From assembly GCA_905147135.1 (NCBI GenBank), contig LR990044.1, positions 20,467,622 to 20,531,621 on the forward strand: a stretch of DNA of 64,000 nt, read 5' to 3'. How positions within the stretch are numbered: the first letter of the stretch is position 1; each line of letters starts with the position of its first letter. The stretch is from Blastobasis lacticolella. Lineage: Eukaryota > Arthropoda > Insecta > Lepidoptera > Blastobasidae. A model generated the notes under the pieces. That model saw only the letters and a list, made by a program, of their open reading frames with translations, was not told the DNA's origin and searched no databases. A program made the translations under genes and the position numbers. Shown one piece after another: positions 1 to 64,000 of the stretch.

Positions 1-2
1 CT

Positions 3-1079
3 GAACAGCCTGAAGCGGCCGCGCCCGTGCCGCCCGCCGCCCACCTGCGCGCGGCGGCTCCGAAGCAGCAGCAGCAGTCGTCGCCGCAGCATGGGATGGT
101 CGGCTACCTATCCAACATGCCGATGCAGGTGTATCTGGTCCCGCAGTATTATAACGAGCCAGCGGAACAGGCGGCCAATCCTCAAGCCGCCGCCGTGCAG
201 TTCATTCCATCAGTACCGTCCGTTCCTCGCGCCGCTTACGCTCCACCCGAGATGTTGCATCAGAACTATATAGAAGTACCGGGGTACGTGTCCCCTAACG
301 GGAAAGCGTTCATCCAGCAGTACTCAGCTCCGATTACGTATGTGTACACTCAGCCGACAGCGGCGCCGCAAGCCACGGTCCCCAGTCCCATGGTGGCGTA
401 CCAAATGCCTCTAGTCCAGTACCCAACCAATCTGGCGGCACCCCCGGTCGTACACAAAGGCTACTACGACAACACAAGATATACAGACACGAACACAGTC
501 GACGACGTCCACGAAGAGGAGGAACCGGCGAAGCATTACCTGCCCCAGCCGGATACGTCGTACGGGAAACCGCCAGTGGCGGAATACCCTCGCTACTACA
601 ACTCCAGGAATCCAATAAGGGAAGACTACAAGCCGGTTTCTGAGTTGCCTCCTCCAAATCCTTTAGTACTCAAAAATCCTCCGCCTCATCTCGCTCATTT
701 GCCTAAAGCGTTACCTATGTATAGGCCGTTGTCGAAAGCGGTGTACACGGCTGGAGGCGGCAACTTTATCTCCTCAGCATATAACCCAAGGCCGAACGAG
801 CAATATGGAGCACCCAAACGACGGCCAACGTCTTTGTTGGATTCTTACGTCCCATCTGGACTCCAAGTAGAATATCTTAAGAGAGGTTATTCCAAAGATC
901 CATTGGTCGTGTACGATGCACTGGCCAATGGCAGACATTTCTCTCACATAAACCAACCAATAGCAAGGCATTACGAGAGGGGATTCCTCCCCAATCAGAT
1001 GTATCACACAGCGGCAGGAGGAATCACATTCGGACATTACAAAAGGGCACCAAAGGCAGAGAAAGTACACCAGAAATGA
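3..1079 (+). CDS. 3' terminal exon of a Pro/Tyr/Ala-rich, probably secreted or cuticular protein (5' partial)
   Basis: The frame is open from base 3, so the coding sequence enters from the left edge and ends at a TGA at 1077-1079. About 358 codons are visible. The product is of low complexity. Its first part is Ala/Pro/Gln rich with a short poly-Gln run near 66-77. The middle has many Tyr-Val and Pro-Tyr pairs and one acidic patch (DDVHEEEE). The C-terminal third is basic, ending near KRAPKAEKVHQK. I see no enzymatic domain, Cys motif or chitin-binding R&R signature. Such composition is common in insect extracellular-matrix and cuticle proteins, so that role is inferred from composition only. 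No signal peptide can be judged because the N-terminus is missing. The 5' part is GC rich (codons ending in C or G) compared with its flank. That the visible part is one exon is inferred from the absence of a convincing intron. Confidence 0.8.
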   Translation, partial: EQPEAAAPVPPAAHLRAAAPKQQQQSSPQHGMVGYLSNMPMQVYLVPQYYNEPAEQAANPQAAAVQFIPSVPSVPRAAYAPPEMLHQNYIEVPGYVSPNGKAFIQQYSAPITYVYTQPTAAPQATVPSPMVAYQMPLVQYPTNLAAPPVVHKGYYDNTRYTDTNTVDDVHEEEEPAKHYLPQPDTSYGKPPVAEYPRYYNSRNPIREDYKPVSELPPPNPLVLKNPPPHLAHLPKALPMYRPLSKAVYTAGGGNFISSAYNPRPNEQYGAPKRRPTSLLDSYVPSGLQVEYLKRGYSKDPLVVYDALANGRHFSHINQPIARHYERGFLPNQMYHTAAGGITFGHYKRAPKAEKVHQK

Positions 1080-1713
1080 GTTAGGAATAGTACCCATATG
1101 TATAAGAAGAATTTTATGCGAAACATGTTTTTGCGTTGAAGAGCAAAATGAAGCGAAATGTAGTTGTAATAAAATATTGAGAAATTTAAGTTTCTTTGTT
1201 GTATAAATAGAAATAATTAGTAATTACTTGAAAATATCGCGGATAAATAACAAATTAATAAACGATAAAAAGTTAGTTACTTCTTTAATGCAATCACGAC
1301 ACGCGCAATTCTTGTAGATATTGTTTCCTTAGGTTAAGTTTAGTCGAATGTATGTTTGTTTAGTTATTTATTAAGTGTTAAAACAAACGAGGATAAGTCT
1401 ACAAAATTGTTACAAATTAGAACGGTCAGTATTTTACATAAATTGTTACTTATAAATAAAACTGTTGTTAACAAAAAAATTTAATGAAAATTATTTCTCT
1501 CATTGCTATGTAATGAAAATAGACATGATCAACAAATCCAACGTCGATTTTGAACCTATCCTTTGCCATAAAGTGCATAATACTTGGCAGGCGTTGGAGA
1601 TCGCTGTTTTCAAAAGATCCATTAGAAAATGTTGCCTAGAGTCAAGCATAAAACTACAGATGTCAGATTCACATCGGCTAGTTCACTTTCGTAGACCATC
1701 TCTCTGTCGCACG
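1080..1713 (+). other. 3' UTR and downstream flank of the left-edge gene
   Basis: AT-rich non-coding DNA after the stop codon. Three AATAAA polyadenylation hexamers are visible at 1168-1173, 1257-1262 and 1455-1460; the first, about 90 bp after the stop, is the simplest choice. The 86-codon open frame at 1465-1725 runs across the repeat boundary and is not a convincing gene. The stretch ends where the macrosatellite starts. Confidence 0.6.
1168..1173 (+). terminator. Polyadenylation signal AATAAA
   Basis: Canonical hexamer about 90 bp after the TGA at 1077-1079, in an AT-rich setting. It is the likely cleavage signal of the left-edge gene. Alternatives at 1257 and 1455 cannot be excluded. 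Confidence 0.5.
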
Positions 1714-3188
1714 TGTCAGCTTTAATATAAGTCCTACTTATAACTACAGTGTCTTTCATAAGTAAAACCTTTATTTTAGTCATTAGGCTACAGGATAATA
1801 ACAGTGTGAGTATGTATCCAAAATCCCAGTGAAATATATGGACAACGATGATGATGAAGTATCCAAGGCTGATATTTGTGTAGGAGTTTACTAAAAAATA
1901 TATTATCTAGGATAACGTATGATTCTAGTGGACATCATTTAATCAAACAAATGTTTTAAAGATATTAGGTATATTGTAATAAGCAATATAATCCATTATA
2001 AAATGAGGTATTTATTTAAACAACATTAGCTGAATTAAACAAGATTTTATAATACAAACCAAGTGCCATAGGCAAACCACATTTATACAAAATTCTCACC
2101 AAATGTTAAGACACAATTATCGATCACATAATTCAATATTTATCCATTAAAATGGGACAGTAGTATTACGTATGATTCAATAAATAAACAATTATATAAA
2201 TAAATTAACCAATACAAAATATAAAGCAACAATAATACAATGCAAGTTTGTACTTAACTCTGTGCCGGCTCTGGAGCAAAAGTCCCACCCAGTCTTTTGA
2301 CTGGACCTTTATACTACCTTCTAGCCGGAAATGTCATTTCTATTCTCATTTCCGGTATCTTAAATTTACTGATAGATTGATTAGATGTTAATTTTAATGT
2401 ATTACAATACTTTTAACATTATTTAACATTAGTATAAATTTATTACATAATTAATTAAGGAAGTTTCTCATAAACAGTACTTAACTGATCAAAGACAAAC
2501 AATTGTTCAGAAACACCACACTTCATTCTGAAGTTGGTAAAATGTTTACAAAAGTATTTTGAAATAGTAATTATTATTAATCACGATATTTAATACCAAT
2601 TAAAACATACTATAATACCTTATATCTAACACGGCCATACTGACAAGTACTTCGTCCCTGAAGTACCTATTTATATCAAACTTAGGACAAATTTCCATTG
2701 TGAATCAAATAATAATTAACATTTGGTGTCATTTACTTATTTAAAACGACTTAAAATATTATACCACAAATAGGTAAGTTGACTACCAAATTCATTCAGA
2801 ATTTCAGAATATAATAACTTCTTCCAATGCCACAAATAATTCAATCACAAACCAGCAAAGTATAAAAATCATATCAGTTATCAGCTTTTATAACCATTAA
2901 AATATATTGCAGTTATTTTTATTGTGCACATTTGTAAATAACCAAATACTGGTCTGTACTTTCAAAGTCATTTGTCCCGTCATGCCAATTTCCTCACCAG
3001 TGCACCGGCACCACCGGTCTCACCGGAGAACCAGATTAGCATCGTCTATGGGACTAGCAACACTTTTTTTATCAATGTAACCTTCAATGCTGAATTATTA
3101 AATATTATTCTCGAGATTTCAGAATTATAGCCAAGTTCAAATATAGTCATGAAGAATCGCATTACAATATTATTATTTGGTTTGAGTA

Positions 3189-3613
3189 GTGACCTGTAAT
3201 GATGGCCCCATCACCGCCGCCCGTGATACAATGGCCAAACATCAGGATTACTACCTAGCACAGCTAAGTTTCGGTAGACGCATAGAGATGTTGGCAGCGT
3301 CACTGCTGCCTGGTGAAGGTCGTCTTGCCAACATCAAGCTAACTACCTAGACAGCAAAGTTCAGTATAAGCCTCCAGGTGTTGGCTGCAATCACCGCTGC
3401 CCGTGAAGCCAAAGCCACACCAAGCTAAATACCTAGCAGCAATATTCAGTAGTAGCCTTCCAGGTATGGTCCCATCACTGCTGCCCGAGAAATGGACTTA
3501 ACCAAGCTCACTACCTAGCAGCAACGTTCAGTATAAGCATCCAGGTGCTGGCTGCAATCACCGCTGCCCGTGAAGCCAAAGCCACACCAAGCTTACTACC
3601 TAGCAGCCATATT
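3189..3613 (+). repeat. Internal minisatellite of unit 1 (five diverged 84-91 bp repeats)
   Basis: Five degenerate repeats, each built on the core TCACCGCTGCCCG (or TCACTGCTGCC), followed by a CAAGCTAACTACCTAGCAGC-like segment. Cores start at 3211, 3300, 3391, 3475 and 3558, giving spacings of 89, 91, 84 and 83 bp. The block is GC richer than the rest of the unit. Its members differ from one another far more than the long units do, so the minisatellite predates the large-scale amplification. Confidence 0.85.
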
Positions 3614-5660
3614 GTAACACGGTTTCCCACAGCTGGATTCAAACAATCTATATAATCATATCATAATTGGCATTTTTCAATTATAGAAAGTTCAAGTTAT
3701 CATTTCACTTTTACTTCTATTTATCGAATTATTTACTTAATACATGTGACTGAATAACTGGTGGCATTTCAAAACTTGTACATCATTAGCATGATTTTCT
3801 ATAAAATATTATACACAAAATTTCTTCGAATAATTACGAATGATGAAATAATTCAAACTAGCATAGCATCTTCAATAGCGTTGTTCTTATAGACCCACAT
3901 CGCAATTTATACCTATAATATTTATCTATCACCAAAATATCAATTCAAATAATATTGGTTAATGAAATGGAATACATCACAGGTACAGAGACGATTTTTA
4001 TAGTACCTTATTAGTAATTACTTCAATTTCTACTTGGACGGGAATCGAATCCACTGTGCTACTGAAATAGCATATTATTAACGATACGGTCAGCAGACAA
4101 GAAAATAGAAAATGTAAATCATGTTATTGTAGGTACATACGTTTTCAATTTGCTCGGCCAATTCTGACGTTTTATTTCGAGACTACTAGCGGTAGATAAT
4201 CCGAATATAGTATATGGAAACAAAGGTAGGCAAACATTATTTTTAAATACGAATCGTGTCTATGTAGGTACTTTAATGAATAGCTTGAATTGAATATTTA
4301 TTGTATGGTAAAAGTTTGTTGAAATAAAAATAAAGTAAACAAAATAAATATTTTGCGTTAAGCCAGGTATCCACCGATCAAAAACTTGTGTTGTCAACAC
4401 GTGTTGATAACAAAATGTCCTTTAGGCGGAGAAGCGCCTTTATGCAACGTCAAATTTTTCGTCAAGAAATTTAATGGATTATTTATGATTTTTCTCAATT
4501 TCCTATCATGAACATTATGATTTAAGTAGCTAGTTGATTTAGGACCAAAAATTGCTAAACGTAATAAAGTATTATAACGGTACAACCTTGGATTATATTT
4601 ACTGTGCCGACCCTATGTCATATAGAAATGATTTTATATAAATATTTTCCATCACTTATTTTTCGGCTGGGTTGGGCCACCTTGTAAAATAGCTACCAAG
4701 CTACTCGTGAGTTACGAGTAAAGGCGGGAATTATAACGAAAATTTAAGTATTTACGGGATATAACGTAAAAAGAATATTTATAATGAATTGTGTCTAAAG
4801 GGCAATAAATGAGAAGTTTCGTAATATTCAACTGATGTATCCTTGGTGGGGCCAAGGTACGTACTGAAATAAGATTTTGACCTGTTATCAATAATCCAAT
4901 ATTAATAATAATGTAAACCTATATAAAATTTTAGTGATTTCTAAAGATATGCAACATGTTGCAACATGTTAAGTATTCTTGAGAGGAAACATAAATTTTC
5001 TCGTAAATTATGGACAATTGCTAAAACAACACTTTCATTGGAAACTGTGGAGCAGAAGCTTCGAAAAATTGTCTCATAAACATCAACCCAAACATAGTTC
5101 AATGTTGGAAGGTGGAATCTACATTTCCATCCAGTCAATGATTTTAATATTTTCCAATGTGGGTAACCGGTATGTTACGTTTACATCTTATGTTAAAGGC
5201 GGTTAATATCGGTTATTTCTTTTTAAACAAGACTAATTTTTGGATTGACTGAGTAGAAATGCGAAGACTACCTACAATAATGGAAAATAAATATGTGTTT
5301 TCATTTTCGATAAACTAGGTCCAATTATTACAAGTAGGTACTAAAGCTGCCTATCATATAAATATACCCATCCAAATTTACGGGAATATAAAGTTTCCGA
5401 TGTTCTTTAACTTAATATTTTTAAAACTTAGCAAGTTTTCATCGGTCAACCGCACAGAATTTTAATTTTTTTTTGTCTAGCTACCAACAAGAAATTTTTT
5501 TGAAACATTTTACTTTCGTTAACGTAGTTTTTGGCATGGAAAAGAAGGTTAAACAATTATGATGTGGTCTTTCTTTGCTAATTGAGGATGCTATTCTCAT
5601 ATAAATGTTTTGCATTTCTAAAAATATTATAATAAAAGCGGCGTTTTATATCTCGATGTA

Positions 5661-5965
5661 GTGACGCTCGACGTGCAAGAAACAATTCGTGATTCCATAG
5701 TGTCCAGGATTTGTGCCATAGTGGATGCAGAAGTCACCGACATAGTTTCCACAAGTTTCAAAACTAAAGTGGCAGTGGGCAGGCCACAAAATTTCATAGG
5801 ACCGATGGCCGATGGGGCACAAAGGTCTCTGAATGGGGATCACGTACCGGAAATTATAGTGTAAAACAGCCCCAGGAGATAGACGGAGCTGGTGGATGTA
5901 AGGGCACCAAGCCGATCGTTGCGGAAGGCCAGGAGGAGGAGTCTATGTCCAGCAGTGAATGTCCT
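5661..5965 (+). pseudogene. Decayed RTE-type LINE 3' end inside unit 1
   Basis: Aligns by eye with the better-preserved RTE copy at 22616-23105: shared stretches are CACCGACATAG, AAGTGGCAGTGGGCA, GATGGCCGATGGGGCA and CACGTACCGG, and the distal part resembles the RTE C-terminal codons for DRSL...EEVYVQQ (terminal motif GEAYAQQW in the intact copy). Frameshifts and stops leave no continuous frame. The open frames here on both strands are by-products. The fragment is the 3' part of an endonuclease-reverse transcriptase gene, so it is dead. Confidence 0.75.
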
Positions 5966-6275
5966 GGCGACCGAGATGTTCAGATACAGAACCGGTCGGG
6001 GTGTTACCTGCCATGGCAGCTTTGGTGACGCTGTTCCGGGGACGATTTCAACCAGGATCTGCAAAGCTCTTGACAGCAACGGTCCGCGAAGACAGCACAG
6101 CACATTTCCTTTGGTTCTTCGGTCTCTCGATCCCTCCGACGTCGATTGGTCGTTCCGAACACCGTCGTCGTCGATTTGCAAGATGCCTCGTGGAATAGTC
6201 TCGTCCATTACGCAGAATCTCTGAAAAATAGTGATTTTTATATCGATATCAAGAGTTAACGAATCCCACTTCTGA
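5966..6275. other. GC-richer unidentified end segment of unit 1
   Basis: About 310 bp after the RTE relic, GC richer than the rest of the unit and open in several frames on both strands. One plus-strand frame reads LQDASWNSLVHYAESLKNS and closes with TAA just before the unit junction. I do not recognise it. It could be another transposon piece or the remnant of a host exon. The same segment recurs in units 2, 3 and 4. Confidence 0.4.
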
Positions 6276-7750
6276 TGTCAGCTTTAATATAAGTCCTACT
6301 TATAACTACAGTGTCTTTCATTAGTAAAACCTTTATTTTAGTCATTAGGCTACAGGATAATAACAGTGTGAGTATGTATCCAAAATCCCAGTGAAATATA
6401 TGGACAACGATGATGATGAAGTATCCAAGGCTGATATTTGTGTAGGAGTTTACTAAAAAATATATTATCTAGGATAACGTATGATTCTAGTGGACATCAT
6501 TTAATCAAACAAATGTTTTAAAGATATTAGGTATATTGTAATAAGCAATATAATCCATTATAAAATGAGGTATTTATTTAAACAACATTAGCTGAATTAA
6601 ACAAGATTTTATAATACAAACCAAGTGCCATAGGCAAACCACATTTATACAAAATTCTCACCAAATGTTAAGACACAATTATCGATCACATAATTCAATA
6701 TTTATCCATTAAAATGGGACAGTAGTATTACGTATGATTCAATAAATAAACAATTATATAAATAAATTAACCAATACAAAATATAAAGCAACAATAATAC
6801 AATGCAAGTTTGTACTTAACTCTGTGCCGGCTCTGGAGCAAAAGTCCCACCCAGTCTTTTGACTGGACCTTTATACTACCTTCTAGCCGGAAATGTCATT
6901 TCTATTCTCATTTCCGGTATCTTAAATTTACTGATAGATTGATTAGATGTTAATTTTAATGTATTACAATACTTTTAACATTATTTAACATTAGTATAAA
7001 TTTATTACATAATTAATTAAGGAAGTTTCTCATAAACAGTACTTAACTGATCAAAGACAAACAATTGTTCAGAAACACCACACTTCATTCTGAAGTTGGT
7101 AAAATGTTTACAAAAGTATTTTGAAATAGTAATTATTATTAATCACGATATTTAATACCAATTAAAACATACTATAATACCTTATATCTAACACGGCCAT
7201 ACTGACAAGTACTTCGTCCCTGAAGTACCTATTTATATCAAACTTAGGACAAATTTCCATTGTGAATCAAATAATAATTAACATTTGGTGTCATTTACTT
7301 ATTTAAAACGACTTAAAATATTATACCACAAATAGGTAAGTTGACTACCAAATTCATTCAGAATTTCAGAATATAATAACTTCTTCCAATGCCACAAATA
7401 ATTCAATCACAAACCAGCAAAGTATAAAAATCATATCAGTTATCAGCTTTTATAACCATTAAAATATATTGCAGTTATTTTTATTGTGCACATTTGTAAA
7501 TAACCAAATACTGGTCTGTACTTTCAAAGTCATTTGTCCCGTCATGCCAATTTCCTCACCAGTGCACCGGCACCACCGGTCTCACCGGAGAACCAGATTA
7601 GCATCGTCTATGGGACTAGCAACACTTTTTTTATCAATGTAACCTTCAATGCTGAATTATTAAATATTATTCTCGAGATTTCAGAATTATAGCCAAGTTC
7701 AAATATAGTCATGAAGAATCGCATTACAATATTATTATTTGGTTTGAGTA

Positions 7751-8175
7751 GTGACCTGTAATGATGGCCCCATCACCGCCGCCCGTGATACAATGGCCAA
7801 ACATCAGGATTACTACCTAGCACAGCTAAGTTTCGGTAGACGCATAGAGATGTTGGCAGCGTCACTGCTGCCTGGTGAAGGTCGTCTTGCCAACATCAAG
7901 CTAACTACCTAGACAGCAAAGTTCAGTATAAGCCTCCAGGTGTTGGCTGCAATCACCGCTGCCCGTGAAGCCAAAGCCACACCAAGCTAAATACCTAGCA
8001 GCAATATTCAGTAGTAGCCTTCCAGGTATGGTCCCATCACTGCTGCCCGAGAAATGGACTTAACCAAGCTCACTACCTAGCAGCAACGTTCAGTATAAGC
8101 ATCCAGGTGCTGGCTGCAATCACCGCTGCCCGTGAAGCCAAAGCCACACCAAGCTTACTACCTAGCAGCCATATT
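7751..8175 (+). repeat. Internal minisatellite of unit 2
   Basis: Same five-repeat block as at 3189-3613, shifted by exactly 4562 bp, with no difference seen. Confidence 0.85.
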
Positions 8176-10222
8176 GTAACACGGTTTCCCACAGCTGGAT
8201 TCAAACAATCTATATAATCATATCATAATTGGCATTTTTCAATTATAGAAAGTTCAAGTTATCATTTCACTTTTACTTCTATTTATCGAATTATTTACTT
8301 AATACATGTGACTGAATAACTGGTGGCATTTCAAAACTTGTACATCATTAGCATGATTTTCTATAAAATATTATACACAAAATTTCTTCGAATAATTACG
8401 AATGATGAAATAATTCAAACTAGCATAGCATCTTCAATAGCGTTGTTCTTATAGACCCACATCGCAATTTATACCTATAATATTTATCTATCACCAAAAT
8501 ATCAATTCAAATAATATTGGTTAATGAAATGGAATACATCACAGGTACAGAGACGATTTTTATAGTACCTTATTAGTAATTACTTCAATTTCTACTTGGA
8601 CGGGAATCGAATCCACTGTGCTACTGAAATAGCATATTATTAACGATACGGTCAGCAGACAAGAAAATAGAAAATGTAAATCATGTTATTGTAGGTACAT
8701 ACGTTTTCAATTTGCTCGGCCAATTCTGACGTTTTATTTCGAGACTACTAGCGGTAGATAATCCGAATATAGTATATGGAAACAAAGGTAGGCAAACATT
8801 ATTTTTAAATACGAATCGTGTCTATGTAGGTACTTTAATGAATAGCTTGAATTGAATATTTATTGTATGGTAAAAGTTTGTTGAAATAAAAATAAAGTAA
8901 ACAAAATAAATATTTTGCGTTAAGCCAGGTATCCACCGATCAAAAACTTGTGTTGTCAACACGTGTTGATAACAAAATGTCCTTTAGGCGGAGAAGCGCC
9001 TTTATGCAACGTCAAATTTTTCGTCAAGAAATTTAATGGATTATTTATGATTTTTCTCAATTTCCTATCATGAACATTATGATTTAAGTAGCTAGTTGAT
9101 TTAGGACCAAAAATTGCTAAACGTAATAAAGTATTATAACGGTACAACCTTGGATTATATTTACTGTGCCGACCCTATGTCATATAGAAATGATTTTATA
9201 TAAATATTTTCCATCACTTATTTTTCGGCTGGGTTGGGCCACCTTGTAAAATAGCTACCAAGCTACTCGTGAGTTACGAGTAAAGGCGGGAATTATAACG
9301 AAAATTTAAGTATTTACGGGATATAACGTAAAAAGAATATTTATAATGAATTGTGTCTAAAGGGCAATAAATGAGAAGTTTCGTAATATTCAACTGATGT
9401 ATCCTTGGTGGGGCCAAGGTACGTACTGAAATAAGATTTTGACCTGTTATCAATAATCCAATATTAATAATAATGTAAACCTATATAAAATTTTAGTGAT
9501 TTCTAAAGATATGCAACATGTTGCAACATGTTAAGTATTCTTGAGAGGAAACATAAATTTTCTCGTAAATTATGGACAATTGCTAAAACAACACTTTCAT
9601 TGGAAACTGTGGAGCAGAAGCTTCGAAAAATTGTCTCATAAACATCAACCCAAACATAGTTCAATGTTGGAAGGTGGAATCTACATTTCCATCCAGTCAA
9701 TGATTTTAATATTTTCCAATGTGGGTAACCGGTATGTTACGTTTACATCTTATGTTAAAGGCGGTTAATATCGGTTATTTCTTTTTAAACAAGACTAATT
9801 TTTGGATTGACTGAGTAGAAATGCGAAGACTACCTACAATAATGGAAAATAAATATGTGTTTTCATTTTCGATAAACTAGGTCCAATTATTACAAGTAGG
9901 TACTAAAGCTGCCTATCATATAAATATACCCATCCAAATTTACGGGAATATAAAGTTTCCGATGTTCTTTAACTTAATATTTTTAAAACTTAGCAAGTTT
10001 TCATCGGTCAACCGCACAGAATTTTAATTTTTTTTTGTCTAGCTACCAACAAGAAATTTTTTTGAAACATTTTACTTTCGTTAACGTAGTTTTTGGCATG
10101 GAAAAGAAGGTTAAACAATTATGATGTGGTCTTTCTTTGCTAATTGAGGATGCTATTCTCATATAAATGTTTTGCATTTCTAAAAATATTATAATAAAAG
10201 CGGCGTTTTATATCTCGATGTA

Positions 10223-10527
10223 GTGACGCTCGACGTGCAAGAAACAATTCGTGATTCCATAGTGTCCAGGATTTGTGCCATAGTGGATGCAGAAGTCACC
10301 GACATAGTTTCCACAAGTTTCAAAACTAAAGTGGCAGTGGGCAGGCCACAAAATTTCATAGGACCGATGGCCGATGGGGCACAAAGGTCTCTGAATGGGG
10401 ATCACGTACCGGAAATTATAGTGTAAAACAGCCCCAGGAGATAGACGGAGCTGGTGGATGTAAGGGCACCAAGCCGATCGTTGCGGAAGGCCAGGAGGAG
10501 GAGTCTATGTCCAGCAGTGAATGTCCT
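10223..10527 (+). pseudogene. Decayed RTE 3' end inside unit 2
   Basis: Copy of the relic at 5661-5965, carrying the same frameshifts. It was therefore already dead when the unit amplified. Confidence 0.75.
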
Positions 10528-12312
10528 GGCGACCGAGATGTTCAGATACAGAACCGGTCGGGGTGTTACCTGCCATGGCAGCTTTGGTGACGCTGTTCCG
10601 GGGACGATTTCAACCAGGATCTGCAAAGCTCTTGACAGCAACGGTCCGCGAAGACAGCACAGCACATTTCCTTTGGTTCTTCGGTCTCTCGATCCCTCCG
10701 ACGTCGATTGGTCGTTCCGAACACCGTCGTCGTCGATTTGCAAGATGCCTCGTGGAATAGTCTCGTCCATTACGCAGAATCTCTGAAAAATAGTGATTTT
10801 TATATCGATATCAAGAGTTAACGAATCCCACTTCTGATGTCAGCTTTAATATAAGTCCTACTTATAACTACAGTGTCTTTCATTAGTAAAACCTTTATTT
10901 TAGTCATTAGGCTACAGGATAATAACAGTGTGAGTATGTATCCAAAATCCCAGTGAAATATATGGACAACGATGATGATGAAGTATCCAAGGCTGATATT
11001 TGTGTAGGAGTTTACTAAAAAATATATTATCTAGGATAACGTATGATTCTAGTGGACATCATTTAATCAAACAAATGTTTTAAAGATATTAGGTATATTG
11101 TAATAAGCAATATAATCCATTATAAAATGAGGTATTTATTTAAACAACATTAGCTGAATTAAACAAGATTTTATAATACAAACCAAGTGCCATAGGCAAA
11201 CCACATTTATACAAAATTCTCACCAAATGTTAAGACACAATTATCGATCACATAATTCAATATTTATCCATTAAAATGGGACAGTAGTATTACGTATGAT
11301 TCAATAAATAAACAATTATATAAATAAATTAACCAATACAAAATATAAAGCAACAATAATACAATGCAAGTTTGTACTTAACTCTGTGCCGGCTCTGGAG
11401 CAAAAGTCCCACCCAGTCTTTTGACTGGACCTTTATACTACCTTCTAGCCGGAAATGTCATTTCTATTCTCATTTCCGGTATCTTAAATTTACTGATAGA
11501 TTGATTAGATGTTAATTTTAATGTATTACAATACTTTTAACATTATTTAACATTAGTATAAATTTATTACATAATTAATTAAGGAAGTTTCTCATAAACA
11601 GTACTTAACTGATCAAAGACAAACAATTGTTCAGAAACACCACACTTCATTCTGAAGTTGGTAAAATGTTTACAAAAGTATTTTGAAATAGTAATTATTA
11701 TTAATCACGATATTTAATACCAATTAAAACATACTATAATACCTTATATCTAACACGGCCATACTGACAAGTACTTCGTCCCTGAAGTACCTATTTATAT
11801 CAAACTTAGGACAAATTTCCATTGTGAATCAAATAATAATTAACATTTGGTGTCATTTACTTATTTAAAACGACTTAAAATATTATACCACAAATAGGTA
11901 AGTTGACTACCAAATTCATTCAGAATTTCAGAATATAATAACTTCTTCCAATGCCACAAATAATTCAATCACAAACCAGCAAAGTATAAAAATCATATCA
12001 GTTATCAGCTTTTATAACCATTAAAATATATTGCAGTTATTTTTATTGTGCACATTTGTAAATAACCAAATACTGGTCTGTACTTTCAAAGTCATTTGTC
12101 CCGTCATGCCAATTTCCTCACCAGTGCACCGGCACCACCGGTCTCACCGGAGAACCAGATTAGCATCGTCTATGGGACTAGCAACACTTTTTTTATCAAT
12201 GTAACCTTCAATGCTGAATTATTAAATATTATTCTCGAGATTTCAGAATTATAGCCAAGTTCAAATATAGTCATGAAGAATCGCATTACAATATTATTAT
12301 TTGGTTTGAGTA

Positions 12313-12737
12313 GTGACCTGTAATGATGGCCCCATCACCGCCGCCCGTGATACAATGGCCAAACATCAGGATTACTACCTAGCACAGCTAAGTTTCGGTA
12401 GACGCATAGAGATGTTGGCAGCGTCACTGCTGCCTGGTGAAGGTCGTCTTGCCAACATCAAGCTAACTACCTAGACAGCAAAGTTCAGTATAAGCCTCCA
12501 GGTGTTGGCTGCAATCACCGCTGCCCGTGAAGCCAAAGCCACACCAAGCTAAATACCTAGCAGCAATATTCAGTAGTAGCCTTCCAGGTATGGTCCCATC
12601 ACTGCTGCCCGAGAAATGGACTTAACCAAGCTCACTACCTAGCAGCAACGTTCAGTATAAGCATCCAGGTGCTGGCTGCAATCACCGCTGCCCGTGAAGC
12701 CAAAGCCACACCAAGCTTACTACCTAGCAGCCATATT
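12313..12737 (+). repeat. Internal minisatellite of unit 3
   Basis: Same block as at 3189-3613, offset by 9124 bp. Confidence 0.85.
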
Positions 12738-14784
12738 GTAACACGGTTTCCCACAGCTGGATTCAAACAATCTATATAATCATATCATAATTGGCATTTT
12801 TCAATTATAGAAAGTTCAAGTTATCATTTCACTTTTACTTCTATTTATCGAATTATTTACTTAATACATGTGACTGAATAACTGGTGGCATTTCAAAACT
12901 TGTACATCATTAGCATGATTTTCTATAAAATATTATACACAAAATTTCTTCGAATAATTACGAATGATGAAATAATTCAAACTAGCATAGCATCTTCAAT
13001 AGCGTTGTTCTTATAGACCCACATCGCAATTTATACCTATAATATTTATCTATCACCAAAATATCAATTCAAATAATATTGGTTAATGAAATGGAATACA
13101 TCACAGGTACAGAGACGATTTTTATAGTACCTTATTAGTAATTACTTCAATTTCTACTTGGACGGGAATCGAATCCACTGTGCTACTGAAATAGCATATT
13201 ATTAACGATACGGTCAGCAGACAAGAAAATAGAAAATGTAAATCATGTTATTGTAGGTACATACGTTTTCAATTTGCTCGGCCAATTCTGACGTTTTATT
13301 TCGAGACTACTAGCGGTAGATAATCCGAATATAGTATATGGAAACAAAGGTAGGCAAACATTATTTTTAAATACGAATCGTGTCTATGTAGGTACTTTAA
13401 TGAATAGCTTGAATTGAATATTTATTGTATGGTAAAAGTTTGTTGAAATAAAAATAAAGTAAACAAAATAAATATTTTGCGTTAAGCCAGGTATCCACCG
13501 ATCAAAAACTTGTGTTGTCAACACGTGTTGATAACAAAATGTCCTTTAGGCGGAGAAGCGCCTTTATGCAACGTCAAATTTTTCGTCAAGAAATTTAATG
13601 GATTATTTATGATTTTTCTCAATTTCCTATCATGAACATTATGATTTAAGTAGCTAGTTGATTTAGGACCAAAAATTGCTAAACGTAATAAAGTATTATA
13701 ACGGTACAACCTTGGATTATATTTACTGTGCCGACCCTATGTCATATAGAAATGATTTTATATAAATATTTTCCATCACTTATTTTTCGGCTGGGTTGGG
13801 CCACCTTGTAAAATAGCTACCAAGCTACTCGTGAGTTACGAGTAAAGGCGGGAATTATAACGAAAATTTAAGTATTTACGGGATATAACGTAAAAAGAAT
13901 ATTTATAATGAATTGTGTCTAAAGGGCAATAAATGAGAAGTTTCGTAATATTCAACTGATGTATCCTTGGTGGGGCCAAGGTACGTACTGAAATAAGATT
14001 TTGACCTGTTATCAATAATCCAATATTAATAATAATGTAAACCTATATAAAATTTTAGTGATTTCTAAAGATATGCAACATGTTGCAACATGTTAAGTAT
14101 TCTTGAGAGGAAACATAAATTTTCTCGTAAATTATGGACAATTGCTAAAACAACACTTTCATTGGAAACTGTGGAGCAGAAGCTTCGAAAAATTGTCTCA
14201 TAAACATCAACCCAAACATAGTTCAATGTTGGAAGGTGGAATCTACATTTCCATCCAGTCAATGATTTTAATATTTTCCAATGTGGGTAACCGGTATGTT
14301 ACGTTTACATCTTATGTTAAAGGCGGTTAATATCGGTTATTTCTTTTTAAACAAGACTAATTTTTGGATTGACTGAGTAGAAATGCGAAGACTACCTACA
14401 ATAATGGAAAATAAATATGTGTTTTCATTTTCGATAAACTAGGTCCAATTATTACAAGTAGGTACTAAAGCTGCCTATCATATAAATATACCCATCCAAA
14501 TTTACGGGAATATAAAGTTTCCGATGTTCTTTAACTTAATATTTTTAAAACTTAGCAAGTTTTCATCGGTCAACCGCACAGAATTTTAATTTTTTTTTGT
14601 CTAGCTACCAACAAGAAATTTTTTTGAAACATTTTACTTTCGTTAACGTAGTTTTTGGCATGGAAAAGAAGGTTAAACAATTATGATGTGGTCTTTCTTT
14701 GCTAATTGAGGATGCTATTCTCATATAAATGTTTTGCATTTCTAAAAATATTATAATAAAAGCGGCGTTTTATATCTCGATGTA

Positions 14785-15089
14785 GTGACGCTCGACGTGC
14801 AAGAAACAATTCGTGATTCCATAGTGTCCAGGATTTGTGCCATAGTGGATGCAGAAGTCACCGACATAGTTTCCACAAGTTTCAAAACTAAAGTGGCAGT
14901 GGGCAGGCCACAAAATTTCATAGGACCGATGGCCGATGGGGCACAAAGGTCTCTGAATGGGGATCACGTACCGGAAATTATAGTGTAAAACAGCCCCAGG
15001 AGATAGACGGAGCTGGTGGATGTAAGGGCACCAAGCCGATCGTTGCGGAAGGCCAGGAGGAGGAGTCTATGTCCAGCAGTGAATGTCCT
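14785..15089 (+). pseudogene. Decayed RTE 3' end inside unit 3
   Basis: Copy of the relic at 5661-5965 with the same lesions. Confidence 0.75.
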
Positions 15090-16872
15090 GGCGACCGAGA
15101 TGTTCAGATACAGAACCGGTCGGGGTGTTACCTGCCATGGCAGCTTTGGTGACGCTGTTCCGGGGACGATTTCAACCAGGATCTGCAAAGCTCTTGACAG
15201 CAACGGTCCGCGAAGACAGCACAGCACATTTCCTTTGGTTCTTCGGTCTCTCGATCCCTCCGACGTCGATTGGTCGTTCCGAACACCGTCGTCGTCGATT
15301 TGCAAGATGCCTCGTGGAATAGTCTCGTCCATTACGCAGAATCTCTGAAAAATAGTGATTTTTATATCGATATCAAGAGTTAACGAATCCCACTTCTGAT
15401 GTCAGCTTTAATATAAGTCCTACTTATAACTACAGTGTCTTTCATTAGTAAAACCTTTATTTTAGTCATTAGGCTACAGGATAATAACAGTGTGAGTATG
15501 TATCCAAAATCCCAGTGAAATATATGGACAACGATGATGATGAAGTATCCAAGGCTGATATTTGTGTAGGAGTTTACTAAAAAATATATTATCTAGGATA
15601 ACGTATGATTCTAGTGGACATCATTTAATCAAACAAATGTTTTAAAGATATTAGGTATATTGTAATAAGCAATATAATCCATTATAAAATGAGGTATTTA
15701 TTTAAACAACATTAGCTGAATTAAACAAGATTTTATAATACAAACCAAGTGCCATAGGCAAACCACATTTATACAAAATTCTCACCAAATGTTAAGACAC
15801 AATTATCGATCACATAATTCAATATTTATCCATTAAAATGGGACAGTAGTATTACGTATGATTCAATAAATAAACAATTATATAAATAAATTAACCAATA
15901 CAAAATATAAAGCAACAATAATACAATGCAAGTTTGTACTTAACTCTGTGCCGGCTCTGGAGCAAAAGTCCCACCCAGTCTTTTGACTGGACCTTTATAC
16001 TACCTTCTAGCCGGAAATGTCATTTCTATTCTCATTTCCGGTATCTTAAATTTACTGATAGATTGATTAGATGTTAATTTTAATGTATTACAATACTTTT
16101 AACATTATTTAACATTAGTATAAATTTATTACATAATTAATTAAGGAAGTTTCATATACAGTACTTAACTGATCAAAGACAAACAATTGTTCAGAAACAC
16201 CACACTTCATTCTGAAGTTGGTAAAATGTTTACAAAAGTATTTTGAAATAGTAATTATTATTAATCACGATATTTAATACCAATTAAAACATACTATAAT
16301 ACCTTATATCTAACACGGCCATACTGACAAGTACTTCGTCCCTGAAGTACCTATTTATATCAAACTTAGGACAAATTTCCATTGTGAATCAAATAATAAT
16401 TAACATTTGGTGTCATTTACTTATTTAAAACGACTTAAAATATTATACCACAAATAGGTAAGTTGACTACCAAATTCATTCAGAATTTCAGAATATAATA
16501 ACTTCTTCCAATGCCACAAATAATTCAATCACAAACCAGCAAAGTATAAAAATCATATCAGTTATCAGCTTTTATAACCATTAAAATATATTGCAGTTAT
16601 TTTTATTGTGCACATTTGTAAATAACCAAATACTGGTCTGTACTTTCAAAGTCATTTGTCCCGTCATGCCAATTTCCTCACCAGTGCACCGGCACCACCG
16701 GTCTCACCGGAGAACCAGATTAGCATCGTCTATGGGACTAGCAACACTTTTTTTATCAATGTAACCTTCAATGCTGAATTATTAAATATTATTCTCGAGA
16801 TTTCAGAATTATAGCCAAGTTCAAATATAGTCATGAAGAATCGCATTACAATATTATTATTTGGTTTGAGTA

Positions 16873-17297
16873 GTGACCTGTAATGATGGCCCCATCACCG
16901 CCGCCCGTGATACAATGGCCAAACATCAGGATTACTACCTAGCACAGCTAAGTTTCGGTAGACGCATAGAGATGTTGGCAGCGTCACTGCTGCCTGGTGA
17001 AGGTCGTCTTGCCAACATCAAGCTAACTACCTAGACAGCAAAGTTCAGTATAAGCCTCCAGGTGTTGGCTGCAATCACCGCTGCCCGTGAAGCCAAAGCC
17101 ACACCAAGCTAAATACCTAGCAGCAATATTCAGTAGTAGCCTTCCAGGTATGGTCCCATCACTGCTGCCCGAGAAATGGACTTAACCAAGCTCACTACCT
17201 AGCAGCAACGTTCAGTATAAGCATCCAGGTGCTGGCTGCAATCACCGCTGCCCGTGAAGCCAAAGCCACACCAAGCTTACTACCTAGCAGCCATATT
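16873..17297 (+). repeat. Internal minisatellite of unit 4
   Basis: Same block as at 3189-3613, displaced 13684 bp because of the 2-bp loss upstream. Confidence 0.85.
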
Positions 17298-19344
17298 GTA
17301 ACACGGTTTCCCACAGCTGGATTCAAACAATCTATATAATCATATCATAATTGGCATTTTTCAATTATAGAAAGTTCAAGTTATCATTTCACTTTTACTT
17401 CTATTTATCGAATTATTTACTTAATACATGTGACTGAATAACTGGTGGCATTTCAAAACTTGTACATCATTAGCATGATTTTCTATAAAATATTATACAC
17501 AAAATTTCTTCGAATAATTACGAATGATGAAATAATTCAAACTAGCATAGCATCTTCAATAGCGTTGTTCTTATAGACCCACATCGCAATTTATACCTAT
17601 AATATTTATCTATCACCAAAATATCAATTCAAATAATATTGGTTAATGAAATGGAATACATCACAGGTACAGAGACGATTTTTATAGTACCTTATTAGTA
17701 ATTACTTCAATTTCTACTTGGACGGGAATCGAATCCACTGTGCTACTGAAATAGCATATTATTAACGATACGGTCAGCAGACAAGAAAATAGAAAATGTA
17801 AATCATGTTATTGTAGGTACATACGTTTTCAATTTGCTCGGCCAATTCTGACGTTTTATTTCGAGACTACTAGCGGTAGATAATCCGAATATAGTATATG
17901 GAAACAAAGGTAGGCAAACATTATTTTTAAATACGAATCGTGTCTATGTAGGTACTTTAATGAATAGCTTGAATTGAATATTTATTGTATGGTAAAAGTT
18001 TGTTGAAATAAAAATAAAGTAAACAAAATAAATATTTTGCGTTAAGCCAGGTATCCACCGATCAAAAACTTGTGTTGTCAACACGTGTTGATAACAAAAT
18101 GTCCTTTAGGCGGAGAAGCGCCTTTATGCAACGTCAAATTTTTCGTCAAGAAATTTAATGGATTATTTATGATTTTTCTCAATTTCCTATCATGAACATT
18201 ATGATTTAAGTAGCTAGTTGATTTAGGACCAAAAATTGCTAAACGTAATAAAGTATTATAACGGTACAACCTTGGATTATATTTACTGTGCCGACCCTAT
18301 GTCATATAGAAATGATTTTATATAAATATTTTCCATCACTTATTTTTCGGCTGGGTTGGGCCACCTTGTAAAATAGCTACCAAGCTACTCGTGAGTTACG
18401 AGTAAAGGCGGGAATTATAACGAAAATTTAAGTATTTACGGGATATAACGTAAAAAGAATATTTATAATGAATTGTGTCTAAAGGGCAATAAATGAGAAG
18501 TTTCGTAATATTCAACTGATGTATCCTTGGTGGGGCCAAGGTACGTACTGAAATAAGATTTTGACCTGTTATCAATAATCCAATATTAATAATAATGTAA
18601 ACCTATATAAAATTTTAGTGATTTCTAAAGATATGCAACATGTTGCAACATGTTAAGTATTCTTGAGAGGAAACATAAATTTTCTCGTAAATTATGGACA
18701 ATTGCTAAAACAACACTTTCATTGGAAACTGTGGAGCAGAAGCTTCGAAAAATTGTCTCATAAACATCAACCCAAACATAGTTCAATGTTGGAAGGTGGA
18801 ATCTACATTTCCATCCAGTCAATGATTTTAATATTTTCCAATGTGGGTAACCGGTATGTTACGTTTACATCTTATGTTAAAGGCGGTTAATATCGGTTAT
18901 TTCTTTTTAAACAAGACTAATTTTTGGATTGACTGAGTAGAAATGCGAAGACTACCTACAATAATGGAAAATAAATATGTGTTTTCATTTTCGATAAACT
19001 AGGTCCAATTATTACAAGTAGGTACTAAAGCTGCCTATCATATAAATATACCCATCCAAATTTACGGGAATATAAAGTTTCCGATGTTCTTTAACTTAAT
19101 ATTTTTAAAACTTAGCAAGTTTTCATCGGTCAACCGCACAGAATTTTAATTTTTTTTTGTCTAGCTACCAACAAGAAATTTTTTTGAAACATTTTACTTT
19201 CGTTAACGTAGTTTTTGACATGGAAAAGAAGGTTAAACAATTATGATGTGGTCTTTCTTTGCTAATTGAGGATGCTATTCTCATATAAATGTTTTGCATT
19301 TCTAAAAATATTATAATAAAAGCGGCGTTTTATATCTCGATGTA

Positions 19345-19649
19345 GTGACGCTCGACGTGCAAGAAACAATTCGTGATTCCATAGTGTCCAGGATTTGTGC
19401 CATAGTGGATGCAGAAGTCACCGACATAGTTTCCACAAGTTTCAAAACTAAAGTGGCAGTGGGCAGGCCACAAAATTTCATAGGACCGATGGCCGATGGG
19501 GCACAAAGGTCTCTGAATGGGGATCACGTACCGGAAATTATAGTGTAAAACAGCCCCAGGAGATAGACGGAGCTGGTGGATGTAAGGGCACCAAGCCGAT
19601 CGTTGCGGAAGGCCAGGAGGAGGAGTCTATGTCCAGCAGTGAATGTCCT
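19345..19649 (+). pseudogene. Decayed RTE 3' end inside unit 4
   Basis: Copy of the relic at 5661-5965 with the same lesions. Confidence 0.75.
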
Positions 19650-19959
19650 GGCGACCGAGATGTTCAGATACAGAACCGGTCGGGGTGTTACCTGCCATGG
19701 CAGCTTTGGTGACGCTGTTCCGGGGACGATTTCAACCAGGATCTGCAAAGCTCTTGACAGCAACGGTCCGCGAAGACAGCACAGCACATTTCCTTTGGTT
19801 CTTCGGTCTCTCGATCCCTCCGACGTCGATTGGTCGTTCCGAACACCGTCGTCGTCGATTTGCAAGATGCCTCGTGGAATAGTCTCGTCCATTACGCAGA
19901 ATCTCTGAAAAATAGTGATTTTTATATCGATATCAAGAGTTAACGAATCCCACTTCTGA

Positions 19960-20878
19960 TGTCAGCTTTAATATAAGTCCTACTTATAACTACAGTGTCT
20001 TTCATTAGTAAAACCTTTATTTTAGTCATTAGGCTACAGGATAATAACAGTGTGAGTATGTATCCAAAATCCCAGTGAAATATATGGACAACGATGATGA
20101 TGAAGTATCCAAGGCTGATATTTGTGTAGGAGTTTACTAAAAAATATATTATCTAGGATAACGTATGATTCTAGTGGACATCATTTAATCAAACAAATGT
20201 TTTAAAGATATTAGGTATATTGTAATAAGCAATATAATCCATTATAAAATGAGGTATTTATTTAAACAACATTAGCTGAATTAAACAAGATTTTATAATA
20301 CAAACCAAGTGCCATAGGCAAACCACATTTATACAAAATTCTCACCAAATGTTAAGACACAATTATCGATCACATAATTCAATATTTATCCATTAAAATG
20401 GGACAGTAGTATTACGTATGATTCAATAAATAAACAATTATATAAATAAATTAACCAATACAAAATATAAAGCAACAATAATACAATGCAAGTTTGTACT
20501 TAACTCTGTGCCGGCTCTGGAGCAAAAGTCCCACCCAGTCTTTTGACTGGACCTTTATACTACCTTCTAGCCGGAAATGTCATTTCTATTCTCATTTCCG
20601 GTATCTTAAATTTACTGATAGATTGATTAGATGTTAATTTTAATGTATTACAATACTTTTAACATTATTTAACATTAGTATAAATTTATTACATAATTAA
20701 TTAAGGAAGTTTCTCATAAACAGTACTTAACTGATCAAAGACAAACAATTGTTCAGAAACACCACACTTCATTCTGAAGTTGGTAAAATGTTTACAAAAG
20801 TATTTTGAAATAGTAATTATTATTAATCACGATATTTAATACCAATTAAAACATACTATAATACCTTATATCTAACAC
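19960..20878 (+). repeat. Partial fifth macrosatellite copy (first 919 bp)
   Basis: Follows the unit sequence from TGTCAGC to TCTAACAC, then breaks at 20878 into unrelated sequence starting ACGCGTGTGAG. It carries T at the position matching 1760 and the undeleted form of the 16152 variant. Confidence 0.92.
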
Positions 20879-21026
20879 ACGCGTGTGAGTAAATACGAAG
20901 CCAAAACTGGCGTAATTGTATTATTTATCGCCGACTAGCGTGCCTTCATCATCATCGTTGCCTTCAGCGGCTGCCTGTACCTAAAATTGGGTATTAGATT
21001 TAAAATCTAATTTATTCTAAATTGGT

Positions 21027-21088
21027 CAAGGCGAATACCAGGCCCTCGTACGCGAGTGCACAACCGGAACATGAATGCCATAATGATT
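21027..21088 (+). repeat. 3' end fragment of tRNA-derived SINE (family A)
   Basis: Resembles the distal end of the SINE family seen complete elsewhere here: GGTCAAGGCGA, then a CCCTCGTACGCGAG segment, then CACAACCGGAACAT and GCCATAATGATTG. It lies 150 bp after the macrosatellite ends. Confidence 0.6.
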
Positions 21089-21129
21089 GTTTTTCTAACT
21101 GGAAAGACTCAAGGTTCTGAGTGTGTTTG

Positions 21130-22035
21130 GTGTTTAAGTCTGGTTCTGTAATATCCTGCTGCATATTAACAACCTGCTTGTACCAGGTACCTTTGGGTAC
21201 GCAGACGACATCACAGTAACGGATAGATATCTGTCAGAGGCAAAAGCCAACAGAGACGATATTCAGTCTTGTCGAGAGGACATGGTTGATCGTTTGGACA
21301 AAGCTCATAAGTCAGTCTCTGACTGGGGTGAAGCCAATCTGGTGGCGCTCAACGCAACCAAAACTCAGGCGTGTTTGTTTTCCGCTAGAAGGAGTCCATT
21401 CCATCTAACTGCAACTTTTTGGGATGCTCCTGTGGAAATTACCGACAATCTACAGCTTTTTGGTGTTGTGTTATCTACAAATCTTAACTTCGGTCAGCAC
21501 ATCAAATTATAGTCAAAGACTGCAGCAGCAAAAATACTTGGTGTCCTCTCAAAGGTTAGGCGGTAATTCACTTCAAATCAGTTGCTTCAGTCATATCAAG
21601 CGCAAGTCCGATCCGACCTCTGGGATGTTTCAGCCAAATATCTACTGGCAGCTTTGGATTCGGTGGAAAAACGCGCAAAGGAGATAATTTGTGACCCGCA
21701 GTTGATTGAAGCTAGGCTGCAGAGCCTCGAGCATCGACGTAGGGTTGCGGGTCTGTCGTTCCTCTACAGGTAAAATTTTGGAGAGTGTTCGAAGCAGCTG
21801 CATGACCTCATTCCACCGGCCCCTTTCCGCAATTCGGGCGAGCGCTTCATCCTTAATTCATGGATCTTCCAGCTATCCGCACGAGCTGCTACGAGCTATA
21901 CGACTTTTATAATGTGTACGGCTAAGGAATAGAACGCGTTGCCTGCGAGTGTTCCCTGATCAATATAATCTGTATGCCTTCAAGGCTAGAGTGTATAGGC
22001 TGTTCCAAGACGGGCATGCTCAATCTTCGGCCGTA
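21130..22035 (+). pseudogene. CR1/Jockey-type LINE reverse transcriptase relic
   Basis: Degenerate 3' half of a LINE reverse transcriptase. It starts with a GSVIS motif, then after a small deletion reads LLHINNLLVPGTFGYADDITV, which contains the catalytic YADD box (near 21195). An 76-codon stretch to 21512 is open (WGEANLVALNATKTQACLF). The rest needs frame changes: SYQAQVRSDLWDVSA, then LEHRRRVAGLSFLYR, then NALPASVFPDQYNLYAFKARV. The order matches the usual C-terminal thumb region of insect CR1/Jockey elements. Several stops and shifts make it non-functional. Confidence 0.8.
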
Positions 22036-22600
22036 TCGTCACTTATCAAACGTAAGATGGCGGTCAAATGCCTGTCTTGTATAATAATAAAAAATGGAAC
22101 GGATCAAATTTACAGCCTTGTGGGACACCCGTAAGTGGAAGGAGTCGGCGGACGTCATATGGCTACCGTTATTCCCAAATCCCAATTCGGCAATATAATT
22201 ATTATGACAAAGCCGTTAGATATGAAGATTTAAGAACCGACTGCCAACCCACCTACAATAACTATGCTTAACTTATAACTTCAAAGACTTGCACAAATTA
22301 CCGTCACTATCATGGAGTTTCAATTGGCTCCCGTGACTGTTCAACCAGACCCAGAGTTCAGAGCAGCATGTTTTGGCCAGCCTTGCTTCGCCAACGGTAT
22401 TAGGAGGCACATTTAATGAGTGACGAGCTGCTTGCGGTGCTGAATTTCGATTACCCTCCTGTTTCCGTACTCTGCGAGCGTTGTTTAACCTTGGGTACCA
22501 CCACCACCACCGCTTCCTTGATAAATGGATTCCTATTTAATTTAGTGCTACACGAGTAGACAGTCTACCAATCTACGATTCAGGTACAATAAAAGAGGAT
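22036..22600. other. Unassigned stretch between two LINE relics
   Basis: Holds a Tyr-rich short plus-strand frame ending at 22271 (YGYRYSQIPIRQYNYYDK, then TAA) that I do not recognise. The remainder to 22600 looks like decayed repeat DNA with a short CCACCA run near 22499. Confidence 0.4.
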
Positions 22601-22615
22601 AAGTATATGACCACA
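22601..22615 (+). repeat. Target-site duplication, left copy (15 bp)
   Basis: AAGTATATGACCACA occurs here and again, perfectly, at 23106-23120, flanking the RTE insertion. Confidence 0.85.
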
Positions 22616-23105
22616 TATTTTCGTCCCAATTACCGCAGTGTCTCAAGACGAAGGTCTTTGACTAATGTGTGTTGCCAGTGATGACGTACGGAACTGAAAC
22701 GTGGCCACTCACTATGGGCCTTATAAGAAAGCTCACTGTTACCCAAAGGGCAGTGGAAAGAGCTATGCTCGGAGTTTCTTTGCGCGATCGAGACAGAAAT
22801 GAGGAGATCCGCAAGCGAACCAAGGTTCACCGACATAGCTCTAAGGATTGCCAGACTGAAGTGGCAGTGGGCAAGGCACATAGCTCGAAGAACAGATGGC
22901 CGATGGGGCAGTAAAGTTCTCGAGTGGCGACCACGTACCGGTAGACGCAGCATAGGTAGGCCTCCTACAAGGTGGACCGACGACCTGGTAAGGATCGCAG
23001 GTACCAGCTGGATGCGGAAAGCACAGGACCGGTCTTTGTGGAGATCTCTGGGGGAGGCCTATGCCCAGCAGTGGGCGTCTTCTGGCTGATATGATGATGA
23101 TGATG
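22616..23105 (+). mobile_element. 5'-truncated RTE-type LINE insertion
   Basis: A 490-bp 3' end of an endonuclease-reverse transcriptase element. In reading order it encodes FSSQLPQCLKTKVFD, an in-frame TAA, CVLPVMTYGTETWPL, MLGVSLRDRDRNEEIRKRT, then after a frameshift near 22827 ARLKWQWARHIARRTDGRW, GRPPTRWTDDLVRIAG and DRSLWRSLGEAYAQQW, with a stop at 23087-23089. It ends in a short GAT repeat tail, as RTE elements do. The 15-bp TSD flanks it exactly. One premature stop and one frameshift make the copy dead. It is the best local relative of the relic inside each macrosatellite unit. Confidence 0.88.
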
Positions 23106-23120
23106 AAGTATATGACCACA
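23106..23120 (+). repeat. Target-site duplication, right copy (15 bp)
   Basis: Perfect copy of 22601-22615 directly after the GAT-rich tail of the RTE insertion. Confidence 0.85.
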
Positions 23121-24497
23121 GTGACCACATAAGTTCCTTCCTGTGTTGATGATGTGGTCTTTTGGCATTCTTAATTTAAATTTTTATTTGTTGTGAAAAA
23201 TACCCCGGGGATTGTCTGTGCCTGGTGTCTAAAACGAGTTCACAGATTTATGCCATCTTCTTTCACAATAGCAAACTAATTTTGCAAACATTTTCTTGAA
23301 GTGGTAATGCACTTAATAGGTATGCTCTTGTAACGTACTTAGGTTTTGGAATGAATTGAAAAGGGCAAGCAAATGATGATGACCGTACTTAGGCTTTATA
23401 TACAACGAAAATGCAGAGAGAACCTACGCTTGGTATGGTCTGTAAAAATAAAACGCGGCAAAAATATTTGGCACAAGGTCAGGTGGATTTGGTAGTCTTG
23501 TCCATGTCTTGCTATCGGTAGCGGCACTATTTTGCTATAATAAATGAGAAATGCACTTTATTGCCCTTACAAAATACTGGCAGATTGTAAAGCTATAAAG
23601 TGAGGTTCTTAAAAATAAAGTAATCAGTTAAGTAAAAATAAAACGCGGCAAAAATATATGGTGAAAAATTTGTTGTTGTTGAATGTCTCAGGGGTAGACC
23701 CAGCCGAAAACCTAATCAAACTCTATCTACAATCTCGAAACGGCCGCTGTTAAGGTGTCTCAAGAAATAGTGAACTTGTGATTACAATTTACGCGTTCAA
23801 ACTGACATTTGCTGACCTTTTGAAATGCCAAACACTTTACATACAAACCTTTAATTTATCCTTTTCCATCCTAAACCATTTCGCAAAATCTTATACAACA
23901 TCCTGTCAAATAAATGTAGTCCATTACAAGCCATGGTTTTTACACCTCACAAATGGCCGAGATACACGGCGATCAAGCTAATTACTGACATAACCAGTAA
24001 TTAAATATAAAATTTAATTTATTGCATGACACTTTGACACTGTAAGAGTCATATAGTGCGGGACCAAAGCGGGTACCCTGAGGTACGCTGTCTCAGACGC
24101 TGTCTACATTTGACACCTATCGTGTTGACATGATAAGTGTTTACTTTAGGAAAGTATGTGTTAAGTAATATGTGTAGGTAATAGGTTAGGTATCCAATCA
24201 CCACCTAGTCAGATAATTTCCTTGAAAAGGTCATATCGAAAGCTTGTTAAAGTTCATATTAAAAGTAAAGTTTGTTACAATGTCAAAATGAAAGCACAGT
24301 TAATTACTAGTCAAGAATTACTTACCGAAACTAATTGTTAAAGGAATATAGTTCTTGTAAACGATTTCATACAACACAAATCGATGGATTTTACAAATCC
24401 ATCTGTCTACTTTATTCCTATTATGTAACAATAGTTTAACTACAATTTTCATGTACCATTGACTCTTTTCTGATTTATGTTACATTATATTATATTA
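23121..24497. other. Non-coding stretch with a 26-bp direct repeat
   Basis: AT rich, with no convincing gene. A 26-bp sequence containing AAAACGCGGCAAAAATAT is exactly repeated at 23442 and 23632, 190 bp apart. Nothing else here is recognisable. Confidence 0.5.
23442..23657. repeat. 190-bp spaced exact 26-bp direct repeat
   Basis: The two copies (23442-23467 and 23632-23657) enclose 164 bp of unique AT-rich DNA. They could be the target duplication of a small insertion or the trace of a local segmental duplication. Confidence 0.6.
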
Positions 24498-24775
24498 GTC
24501 CGAATCATCCCACTGCTGGGCAAAGGCCTCCCCCTGATTCTTCCACTCTTCACGATCAAGTGCCAATGTCTGCCAGTCACTTTCGAAGGCCCGCAGCTCA
24601 TCTTTTCTAGGGTCTGCCGCGACGTCGTTTCCGAGAATTGGGTGTCCAAACTATGACGGTTTTAGCCCATAACTCCTCTGACATGCGGCAAACATGACCT
24701 GCCCAGTTCCATTTCAGCTTTCCAACTTTAGTGGCTACATCAGCGATCTGTGTTTTGTAGCGCAGCATCGAGTTT
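24498..24775 (-). pseudogene. RTE-like LINE 3' end, second family (decayed)
   Basis: Read on the minus strand it gives ISDVATKVGKLKWNWAGHVC, then SEELWAKTVIVWTP, a GRP segment, then DREEWKNQGEAFAQQWDDS near the plus-strand sequence CCCACTGCTGGGCAAAGGCC. This is the C-terminal signature of RTE elements (LKWxWAGH... and GEAxxQQW), in a different subfamily from the copy at 22616. Frames are broken. Confidence 0.75.
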
Positions 24776-24779
24776 CGAC

Positions 24780-24963
24780 GCTCTTACGGTGAGGGAAACA
24801 TCTCCATCTGCAGATTACGCGACTGAATGACTGAATGGTTACACACATAAATTGGTCAGGCACCTGGTTAATTATCTGATCTGTCAAATTCTGGACCATT
24901 GTCAAGACGGACCTCGGGCCCTTGTGCGCGGGAACACAACCAGTACATTAACGCCGCGATGAT
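24780..24963 (+). repeat. 3' half of SINE family A
   Basis: Starts at CTCTTACGGTGAGGGAAA, continues through GGTTACACA, TTGGTCAGG, ATTATCTGATCTG and CCCTTGTGCGCGGGAACACA, and ends near AACGCCGCGATGAT. The tRNA-like head is absent, replaced by the RTE relic. Confidence 0.7.
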
Positions 24964-24984
24964 TTTTTTTATTGTAATCATCGC

Positions 24985-25165
24985 GGAGCGCTCTCTGCCT
25001 TTGCGGTCTGACTTTCTGCCTCATCTTGCCCACCTCACGCGGACTTCGACATCCTGGATGGTGAGTTTGTTGGCAGCAATGTCATTCTTAACGACGTAAA
25101 GCCATAGCTTCTTGAGCCGGTCTCTTTTCCCGTGCCTGGCGGAGGTGGCATGGCCAGACATTTGT
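24985..25165 (-). pseudogene. LINE C-terminal relic with a WxxVVKxDxxAN motif
   Basis: The minus strand reads KRDRLKKLWLYVVKNDIAAN, then LTIQDVEVRVRWARMRQKVR. I recognise the GRPKKRWxDVVKxDM...EDAxDRxKWRRxxRKADP pattern that ends many insect LINE proteins. Only this terminal piece remains. Confidence 0.65.
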
Positions 25166-25706
25166 TGTTTACGTAATTTGCCTGCTTTGTAAATAATATC
25201 ACAAACGTGGTGGCTACCTGGGCATTTCGGATGCGGTCTTTACGTGAAACTCTACAAATATAAACTTTACTAATAAATACTTACGACAAGCACCACGACA
25301 CCAAAGAGCTACATCACAGACTGCTATTCCCATACTAGCGCCATCTATCGCTTTTTCAGTATACCTAAATCCCACATCAACAGAAACTTTTGAAGCGTAC
25401 CTGCGCACGAGTCTTGGGAAACTCGTAGCTACACAAGGTGAGTGGTAAGTAATGTAAAAGTCTCGAGCTCTAGCGCATGTGCCACTGCAGTTCCAACCTT
25501 TTCCACTAGATGGCCATAGAAAAACGTTGTAACAATATAAATACCGAGTGTTCCGTGTTTGTTTGGTGTCAGAAATTGCCGAACGTTACAAATTAGGTGT
25601 TCGAAATGCAGTTTATGACGTAGACGTGGGAATTAATTTAATTTAATTTTTTTATGGTATGTGATCTAGATTTCCACCTGTTGGAAAGTGGCCGTTGTCG
25701 ACATCT
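25166..25706. other. Non-coding stretch with a weak TATA-like box
   Basis: No gene recognised. TATAAATA at 25536-25543 is followed about 33 bp later by TCAGA, a loose insect initiator match at 25569. No coding exon follows, so I do not call a promoter. Confidence 0.3.
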
Positions 25707-25959
25707 GTAGCCGTATTCACAATGGCTCGGAAATCGGATTCGGATACGGAATCGACAAAGGACTCTGCAAATGTTCTTAGGAAAATGTGGTTTCAGTTAA
25801 TTTTGATGAAATTTTCATATGTTATAGAGAGTAGAGTTTCCGTGGAATCTATCGGGATTCTGAATAACAGTTTACGAATCGATCGACACTGATTCGCCAC
25901 TAACGAATTTCGTGTCGAATCGTTCGGAAACGGTTTCGAATCATTGTGAATACGGCTAC
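25707..25959. mobile_element. MITE with 18-bp perfect terminal inverted repeats
   Basis: GTAGCCGTATTCACAATG at 25707-25724 is the exact reverse complement of 25942-25959. Inner sequence keeps weaker inverted similarity (CGGAAATCGGATTCGG-like blocks on both arms), so the whole 253-bp element is an imperfect fold-back. It has no transposase. I saw no clear TSD, so its superfamily is open. The 65-codon frame crossing it is an artefact. Confidence 0.7.
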
Positions 25960-26941
25960 TGCATTCAAAAGGGAATGGACGCAGTGTTGGGCATTTGAGG
26001 TACCTGTACATATGTGTAAAAAGTTATTTATTACATTACCGTTTGAAAAAAGTTATTTATTACAAAGGAAAGACATCAAGAAGAGAGAAATACATCAAAG
26101 GGACATTTTGCCACATTTCGTACAGGTGCGGCAAAAAGGGTCGTACAGTACGTTAGCAATCTAAATATTAATTATCTTTATTCTGTTACACAGATTATAC
26201 CTACATTAAACGCAGATGCATCTACAATAAAGAAGATGAACAAAAGATTGGGAGACCTTGATCTAGATGATATGCATGAAATTTATCCCATCGCCGGAGG
26301 CTACGGTGTCGGAAGAGTGACGGTGGCACCAAAATACATATACAGTTTCTCGGAACATTCCTCACAGTCCAATTACTATCCTTTCTCTAATAGAACGGCG
26401 CCATCTTTATCCAATAGAGTAGAATAATGTCCTAACATCCAATTCGAATAGGCTCTACAATCTAGGTATACCAATAGAATCTATCCAGCAGAATGGACTT
26501 TTTTTTCTACGTTGCATTTTAAGCAAACTATTGCATCGTGTTAATGCGTCTAACCCATTTATCATACCTAGCGAAAAACCCTAGTATAGAAAACTCTGGT
26601 ATAACAACTACAAGTTCATCGCGAGATGCGCACGCGACTCGAGCATCGACCGCGGTCACACACCTTGAGAGATCGCATTTCGATATCACTTCGCGGCACG
26701 CTATTGAGGTCTGCTATAACATAGTGTGATAGAGAGTTATTGGTTATCAGGAAGCGATGAAAGGGCAAGTACATAAATTCATACAATAACGGTAATGAAT
26801 GATAAGATATTTGCTGGTTTAACAGTCGAATCGATTCGAGTAAAAATTGCGATAGTAGTTTGACTTTTAGTCATCTCAAATTTCTATACATATTTTAATC
26901 CCTTCATCCTAATCTGTATTTCATAAGAATGCAGAAATAGG
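25960..26941. other. Non-coding stretch
   Basis: Contains short open frames of about 63 codons (26236-26427 and 26538-26729) without recognisable domains, splice context or start context. AATTCATAC-rich AT DNA precedes the SINE at 26942. Confidence 0.4.
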
Positions 26942-27217
26942 AGTGTCGGTGGCCGAGTGGTTAAGGTATGCGCCTTGTAAGCGAGACGTACCAGGTTCGA
27001 ATCCCACTGCGGCTATGTACCAGTGACTCTTTTCTGAGTTATGTACATTAGTTGAATGCTAACCGATGCTCTTACGGTGAGGGAAACCATCGTGATGAAA
27101 GCTGCACAGGCGACTTATTGAGTAACCATAATCCAATCTGGTCAGGTTTCCCTGGCAGCAGGGTCACGGAGGTCAGATGGCAGTCGCTCCACTGCATGAT
27201 ACCAAGATGATGATAAT
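26942..27217 (+). mobile_element. tRNA-derived SINE, family A, near-complete copy with intact pol III boxes
   Basis: The head resembles a class II tRNA (Leu/Ser-like) gene: TGGCCGAGTGG at 26950-26960 is a perfect A box and GGTTCGAATCC at 26994-27004 a perfect B box. It is followed by a constant body (GACTCTTTTCTGAGTTATGTACATTAGTTGAATGC in part, CTTACGGTGAGGGAAA, CACGGAGGTCAGATGGCAG). It ends in CCAAGATGATGATAA. The segment between the GGCAGTCGCTCCACTG box and the CCAAGATGATG tail is shorter than in other copies. It is not a tRNA gene: the acceptor stem does not close and the body is shared with at least nine other copies here. Confidence 0.85.
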
Positions 27218-28482
27218 CCTGTTTCTACTAATTAATATGAAAAATAACATAACTTTACCTATTTCATTGTGAAATACATATCTAGTGCGATATTGACGAC
27301 AGTTATTTTGTTACATTAAGCAAATGAAAGTAGCTCATTTCATACCAATGTTAATCACCCATACCACGATACTATAGCACATAAATTCACGGATACATTA
27401 CACAATAGATTACGCATAATAGATTACGGGTCATATTACGAATATTACAAGTCAAGTTGCCAGCCTACTGTTAAAAGATTATAGTTTATATTCTTGTATA
27501 ATATTACAGTTTCTATAGAGTGTTCTTTTCTTTTAACTGGGACAGTTTGGTGAAATTAAAATCCATAGAAATTAGAAGGTATTTTTTGGGAGAATAAAAT
27601 TGGAATTATCATTACTAAATAATTGGACAAGCATGAGATAGTAATGATATAGTAATATTGTCTATGATCATTGAACATTGAGTTGTATGGGAAGACAAAA
27701 TGTGAACAGCAGAATTGAACAATAGTATTGTGTAAAGAAATAGTTTATCAAAATTGAATTTCAGAACAATCTGGGCCACCCTTATTTTCAGACGAAAACA
27801 CCGAATCCGGATTCGGATTTTCCCATTGTTACAGAAAAATAATGATTTGGTTCTGCTATACATACCATCTTATTGTTGGACTTATTGCCACAAATACATG
27901 TTGCTTAGGCTTACTGCTCTTCTATTATTATTATTGAAAGGTAATGAGTCTATGACTCTGAAAAACTTGAAATAAATGATATACCTATATTTGTTTATTT
28001 ATTTATTGGTCCTTTCGTGCTGTCGGATGTTTTGCTACAGACCTTCTGATCTGTTTTGATTTAGAACACTCTGTATATTACCATTTATTTCTCATTCAGA
28101 AGATGTGGTGACTAATTCCCCGTAATTTGTTATTGTCTAAAGGCAGACGTTCGGATGTTGGACAGGTAATTTTTTAAATTGAATTTTGGTAGTGATTGTG
28201 TGTTAGCGGTTAGCGGGCATAGCGTGATACCTCTTGTAGGTACTTATCGGCTATGTCATTTCGCTCTATGACATAATGATTTACAACCAATCTTGACACT
28301 TGTTTATGACCAATAACAAATTTTGTGTCATGAGTTTTGGTTCGTGTTCCTGGAGAAATAAATTGAAGTGACGACTGAATAGCTATTTATGACATGATAT
28401 AGTGGTAAACTGGCTGTTGAATGTTATGATAACCAGCATTCTTCTATTTAAAGACTCAGTGTTAAATTATTGAACACTGAGT
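27218..28482. other. Non-coding AT-rich stretch
   Basis: No gene or clear repeat seen. Short open frames near 27615-27975 on both strands lack domain or codon evidence. Confidence 0.4.
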
Positions 28483-28518
28483 CCATCATCTTCATCTTGG
28501 CGTTAATGTCCTGGTTGT
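28483..28518 (-). repeat. Short 3' end fragment of SINE family A
   Basis: TCATCTTGGCGTTAATGTCC followed by GGTTGTG matches the reverse complement of the family's terminal segment. Confidence 0.5.
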
Positions 28519-28708
28519 GTTTTTATAAATGTTGAACTATATCTTTAACTTATCAGCGTCGCCGATGTTGGTATTGACGTGACTTTTCAAAATGGCGACA
28601 GTTCCAGCTTAGGTTACCGGGCCAGATAAGTTTGTAGCACAGTATAGTAGCCTTTTACGTCAGGCGTCAATAGAAATAGAAATAGAAACGTGATAAATAA
28701 ATAATCGT

Positions 28709-28780
28709 GGACAAATTCACACAGCGCCATCTAGCCCCAAAGTAAGCAAAGCTTGTGTTATGGGTTCTAGATAACTGGTA
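28709..28780. repeat. Dispersed repeat fragment with ACAGCGCCATCTAG
   Basis: Shares GGACAAATTCACACAGCG and CAAAGCTTGTGTTAT with 61332-61389. The rest of this stretch to about 28930 may belong to the same element. The class is unknown to me. Confidence 0.6.
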
Positions 28781-29291
28781 AACTACTTATATACTTTTAA
28801 ATACATACTTATTATACATAGAACACCCAGACCCGTAACAGAAATTAAAATTCATCATTTCATTTTCTGCCCGGCCTGGGGAATCCACTGAACCACTCAG
28901 GCCGTCAATGGGTTTTATTACCATAGTGGGGTTACACTTCACCTACTTACGGGTAGGCACTTATGTCTCTTTTAGGAATGAGAATATACTGAAGCAGTTT
29001 ATGTCACATTCGTAACTAGATTGATGACACCACGATGACATAGTTCTTTTTTGAAGCACGAAGAGTTTTACGTAATTTTTATAACATGGTATTTATTTCA
29101 AGGAGATAACGTTCTAACTACTTAGTTTTATGATACATGTATTTCATAGAATATTGCAGAGCCTATGTGATATATGGGTACTAACAGAGCTAATAAAATA
29201 TAGTTAATTAGTAGTAGATTGTGATGAAGTTCTACGCGAATATTTCTGAAATTTGTAATCATCGTAGAGATTTATGATGTCATTATTAAAT

Positions 29292-29420
29292 CAGCATCTT
29301 GGTCTCAATATTCCGGTAGTGGTGTCGCCCGCGAGGACCCATGGTCTGCTTTGACCATGATCCAGGATATTGCAAATCAGGTACTTACGGCAGCTGTAAT
29401 CTGACCACCGTGACTCTGGT
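29292..29420 (-). repeat. Degenerate SINE family A fragment
   Basis: The reverse complement keeps TTGACCATGATCCAGG, a shortened cleavage of the GAGGACCC block and the CCACCGTGACTCTGG block of the SINE body. The head is missing. Confidence 0.5.
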
Positions 29421-29597
29421 AATTGGGTAATATGATTCGCGGTTATGCACTAAGTACGCATTCCTAAATTCAGTTACTGAATTCAGAAACAAAAAGCGTG
29501 AGAGTAAATCAAAGTGGAATGTATTGCTCATTGAATAAGGTCCATTTTTGTATCACTTATATTAAGTCACGCGTCATAAGCGCATTACTAATTTAGT

Positions 29598-29755
29598 CGC
29601 CTGAATGTGCAGGTTTTTCATATCTCTAAAAAAATAGCCGGCGACGCATTTGGGTATTGCCCATGTGTAGACATGGGCAATACCCAACGGTGGGCGCGGT
29701 GACCACTTCCCAGCAGACCACTTTCCATTCGCTTGCTCGGCCCCCTTTATTAAGT
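29598..29755 (+). repeat. Dispersed 3' repeat (family B) fused to a SINE fragment, with hairpin
   Basis: A SINE-like GTCGCCTGAATGTGCAGGTT piece leads into family B, recognised by GCGGTGACCACTTCCCA and the downstream GCTTGCTCGGCCCCC. Family B recurs at 33947, 38106, 41264, 43165, 57925 and 61893. A 17-bp perfect inverted repeat sits inside it (29650-29687). Confidence 0.6.
29650..29687. repeat. Perfect 17-bp hairpin
   Basis: TTGGGTATTGCCCATGT (29650-29666), a 4-nt GTAG loop, and the exact reverse complement (29671-29687). Confidence 0.85.
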
Positions 29756-30075
29756 ACAAAAATAATTGCAGAACCAAAATTTAAAAAGGGAATTACAGCA
29801 AACTAATAGGTAATGAAGACATCATCGCTAATGATTTATGACGAAATCGACCCAATTGTGTAATGATACATTTCAAATGAAGATGAGCGTACGGGCACAT
29901 AGGCGCAGCTGCGATTGGCATTATCTCACTTGTTGGCTGACGCAATATGTTTATCTATGTGTAACAAGTGTGTTACAAGTAGCCTTTTCAATTAAAACCT
30001 GACGATACACATATATGTTGAAATCTGGGTTCTAAGTCTGATAATTTACGAATGGCTTAATTGAAACAGATTTTT

Positions 30076-30338
30076 ACAGTGGAGCGACTGCCATCTAACC
30101 TCCGTGATACCGCTACCAGGGAAACCTGACCAGATTGGATCATGGTACACATGCAACACTCAGTCGCCTGAATGTGCAGGTTTCATCACGAATTTTCCCT
30201 CACCGTAAGAGCATCGCTTAGCATTCAAGTCATGTACATTATTCAGAAAAGAGTCATTGGTACATGGCCGCAGTGGGATTCGAACCCAGTACCTCTCGCT
30301 TACGAGCCGGATACCTTACCACTCGGCCACCGATGCTC
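30076..30338 (-). mobile_element. SINE family A, nearly complete, minus strand
   Basis: The plus strand shows the body in reverse and ends with the tRNA-like head: GGATTCGAACCC (B-box complement near 30278) and CCACTCGGCCA (A-box complement at 30319-30329). Both pol III boxes look intact. The distal 3' segment is missing at the left end. Confidence 0.82.
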
Positions 30339-30960
30339 CTCTTCTATGGCACGCTATACTAGCAAATTCCACTTCGCCCGGCATTACACAGTGTAGAAGA
30401 ACAACGAAACATTCCACAAAGCCAATGAAAGCCATGACATAACACCAGGTGTTCCAAAATTTGACCTTTGAAACTAGCACATCATCACAGTGGTTTAAAA
30501 CACCACATTTAATTGTAACAAGTAATTGTATGCAATCATTCCATCTCATACACGTTCAAGAAGTGATCGTCCATCATTATTGCATTATCGAGTGTTATTG
30601 GTATGTCTAATGGCACGGTTACTCAATTAAAATATAGATTTCGGATTGCAATTATAGCACAGGCTACAGTAACATTATGTTTTCAACTATTACGGTTATT
30701 ATCACACATTTTAAAAGTATGTTCTGGGTTTCCTTGACTACTAGTCAAGTTTTGTTGACTGCTCGTCTATAAAGGTACGCAGTAGGAAGCCCGGAACATT
30801 CCTTTAACAATACAGAATTGCTTATAATTACTTTTTTAATGTGATTCTATGCGTACTTTATTACTTTTTAACCTTTCTCAATCGCTGAGAAACTGTATTA
30901 AAAAAGATCTAATTTAGTAGATACATTCCCTAGTTTTATCCCATTATTAAACATAGGCTA
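30339..30960. other. Non-coding stretch
   Basis: No gene or repeat recognised. Confidence 0.4.
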
Positions 30961-31045
30961 CAATTATCATTATCATGTGGTCCATCCCGGCTTTTGGCAG
31001 GGTCTGCTTTCCTACTCTTTCTCCCACTTCGTTCGGCAACCAGTA
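30961..31045 (-). pseudogene. LINE 3' terminal relic (KSRKADP type)
   Basis: On the minus strand it reads RSGRKSRKADPAKSRDG followed by a GATAATGATAAT tail. It is the same C-terminal class as 24985-25165 and 57371-57521. Confidence 0.6.
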
Positions 31046-31910
31046 TCCTCATGTCGGAAGCCGTTAGCTGCGGATGCGACAATCCGTGTCCGCGATGTCA
31101 ATCTATCACTTCTTGGGCTTTATGCGGGGCCTCAGCAACATGGGTACACATAAAGTTCACGCCGCCGTCTCAATGGTGGTGTAGGCAGAGACTATGGACC
31201 GCCACTTTGCTCTGGGTTACGATAAAAAGTAACACATCTTGATATTTGATAATAAAATCGGAAGTAAAAATATCGCTTATTGGTTTCAGACGAAGTCACA
31301 GGCAAAAGCTACTTATTATTAAGATACTACCCGCCGTTCACTTAATTAATTTTAGAGGCATAAGTTTTGTTTATCCTAAGCTATTTCTGTGCCATGTCTG
31401 TATAATGTGCATAATATTTAGTATTCATTGATTTATGAGACTTTATGATTCAACCCACAACGTATTACTTTGGCCATTCAACGAGGTAACGCCCGCTAGT
31501 ATTCTGGGAACGCTCCCGCTTGGCAGCCATCTAGAATAAGATATTTATATGTTATTTTATTTTTCTGGGTAACATTTTTATAAAGGTTTCTAAATTGTAG
31601 TTTTTAGTTTGTGCATATTCTAGCCTAGTGTCTAGTGTAGTTATGTAAATAATTAATAAAGAAATTTGACCTACATGGTATTCCTTTTCCACTATTTTAT
31701 GTTTTCGTTAATACTAGATATGTACAATTCACGTGAGTCGACGCAATAACGGCGTCACATAATAAATGCAATATGTACAAGTTAATTGGCCGGCATATCT
31801 GGCATTAAACAGTGTGATGTTACGTTGCTTTGGCAAAATCACAGCTTCTGTTGCGTAAATTGCTTGTCATTTCACTTTGTAATTGAATTACATTATCAGT
31901 TAACAGTCTA
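31046..31910. other. Non-coding stretch
   Basis: GC-richer part near 31060-31215 has an open frame but no recognisable domain. It may be further LINE sequence. The rest is AT rich. Confidence 0.35.
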
Positions 31911-32250
31911 GCGTAGGTGGCATAGTGGTTAAGGGGTTCGACTCGTAAGCGAGAGGTACCGGGTTTGAACTGACTCTTTTCTGAGTAATGTACATTAATT
32001 GAACACTAACTGATGCTCTTACAGTGAAGGAAAACGTTGTGATGAAACCTGCACATTAGGGCGACTGAATGTGTAACCATGTTACGAATCTGATCAAGTT
32101 CCCTTCAATTAAATTCAATTCAATTCTTTAAAAAGATCACGGAGTCACGGTAGTCGCTCCACTGTAGTTACCTGATCTGCCAAACCCTGGATCATGCATG
32201 CATCTGGGCCCTCGCGCTAGAGCACACCCGGGACACTAACACCAAGATGA
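31911..32250 (+). mobile_element. SINE family A, damaged copy
   Basis: The head (GTGGCATAGTGGTTAAGG) and body are present, but the B-box region is shortened: GGGTTTGAACTGACTC skips the segment normally between B box and body. A short AATTCAATTC-rich insert interrupts it near 32103-32135. It ends with GGACACTAACACCAAGATGA. Confidence 0.75.
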
Positions 32251-33003
32251 CTATTTATTTACTTTAAGTGTTATCGAAGATGTGTTACTTAGATGGCTTG
32301 AGCTCAATAGCGGTAGGTGATCGGTGTCGTTTGTTATCCAAAACGCCAGTTACGCAAAAGAGAAAGGTCTATAAGAAAGACCTGCCCTTCCATACAGCTA
32401 TGAAATAATGCTCCTAGAGCGGCACAAGCAGGAGCTGTGCCTCACGGAAATGAATTGCATGGGAGAAAGTACGAATATCTATAGGTAGGTCCTATGTATC
32501 TTATTTTTTATTTATCTTTTGTTTTTTTTTATTTATTAGGAAGACCAACAGCTTTATAATACAATCGTTCTTCATATAAGAAATAGAATGCCAATTATAG
32601 GTCTCCACAGATAGGTATCAAAGTAACACAGATAATACAACACAACAAAAAAATAAAGTGAGCACTCAATTAACATAAAAATTACAGAAATCGGTCTATC
32701 TCTTTCTATAAGTACATAATCCATATCTATAAGATAAACTTTACATTTTTGCCAATTATAAACTCCGATATAATTTAGAAAACGCTCATTACTTAATAAA
32801 AAACTTGTTACTCAACAAACGCCTTGCTGACATAGTGCTAGTGTTGAACAAATCAAAATCGAGTTCCATACTTGCCCTATTGAAAACATTGCTTGCACGA
32901 CAAATGTAGGAATTAAGTCTGTAATTGGTGGATGCACTCTCCAGACTGATGGGTACGTTAACACCCTGCGCGGAACAGATAGGGATAAAAGCGAGAGCAG
33001 TAT
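32251..33003. other. Non-coding stretch
   Basis: AT rich. A T-run at 32505-32530 may be the tail of an unidentified minus-strand retroelement. No gene seen. Confidence 0.35.
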
Positions 33004-33245
33004 CTTCGTATGTATCTATGTTCGCTTAGATCTTTTAAACAACGCACAGATTTTAATCCTGTTTAAAAATATATAGAGTGATTCAAGGGGAAGGTTGAGT
33101 ATATAAAATACTTTAGTATAGGCATAAGTAAGAAAAAAGGGTGCATTGTGTTCAGTGCACAGGGTTCGGGTGCACCTACTTTACCACTACCTGGTAAAGT
33201 AGGTGCGCCCGAACCAAGTCGCGCCGGTTCCACTAGTCTTACATA
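33004..33245 (+). repeat. Dispersed repeat family C with inverted duplication
   Basis: Shares GCTTAGATCTTTTAAAC, a GATAGAGTGATTCA-like box and a terminal GTCGCGC...CCACTAGT segment with copies near 33877, 52200, 53090 and the split copy at 36825/38035. This copy has an extra inverted duplication of its end (33164-33214). Confidence 0.65.
33164..33214. repeat. 23-bp hairpin
   Basis: The arm 33164-33186 and its reverse complement 33192-33214 differ at one base around a 5-nt loop. The right arm is ordinary family C sequence; the left arm is its inverted copy. Confidence 0.8.
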
Positions 33246-33313
33246 ATCTACTAATACTACTGTTCTACGGTTGTACTATCTCTAATGGTTACTACGAAAC
33301 CCTAAAAACTAGC

Positions 33314-33325
33314 AATCAAATAATT
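33314..33325 (+). repeat. Target-site duplication, left (12 bp)
   Basis: AATCAAATAATT, repeated exactly at 33579-33590. Confidence 0.8.
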
Positions 33326-33578
33326 GTCACAGCCCGTAACAGTCCACTGCAGGACTTAGGGCCTCTCAAACGGAAGGGGAGGTAATTGCCATAATCTCCA
33401 CGCTTGGCAGGCGGGTTGGAGACCGCAGTGTTTAAATATAACAATAGAAAATGCTGCTGCTCATTTTCTAGACTACGGAGACTCTTGATCTTTTGCCTAG
33501 AAAACATTAGTCGCCTTGTACGACTTCCATGAGCGTAAGGGGTTGGTGCTACTCTACTCTGCCGGACACCACATGGCC
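33326..33578 (-). mobile_element. Short retroposon family D (SINE-like), minus strand
   Basis: A 253-bp element bounded by a perfect 12-bp TSD. In its own orientation it starts GGTGTCCGGCAGAGTAGA, contains AAGGCGACTAATG, CAACCCGCCTGCCAAGCG and TGGAGATTATGGCAAT, and ends CAGTGGACTGTTACGGGCTG. A sister copy at 46586-46827 has the same ends and its own 12-bp TSD, so these are full-length short elements, not random truncations. I see no tRNA head. Confidence 0.8.
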
Positions 33579-33590
33579 AATCAAATAATT
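33579..33590 (+). repeat. Target-site duplication, right (12 bp)
   Basis: Exact copy of 33314-33325. Confidence 0.8.
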
Positions 33591-33876
33591 AAACTCAAAT
33601 AATCCTAATGGTAATGTACAGGTATTTTTATTATAACTGTAAATATTTTATGTGCATCTTGATAAACAAATGTAAGGAAATACAAAAAAAATCATCCTAA
33701 AATTACTGTCATAATTGTTACGGTTACGTGACAGCATCGTGATGAAGAGCCATTTGATTTGGTCTAGACTTGGCTATTAACGCATTTTTGGGTAGCAAGT
33801 GTATCTTGGCACAAAAAAGTGTTATCGTGTGTGCTCACGGGAATTATGTAAATAGATAAGTGTGATCTCTAAATAT

Positions 33877-33935
33877 GGTAATGTAGAGTAAAGTAGGTGT
33901 ATGTGAATGAAGTCGATCCGGGTCCACAATGTTTA
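33877..33935 (+). repeat. Family C terminal fragment
   Basis: GTAAAGTAGGTGTATGTG followed by a GAAGTCGATCCGGGTCCAC segment matches the end of the family C copy at 53090-53300. Confidence 0.5.
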
Positions 33936-33946
33936 TTTATAGGCTA

Positions 33947-34030
33947 GTTTTTTTTTTGCCACTAAGTTGGCAAACAAGCTTGTAGCCTGCCTGATGGTAA
34001 GCAGTCACTGTAGCCTATCCACCACCATAC
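33947..34030 (-). repeat. Family B fragment with poly(A) tail, minus strand
   Basis: T-run at 33947-33957 (A tail on the minus strand), then GGCAAACAAGCTTGTAGCCT and GCCTGATGGTAAGCAGTCAC, the complement of the family B end seen at 38106. Confidence 0.7.
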
Positions 34031-34134
34031 GTCTTTGGTTACCATAGTCTTTATAGCGAACTTGTATCCGAAGTCAGCTTTTATGAAAAGTTATAATCTC
34101 TAATTGAAAAAGTTTGAGCCTCAATATACTAATA

Positions 34135-35235
34135 CATTTATTTATTAAATTTATTACATTATTCTGCTATTATGAAATTACAATTTACAATTATACAATA
34201 TATAATTACAAACTAAAACTACATATAATTAAAAACCTTAAAATTACTTAAATAGGTAAAAAATTTGCCCCAAGTCCCCTGAATACGGAAAAGTCCCCAG
34301 AAGGCTGGCCGCGTTGCCCCGCTGGATGGCGAGGCTTATACGCTGTCCCAAATAGAGGCCAGCCTTCTGGTCCTTACTAATGTCGACCAGGCGCTTGGCT
34401 AGTTCCCTATATAGGGAATGTGCGCCTGGTCCCCACGGCCCCAGAGTTTCCACGCCAAATGGCGCAAATATGTAGTCGCCACTGAGACATGCGTATTTGC
34501 GCCGTTTTGCGTTTTCAGCAGAGGCGGCACCGGCCCCTGCTTGACACGCAGTGGCTGGAAGATGGGACGACGCGAGGGTATCAATGCACGTAGCATCCCA
34601 GACCAAGGGCCGTCCCAGTTTCCAGGGCGTGAGTGTCATTCCGTCGGGTCTTTTCCCATTATCGCGGGCTAAACCGTTGGGTTCCAGCACTGCGGGAGCA
34701 CCAGCGGAGGCAAAGGCCCGACGGATGACATCATTGAGGTCCGCGTGGCGTGGAATGCGTCCGGCGCTCCTACTACACGACAAACCATGATGGCCGAGTT
34801 GGTCTACAGGGCGGCCACAGTGGCAGTCGTGTGGAGCGCTGCAGGGAGCTCCAAGACGTAGGGCCGTGGCAATCCTGAAAGTAGCACGGTCGAGCAAAGT
34901 GCCAATGTTTTTTGAAGGCATTGCCTGGAGCCAGAGGCCCGACTCCCACTCGCCAGCAGCTAGTAAGCGAGCACGCTTTGCAGAATTGGTAGTTGCGTTT
35001 AAAAGTTTGTTTCGCGCCAACCTACAGAGCGGCTCGTCCCATAGCCGCTGCGAATAAGAATTAGTGGGCTCTGCCTCCGGGCAAGCCAACTGCCACGCGA
35101 TTTTGGCCTCGGTAGAAAAAGCCGATGGAAAGGTCCCTAGTTTAGACAATAATTTATCCACTAGGGACTGCGAGCTGTGTACCGAGGACAAAAACGCTGG
35201 CAAGGACACACTAGACATTTTGCGAACGCCACATT
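34135..35235 (-). mobile_element. 5'-truncated retroelement with CCHC finger and PD-(D/E)xK-like endonuclease
   Basis: A 1101-bp minus-strand insertion. TATACTAATA occurs on both sides (34125-34134 and 35236-35245), a plausible 10-bp TSD. The minus-strand 3' end is AT rich with AATAAA-type signals and a TAAA-like tail. It carries one open reading frame (34244-35218) but no reverse transcriptase, so it is a 3' fragment of a longer element. Confidence 0.75.
34244..35218 (-). CDS. C-terminal domain of a retroelement polyprotein: CCHC knuckle plus restriction-like endonuclease
   Basis: 324 codons without interruption. Residues 132-148 form a C-x-C-x9-H-x3-C knuckle (CHCGRPVDQLGHHGLSC). Residues 189-210 read KRPDGMTLTPWKLGRPLVWD: the PD at 191-192 and D208 fit a PD-(D/E)xK nuclease core, as in the restriction-like endonucleases of R2/NeSL-type non-LTR elements. 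The end has QRISLAIQRGNAASLLGT, a segment I know from many arthropod proteins annotated as reverse-transcriptase related. The expected upstream reverse transcriptase is absent, and the first Met follows directly on the truncated edge, so the protein is not a full product. GC richer than its flanks. The clade is uncertain, because the motif spacing could also suit other RLE-bearing retroelements. Expression is not implied. Confidence 0.75.
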   Translation of the reverse strand: MSSVSLPAFLSSVHSSQSLVDKLLSKLGTFPSAFSTEAKIAWQLACPEAEPTNSYSQRLWDEPLCRLARNKLLNATTNSAKRARLLAAGEWESGLWLQAMPSKNIGTLLDRATFRIATALRLGAPCSAPHDCHCGRPVDQLGHHGLSCSRSAGRIPRHADLNDVIRRAFASAGAPAVLEPNGLARDNGKRPDGMTLTPWKLGRPLVWDATCIDTLASSHLPATACQAGAGAASAENAKRRKYACLSGDYIFAPFGVETLGPWGPGAHSLYRELAKRLVDISKDQKAGLYLGQRISLAIQRGNAASLLGTFPYSGDLGQIFYLFK

Positions 35236-35245
35236 TATACTAATA

Positions 35246-35849
35246 TATAAAATATACCAATTGACGTAATAATGAAATGCTAATTTCCTGCTTATTATGT
35301 CAACTAAGTATTAAGCAAAAATAAAGAGCTGCGTTTATATTACTTAACTGCATTAATTTTGTTTTTGTTCGCAATTCTAACTGGTTATTTAAAAATAGGT
35401 ATATATTCGTAATACTAAAATTTGCTTTTATAATAAGGATATTATGGATGCCATTTCCGGTGCTTGGTCAGTACACAGCTCAAATGGCGTTAGAGTTGCA
35501 GATGATAATTTTCATATTATTATATTAGTTGTTTCACTGCTAAGCTATTTTTATTTCTTCCTCTTTCTTTAGTTTAAAAGTAGAATAGAATGCTAGTTTA
35601 TTTTTAGTTTTTAATAATTCATAGATCATTAGTATTTAAGTAGGCAAACTTTGGCAAAGTGGAGGCGTAGGAAAGCGTAATTAGGGTGGAAAAGGGGATT
35701 CTGGAAGGAAGGTATTGGCCGTTAGTTTGATGATGATTTAAGTAATCACAACGTAGTCTGTCAACGTGTCTGTCTGTCCACGCGAAGGTTCGAAAGAACG
35801 TGCTGTGATATCGCAAAATCGCGTGGTTGATATGAAAATAATCATAATA
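35246..35849. other. Non-coding stretch
   Basis: AT rich, no gene or repeat recognised. Confidence 0.4.
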
Positions 35850-35989
35850 TCATGGTTACAGTCGCCTGAATGTGCAAGTTTCATCACGATGTTTTCCCTC
35901 GTGTTCGACTAATGTACGTAGCTCAGAAAAAGGTCATCGATGCATAGTGGCACTGGAGATTGAACACGGTAACTCTCGCCACCGATGCT
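35850..35989 (-). repeat. Partial SINE family A, minus strand
   Basis: Keeps CAGTCGCCTGAATGTGCA, TTTCATCACGATGTTTTCCC and CTCGCCACCGATGC. Deletions remove the A box and part of the B box. Confidence 0.7.
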
Positions 35990-36259
35990 TTAACCGACGA
36001 ACGTGTTAAATAACCCTATTTGTTCCAAATTTCGTAAAATCAATGTACTTCCGCTACCATTGTTTCCGCGTTACACTTAACATGGTTGCTTCACACTATT
36101 GTCGTCTGATAAGCGCAATGCAATGTTCCCACACTGGTCAGGAGCCAGTGGCATTATTAGATAATGCTTACTAATATTATTTCAGCGAATGTGGTGGAAT
36201 GGAAACCTACATGCACTTTAATTGTTTCATTTTTATGCCTGCTGAATCGAGGTTAGGAA

Positions 36260-36682
36260 CGTCGGTGGCCGAGTGGTTAGATATCTGACACGTAAGCGAT
36301 AGGGGCCAGCCCCTATCGAATCCCACTGCAGCCATGTACCTATGACTCTTTTCTGAGTTATGTACTTTTGTTGAATGCGAACCGATGCTCAAACGGTGAG
36401 GGAAAACATCGTGATGAAACGTGCACATTGAATGTGTCATCATCATCATATATTTAAGAGTATGACTCTTGTCGGTAGATCTCCACTCTTCTCTCCTCTC
36501 TGCCAACTGAATGTGTAACCATGATATAATCTGGCCAGGTTCCCCTTGTAGCAGGCTGACGGAGATCAGATGACAGTCGCTTCACTGTAATTGCCTGATC
36601 TGCCAAATCCTTTATCATGGACAAAGCGGACCCCGGGCCCTCGTGCGCGAGCGCTCAACCGGGACATCAACGCCAAGATGAT
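36260..36682 (+). mobile_element. SINE family A with palindromic lesion in its head and internal insert
   Basis: A box TGGCCGAGTGG at 36266-36276. In place of the usual GAGAGGTACCGGGTTCGA, the head has a palindrome GATAGGGGCCAGCCCCTATC (36298-36317), so the B box is damaged. The body is interrupted near 36436-36508 by sequence not present in other copies. It ends GGGACATCAACGCCAAGATGA. Confidence 0.8.
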
Positions 36683-36824
36683 TAATACCTGCTGAAATAA
36701 CTTTGGTGGAAAAATAATGAAGGCCGATTCCTGACACAACGGAAAAGAGAATGATTTTCAAAGATTTTGACAAATGAAATATTCTTCTTTACATAGTAGG
36801 TATCAAACTTACTTACCTTACCGC

Positions 36825-36854
36825 CGTCTGCCCCTATGTATGTATGTACGCTTA
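36825..36854 (+). repeat. Family C repeat, left part, split by a MITE
   Basis: CGCCGTCTGCCCCTATGTAT leading to TACGCTTA; the copy resumes with TTAGATCTTTAAAACTC at 38035. Confidence 0.65.
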
Positions 36855-36916
36855 AGGCCTTGCCACACACAAAGCTCGGCGCGAGCGCGGCTCTGGCGCG
36901 GCGCGATGCTGGCGCG

Positions 36917-36992
36917 TTGCCTAGGCAACTATCACGCCGCGCTCTAGTTGCCTAGCAACTATCGCGCCGCGCTGTAGTTGCCTAGCAACTAA
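36917..36992 (+). repeat. Three ~31-bp subterminal repeats inside the Harbinger-like element
   Basis: GTTGCCTAG(G)CAACTATC followed by a CGCCGCGCTCTA-like spacer, repeated twice with a third partial copy. GTTGCCTAGGCAAC is itself palindromic and also occurs near the other end (37968-37981). Confidence 0.75.
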
Positions 36993-37710
36993 TTTTAACA
37001 AAATAAATAAAAACACTTAAACATACAAATGTGAACTGAATAAAAAGCTTGTAAAATTACATCAAACTTCTTAAACTGGGGGCCTTATAAAGGTTGTCCG
37101 GCCAGGGCCTCTGAAGGACTTAGTTCGGCACTGCCGGCGTCGCGCCAACAAAGTGTTGCCAATGTAGGCTATTTTTCGCCATTTGGGGTATTCGAGATTA
37201 AAATTGGCGACGAAAAAGTTTTCAATAGACGAAAACACGGGATAGCGAGGTTCATAATAATTGTAGAGTGAGCGAACAGGGAATATTTTTGATTTGTGTC
37301 TAGTCTGTTATGTGTCTTTGCCAGTGTCTACTGGTAGCCAGATTAAATAAATTACTAAAAAATGCTACCTAAATATTAAAAAAACTACAAAAAAATCCTA
37401 CCATAAATATTTAATAGTTTCACCTGGCAAGTGCGTTTTGACAAATGTCAAAGACACAAATACGTAAAGAGTGGGTTACTTAAGCCCGCGGGGACTATTC
37501 TAACGACAAATCCCGGTTCAGCCGCTAGCGATAAATCTGTTAGAAAAAAGTCGAATTTGATTCTGTATGGCGGTAAGTCAATTGTACACGAACAAGAAGA
37601 ACTACGATCCATGGCCATGAAGTAAGCTTTGGGCAATTGTTCGTCTATTTTATACTGAACATTAGCGAAATTGAAATCTTATCATAAATATATATAAATC
37701 ATAATCACCT

Positions 37711-37790
37711 TGGCGTTAATGTCCCGATTGTGCTTTTGCGCCCGAAGGCCCGGGATCCGCCTTGACCATGATCCTTGAAAGATTGGAACT
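37711..37790 (-). repeat. SINE family A 3' fragment inside the Harbinger-like element
   Basis: CACCTTGGCGTTAATGTCCC and a TCCGCCTTGACCATGATCC block, the complement of the family A end. Confidence 0.6.
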
Positions 37791-38105
37791 GTTGGTAAAA
37801 AGAAACGAGTAATTAACCCGCTTTTACGACATGTGGGAGTATTACCATCCTAAAAATTCAATTCCCTGAATAATAGAGCCATGCCGCGCGGCACCGCGCT
37901 CGCGCCGCGCCGCGCTCGGCGCTGGCGTGGCCTGAGCGCGGCGCGAGCGCGGCGCGATGCTGGCGCGTTGCCTAGGCAACTATCACACCGCGCTCGCGCC
38001 ACGCTCGCGCCGAGCTTTGTTTGTGGCAGGGCCTTTAGATCTTTAAAACTCTTTTAAAACTCAAGTAATTCGTCTAAAACGATACAGCTGTCATACATTC
38101 ATTAC

Positions 38106-38191
38106 GTCCATAGGCTGCGGTGACTGTTTACCATCAGGCAGGCTGTAAGCTTGTATGCCACCTTTGCGGTATAAAAAAAAGAAAAAAAAAA
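38106..38191 (+). repeat. Family B terminal fragment with A-rich tail
   Basis: GTCCATAGGCTGCGGTGAC, then TTACCATCAGGCAGGCTGTA, then GCCACCTTTGCGGTATAAAAA. Its end is the A-rich run at 38173-38191. Confidence 0.7.
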
Positions 38192-39052
38192 CCATTAAAT
38201 GGTCATATGAAATGGTCGCTAGGGAAAAAGATAAACTGCCCTAGTAACGATTTCCACGAGGACATAGTCACGGGCAAACGCTAGTGTCATATAATTGTAA
38301 TTTCGCATTATATTGCAATGTCGAATGTCCTCACCTCTGCCAAAAGTTAGTTACTTAGTTACATTACTTAGTTACAGCTATGAGCGAATTTTAAACTCAA
38401 ACATTAGTTTAACAATCTCCTATACAAATAACATTTGTCGATGTACTCATTTAATATTGACTACCGAAGTTATTTGCTTGCATTTAAGTTCATTGGACTA
38501 TGTATGACCAGCAAGGCGGGCCTTTTTACAAGCTTTTATTTAACTTGGTATGTTTGTATGTAACTATGTATGTTCGGGGCTAATATTGCAAGTCTAATTT
38601 GACCCACTTCTCGATGTTCAATTTAGCTGAAATTTGGTATACATATGTAACTTGGACAATGCATTAAATGGTGCCATGGAGCTGATTTTATGATGCAGTC
38701 GAAGGTGGTCTTAGGAACTAATTAACGCAATATGATGACATCATCTTGTTAGGGCTCTTTGGAATGGTCCTAATGAGTACACCCCTAGGTGATATTCAAG
38801 GTCTGATGATGATGACGAAAGGTTCTTTTAAGAACTACTGAGCAACAAGGTAACCCCATCGTGTTTGGGTTCTTGGCAATGGTCTTAATGAGTACTTAAG
38901 CGAGAAAAGCTAGTAATGAAAAAATATTTTTCATTTTAGAACGTCTTATACCACTACAGCGGGAAACAAGCTTACGGACTGCCTGATGGTAAGTTACACC
39001 ATGAGTATTTCGGTCATGCACTCTCTTTTAGACATTTGTGTAAGCTTTATGT
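38192..39052. other. Non-coding stretch, probably partly an old dispersed repeat
   Basis: 38520-38760 (ACCCACTTCTCGATGTTCAA, GAAATTTGGTATACATATG) looks like a dispersed lepidopteran repeat I have seen but cannot name. A family B fragment on the minus strand lies at 38966-38998. No gene. Confidence 0.4.
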
Positions 39053-39072
39053 ACCTACTAATAATGAGATAA
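39053..39072 (+). repeat. Target-site duplication of a SINE, left (20 bp)
   Basis: ACCTACTAATAATGAG plus four more bases, repeated exactly at 39381-39400. Confidence 0.85.
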
Positions 39073-39380
39073 AAAAATATTAATATTGGCGTTAATGTGT
39101 CGATTGTGCTCTGACGCAGAACTTGGCAGATCAAATAATTATAGTAGAGCGACTGCCATTTGACCTCCGTGACACTGCTATCAGGGGAACCTGACCAGAT
39201 TAGATCATGATTACCCTCGCCTGAATTTAGGCTTCATGTTTTCTCTCACCGTAAGTGCATCGGTTAGTATTCAACTAATGTACATAACTCAGAAAAGAGT
39301 CATTGGTACATTGGCCGCAGTGGCCTTCGAACCCGATACGAGTTACGAGTCAGATACCATAACCACTCGGCTACCGACGC
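39073..39380 (-). mobile_element. SINE family A, full-length, minus strand, flanked by a 20-bp TSD
   Basis: From the 3' end at the left (ATTGGCGTTAATGTG) to the tRNA-like head at the right (CCACTCGGCTACCGACGC). The target duplication is perfect, as expected for LINE-driven target-primed insertion. The A-box complement has one change (CGGCTA for CGGCCA) and the B-box region is altered, so the copy is probably inactive. Confidence 0.85.
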
Positions 39381-39400
39381 ACCTACTAATAATGAGATAA
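39381..39400 (+). repeat. Target-site duplication of a SINE, right (20 bp)
   Basis: Exact copy of 39053-39072. Confidence 0.85.
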
Positions 39401-40526
39401 TGCAGGATAAAGAACATGACAATACTCATTGTGAAACAACTATATTGCAATGGAATAAAGCATAAGTTCGCGACTAACAAGTCTCACTATCCAAGCAATG
39501 AATTAGCAGTTTTTGTCTAAGTACGATACCGGTCGGTGTATTGACGAAATTGTAATAAAAGCGGTCAAGTGTGAGCTAAATACTTAACCTACTTGTAGGG
39601 AAAATAGAGTTTTGCAATTAAACTTTAGTTTTGTTATGTTCAATAGTTTTAATTTAAATTTTAGGAGAAGCTAACACATAATTATCCATTCTACTTCTTG
39701 AAAGTTTGATTAAATTTTATAAATAACTGTTTATTTATAGACACAACATTTTGAACATGTTTTCCTAAAAATCACAATATATAATAGAAAATAAAACAAA
39801 AAGATTGAAAACCTTAAACTAACTAACCTAGTTACTAAACTAAAGATAAAAAAATCTAAAACTACATTATCTCGTCCCAAAAGTTATAATAAAACTAGCA
39901 TTGCTTTAGTATTAAGCCTTTAACAAAAGTATGCCGTAGTTCCAAATGTTAAAATACTAAATTAATTAGCAATAAATACTGCCTTAATCATAAAGCGACA
40001 TCTTTTAACGAAACACGACGTACTTAAATATTTGGGCAACCACCGCGTACTCATGCGCATATAATATGCAAAAATGCTCGAAAGCGCCAGCCGCTACACT
40101 ATGTATGCTAACTTAGGGTGCATCCGATCGAGGAAAATTGAACAAGGTGCAACCGAACGTTGGTTGAATTACTGGCATAAAAATGAACTATCTAATAAAC
40201 AGATATATAAATAATGAACGGTTGTGTAACGGATATTTTGTTTATTATGGTTAGAAATTAAATTCAGAGTAAGAGTGAAATTATGTTAATGTTATTAGTT
40301 CAAATATTATTTTATAATTTAGTATTAGCATTATTTAATTTATTTCCGTCATGTAAATATTTCTTTTAAACATATCAAATTCAACATGTTTACCTAACTT
40401 ATGAAGCAATATAAAAATAAAAAATAAGTTATATTTGTACAATCAGAAATAGAATAATTAAATAAAACAAATTGTCATTCCGAACAACTTGAAAAATTTA
40501 AGCTAATAAATCTGCATCATCATATC
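39401..40526. other. Non-coding AT-rich stretch
   Basis: No gene, no clear repeat. Confidence 0.4.
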
Positions 40527-40529
40527 AGC

Positions 40530-40552
40530 CAGATGATGATGATGATGATGAT
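40530..40552. repeat. (GAT)n microsatellite, tail of the RTE relic
   Basis: GATGATGATGATGATGAT between two ATATCAGCCA copies. It corresponds to the (ATC)n 3' tail of the minus-strand RTE. Confidence 0.75.
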
Positions 40553-40648
40553 ATCAGCCAGGAGGCCGGTCTTGTACCTACCGCATCCAGCTGGTACCTG
40601 CAATATTTACCAGGCGTCGGTCCACCTTGCGGTAGGCCTACCCACGCT

Positions 40649-41091
40649 AGTGGGCGCCGATCTCAGTCTTCCAACCGTCATGTCCCGTATGGTTGATAAC
40701 AAGAGGTCATGGGAGGCAGTAATCACCTTCTGCGAAGAGGTTATGTCGCAGAAGGAGACCGAAGAACGGGAGCGGGAGCAGGATCCGCTGTCTCTACCGA
40801 GCCGGAGAGCGCGGGCCAGGCGAAGAGCCAATGAAGGCTTAACGTAAACCCGTAAGAAAATTGAGAGCAGAGATAGTAAGAGGTGGTTGCCATACTAGCA
40901 AACTACTCTTCAACGAGATTGCGGAGTGTGCTAAGCGGTCCCGTAATCTTGTTGATAAAGAGAATATGAGGGGTAACGTGGTGGTTTTTAGTGGGTTGGA
41001 CTGTAACTTTCACTGACAGGCGAGACCCACATAATCTTCTCCGTAAAGATATCCGTAAATGGATTTTCCCCACGTAAAAAAAAAAAAAAGA
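40649..41091 (+). mobile_element. 5'-truncated R1-clade LINE inserted in the RTE relic
   Basis: The plus strand encodes the last 65 residues of a LINE protein up to a TAA at 40845-40847. It has SWEAVITFCEEVMSQKETEE followed by an Arg-rich end (SRRARARRRANEG), which is the typical C-terminus of R1-type lepidopteran elements. It ends in a 14-A tail at 41076-41089. CCTACCCACGCT (40637-40648) and CCTACTCACGCT (41092-41103) form a 12-bp TSD with one mismatch, and removing the insert restores the RTE reading order. Confidence 0.8.
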
Positions 41092-41263
41092 CCTACTCAC
41101 GCTGCGTCTTCCGGTACGTGGTCGCCATTCGAGAACTTTACTGCCCCATCGGCCATCTGTTCTGCGAGCTATGTGCCCTGCTATTTAAGCTAGGTAATCC
41201 ATCGGGCTATATCGGTGACCTTATTGCGCTTGCGGATCTCCTCATTCCTGGTTAGATCTCGCA

Positions 41264-41372
41264 ATTTTGATGCGGATGATGCCCCTAGTATCGCAAATGT
41301 CCATAGGCTGCGGTAACGTTACCATCAGGCAGGCCGTAAGCTTGTTTGCCATCTATGTGGTGTAATAAAAAT
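41264..41372 (+). repeat. Family B insertion within the RTE relic
   Basis: The RTE sequence stops at GATCTCGCA and resumes at TCTCCGAGCATAGC. In between lies GTCCATAGGCTGCGGTAAC, ACCATCAGGCAGGCCGTAAG and an A-rich end. Confidence 0.65.
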
Positions 41373-41893
41373 AAGTCTCCGAGCATAGCCTTTGGGTGAC
41401 AGTGAGCTTTCTTATAAGGCCCACAGTGAGCGGCCACGTCTCTGTTCCGTAGGTCATCACTGGCAATACACACTGGTCAAAGACATTCGTCTTGAGACAC
41501 TGCGATAATTGGGACGAATGCTGCCCAAACGAGATGGATTTGTCGATTGACCTCTTTATCGAAATTGGACCTATCTAGCTAGACTATTTGTCCTAGGTAT
41601 GTATGACTATAACTTTAAGTAAAATGGTTCCAACTGCCACTGAAGTAGGCACAACATGGACATTTGACATAATTTTCGTCTTGTAAATGTTCATTTTAAG
41701 ACTTACTTGTTGGGAGGCACAACAGAGGTCATTGAGCATTTTGCCCAAGTCTTCTAGGGTTTCAGCCATGACTCTACGATCACCAGCTAATCTAATGTGT
41801 GTGAGGTACTCGCTGTTAATATTGATGCCAAGTCGGTCCCAGTCCAGAAGCCTGTAGACGTCCTCCAACGCAGCGGTGAACAACTTCGGTGAT

Positions 41894-42440
41894 TTGTTAT
41901 CCTCTTGTCTAACACCTGGCTGTAGCTGAATGGGCTTTGAGCTTTGGCCCTGAACTTAATTACCATGGCGTATCAGTATAGACTATGGACACCATATAAT
42001 AGTTAATGAGGTATTTCCTTGGAAAACAATGCATCGGCACGTTGGGGCATTTATTTCAGAAAAGTTTTGTGGGATAAATATTATCATATAAAATAAAATA
42101 TTATCTGTCTATCTATAAAACTGTAAAAAAGCCGTGTCTGAACATTGAAGATATTCTAGAAAAAAAGAACCAGAGATACAGCTTGACCTCCCCGTTGTAC
42201 AAGCATTCATACAATATGGAGGTCATTTAAAGTGGTTATTGACAAAAGCTAAACCATCATAAAAACTATATCCACGCGGACGAAGTCACGACCAAAGCCT
42301 AGTGAATCATTACATGAAACACTAATGTAGCCTTTTTAGACCCTTTACCATCACTTTTACAACCTGCGAACGCACCCTCCCACACCGCACAGCCTTTACC
42401 GCTCTACCAGCGAGTGCTTTCTGACCGCGAGCTGCGCCGG
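41894..42440. other. Non-coding stretch
   Basis: No gene or repeat recognised up to the GC-rich promoter-like region starting near 42345. Confidence 0.4.
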
Positions 42441-42500
42441 CGCATCTCACCGCTTCCTCGGTATAAAAGAAGCGTCCGCCGCGATTCGGCGACCCATTGC
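42345..42500 (+). promoter_or_regulatory. Candidate core promoter with TATA box
   Basis: A GC-rich island in AT-rich surroundings ends in GTATAAAAG (TATA box at 42462-42467). A transcription start would fall near 42490-42500 (ACCCATTGC). No long ORF follows. The next plus-strand coding signal is the short exon at 45369-45418, so this could be the promoter of a gene whose first intron spans about 2.5 kb. No donor for exon 1 is unambiguous. The 115-codon frame on the opposite strand is probably incidental. Confidence 0.45.
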
Positions 42501-43164
42501 TTTGCCATCGCCCGGTCACTATACAAACAGGTACCAGTCGCAGTAATATAGCTATTAAAACAATTACGTTGCAATTTGAGACGTATTTAAAACGGATAGA
42601 GCTCTGAATAACTTGTCGTTTTCGAGTTGCAATTGATAGTGAATTTTCAGTTTTTGTTAATAGTGTCATTATAGTGTAGTGTCAGTGTGAGAAGTGTTTG
42701 GTGGTTAAGAAAGGATTTGTCAGTGTATTTGTTGTGTTGTGGTTTCGACGGATGGATTGTCTGTTGTATCGGTTACTTTGTGTTGTCGGAGTTTATATGA
42801 AAAACCTTGTCGAATGCTTCAGTTGTTTATGTAGAAAGTCAGCGGCGAACAGATAGTATTGTGTTTATGTACCCTTAATTTTGGTATTCTTGGCTAGTAA
42901 ATTATAATAATGTCATAAGTGGATAAGAGTAATATCGCCAGTGAATTTGTTTCAGTGATCAGAAATCTTAACATTGAGGTCAGGCTCAAGTCTTAGACAT
43001 AGGACTGGACCGGTTATTGACATGATGGTAACTTGTTAATCTGGGGTTTACTGATGAAACAACTGTTTCTATGTAACTTGTACTAGTGAAGTTCTAAAGA
43101 GATTTCAGTTATTGTAATTCAACAGAAATTGATTGTCTCGAAAAGCAATCACGCATTAGTAACA
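42501..43164. other. Possible 5' UTR exon or first intron
   Basis: AT rich, with GTGTCAGTGTGAGAAG near 42678 as one possible splice-donor context. No other feature. Confidence 0.3.
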
Positions 43165-43257
43165 CCCCCTGGTGTTGCTTATGTCCATAGGCGGCGGTGA
43201 CCACTTTCCATCAAGTGGCCTGTTTGTCTGTTTGTCTGCCGTATAACATTAAAAAAA
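43165..43257 (+). repeat. Family B fragment
   Basis: CACCCCCTGGTGTTGCTTATG, then GTCCATAGGCGGCGGTGACC and ACCACTTTCCATC, ending in an A-run. Confidence 0.7.
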
Positions 43258-43649
43258 AGCTCAGAAATAGGAGATAGCTTCAAATGTTCTGAAATGCGAA
43301 TCTCTGTTAATAATAACGTTGTATTCTTATAGATTGCATGGAACAAACCGTTTCTGGCTCGAGGATGCCGCTGAGCATATTTATTTTTCGATAAATTAAT
43401 CATTGTTGGGGTTGGATAGTGATTTGTTAATGATGTTTCAAAGATTATACCGTCTATCCTATTCAAATAACGATATATTGAATGGAGATTTGTTATTTAT
43501 TGTTATGTAATTAATAGGATGTATGTTCGTACCATAAAGCTCTTCTTCCTTGTTAGAGTTTTGCAAGGATCACTCAACAGGGGAAACGTGCTCTCTGATA
43601 CTTTCACATACAATACTTATCTAAATAAAGTGGTGTTCTATGCTTTCAG

Positions 43650-43715
43650 CAGCTCTTTGCTAAGTAGACGCACTGCGTGTAATACGACTCGATAATTGGT
43701 CACTTTAGCGCGCTT
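43650..43715 (+). repeat. Dispersed repeat family E, left part
   Basis: CTTTGCTAAGTAGACGCACTGCG, then AATACG and GATAATTGGTCA. Related copies are at 46880-46990 and 63738-63805. The likely right part (TTTAAGTATTGTCAGTTGG) resumes at 43908, so a SINE has probably split it. Confidence 0.5.
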
Positions 43716-43888
43716 TGTAATCCAATCTGGTTAGGTTTCACTGGTATCAGGGTCACGGAGGTCAGATGGCAGTCGCTTCACTGTAATTACCTGATCTGCC
43801 AAATCCTAGATCGTGGTCAAGGCGGACCCTGGGCCCCCATAAGCGAGAGCACAACCGGGACATTAACGCCAAGATTATGATTATGACT
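43716..43888 (+). repeat. SINE family A, 3' half
   Basis: TGTAATCCAATCTGG, GTCACGGAGGTCAGATGGC, CCTGATCTGCCAAATCC, then CACAACCGGGACATTAACGC and CCAAGATTATGATTATGA. The tRNA-like head is missing. Confidence 0.78.
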
Positions 43889-43989
43889 TTATAGGGCCCC
43901 ATCTCCATTTAAGTATTGTCAGTTGGATCCCTGTGTATTCGCTCGCACTGTGCGATCTCACTGTGGGTATGGTAGGGTATGAAATTTAT

Positions 43990-44049
43990 TTCTATTCGTC
44001 AACATCCCCCAACCTTATCCAACTGGATGGGGGATGTTGACGAATAGAA
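43990..44049. repeat. Perfect 22-bp hairpin
   Basis: TTCTATTCGTCAACATCCCC plus CA (43990-44011) pairs exactly with 44028-44049 across a 16-nt loop. It could be a tiny fold-back element or a small-RNA-like hairpin. Neither is proven. Confidence 0.8.
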
Positions 44050-44204
44050 TAGTCTTTCCCTTATTTCTCAAACTTTGCCTTTGCCTTTATTTTCCATTAT
44101 GCCCCATATAAAAGAGGGCTCTATGACCTAACCTATGAGAGTCTTTTTGTACCTACGCAAACGACCCTGGTTTGTTTTAGGCCGATGGGTATTAACCAGC
44201 CAGA

Positions 44205-44470
44205 AGTGTCCGACCGCAGTTTCGACTTAAAAATCACCTTCAGAAACCTTCGGCTTCGGCTCGAAATCCGGCCGAAGTCGAAGATTTCTCTCAAGAACTT
44301 CTACACATTATTTAAATTACTTTTTTATACTAAACAGTCAATGTTCAATGTTAATGTTTTAAATCATTTGTATGATTAATTATAGCTTGTGGCCAATTTT
44401 GAACAAATCTTAGAGCTTTTAAACCTTCAGCTTCCGCTTAGGCCTCGATTGACCTTCGGTCGGACACTGC
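44205..44470. mobile_element. hAT-like MITE, 266 bp
   Basis: Left end AGTGTCCGACCG (44205-44216) is the reverse complement of CGGTCGGACACT (44457-44468). CAGCCAGA (44197-44204) and CAGTCAGA (44471-44478) could be an 8-bp TSD with one mismatch, as for hAT elements. The interior has CTTCGGCTTCGG-like and GGCCGAAGTCGAAG stretches and no transposase. Confidence 0.65.
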
Positions 44471-44509
44471 CAGTCAGAACTATTGTAACAGAGTCGTGGT
44501 ACGCTCAAA

Positions 44510-44830
44510 GCTCAGCGAACGCTGGAAAGATATATGCTCATCTCTCTACGTGAGAGGATCAGAATGAAAGGTATTCACAACAGAACTAAATCCACTAAAA
44601 TAAGTTACACAAGGCCACGTAGCTAGCGAAACCGATAGCCTATGACACATCAGCTTAGGACAATGCCCTACCCTCCCTCCATGACATTGATGGACGGCCT
44701 TATAAAGGTCGTAGGGAGCCGATGGATGCTAGGGGCACAAAGTCGATCGGAGTGGAAGGCGTGGCCCCCCACAGGCCCCTGTTTAACAGTGGGTGTCCTA
44801 CGGCTGAGATGTATTATGATGATTGATTTA
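44510..44830 (+). pseudogene. RTE-type LINE 3' relic
   Basis: AQRTLERYMLISLRERIRMK then, after frame changes, LIKVVGSRWMLGAQSRSEWKA, and a GTGGGTGTCCTACGG end. It matches the RAMERAMLGVSLRDxIRNE...W(M)xxAQDRxEW...AYVQQW order of RTE proteins, but is heavily decayed. Confidence 0.65.
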
Positions 44831-44989
44831 GTACTTACTGCTGTGGCATAATGCAGAGCTTGTTCAGTTTATGTATATTGGTTCATAATTGTTTCTTGAT
44901 GGATGATCTAAGATGGGGTCCGAACAAGCAAGAATGAAAGGCGATGTATGAAGATAATTTTGGAGATATGTGAGACTAGGTAATTGTGT

Positions 44990-45075
44990 AAAGCAGGACA
45001 GGACAAAGCCAAGTGGCGGTCCATAACTCCTTAGTCTCGGCCTACCCCAACTGTGGGACGGAGGCGTGAGCTTTA
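44990..45075 (+). repeat. LINE 3' end fragment
   Basis: AAGTGGCGGTCCATAACTCC, CTCGGCCTACCCCAACTGTG and GGAGGCGTGAGCTTTATGTA. I recognise it as a common lepidopteran LINE terminus, but cannot name the family. Confidence 0.4.
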
Positions 45076-45114
45076 TGTATATTTATGTATGAGAATACTA
45101 TTTTAATCTACTAA

Positions 45115-45288
45115 GGGCCGATTTTTCATTCCTCAGTTAAAATTTATCTGCCCGATAAAGTAATATACTGCCAAATTAAAAGAATCTGTAATCCTTCACT
45201 TATATTTGAAGTAATAATACCATTTTATTTAGTCGTTTAATAACTTATCAGACTGATATGTATTATCTGAGGATTGAAAAATCGGCCC
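45115..45288. mobile_element. 174-bp MITE with 22-bp terminal inverted repeats and TAA duplication
   Basis: GGGCCGATTTTTCATTCCTC at the left and GAGGATTGAAAAATCGGCCC at the right (reverse complements with one mismatch). TAA flanks both ends (45112-45114 and 45289-45291). A TWA duplication and this TIR fit PIF/Harbinger-like MITEs. The core has no ORF. Confidence 0.8.
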
Positions 45289-45368
45289 TAAGTGGTATAT
45301 TCGAACCGATAAGTAAACGAGAGCATTATCATGACAGGAATTGAAACTGTTTTTGCTTGCATTTTCAG

Positions 45369-45418
45369 ATTCTGCGCAGTGACATCACGGAGAAATCAAC
45401 ATGCGGTGGATTGCAGTG
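45369..45418 (+). CDS. Candidate first coding exon of a new gene (start codon and beginning of a signal peptide)
   Basis: The sequence TTTTTGCTTGCATTTTCAG (acceptor ending 45368) is followed by 32 nt of possible 5' UTR, then ATG CGG TGG ATT GCA GTG at 45401-45418 and the donor GTATGT at 45419. The encoded MRWIAV is the kind of hydrophobic start seen in insect secreted proteins, where a first coding exon often holds only the first residues of the signal peptide. The intron phase would be 0. A TATA promoter candidate lies about 2.9 kb upstream. No next exon was found to the window end, though the following intron could be long. The evidence is splice-site quality only, so it could be chance. 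Confidence 0.45.
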
Positions 45419-46573
45419 GTATGTGCTCATTTTGTTAATACTTACTTTTACGTAATGTAGGTGAGCTTTTTTCTCGTATTTTACTAAGGATTATGTCAAC
45501 AAATCAAAGTGATTTTAACTCCATGTTTAAGCCGAGGAGAAATTGTTCCTTGAAGCCTTTAAGCACTTATGACATAATTCTTTTTGGCAACATAATGCTA
45601 CACACAACTTAATTGCCTAGTGTATGTCCGCGGTGCGTTTCCCCTGCTTTCTGGCACTGACCTTTGCCTATTTTGTAAATCGGAATAACTATCTTTCCTA
45701 CTCCTACCTGTTACTTCTTAATTCAATTTTTTGCGGGTTCCAACACAGTATTAGCTTGTCCTCGGGCGCACCTAAGTGTCAAAACTCAAGATCTGTGTGT
45801 GGGCCTGTGTGTGACCCTGTAGCCAGGATATATCCTGGCTACACAGGAATTACAGCGGGAATGAAGTGGCATAGCCCGTAAGTCCGTAAATTGTTATTTT
45901 ATGCATCATTTTGACCAGCGCTTGCCATTGAACAAGTGAAAGTGTACACATACGTATTGATTCCTTTTAACACGTTCATGCGAACAACGCTTATGATATA
46001 TGTCATCATACGTGCGGCATTAATTATAAGGAACATTTGACACTTGGATGAGAGTGTGAGGTGTGAAACATCAACTCCTCCAACTCCAGCTGCACTCCAG
46101 CTGTCTGTCTTAAGTGACAATTTACAATATGGCGGCGATAGCTTTGATTTCGACCTTGTGCGAAATGATCCTTGTAGCATTGTACCTGGTATCTGATGAT
46201 GACTGCTGGCTGACTGATGATTATGGTGACTAGTATAAATATCTAAATGCATTTACAGCGCGATATAACAAAACATTATGCCAAAAAAGGGAACTTCATA
46301 AAGTTGTCATTCTCGATTATAGTATAGAGATTGTTGTAACTTGAGGCAATTTATTATCACCATACACTTTTTATATCGTCCATTCTATTAGTAACCGCGA
46401 CAGAATTGCACTGGATTCAATTACTGTGCAACAAAAGTAGATCTAGGTTCCAGACTCGGATGGTTTACAAATTGGATAACGGTATTCTTGTTAGGTTAGT
46501 TTGGCCGTGTGGGCCGGCGGAGTCGAATATACCTACCCCATCCATAGCAAACAGTACCGTATTTTCAAATAAT
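45419..46573. other. Non-coding stretch (possible intron)
   Basis: No exon with good splice sites noticed. Short open frames at 45624-45881 and 45899-46252 lack support. A TATCCTGGCTACACAGG region near 45830 has a small inverted repeat (AGCCAGGATATATCCTGGCT). Confidence 0.35.
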
Positions 46574-46585
46574 AATGGTGTAAGT

Positions 46586-46827
46586 GTGTGGTGTGTGGTG
46601 CCGCCACCTCAAAGAATAGCACCACCCCATCTCTTCCCGTGGGTGTCGTAAAAGGCGACTAAGGGACAAATCCGAAAGATGGGCAGCAGCATCTTTCTGG
46701 GTAGATTTACATCAACTGCACTGCGATCTCCAACCCGCCTGCCAAGCGTGGAGATTATGGCAATGACCTCCCCTTTCGTGGGAGAGGCCCGAAGTCCTGC
46801 AGTGGACTGTTACGGGCTGTGATGATG
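46586..46827 (+). mobile_element. Short retroposon family D, full-length, with 12-bp TSD
   Basis: 242 bp between exact copies of AATGGTGTAAGT (46574-46585 and 46828-46839). It starts GTGTGGTG, contains GTGGGTGTCGTAAAAGGCGA, CTCCAACCCGCCTGCCAAGC and GGAGATTATGGCAATGACC, and ends TTACGGGCTGTGATGATG, i.e. with a short GAT tail. Its start and end match the minus-strand copy at 33326-33578. Confidence 0.85.
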
Positions 46828-46879
46828 AATGGTGTAAGTAAAGTAGCTTTCCTGTGGGTTCTCACAGTGCTCGTCTGCC

Positions 46880-46990
46880 CTAGTCGTCTGCTTAGTGAAT
46901 GCACTGCGTTCAATACGGTTCTACGATTGGTCAATTTCGTTCACAGACGTTTAGTGCCGATTGCCACTCAAGTATTGCCAGTTGGACAAT
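46880..46990 (+). repeat. Dispersed repeat family E
   Basis: GAATGCACTGCGTTCAATACG, GATTGGTCAATTTCGTTC and CTCAAGTATTGCCAGTTGG. Similar copies at 43650 and 63738. Confidence 0.55.
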
Positions 46991-47030
46991 GCCACAGTCA
47001 GAGAAAAAAAAATCCTAACTAGTAAGCTAG

Positions 47031-47482
47031 GGGGACGTTCAGAAAATACGTCACGCTAAAATCAGCTTTTTCTGACCCCCTCCCCCATTGTCACGCTGTG
47101 TCACACTTTCTGTGACCCAATCTCAAAATATTTCGTCACAAAAACTAAGCCCAACCCCCCCCCCCCCCTGAATATGGTAAATTTTATTTAATAGTGCACA
47201 AATTTTGAGAATTTAAATATTTATTTAGTTTTTATAATAAAATTTAAATAAAGTAATAAATATCTTTTATAACGAATAAATAAATAATATTTTTTATTAA
47301 TCAGAAGTCCAAGGATTCTGTAAATGCGCCGAAATGTCTATAATTGGTATTGCAGCATCTTCTTCTTCTTCATTTATTTCAACGAACGTCACGTTGCCAT
47401 ACACCCCCCGTCCCCCCTTGTCACACTCAGCAAGAGCCCTCCCCCCCCCCCTTGTGTGCGAACGTATTTTATGAACGGCCCC
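47031..47482. mobile_element. 452-bp MITE with GGGGxCGTTCAxAAAATACGT ends
   Basis: Left end GGGGACGTTCAGAAAATACG and right end (reverse complement) GGGGCCGTTCATAAAATACG. The 3-bp TAG flanks both ends (47028-47030 and 47483-47485). The interior has TCACGCTGTGTCACACTTTC and long C runs (near 47155 and 47440) but no transposase. This terminal motif recurs widely in insects, so a DNA-transposon derivative is a fair inference. Confidence 0.72.
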
Positions 47483-47780
47483 TAGCTAACTTTCCAGTCT
47501 TTTTGGACAATATCAACACATGCACTGTGAGACCTTATAACGTTTCTGAATACGGGTACTTGTACAGAAATTCTACGATTTCGTTTCACTGACTGAAGGA
47601 GGCTTCCAAATGGGTAATATTTAGGAGCCTACGTTACTGCAAAATGTAAATTCAATGCACTTTGTCACTGTCTCATACTTTATGTCGAGTAGAAAAGGAC
47701 GCACTATATCACAATATATGAATGCGACTAAAACAGGCAATGTTAGCTAGTCAACAACGCTCGCCATTGCAACCACATTG

Positions 47781-48500
47781 CCATCTTGTCGTCAATATCC
47801 CAGTTTTGCTCTCGTGCGTGAGGGATCGGTTTCCGCCTTGCCCATGATCCTTTTTAGGATTGGCAGGTAATTACAATAAGCTATTGCCATGTGATCTCCG
47901 GGACCCTGTGAGCAGGGTAACCTGACCAGTTCGGAATATGGTTACACATTCAATCACCTGAATGAGCAGGTTTTCTGTGTTTTCCTTGTAAGAGAAAATG
48001 AAAATGAAAAGTATTTATTGAATTAGGATTACGTTAATTAATCTCTTTTCAAAAGTCAAAAATCTAACGGAAAACAAAGGGAAGTTAAGCGAGCTCATCC
48101 GAATAGGAGGCGACGCATGCAGACCGAACAGCGCGTACGAGGGCTTACTCCGGCAAGACACCGGGCACCTATACGCGCCACGCACATAACCGCCGGCGAA
48201 TCATGTGCGGCGCGCGCCCGGCCCCAGCCAGCCCGCCGGCGCTCACACCCGCACGCACCAGCCGGCCTACCCGCGTGGCCCCCTGAGCTCGGAACAAATA
48301 TGTAAAAAGAATGTCATCTGTCTGTCAGTATGCCGCTTCAGTTAGGAAAATGACCATCAGTGGGAAAAAGAAACGGCAAGAAACCCACAGGAGCATCGGT
48401 TAGTGTTCAACTAATGTACATATCTCAGAAAACGTCATCGAACTTTATCACACTCGATTACGAGTCAGACTCGTTAGCTATTAAACCACAGTCTCTCGGG
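47781..48500 (-). mobile_element. SINE family A, minus strand, split by a LINE fragment
   Basis: The 3' part (CCATCTTGTCGTCAATATCC to TTTTCCTTGTAAGAG, 47781-47994) and the head part (GCATCGGTTAGTGTTCAAC to 48500) belong to one SINE: joining them restores the usual GTAAGAGCATCGGTTAG. The head has lost good pol III boxes. Confidence 0.75.
47995..48390 (-). mobile_element. 5'-truncated LINE 3' end inside the SINE
   Basis: The minus strand starts CTGTGGGTTTCTTGCCGTTT, contains GC-rich UTR-like DNA, and ends with AATAAATAC and a CATTTTCATTTT tail (plus-strand AAAATGAAAATG at 47995). The CTGTGGGTTTCTTGCCGTTT block also occurs in the LINE at 59129-60535, so the two share a 3' UTR type. The 62-codon frame at 48117 is an artefact of the GC-rich part. 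Confidence 0.65.
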
Positions 48501-48587
48501 CATAATGTTTATTATCTCTCGAATTGAGTGGTGAATTGTCCAAGCATGTATTTCTTATTGTTATTATTATTTCTGTTTAGAATTTCA

Positions 48588-48695
48588 ACACTGCGATCTC
48601 TAACCGCTTGCAAAGCGTGGATATAATGGCAATTCCTCTACTAATCTAGAAGTGGCTCAAGTCCAATAGTGGGCTGTTGTTTGCAGTTGACATGT
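48588..48695 (+). repeat. Family D fragment
   Basis: CACTGCGATCTCTAACCGC, AAAGCGTGGATATAATGGCA and AGTGGGCTGTTGTTTGCAG resemble the 3' half of the family D element. Confidence 0.55.
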
Positions 48696-49041
48696 GATGT
48701 GATAATTGTGTTTCTAGGAAATTTTAATATGCGGTTAGTGGGTTGAGGCCAATTTTATAATACATGATTAAGGCCAATTTTAGCATGGTCTTAGCATCTA
48801 AGTTAATATCAATACCTAATTTATGTAATTTTATTATAATTAATTGTTAGAATTGAATTAGCAAACGTGTTTCGATCTCACTACTTATTTTGTATTAGGA
48901 TCAAGGATGTCACAGAGTTTTAGCATACACATAAATTAAAATGCATAAAGTTTTATCTCAAAAAAAACATTACGAATTTCCTAATACGTCGAAAGAAAGT
49001 TAACAAAGTTTATATCTGACAGTGAAACTGTATAATACGCA

Positions 49042-49422
49042 ATGAAGCCACATAACCCGACAAAAATACACGAAATTGAATATATGAATGAAATATTCAT
49101 AAGCCACTTTCAACTTTTGGAGTGCAAACACTTTGCTTACGTAATAGGAATTCCTTTTGGAGAACTAGAGAATTCTCGGTATGCTTTGTGTAGGTGTTGC
49201 TTTGGTTTATTTTCACGGTCACGGTGTAAAAGAACATTTACGTGCTACCTCCAAACAGAATCGTTGAAGACGCTGTCCGACATATTTCAGTATGTCCGGT
49301 TTGACAAATATTTTTATCAATGGCAATTTTATCAGGTAGTAAGACTTTGTCAAGCCTGTGTGAGTAGGTACGCCTTATCTGCCGCCAAGCAGAAATGCTT
49401 GCATTGTTGTGTTCCGATTTGA
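49042..49422 (+). CDS. Unassigned 126-codon Cys-rich ORF
   Basis: ATG at 49042 to TGA at 49420-49422. Eleven cysteines cluster in two places (LCRCCFGLFSRSRC and LCQACVSRYALSAAKQKCLHCC). I recognise no family. At this length and base composition such an ORF can occur by chance. There is no promoter, splice or repeat context to support it, so it is listed only as a candidate. Confidence 0.2.
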   Translation: MKPHNPTKIHEIEYMNEIFISHFQLLECKHFAYVIGIPFGELENSRYALCRCCFGLFSRSRCKRTFTCYLQTESLKTLSDIFQYVRFDKYFYQWQFYQVVRLCQACVSRYALSAAKQKCLHCCVPI

Positions 49423-49619
49423 AGGATATGTTCATCTTAATCCTCACAGTTACTGCGCACCCGCGGTTCTTCATTTTTGTTGCCTGCAACGTAAATGCTT
49501 GAATCGTAGATGTTATGGGTGACAGTTACCGCTTACCATCAGGCATGCGTCACCTTCTAGCTACCTGTATGAGCTCGCATAACTTTCATATTAGCTTTTT
49601 GACGTTTGAAAAGAGATTA

Positions 49620-49837
49620 AGGCCTTATACAATAAATACTTATTCATAAACTAATGTTCTAAAAAATAAAATAAAAAAGAAAAATATTTTACTAAAATAA
49701 AAAAATAAAAAAATTAAAATAATTTTTTAAGAATTAAAAATTCTTAATAAAATATATTTTAGTCAATCACCAAGTAATATCACCTACAATGTACACTACA
49801 GTTATACAATAAATGATTTCTGATTCTGATTCTGATT
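49620..49837 (+). repeat. LINE 3' end fragment with (TCTGAT)n tail
   Basis: An AT-rich segment ends in CAATAAATGATT followed by TCTGATTCTGATTCTGATTC, the polyadenylation-signal plus short-repeat tail seen on many insect LINEs. No coding part remains. Confidence 0.5.
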
Positions 49838-49872
49838 CATATAGGTTTTAAGAGTTTCGTGGTTATTCACTA

Positions 49873-50000
49873 CACTTTCACTACACATGTTATCGGGTTT
49901 GTTACCACGGTTAGTATGACGCATGCAGCTGCGTCGAAATATCGAGGTAAAAACAATACTAACCGTGGTAACAAACCCGATAACATGTGTAGTGAAAGTG
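49873..50000. mobile_element. 128-bp fold-back MITE with 45-bp perfect TIRs and TA flanks
   Basis: CACTTTCACTACACATGTTA... at 49873-49917 is the exact reverse complement of 49956-50000. TA flanks both ends (49871-49872, 50001-50002), matching the TA duplication of Tc1/mariner-type elements. The 38-nt loop contains GACGCATGCAGCTGCGTC, itself a palindrome. Confidence 0.85.
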
Positions 50001-50002
50001 TA

Positions 50003-51849
50003 ATACTTTTTCATTTTATAATCATTTCATTTTAAACGTACCTTCACCTGTCTACCTTCACGAATCGGTCGAAGGTTCTTGTTATAGATATTATGTGTAT
50101 GTAAGGTACGATTTTACGCCGGGATTAACATCGTTAACCAGTACTCTATACACAGTAACATTTGTAAACCGCCGTCGCTGCCGGCGACACCACAAACCAC
50201 TGTTTGACATAGGTAATGACATCTATGTGTTGACTCAACGATGATTATGCGATTACCAATGGCTTACTTGCAGGGCCAGAGCCAGATTAAGTCTATACCA
50301 GAAAAAATGAACAAATGCAAAAAACAAAAAATTCAAAGGAGAAACTTGGAACTATTAACTACAGAAGAAAAAGCACACACGCCTCGCTCACGTTCAATAA
50401 TCCTTGTCGCATTGACAGGTGACGTTTGACGTCTGTATCAGTGTGTCTATCTGTAGCATTGTAATTTCCGAACCGATTAACTACTCTTGAACGGACCTTT
50501 CTAACTTTTCTTTTTTTTTACTTTCCTTTTATGATTTGAGGTTATGTTTTTTCTCTATTAAAAACATTTTACTTTTTTATCATTTTAAATCAATATTAAT
50601 ATTTTTTTAATACACTTATTGAAAGTCATAGGTACCTAGTGTTGTACAATCTTACCAAATATTAATTTTTATAAAAAAATAATTAACAAATAATTCATAA
50701 TAATAATAAAATTCCAGTGTCTGTGATGGTGAAAGCTACCATGTGTATGTATCGCAACTAAATGCAACTAATGTAAAACATTACAATTTCATTCAGAATA
50801 TAATAAATTCTTATTCTTCTTAACGTGTCCAATCCGTCCCTGGCAATGTCATACATGCGGTTACGGAGCATCGCGGAGACATGACCATTACGCATCTGAC
50901 TGCGTCGCGGCTTATGTTATCTAACTTTTGAGTTTGTACACTTTTCGGTGTGTAGTGATGCCTAAATGTAGGTTAGACCAAGACCGAAGTATAGTTTTGT
51001 CGAGAGCGATTGCGTGTGTCGTTACGCTGTTTTCGGTTACTTGTTTTGATGGTTTATCAGATTCGTTGACGAAATTGAAAGGAGTTTACCAGTTTCTAGG
51101 CAACTTGCAACCAACAGCCAAATTTGTCCTATTATATGGTGATTTATTTCCAACGCCAACTTGCGTTGTTGTGTTCCAATTTGAAATCAATGATGAAAAC
51201 ATTTTTAACGTTAATGAATAAATGTCAGTTTGGTCCTTATAGTGATGATTAGTCACAACAAATTATTTTGTAGTGGTAAATGTATTTCTAAAATAAAATA
51301 AATTTACTTGGTTTTTCATTGCTTAGTAAGGAACACACACGGAGAGATAATCCAAATAATGAAAATTTCACTTTTGTCATTTTCGTCCAGGACATCTGTA
51401 AGACCGCAACAGGGCTCTGACCGTGTGTTTTCCTATATAGGAAAAAATTAGGTATCCTATCAAATCCGGACCAAAACTGAAAACCCGAAACCCGTCCCAT
51501 CACTAAACCGTTACCATTTGTGTTGTGTGAACTTCATTGTTGCACAATTTGCATTCAATTCTCAACGAGCCATGAAGAAGCGAGTTGTTCCCACCGCGGG
51601 ATTAGCGAGTCCGGCGATTAGTACCGCCTCTCTTTATTGTCTTTGGTATTCAGAATTCAGAACTCTTGTTTCTTCTTTTTTTGTTGTGTAATCTGTAAGT
51701 GTACTTTTAAACACCGATGAAAAAAGAAGGATGTTGTTTGACGTGTGTATCTGTGACTCTGTCTATCTGTGTGTCTGTCTGTGATATCGTAGTACCTGAA
51801 TGCGTTGACCGATTTGAAAGCAGTTTAGTTAGTATACTAAATATACAAC
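50003..51849. other. Non-coding stretch
   Basis: AT-rich blocks at 50500-50830. The open frame 50928-51221 (97 codons) has no recognised domain and starts at a TTG. Nothing supported. Confidence 0.35.
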
Positions 51850-51946
51850 TACATAACTCAGAAAAGAGTCATTGGTACATGGCCGCAGTGGGATTCGAAC
51901 CCGGTACCTCTCGCTTATCACAACCACTCAGCCACCGACGCTCCTT
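51850..51946 (-). repeat. SINE family A head fragment, minus strand
   Basis: TACATAACTCAGAAAAGAGTC, GTGGGATTCGAACCCGGTAC (B-box complement) and CCACTCAGCCACCGACGCTC. Only the 5' tRNA-like half is present. Confidence 0.75.
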
Positions 51947-52199
51947 ATTTAATGACATTATAAATCTCCCAAATACTCGTAAAAACAAGCAACAAACTAA
52001 AGAAACAAACACCAAAAAAGTAGACCAGGAAGCCGCAAAACCAGATGCAAAACCGGTCCGAGCTGTTCACATTTGGCACGTCCTGTTTCCCCACTCAATA
52101 AATGTCAGTGAACTTCAATCAACAGTCGAAATGAAGTATTAATTTTTCACGAGTAAGGTCTAGAGCTTAGTTCTTAGTTAATACGAGTCTATACATAGT

Positions 52200-52375
52200 A
52201 TAAAACTTAGTCGCTTCCCCCCGTCTGTCCCTATGTATCTATGTACGCTTAGATCTTTTAAACTACGCAACGGATTTTAATGCGGTTTTCAACAATAGAT
52301 AGAGTGATTCATGAGGAAGGTTTATAAGCAAGAATAAATAGAATAGGTAGGGGTAAAGTAGGTCCACTAGTTGTT
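52200..52375 (+). repeat. Dispersed repeat family C
   Basis: CCGTCTGTCCCTATGTATC, GTACGCTTAGATCTTTTAAA, CTACGCAACGGATTTTAATG and ATAGAGTGATTCATGAGG, ending near GTAGGTCCACTAG. A closely similar copy lies 0.9 kb downstream. Confidence 0.75.
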
Positions 52376-53089
52376 TTTATAAATTATTAGCTTTTACACG
52401 CGACTACGACCGCATTAAATTGTGTTAGGTTAGAACGTTCCAGACCCATTCCCGCGGAAACCATGTTGAATTTCGGGATGAATTATACCGTATGTGCTTT
52501 TAAGGGGTATAAGCTATACTCCTGCCAAATTTCATCTAATATCGCTAAATCCGCTCAGTAGTTTTTGCTTGGAGGAATAACGAATTTCAAATATACATCT
52601 TTACAAACCTTCGTATTTTAATATTGGTAGACAGGTATATAAAATCCATCCTTCCTAACTTTCGAACGTTGAACATTTTGGACTTGATTGGTAGATTTGG
52701 CACGATTTTAATGTCCGGCAATGGAATAATTATTCTAGTTTAACTGTACGAAACTCTTAAGTGCAGATGTTAATTACACGACTAATATACCATGAATATT
52801 AAACTACTTACACTAGACCTTGGTAATACTCATCTCTCGTAAATAAAAATTTCATATCAGAGATTATATCTATATTCAAAATTCCGGTATCATAAAATGG
52901 CCATAACATGGCAGGTTGACCCAGGGTCAGTGATGCCATCTAAATGTTAAATAATTGCTAACTTTTGCTTGTGAGAGTGGAGAGTTGAAGACCCTATAGT
53001 TCAGTTAACATACAGGTTTATAATGCTAGGCGGGTCATGTATGACTATAGTCTATAGTAACATACCTATCTATATCTAAAATGTAGACA
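52376..53089. other. Non-coding stretch
   Basis: No gene. CTGCCAAATTTCATCTAATATCG near 52522 resembles text found in old dispersed repeats. Confidence 0.35.
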
Positions 53090-53300
53090 TCGTATAAAAC
53101 AAAGTCGCTTCCCGCCGTCTGTCCCTATGTATGCATCTATGTACGCTTAGATATTTTAAACTACGCAACGGATTTTAATGCGGTTTTCAACAATAGATAG
53201 AGCGATTCAAGAGTAAGGTTTATAAGCAAGAAAAAAGGATAGGTAGGGGTATGGTAGGTGTATGCGAACGAAGTCGCGCTGGGTCCATTAGTATTCTATA
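53090..53300 (+). repeat. Dispersed repeat family C, second copy
   Basis: Same order as 52200-52375 (TATAAAACAAAGTCGCTTCC..., CTACGCAACGGATTTTAATG) and a fuller end with GAACGAAGTCGCGCTGGGTC. Confidence 0.75.
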
Positions 53301-53756
53301 AAACTAATAAGGTGTGTACGGTTATCTGTAAGTTTGAATGTTGGTTGTAATCTCAGAAATTACTTCAAAATGCCATTTTCTAAGACACATCCTTGATAGC
53401 AATGACGAAATGTCAGATAATAATAATAATAATAAAAGTTCTTTATTTATATAAGATTTGTACATTACTACATTGATACACTTGTAATACACAGAATGAA
53501 TAATTGTACAAATTAATTATTGAACCCTGATATCCAAACTAGGCACAGGCCTGTATCTTGGAGATCAGTGTTCTACCGAAAGCCAAATATGTGTTTAATG
53601 TTACAACCACATTGAGCGTACATGAATTGTACTTACAAATGTTACATAGACAAAGACAAAGAAGATTCTTGATAATAAATTTATAATGAAATGTGTTACA
53701 ACTTTATAAAACAAGTGTGTTGATACTTTTTAACGTATTTATGTGGGTGTGTGTAA

Positions 53757-53757
<1 letters not shown>

Positions 53758-53846
<89 letters not shown>
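53758..53846. repeat. (TG)44 microsatellite
   Basis: An uninterrupted TG run of about 89 bp in the LINE 3' UTR. The 75-codon Thr-His frame across it is an artefact. Confidence 0.95.
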
Positions 53847-53848
<2 letters not shown>

Positions 53849-53878
53849 TGTGGTAATGTAGTATGTCAGTCAAGACTT

Positions 53879-56728
53879 TCAGGTAGGTAGAATATTTTCT
53901 GTTTCGCAGTAATTGAGTTGCAATAGCCAATCTCTTACTCGCGATTTTACCTCGAATTTTGTACATAGGTTAATATTTAATATTTTATCCGTATTATTGT
54001 AGATTATTGAGCTGCTAATATGAAATTGCCTACTTGCGAATTTTGTTTTGTGGTGTGGGGTAGGACAGGCTTGGTGAGTTTTTCTTTTAGAGGGGTCTGG
54101 TAGTGGGACCTGTGGATGTTTGCGCAAAATTGATCGGAGCACAAAAAACTGTCTCACTGTGAGATGTTTAAATGTGGAATATAATTCCTTTGTTGGAAAT
54201 CTCATGGGTTTTGAGTACATAACTTTTAGGACGGCTCTTTGCGCTCTCTCGATCCTAATAAAGTGAGACTTTGCAGCACATCCCCAAGCAGTCACACAGT
54301 ATTGAATGATTGATTCACAGAGAGCTGAGTAAACCAAGTTTAAAGTTTCTTTGTCAGCTGATTGTCTTAGTGTCCGAAAGATGTGTATGAGGCGCCTAAG
54401 TCTAATACTAAGCATTTCAATTTGGTATTTCCAGTTCAAATTGCGGTCGATGTAAACACCAAGATATTTAATGTTTGTGGTTTGTGATATGGGGCGGCAG
54501 GTACAATTAAGGCTTCGGTTGCAATTTGAATGGACGAACAACTGATAATTAGCGGATGGCTGCGTGTTCTGTCTTATAGAAAAGGGGATAAAGTATGTCT
54601 TCGTGAGATTTAAGGTAAGTAGGTTCAGTTTAAGCCATTTATCAATTATAGCAAGATTGTTCTCAGCTATTGATTTGACTTCTGCCCAATTGGATCCGTG
54701 AATCACAACGGCAGTGTCATCCGCATATGTAAACAACCTGCAATTCGGGAGAATCAGATCACACAACTGGTTAATGTAGACTAGGAAGAGCGTAGGTCCA
54801 ATAATTGATCCTTGGGGGACGCCATACTCAATGTATGATTCATCACTCGTAAAGTTACCTATCTTAACCCGTTGGGACCGATGGTTTAGATAGTCGCTAA
54901 AAATATCGTGCGCAACACCCCTAATGCCCATGCCATAGAGCTTGGAAAGTAGAGTTGGTATATGAACGGTGTCGAAAGCCTTTTGCAAATCAAGGAATAT
55001 ACTAATACATTTCTGGCCGTGATCTAACTTTCCAGCAATATGGGTGACCAGATCGACAACTGCGTCCTCTGTAGAAATTCCTGCTCTGAAACCATACTGG
55101 TGATCAGATATAATATTATTTTTGTTTAAAAATTTAATCAATCGCTTGTTTAAAAGCTTTTCCAAAATTTTTGATAGTGTAGGTAGTACAGAGATAGGCC
55201 TGTAGTTTTCCACATTATTTTTATCCCCTGTTTTATGGATGGGGTGGACCAAGGCCTTTTTGAAAGCGTTTGGAAAAACTCCGGAACGGATGGAGACATT
55301 ACAGATGTGCGTGATTACAGGTATTAGATATTCGCGATTAAATTTCAAAACTACGGGAGATATATCATCATAACCCGTTGATGAATCAGATCGGAGGTTC
55401 AGAATGGTAGACTCTATTTCTTTTTCATCTGTTTCAGTAATGACTATCGAGTTTGGTATTAACTTATGTTTGAGATGTTGCGATACATCGTCACCGACAC
55501 CAGCAGAAATCCTAGCTGCAAGTGTTTTACCAATCCCTGCAAAGAAATCGTTCACCAAGTTTAGAGAAGTATTGTCGTTATCCGACAGTTTTAAGAGTTC
55601 GTGTGGAAGATTACGAGGACGTTCGGTATAAGTTATTCTCTTAATTGTCTTCCAGGTGGCTTTAGGGTTATTTTTCGATTTAAGCAACTCATTTTTTTCA
55701 TAAGTGATTTTTAATTTGCGAAGAAGATTATTACAAAAATTTCGATATCTTGTGTAAGTGGTTTTCAAAATTTGATTATTTGGAGAGTTTTTAGCTTTTG
55801 TATGAAGACGATCTCTATTTCTAATGCATCGAAGTAATCCCGGGGTAATCCAGGGTTTGAGGATGTTATTCTTCCTTGGAGCAGAATGAAATTTTGTGTG
55901 TTTAGCGATAATAGTTGATAGTGTTGAGACTAATAAGTTAGCAGCGGAATTTGCGTCATCAGTTAGTAAAATATGGGAGAAGTCAGAGTTTGCGATTTCA
56001 TTATGAATGCTATTATAATCGGTTGTGGTTTTGAGTGAGCTGTTGTTACGGTTGTTATTATGTATGTGGAGGCTTAGTAATGTCGGGAGATGGTCGGTGA
56101 TATACGATTCGATTATGAGGGTAGTAGACAAATGTTTTGATTTAAGAAATACATGGTCAATGCAACTATTCAGCCTGGTGGGAAAGATGTGAGTGGGCGA
56201 CAGGGCATGAGTGGCGTTTAGAATTAGGTACTCATTGGAAAAATCATCGCCATTTTGGGGCTTAATATCAATGTTCAAATCTCCTACTAGTATTATGTTA
56301 TTATAGGAACTTAGTTTGAATAGAACTCTATCGAGGCTCTCTAGGAAGCTTTCAAAGTTTTCTCGCCGGGAATAAGATGGGGATCTATAGATTGCGATGA
56401 TAGCTGTTTTATTGCCTACGATGCAGGTAAGGCAGTCAGCGTTATTTACAGCAGGCTCTGTAATGGTGTGTGTTAAGGAGGATTTTATGTATATTATTAC
56501 ACCCGAATTTTGGTTTACGTGGTTCGAAGTAGAGTATGCCGTATAGCCCTGTAACAAAGGAATGTTAGAGCATTTTTGAAGCCAACACTCTGTTAATACC
56601 AGAACATCGCAAGAAATTTTTATATCAGCTAAAAGGACTCTCAATTCATCGAAATTTTTGCTGATAGAACAAATGTTGATTTGCATCACATTCAATTGTA
56701 ATGCTCTGGGCCCAGCAATTGTGTACAT
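53879..56728 (-). CDS. LINE endonuclease-reverse transcriptase (ORF2-like)
   Basis: 949 codons without interruption. Residues 11-225 are an APE-type endonuclease: TECW at 46-49 (catalytic Glu), YRSPS at 114-118, GDLNID at 149-154, SCIDHVF at 188-194 and TDHLP at 211-215 (catalytic Asp-His). A basic linker follows. The reverse transcriptase spans about 490-760: HPIHKTGD...NYRPISVL at 495-515, QYGFRAG at 544-550, FLDLQKAFD at 578-586 (first catalytic Asp), GVPQGS at 636-641 and YADD at 668-671 (catalytic pair). KYLGVYID is the thumb region, and the last 150 residues match the usual LINE C-terminal domain. All catalytic residues look intact. The start ATG is directly preceded by TAA. It nicks target DNA and copies its RNA there. 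I assign it to the CR1/Jockey group; the exact clade (CR1, Daphne or Jockey) is not settled. Confidence 0.88.
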   Translation of the reverse strand: MYTIAGPRALQLNVMQINICSISKNFDELRVLLADIKISCDVLVLTECWLQKCSNIPLLQGYTAYSTSNHVNQNSGVIIYIKSSLTHTITEPAVNNADCLTCIVGNKTAIIAIYRSPSYSRRENFESFLESLDRVLFKLSSYNNIILVGDLNIDIKPQNGDDFSNEYLILNATHALSPTHIFPTRLNSCIDHVFLKSKHLSTTLIIESYITDHLPTLLSLHIHNNNRNNSSLKTTTDYNSIHNEIANSDFSHILLTDDANSAANLLVSTLSTIIAKHTKFHSAPRKNNILKPWITPGLLRCIRNRDRLHTKAKNSPNNQILKTTYTRYRNFCNNLLRKLKITYEKNELLKSKNNPKATWKTIKRITYTERPRNLPHELLKLSDNDNTSLNLVNDFFAGIGKTLAARISAGVGDDVSQHLKHKLIPNSIVITETDEKEIESTILNLRSDSSTGYDDISPVVLKFNREYLIPVITHICNVSIRSGVFPNAFKKALVHPIHKTGDKNNVENYRPISVLPTLSKILEKLLNKRLIKFLNKNNIISDHQYGFRAGISTEDAVVDLVTHIAGKLDHGQKCISIFLDLQKAFDTVHIPTLLSKLYGMGIRGVAHDIFSDYLNHRSQRVKIGNFTSDESYIEYGVPQGSIIGPTLFLVYINQLCDLILPNCRLFTYADDTAVVIHGSNWAEVKSIAENNLAIIDKWLKLNLLTLNLTKTYFIPFSIRQNTQPSANYQLFVHSNCNRSLNCTCRPISQTTNIKYLGVYIDRNLNWKYQIEMLSIRLRRLIHIFRTLRQSADKETLNLVYSALCESIIQYCVTAWGCAAKSHFIRIERAQRAVLKVMYSKPMRFPTKELYSTFKHLTVRQFFVLRSILRKHPQVPLPDPSKRKTHQACPTPHHKTKFASRQFHISSSIIYNNTDKILNINLCTKFEVKSRVRDWLLQLNYCETENILPT

Positions 56729-57370
56729 TTAGTGGGAGAGCATTTGTACGAGTTGGAACTGTCCAAAGAGATGTTCGATGCTTACAATATTTCAATAGAA
56801 ATTTTCACGTTGCTCGGCAACCAGGCCACGATTTATAACTTTTCATCGTTGGATAGAGGATAGAGGATTAGAGATAGAGTGAGAGACGTCGGATAGAGGA
56901 CAACATAGCTACACACCATCAATTACTTTCTCGTATTTAAGAAAAACGGCCAGCGCAGTTTTTTGTTTTTTGGTAACCGATTTATAGAATTAGCCACTTT
57001 ATACGGTACAGTAGCTTCTGGCCGCGACTTTGTACGCGTAACGTACTTCCAAATATTCATCCTTACTAACTTTCGCATTTAAAATATTAGTAAATATATA
57101 AAAGAATATTTAAAATGTTCTGAATTTTCGAAGTTTTGTTTGACGTTTAAAAATATTTGAAAATTAACTGCCTTTATGTAGATTGCCAAATTATAATTTA
57201 TTGGTGTTAGACTACACGACTCCACCGTGTAGGTATACAACGAGAGACATCGTGGGTAAGATTGATGTGGCTCCCCTGCGCTGGTTTATTTAGCTGCTGC
57301 GTATTACGCCTCAGGGACACCTGGGACATTTTCACCTAAAACTGCCGGTATAAGGAAGTTGGTCCCGCGC
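56729..57370. other. LINE 5' flank and non-coding stretch
   Basis: The first part (to about 56900) may be LINE 5' UTR, with a GGATAGAGGATAGAGGATTAG repeat near 56854. No gene. Confidence 0.4.
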
Positions 57371-57521
57371 AAGACAAAAGAAGCGATGGGTTGACATCGA
57401 CCAGTCGGATTCGAGAGATAACTACTTGTGAGGATGTTTAAGACTGGACAAAGTGGAGAATAAAGAGCAAGAAAGCGAACCCTGGCTTCTGCCGGGATTG
57501 CCCGCTCGGATGATGATGATA
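57371..57521 (+). pseudogene. LINE C-terminal relic (KKRWVDxxQxD...KSRKxxP type)
   Basis: Reads RQKKRWVDIDQSDSRDNYL, then after a frame change DWTKWRIKSKKANPG, ending in GATGATGATGATAA. Same class as 24985-25165 and 30961-31045. Confidence 0.65.
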
Positions 57522-58850
57522 ACGACCTACATATAGTGTTTTTCTCGGCATTTGCATATTGTTTTTATCATAAACGCAATCTTTATATAGATTGTGAGAC
57601 AGTATTACAAAACAGCGTCATTTTGTAGAGCGTCTTACCTATTTGTAATACAACGGACGCAACGACTTATCTCACTGGGGCATTCACACAGTGAATCTTA
57701 AACAGTCAATCTTATGTATTTTCCTAGTTTCTTACGACGTACTATCGAACATACATATAATAAGTTTTCTCAGGGGCTGCATGCAAAACGATGCCTATTA
57801 AAATTTAGTTAGCAGCTCTGGAAATTACCTTGGAGAACCAGCAAGACTCATAGTTTTTTATGTACCTACAAATAATTTAATCTTCGTTATCATCTCCATA
57901 CGAAGGTTTCTTATGTAATGAGTTTGGGAACCAGGCAAGCGGGCTTCCCGATGAACAGTGGTCACCACCACAGGGCATCAGAAACACCACGGGCGTTTCT
58001 AGTGAGTTGCCCACCTCTAGTAAGACCTTTAATGTACTTTTTGAAGGATCCAAAGTCTAGTCAAAGGAAAACAGTATCTGTGGCTCTATTGTGTAGAATA
58101 ACGAATTCTTTTTACGCGTTTTTGTAAAATGGTTGATTGTGTGGACTAAAAAATGTGTTTAATAGCAGTTGTGCGGAATCCATATCGTGTAGAGTCGCGG
58201 ATCGGTAGAAAAGCGATTGTGTAAAACATCGAAAAATGTTCTTAAAACGCTTTTGAGCTCCCAGTTTTACACTTCAATTTTATTTCTATAGTAGGCAAGT
58301 ATATAGGTATACAAAATATTTTGCAAGCTGCAATGAATACGCTTAAAGAGCGATGGCCAGGTTACCGCACCTTTTGAATTCGCTGCTCACTATTTCACTG
58401 GTGAATAGAGTTGACTGTCATTTTGGTTGCGTAGGCGCAGTGTAGGGGTTATTAAGGAACTAGTAACGTCGGTAAATAATATACAACGGCACGGTAAATA
58501 AGGCCATCGGAAAAGGGTCATCCCAATCGCCTCTATCGAGAGTGTTTTGCTCGTAAACGGTTCAAAATTCGAAAAATCATGTAGTTTGTCGAGAAATTTG
58601 TAGGCTATAATTTAGTCATAAATAGAACGCACTATCGGGATATTTACGAAAAACCAAAAAATGGGACCTTACGGGCACACCCTTAAGGGCCAGACACAGC
58701 ACCCCCTCACAAAAAAGTAGCAAAGGTACAGGTGTATATTTTTAGTATGCTGATTAGAAATGTATTACCTACTATTTTCCTATAATGTTCCACCTCTAAA
58801 ACTACTACTACTTCACTATTTACTTATACGGGTGCGACAGAGACAACGCA
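57522..58850. other. Mostly non-coding stretch; family B relic at 57925-58035
   Basis: 57925-58035 on the minus strand resembles family B (GGTCTTACTAGAGGTGGGCA, GGTGACCACTGTTCATCG). The rest is unremarkable. Confidence 0.45.
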
Positions 58851-58852
58851 TT

Positions 58853-58960
58853 GGCGGGTTGGAGATCACAGTGTTTAAATGTCACAGTGAAAAACGCTGC
58901 TGCCCATTTTACAGCCTACGGAGACACTAGATCTTTTGCCTCGAAAACATTAATCACCTC
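58853..58960 (-). repeat. Family D element, 3' portion, split by a LINE
   Basis: GGCGGGTTGGAGATCACAGTG to CTCGAAAACATTAATCACCTC on the plus strand, the complement of family D. Its 5' portion resumes at 60585. Confidence 0.7.
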
Positions 58961-58963
58961 ATG

Positions 58964-59111
58964 AATTAAATCACTTTTTGTACACTAGTTCCACTTTATT
59001 ATACAATTTTATTTTGTGTTTTTATTTTATATTTTGTGTACAAAATATAAAATAATTATATAATAAAATTGTATAATAAAGTGGAACTAGTGTACAAAAA
59101 GTGATTTAATT
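58964..59111. repeat. 148-bp near-perfect palindrome
   Basis: The first 50 nt (58964-59013) are the exact reverse complement of the last 50 (59062-59111). The 48-bp centre is an imperfect fold-back (TTTATATTTTGTGTACAAAA). Confidence 0.88.
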
Positions 59112-59128
59112 TATAATAAAGTGATAAA

Positions 59129-59683
59129 TTGGCGAAAAGGCTAAGTTCTGCAGCATATGCTGTAAAGAAAATACGGAGTATTTCTGACGAGGCTACAGCA
59201 AGATTAGTTTACTTTAGTTATTTCCACAGTATTATGGCCTATGGCATACTGCTGTGGGGACACGCTGCCGACTGGCACAATGTATTTGTATTGCAGAAAA
59301 GGGCTATTCGCGCGATTTATCAATTGAGACCTAGAACTTCACTAAGAGATAAATTCAGGAATATCGATATAATGACAATGCCGTCACAATATATATATGA
59401 GAACTTAATGTATGTTCATAAAAATTTACACTTATTTAAGAAGAATCGTGATGTTCATAATATTAATACGAGAAATAAAGATAAGCTTGTTGCTGGTGCT
59501 TGTCGTCTAGCCAAAGTCCACAAATCATTTATGGGTCAATGTGTACGCTTTTATAATAAGGTTCCAACAGATATTCAGAATTTACCATTGAATAAATTTA
59601 AAGTCGCTATAAAAAACAAATTATGTCAAAAAAGTTATTATAGTATATCTGAATATGTAAATGACAAAAGTCCATGGGACTGA
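59129..59683 (+). pseudogene. C-terminal fragment of a Jockey-like reverse transcriptase
   Basis: An uninterrupted frame from just after a TAA (59117-59119) to TGA at 59681-59683. Visible motifs: LSSAAYAVKKIRSISDEATA, YFSYFHSIMAYGILLWG, VLQKRAIRAIYQL, LRDKFRNIDIMTMPSQYI and YNKVPTDIQNLPLNKFK. This order is the conserved thumb and C-terminal region of Jockey-type LINEs. The catalytic palm with YADD is missing, so it cannot work alone. It begins at a TTG with no ATG, as expected for truncation. The uninterrupted frame suggests a young insertion. Confidence 0.85.
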
Positions 59684-59883
59684 ACTGCTGTTCTATACAG
59701 GTATTTACTTTTAAGATAGTATATAGGACAAATAATGTATTAGTACATAAGACATGTTTAAAAAAAAAAAGAATTAACGTAGGCTCTGTGGGTTTCTTGC
59801 CGTTTCTTTCCCCCACAGAGAACCACCTTGGAAGCGGCGTTAATTTTCCTTCCTCTCCCACACATGGTGTCTCCTGTCTGCGC

Positions 59884-60107
59884 TAGGGTAGGGGTAGGGT
59901 AGTAGTTAGAGTAGGGGTAGGGTAGGGTAGGAGTAAGATAGCGGTAAGGTAGTATAGGGTGGGGTAGGGGTAAGATAGTGGTAGGGTCGGGGTAAGATAG
60001 TGGTAGGGTAGGGGTAAGGTAGTGGTAGGGTAGGGTTAAGGCAATGGTAGGATAGGGTAGGGGTAAGGTAGCGATAGGGTAGGGATAGGATAGAGTAGGG
60101 TGGGAGC
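59884..60107. repeat. Degenerate (GGGTA)n minisatellite
   Basis: About 220 bp of GGGTAGGGGTAAGGTAGTGGTAGG-like DNA, in the LINE 3' UTR. The long Pro/Tyr/Leu-rich frames on the minus strand are artefacts of it. Confidence 0.9.
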
Positions 60108-60510
60108 AACTACCTATCACATGCAGCATGTGTGATGCACGCTCACTTAAAAGTCTGTCTGGCGGTGGCGTGGGGGCCGGGTCGCTCTTTTCCCTCAAAT
60201 ATGGTTGAATTGGACGATGGCTGGGCCCTGCGTTATACTCGTGAACGGGTGCTGCCTTGGTGGACTGGCTTACTCTTGCTGTAGTTTTAGGTGGTTTTTC
60301 TTAATTATACTACGAGTATATAATATAATATAGCGTTCCGGCTCTGTCTGGCATTGTCGAGCCCGGTTCGGTTGTGGTTGGCGAGGGATACGTTTATCTA
60401 GAGACATAGGGCGGTTAGCGTGTCACTGTGTGTTTCCTTCCTACTTTCCTACCCCCCTCCTTTTTGACGATTGAAAGAGATATTTAATGTCCTAATCAAT
60501 AAAGAAATTT

Positions 60511-60535
60511 TGATTTGATTTGATTTGATTTGATT
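60511..60535 (+). repeat. (GATTT)n tail of the LINE
   Basis: Five tandem GATTT units directly after AATAAAGAAATTTT, the 3' tail type of the element. Confidence 0.8.
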
Positions 60536-60584
60536 AATAATGGAGTTCCATCATGAAGTGACAACACAAAGTGTTAAATATAAG

Positions 60585-60665
60585 TCACCTCGTACGATAC
60601 CCACAAGTGTAAGGGGTTGGTGTTTTTCTCCTCTGCCGGGCACCACACGGCGCTCTCGGTACTCG
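60585..60665 (-). repeat. Family D element, 5' portion
   Basis: GTCACCTCGTACGATACCC, GTAAGGGGTTGGTG and GCCGGGCACCACACGG, the complement of the start of family D. Together with 58853-58960 it forms one interrupted copy. Confidence 0.7.
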
Positions 60666-61687
60666 TAAATCTAGAGTCCATATACATATTTATCAACTAT
60701 CTAACCTATACCGCTCACAAGAGCCAATGATTTCCGCATCGGTCGGGCCAGTCAGGTGCCATAGACCAGGAAGTACTAACGCAATCCTGGACTGGACCAC
60801 GCCACTAGGAACTTTCACTTTGTATTCCTTTGCTGGCTTCGTTTAAAACTGTACGAGTTACTGTAAAGGCTATACAAAATGGCTGATAAGCCAATGTGTT
60901 AGTTAGGTTTGTATTGCGAGTAAAATGAAGCTTGATGCTTCTTTTCAAAAGACGAGCGATGACGAGCGATAGCGAGGCTATTATATCAGGAGGAATATTG
61001 TATCAGTCCTCTACATGTTGGTGTTTATCATCACTTGTGTTTCCGAGCCCAATATGTAGGTATAGCCGCTTTTACAATATTTTTCTATATTAAAAAAAAA
61101 AATATTGCAAATTTTAGTACTTAAATTGTTTAATTAAGGTCACGGGGTGCCAATAGGCTTCCGAGATTGTTCCCTTCGAAATTATACTTACACAGAAATA
61201 TGTACCTACTATTCTCGAATATCATAACTTATGTTCATAAGTTACCTTGGCTCTGAAATTTCCCACAGAGGGATGAAGTAACGGTGGTAAGTGAGGGAGG
61301 ACTGAAATAATGTTGTATTAAAAAATATTGTTGGACAAATTCACACAGCGCCATCTAGCAAAGCTTGTGTTATAGGTATTAGATAACGTAACAATAAATT
61401 TCTATAAATTATTATCACATCCTCATTAGCATACGCTAAACAAGAAGTTTCTTCCACAAAAGCCAATAAACTATAACACTAATATACTAACCGAAGGACG
61501 CTGCACGCTTTCACTGCGCGTGCGCACATCTCATTGTTTTACTTTCGTTCCAACTGACGTCATATGGAACGAGATGCTCTTGCCAATTACATTTGCAATT
61601 CCCACTTAAGTGCTACACTTCATGATCGATGTTACATCGTTTTTTTTGTAACAGTGTTCTATGATTCATTCATTTACCTCTACTAAA
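60666..61687. other. Non-coding stretch with one repeat fragment
   Basis: 61332-61389 repeats the GGACAAATTCACACAGCG segment of 28709-28780. No gene seen. Confidence 0.45.
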
Positions 61688-61889
61688 TTTTGGCGTCAAT
61701 GACCCGGGTGTGCCGCGCCCGAAGGCCTGGGGTCCGCCTTGACCGTGATCCAGAATTTTTAGGGTTAATCGACTGCTATCTGACCTCCGTGACCCTGTCA
61801 ACTGGGTAGCCTGATCAAGGTAACACATTCGGTCATCTGAATGTTTAGGTTTCCTCGCAATGATTTCCCTCACCGTAAGAGCGCGGGCT
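61688..61889 (-). repeat. SINE family A, 3' portion, minus strand
   Basis: TTTTGGCGTCAATGACCC, GGTCCGCCTTGACCGTGATCC, GACCTCCGTGACCCTG and TCCCTCACCGTAAGAGC. It is interrupted at 61890, and ACATAATTCAGAAAAAGGC at 62236 could be its continuation. Confidence 0.7.
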
Positions 61890-61892
61890 AAA

Positions 61893-62235
61893 GTTTTTTT
61901 TTTTATGTCATTCGGTAGGCAATCAAGCGGGCCACCTGATGGAAAGTGGTCACCACTGCCTATAGACATTAGCAACACCAAGAGTATCGCTAATGCGTTG
62001 CCCACCTCTATAACACGTTGCTCTGGCAGCAAAAGGCAAATGCCACTCCACTGCCAGAGCCACGGTTCCCCAAATCCCCAACCCATGGAGCACTGGAAAC
62101 CTTACTCACCGGCAGAAACACAATACTATTTAAAAGAGTATTATTTAGCTGCGATATTCTGTAAGGTGGAGGTACTTCCCCAGTCGGGCGGCTCCAATTC
62201 GAACGAGATACCCTGCTATGCCCTACCTTTCTTGT
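61893..62235 (-). mobile_element. Family B retroelement, longer copy, minus strand
   Basis: A T-run at 61894-61905 (A tail on the minus strand), then GCCACCTGATGGAAAGTGG, TCACCACTGCCTATAGACAT, a CAACACCAAGAGTATCGC box and an upstream part with TGTAAGGTGGAGGTACTTCC. The 90-140 codon frames on both strands across it have no recognised domain. It appears to lie inside a SINE. Confidence 0.6.
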
Positions 62236-62265
62236 ACATAATTCAGAAAAAGGCACAAGGTTAAG

Positions 62266-64000
62266 TGGGCACAACACACACAATTTCCGTTAAAAGCATG
62301 ACATTTAAAAACTCCTTATTGGCTTGTGCAACTAAAAATACAAATTTGAAATCAAGACTGCTATATAACTGGATTCACTGCGCACACTCGAACGGAGTGA
62401 ATAAGCATCATCATTTCGGATGACATAACATAATGCAAATCAGGTTAATGTGGTAAATGTATGTGAACTTGTTGCAGATAACTTTTACGTTGAGGTCTAC
62501 CTAATTATATGAGAAAGTGCTTACATCATTACGTTAGAGTTTTGAAGTTTTTAATTGATGAAGCAAAATGATAGAGATTTTATTATAATCATGACAGTTG
62601 TCTAGGTATAATTAGAATAATATTATGATTAATCTTTATATTATGCGAATGCGAAAGTTTCACTAGAAGCGTATTTCTGGTTTTATTACTTAAAGAAACT
62701 AAAGCTTGATGCAACAAGTTGTTTATAATCTTTGAACTATTTGAATGTTATAGTTTTATGCGATAATTGACACTGACGTGGTACCTGCTTACAAACCTAC
62801 AAGGTTCTTTTGGAACGTGGCGGAAATCAGAACTAACGCCGCCATCTTGTAAAGTGTCACTTTTAACGAACAGCTGGACTTGATGTTTGTCAACCCTGCC
62901 CTCATCCAAGTGCTAAAAGATACTTGTAGGTCTGTACGGGTCGTACGTTTATGTCTCATCCATCAATCACATTGTGCAATTATCTCTCTATAGTAATTTC
63001 GAATATCGAGTGCCGAAGATCCGAATATGCCAGTTTGTACGAATTACAGGGGTTTAGGAAATTGGGGCTGATGGCTAGTGTAAATATTGTAGTCGAGTAT
63101 ACCCGAATTCAGAAGACCCGATGATGAGTGTATGAGTGCCCGAATTTTTCGTCGACGAAAATTATACTTTTCGTCATACAGATGCTAGTACCTATAAGTC
63201 TTTGTTTTCCGTCATTTTCGCCATTCAAAATGACAGTTTCATAAGTAAAGACCAATTAGGAAGATTTAGTATTTGATAATGAACACGATTTATTGGCACA
63301 GCGCAGTTGTAAGTCATGTACCAGCTAGGGTTTGATCTCTTGACCTCGGTCTTGTAGGAAGTCTGTTGCAATACGGTAACCCCAGCGGTAGGTGTGCGGC
63401 TTAATGCGTTAATAATGCTGCCTTTTGAAACCTCTACCGCTTTCCTTGTACACGTAATGTTAGAGATGTCAGCTGATTACAGTGCTCAGCTGTCGATCGA
63501 CAGAGTTCGCGCTATTAGGTGAGGCACTGTTTGTTTACTGTATTCGTGATCTGAGCAAGAATTTGTCTGAAAAGATAGATTGAGTGAACGAACTGGCCGA
63601 AGTAATTGAAATTTGTAAAGTATTTAAATTTATCTTTAATGACACCCACCCTTATTCACAAGTACTTACTTTAGTTGCCTAAATAAAGTAGCTTTAACTA
63701 TGCGGTATCACCGTGCTACGTGTACAGGTATTTTAGTGGTTCTTTGCTAAGAGAACGCATAGCGTTCATTACGGTTTCAGGACTGGTCAATTTTGCTCGC
63801 TTATGCGTTCATTTTGGCGGATGCAACTGCTGAACGAACGCTGAATGAACGAACAAATAAATTGCAATTTAATTTTTTTATCATCCCTCTCTCTAGATCA
63901 ATTTCTAGAGATTAAATAAATTATCTTTCAGTTTTAAAATCAATCAATAAATTGTATGTGTGTATTTTAATTGTATATAGATAATTAGTAATTGATAGCG
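62266..64000. other. Non-coding right end of the window
   Basis: No gene or exon supported. A family E repeat copy (GAACGCATAGCGTTCATTACGG, ACTGGTCAATTTTGCTCG) lies at 63738-63805. An AT-rich run reaches the window edge. Confidence 0.45.

Follow-up and report, generated by a model that had tools for sequence, protein, structure and literature searches.

A 64,000-nucleotide stretch of lepidopteran DNA, referred to here as the window, contains a 19-kb tandem array, and the locus raises the question of what kind of sequence was repeated there and by what route. The initial annotation described a nearly identical head-to-tail array of four units (4562, 4562, 4562 and 4560 bp) followed by a 919-bp partial copy, classified it as a macrosatellite of unknown type and suggested that it could be a recent amplification. 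The array is real, but that classification is superseded: it is very probably a tandem, non-autonomous LTR-retrotransposon insertion with four interiors and five LTRs.

Organization of the array

Alignment of the copies confirmed the coordinates (1714-20878) and the unit lengths. Measured against copy 1, copies 2-5 have identities of 99.89-99.98%, and no difference separates units 2 and 3. Three variant sites had been counted by eye; variants are indeed few, but the alignment has five variant columns, corresponding in our reading to four mutational events over 19,164 bp. Unit position 47 is A in LTR 1 and T in LTRs 2-5, and unit 4 carries a 2-bp deletion at 753-754, A>T at 760 and G>A at 3821. 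Each event is private to a single copy and none is common to a subset.

Position 20878 is a chance match that forms part of a target-site duplication, and the true array end is therefore 20877. The partial copy is thus one complete LTR of 918 bp. On the minus strand the order is LTR-int-LTR-int-LTR-int-LTR-int-LTR, where adjoining interiors have their inner LTRs in common. The five LTRs are at least 99.5% alike, and a single LTR-int-LTR copy would measure 5480 bp. The features are as follows.

1710-1713, unstranded: target-site duplication CACG, left copy, directly outside the array end
1714-6275: unit 1, 4562 bp
1714-2631, minus: LTR A, 918 bp, with its own A at position 47; in element sense the 3' LTR of the full insertion
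2632-6275, minus: internal region 1, 3644 bp, non-coding; internal regions 1-3 identical
3331-3613, unstranded: minisatellite, 85 bp, 3.4 copies, 74% matches
7893-8175, 12455-12737 and 17015-17297: further minisatellite copies
6260-6275, minus: primer binding site, complementary to tRNA-Leu over the initial 16 nt of the internal region
6276-10837: unit 2, 4562 bp
6276-7193, minus: LTR B, 918 bp
7194-10837, minus: internal region 2, 3644 bp
10296-10541, plus: old LINE 3' end pieces inside the internal region, also in the other three units at the same place
10822-10837, minus: primer binding site, copy 2
10838-15399: unit 3, 4562 bp
10838-11755, minus: LTR C, 918 bp
11756-15399, minus: internal region 3, 3644 bp
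15384-15399, minus: primer binding site, copy 3
15400-19959: unit 4, 4560 bp
15400-16315, minus: LTR D, 916 bp, one substitution plus a 2-bp deletion in an 8-bp span
16316-19959, minus: internal region 4, 3644 bp, with a single substitution of its own
19944-19959, minus: primer binding site, copy 4, beside the 5' LTR of the full insertion
19960-20878 as first given: partial copy 5, 919 bp
19960-20877, minus: LTR E, 918 bp; in element sense the 5' LTR of the full insertion
20878-20881, unstranded: target-site duplication CACG, right copy, directly outside the array end

The LTRs begin TGTTAG and finish CTGACA, and both ends are kept in all five copies; these ends form imperfect inverted repeats (TGTTAG/TGTCAG). 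One 4-bp duplication, CACG, flanks the entire array, and the inner junctions have no target-site duplication, which rules out that the LTR copies are independent nested insertions. The array therefore has the n interiors and n+1 LTRs within one duplication that characterize a tandem LTR-retrotransposon array. Its edges coincide with LTR ends, whereas those of a non-transposon satellite would be independent of transposon ends. The combination of TG...CA edges with a 4-bp duplication arises by chance with a frequency of 4.05e-5 (strict test on 2,000,000 edge pairs drawn at random from the window), or 5.2e-4 when 2 bp of slack is allowed in either direction (400,000 random pairs). No second insertion of the element was found within the window.

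Primer binding site and content of the interior

The first 16 bases of the interior are complementary to tRNA-Leu at all 16 positions, at each of the four LTR/interior junctions. No other complete match occurs on either strand of the window, the runner-up positions reaching 13/16, and the junction match sits exactly in the phase set by the array edges. The matched stretch includes what we take to be acceptor-stem bases and stops inside the presumed T loop; on these two grounds a SINE is ruled out as the source of the tRNA-like sequence. In this the junction match is unlike tRNA-like stretches elsewhere in the window (AGTGGGATTCGAACC). The tRNA-Leu sequence used agrees with a fly pre-tRNA-Leu-CAC primer and with a tRNA-Leu-CAA primer listed in a splenocyte study. 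Because only the minus strand carries the primer binding site, the plus strand is excluded as the element sense. The site lacks a counterpart to the final five tRNA bases (CACCA), in contrast to the full Leu primer site described for Steamer.

A canonical polypurine tract is absent: the interior has no purine run of at least 10, its last 60 nucleotides offer only AGGGA at -28, and the last 20 are 50% purine. We therefore describe the array as an insertion of LTR-retrotransposon type, without claiming that the element is complete or mobile.

No recognizable coding sequence is present in the 3644-bp interior, and stop-to-stop frames overlapping unit 2 reach at most 145 amino acids, in agreement with the earlier statement that the unit holds no intact gene. 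Of 54 frame pieces with 40 or more amino acids, six duplicate frames already represented in the adjacent copy; a Pfam scan of the remaining 48 gave no gag, pol or other retroelement match. Three weak, unrelated matches (E 0.026-0.042) are at chance level, and one of these, Peroxidase_2, falls short of its own cut-off. A protein search with the longest minus-strand frame (144 amino acids, beside the primer site) gave 31 candidates, none of them a relative at E<=0.01. These frames and chance-level matches rule out a protein-coding or histone repeat. Because the interior codes for nothing recognizable, the element would be non-autonomous. The whole window gave no Rfam match at gathering scores and no tRNA with ARAGORN (bacterial code), which excludes an rDNA, 5S, snRNA or tRNA unit and bears out the earlier exclusion of the first three.

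The interior does contain older or simpler repeats. Within the minisatellite a 95-nucleotide piece recurs 167 bp away at 94%. The LINE pieces 10296-10412, 10341-10414 and 10447-10541 match window positions 22827-22941, 41181-41109 and 44715-44812, respectively, at 68-80%; the region 22827-23100 was inspected by eye as the LINE comparison.

Resemblance to mdg3 elements and to known tandem insertions

The 4-bp duplication and the tRNA-Leu primer site resemble signals reported for insect Ty3/mdg3 elements. Both are present here, the tRNA-Leu site directly following the LTR, and any value as lineage markers would derive from one Culex family and Spoink. In a table of Culex elements, the one Mdg3 family has tRNA-Leu and 4-bp duplications in both listed copies. 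The same table gives 4-bp duplications for Mdg1 and Osvaldo elements, which use other tRNAs, and for one Mag element (tRNA-Ser). Spoink, of the gypsy/mdg3 group in Drosophila, is described as having a target duplication of 4 bp and its primer site immediately next to the LTR, and a Spoink PCR primer starts with the same 13 bases, TCAGAAGTGGGAT, as the array interior (PMC10965091). That PCR primer presumably lies at the Spoink primer binding site, and a non-canonical tRNA-Leu start common to the array and a fly mdg3-group element would be a small lead on the priming of reverse transcription. However, Spoink encodes a gag-pol polyprotein between 349-bp TG...TA LTRs, whereas the array is non-coding with 918-bp TG...CA LTRs (PMC10965091). 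An mdg3 affinity of the element may be suggested from these short signals, which are what the likeness consists of since the 48 frame pieces show no gag/pol trace; with no reverse transcriptase in the unit, Ty3/mdg3 is a resemblance and not an assignment.

Exact-pattern scans of IMG/VR gave no match to a 21-mer, two to an 18-mer and 61 to a 15-mer, those two included. At none of the 61 15-mer sites do the 16 bp before the match recur exactly within the loci, which are cut such that a far copy could be missed. The frames of the two 18-mer contigs look like phage proteins, and we take these matches as chance.

The tandem LTR-retrotransposon structure is of a known kind, to which this case adds a lepidopteran example; among the papers listed, no title or abstract start described a tandem LTR array in Lepidoptera. 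Plant tandem LTR insertions, described in rice and others, likewise have alternating LTRs and interiors with common inner LTRs, one duplication around the whole and a single-insertion origin (PMC11899658). Rice TLI1 comprises two elements with interiors 94% and LTRs 85-89% alike (PMC11899658), in contrast to the four non-coding interiors and nearly identical LTRs found here. The Cassandra TRIM is also non-autonomous and forms long LTR/interior arrays of up to 12 repeats; however, it is small with 5S-like LTRs (PMC7215508), whereas here the unit is 4.56 kb and the 918-bp LTRs have no Rfam match. Culex non-autonomous elements are similar by description in size, non-coding interior, LTRs, tRNA site and minisatellite, and one of them, cqUNK_12, has 5450 bp, tRNA-Leu and an 88-bp repeat between its LTRs (PMC3286476). 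They differ in having a polypurine tract and mostly 5-bp duplications (5 in cqUNK_12), as opposed to 4 bp and no canonical tract. Other animal parallels are the transposon-derived kangaroo KERV megasatellite and the tandem transposon insertions suggested for Drosophila (both cited in PMC11899658), and the invader4 tandem array of Drosophila TAS (PMC1794594). KERV is centromeric and invader4 subtelomeric, whereas the array here lies beside a gene.

Growth of the array and alternative explanations

The element would have borrowed the proteins of an autonomous relative in trans, and the array probably grew by homologous LTR-LTR recombination, which would have proceeded through unequal sister-chromatid exchange or exchange with a one-LTR circle. 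Only four mutational events in its length suggest that the array is young. It would behave as an unstable tandem that gains and loses 4.56-kb units, and we judge plausible the earlier suggestion of a copy-number-variable locus; no host function is proposed.

A credible but clearly less favored possibility is that the tandem was built from the same element before integration, as concatemeric cDNA or by one-LTR-circle read-through, and inserted in one step. The single outer duplication and the absence of inner ones fit this route, as do the mutational events, all private as expected if the copies began identical together, and the rice study argues for a single tandem insertion while leaving both routes open (PMC11899658). 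However, four events are too few to separate the routes and recent unequal exchange predicts the same pattern; in addition, a 19-kb cDNA is, as generally understood, large for a particle. The composite scenario, in which a ready-made concatemer of a non-coding mdg3-type parasite arrived by one transposition beside a gene in a holocentric genome, primed by tRNA-Leu minus its last five bases, we consider doubtful; if true, a retrotransposon-born satellite would have been created by a single transposition event.

It is improbable that the assembler repeated units of a chromosome that has fewer. Interiors 1, 2 and 3 are identical, as are units 2 and 3 throughout, so that the unit number is not provable from the sequence. 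However, LTR A, LTR D and interior 4 have private variants which, if real, put the minimum at two interiors and three LTRs, and such an expansion would leave the identity of the element unchanged.

Less probable still is a true macrosatellite unrelated to retrotransposition, formed by segmental amplification when an ordinary non-coding segment was duplicated in tandem by end joining, slippage or rolling circle. Head-to-tail near-identity, a unit without retroelement coding sequence and the lack of a polypurine tract would all suit it, but it predicts edges unrelated to TG...CA, the 4-bp duplication (about 4e-5 by chance for these two) and the primer site, whereas the 16-nt tRNA match falls exactly in the edge-set phase; it also fails to explain why the copy number is not a whole number (918 bp beyond four units). 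Use by the host as a piRNA or long non-coding RNA source is equally remote: young transposon arrays are in general plausible piRNA sources and LTR B carries TATA-like and AATAAA motifs, but such motifs are expected in sequence of 27% G+C.

Under the favored reading of a tandem LTR insertion, the empty allele would join 1713 to 20882 as GTCGCACG followed directly by CGTGTGAG, with a single CACG. With the ends, target site and unit boundaries known to the base, the empty site, alleles that differ in copy number and the route of growth are directly assayable, and an unexplained macrosatellite becomes a young, testable case of an LTR retrotransposon turning into a tandem array in a lepidopteran. 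Tandem LTR arrays may represent an early stage in the conversion of a transposon into satellite DNA, and in other long 'satellites' with a fractional last copy the pattern of n interiors and n+1 LTRs is worth testing first.

The neighboring gene, which ends at 1079, is represented by a coding end in the left flank (3-1076) that has 72 relatives at E <= 1e-3. Those whose names give an organism are lepidopteran without exception, in genera that we take to belong to Lepidoptera. Any transcription that starts in the five LTRs would proceed leftwards and enter this gene at its 3' end.

Anatomy of the tandem array

The head-to-tail array at 1714-20878 has the composition first described for it: three of its full units measure 4562 bp, the fourth 4560 bp, and a 919-bp partial copy follows them. 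The initial annotation called it a macrosatellite of unknown type; we find instead a young tandem array with the anatomy of an LTR retrotransposon (TG/CA ends, flanking CACG and a primer site). Four units plus 918 bp are expected from such an element with four interiors and five LTRs. The unit starts with TG exactly where the left-flank match stops and ends with CA where the right-flank match stops, one base before the end first reported, and CACG lies immediately outside both array ends. Among 2,000,000 random edge pairs from the window, a fraction of 4.05e-5 combine TG, CA and identical 4-bp flanks when one base of slack is allowed, as the array itself requires; allowing two bases at both edges gives 5.2e-4 in a sample of 400,000 pairs. 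Both LTR ends are kept in all five copies and form an imperfect inverted repeat (TGTTAG versus TGTCAG).

On the minus strand the first bases of the interior are TCAGAAGTGGGATTCG, complementary to 16 tRNA-Leu bases. Five published papers contain this string; in two of them it forms part of the reverse primer for fly pre-tRNA-Leu-CAC and of a tRNA-Leu-CAA reverse primer from a splenocyte study, respectively. The 16-nucleotide match occurs at all four LTR/interior junctions and is otherwise absent from both strands of the window, where the best remaining positions agree in 13 of 16 bases. The last five tRNA bases (CACCA) are left unpaired by this site, whereas the clam element Steamer is described with the full TGGTGTCAGAAG.

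Spoink, a fly element that its authors assign to the gypsy/mdg3 group, has a 4-bp duplication and carries its primer site directly after the LTR (PMC10965091). A Spoink PCR primer given there opens with the first 13 bases of the array interior, TCAGAAGTGGGAT, and we infer that it sits on the Spoink primer binding site. In the table passage for Culex, the sole Mdg3 family combines tRNA-Leu with 4-bp duplications in both listed copies, whereas the two Mag elements shown there with tRNA-Leu duplicate 5 bp; duplications of 4 bp are also listed for Mdg1, for Osvaldo and for a single Mag element, all of which use other tRNAs (PMC3286476). The short sequence signals of the array point to an mdg3-like element, a likeness that we treat as a resemblance and not as a filing because the unit holds no reverse transcriptase.

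No canonical polypurine tract was found before the 3' LTR. The interior lacks purine runs of ten or longer, and its last 60 nucleotides contain only AGGGA, at -28; the non-autonomous Culex elements discussed below, in contrast, are described with a tract. Since the canonical tract is missing, we use the term LTR-retrotransposon-type insertion and make no claim to completeness or mobility. This 3' end is common to all four interiors: the tract may be of an unusual kind, or the parent element may have had its 3' end altered before the array arose. By eye, a perfect 7-bp stem (GTACTTC/GAAGTAC) is present in the expected place of the tract, at 2632-2680 and at equivalent positions in the other units.

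Content of the interior

The interior is 3644 bp long with 36% G+C, compared with 27% in the LTR. Unit 2 has no overlapping stop-to-stop frame longer than 145 aa. One unit with its edges yields 54 frame pieces that reach 40 aa or more; we scanned 48 of them, since the remaining six repeat frames already included, one copy further on. These 48 gave no match to a retroelement family and three matches at E up to 0.05, all unrelated; for the frame adjoining the primer site no relative was found. A minisatellite with an 85-bp period and 3.4 copies lies within the interior. Culex has non-autonomous LTR elements whose LTRs likewise enclose minisatellites; one example (5450 bp) combines tRNA-Leu with a short repeat, of 88 bp (PMC3286476).

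The interior also holds pieces of an old LINE 3' end at 10296-10541, which recur three times elsewhere in the window with 68-80% identity. Kin to this fragment is a LINE 3' end at 22680-23100 (plus strand), in which the copy at 22827 continues into a microsatellite tail of GATGAT; it is perhaps of the type described for lepidopteran RTE elements (PMC2887409). A further weak match links 7118-7192 to 39748-39823 (69%, E 0.002).

Origin and age

Copies 2-5 are 99.89-99.98% identical to copy 1, and units 2 and 3 do not differ. The five variant alignment columns are best read as four mutational events.

Variants in the array
Position 47, first copy
2-bp deletion at 753-754, fourth copy
Substitution at 760, fourth copy
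Position 3821, fourth copy

By themselves, these private variants vouch only for at least two interiors and at least three LTRs. The best supported history is a single insertion followed by LTR recombination: a non-coding element, helped in trans, would have entered by one integrase-type event, and the array would then have grown through LTR-LTR recombination. Alternatively, a ready-made tandem may have been inserted in one step. No variant is shared between copies, a pattern that fits a single start and is also compatible with very recent exchange. Five separate insertions are disfavoured, as the three inner LTRs lack a flanking duplication of the CACG type.

If all copies began identical, four events in 19,164 bp correspond to a rough age of 70,000 generations, using the Heliconius rate, which is reportedly 2.9e-9 per site and generation. 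Both routes are discussed for tandems in rice (PMC11899658) and of TRIM elements (PMC7215508), and recombination is discussed as a route for kangaroo arrays. The array is young, sharply bounded and gene-adjacent, and occurs in a lepidopteran.

Neighbouring gene and other elements

The gene at 1-1079 (plus strand) is represented by its 3' coding end, with the stop codon at 1077-1079. The coding end has no Pfam match; a search with 3-1076 gave 72 relatives within E <= 1e-3 (44-66% identity), many of them unnamed or 'uncharacterized', and the best named match is from Pectinophora gossypiella (65%). All relatives with an organism in the printed name are from lepidopteran genera, which marks the host as a lepidopteran and the gene as conserved in Lepidoptera. 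The LTRs, taken in element sense, face left toward the 3' end of this gene about 630 bp away, an orientation from which we infer no function.

Scans against viral contigs gave only matches taken as chance. The other elements in the window are as follows.

Other features of the window
34244-35239, minus strand: 331-aa open frame, no Pfam match at E <= 0.1
53879-56728, minus strand: LINE-type 949-aa open frame carrying the domains PF03372 (endonuclease) and PF00078 (reverse transcriptase)
59120-59683, plus strand: 187-aa open frame, resembling by eye the C-terminus of a LINE reverse transcriptase
59884-60101: TAGGG/TAGGGG-like tandem repeat, about 218 bp
26994 (minus), 30272 (plus) and 51887 (plus): tRNA T-arm matches (AGTGGGATTCGAACC)

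The LINE-type element with the 949-aa frame is apparently intact, and the 187-aa frame has no Pfam match above the cut-off. The three T-arm stretches are probably tRNA-derived SINEs. The insect telomere repeat is TTAGG, which the 218-bp tandem repeat resembles without being identical to it.
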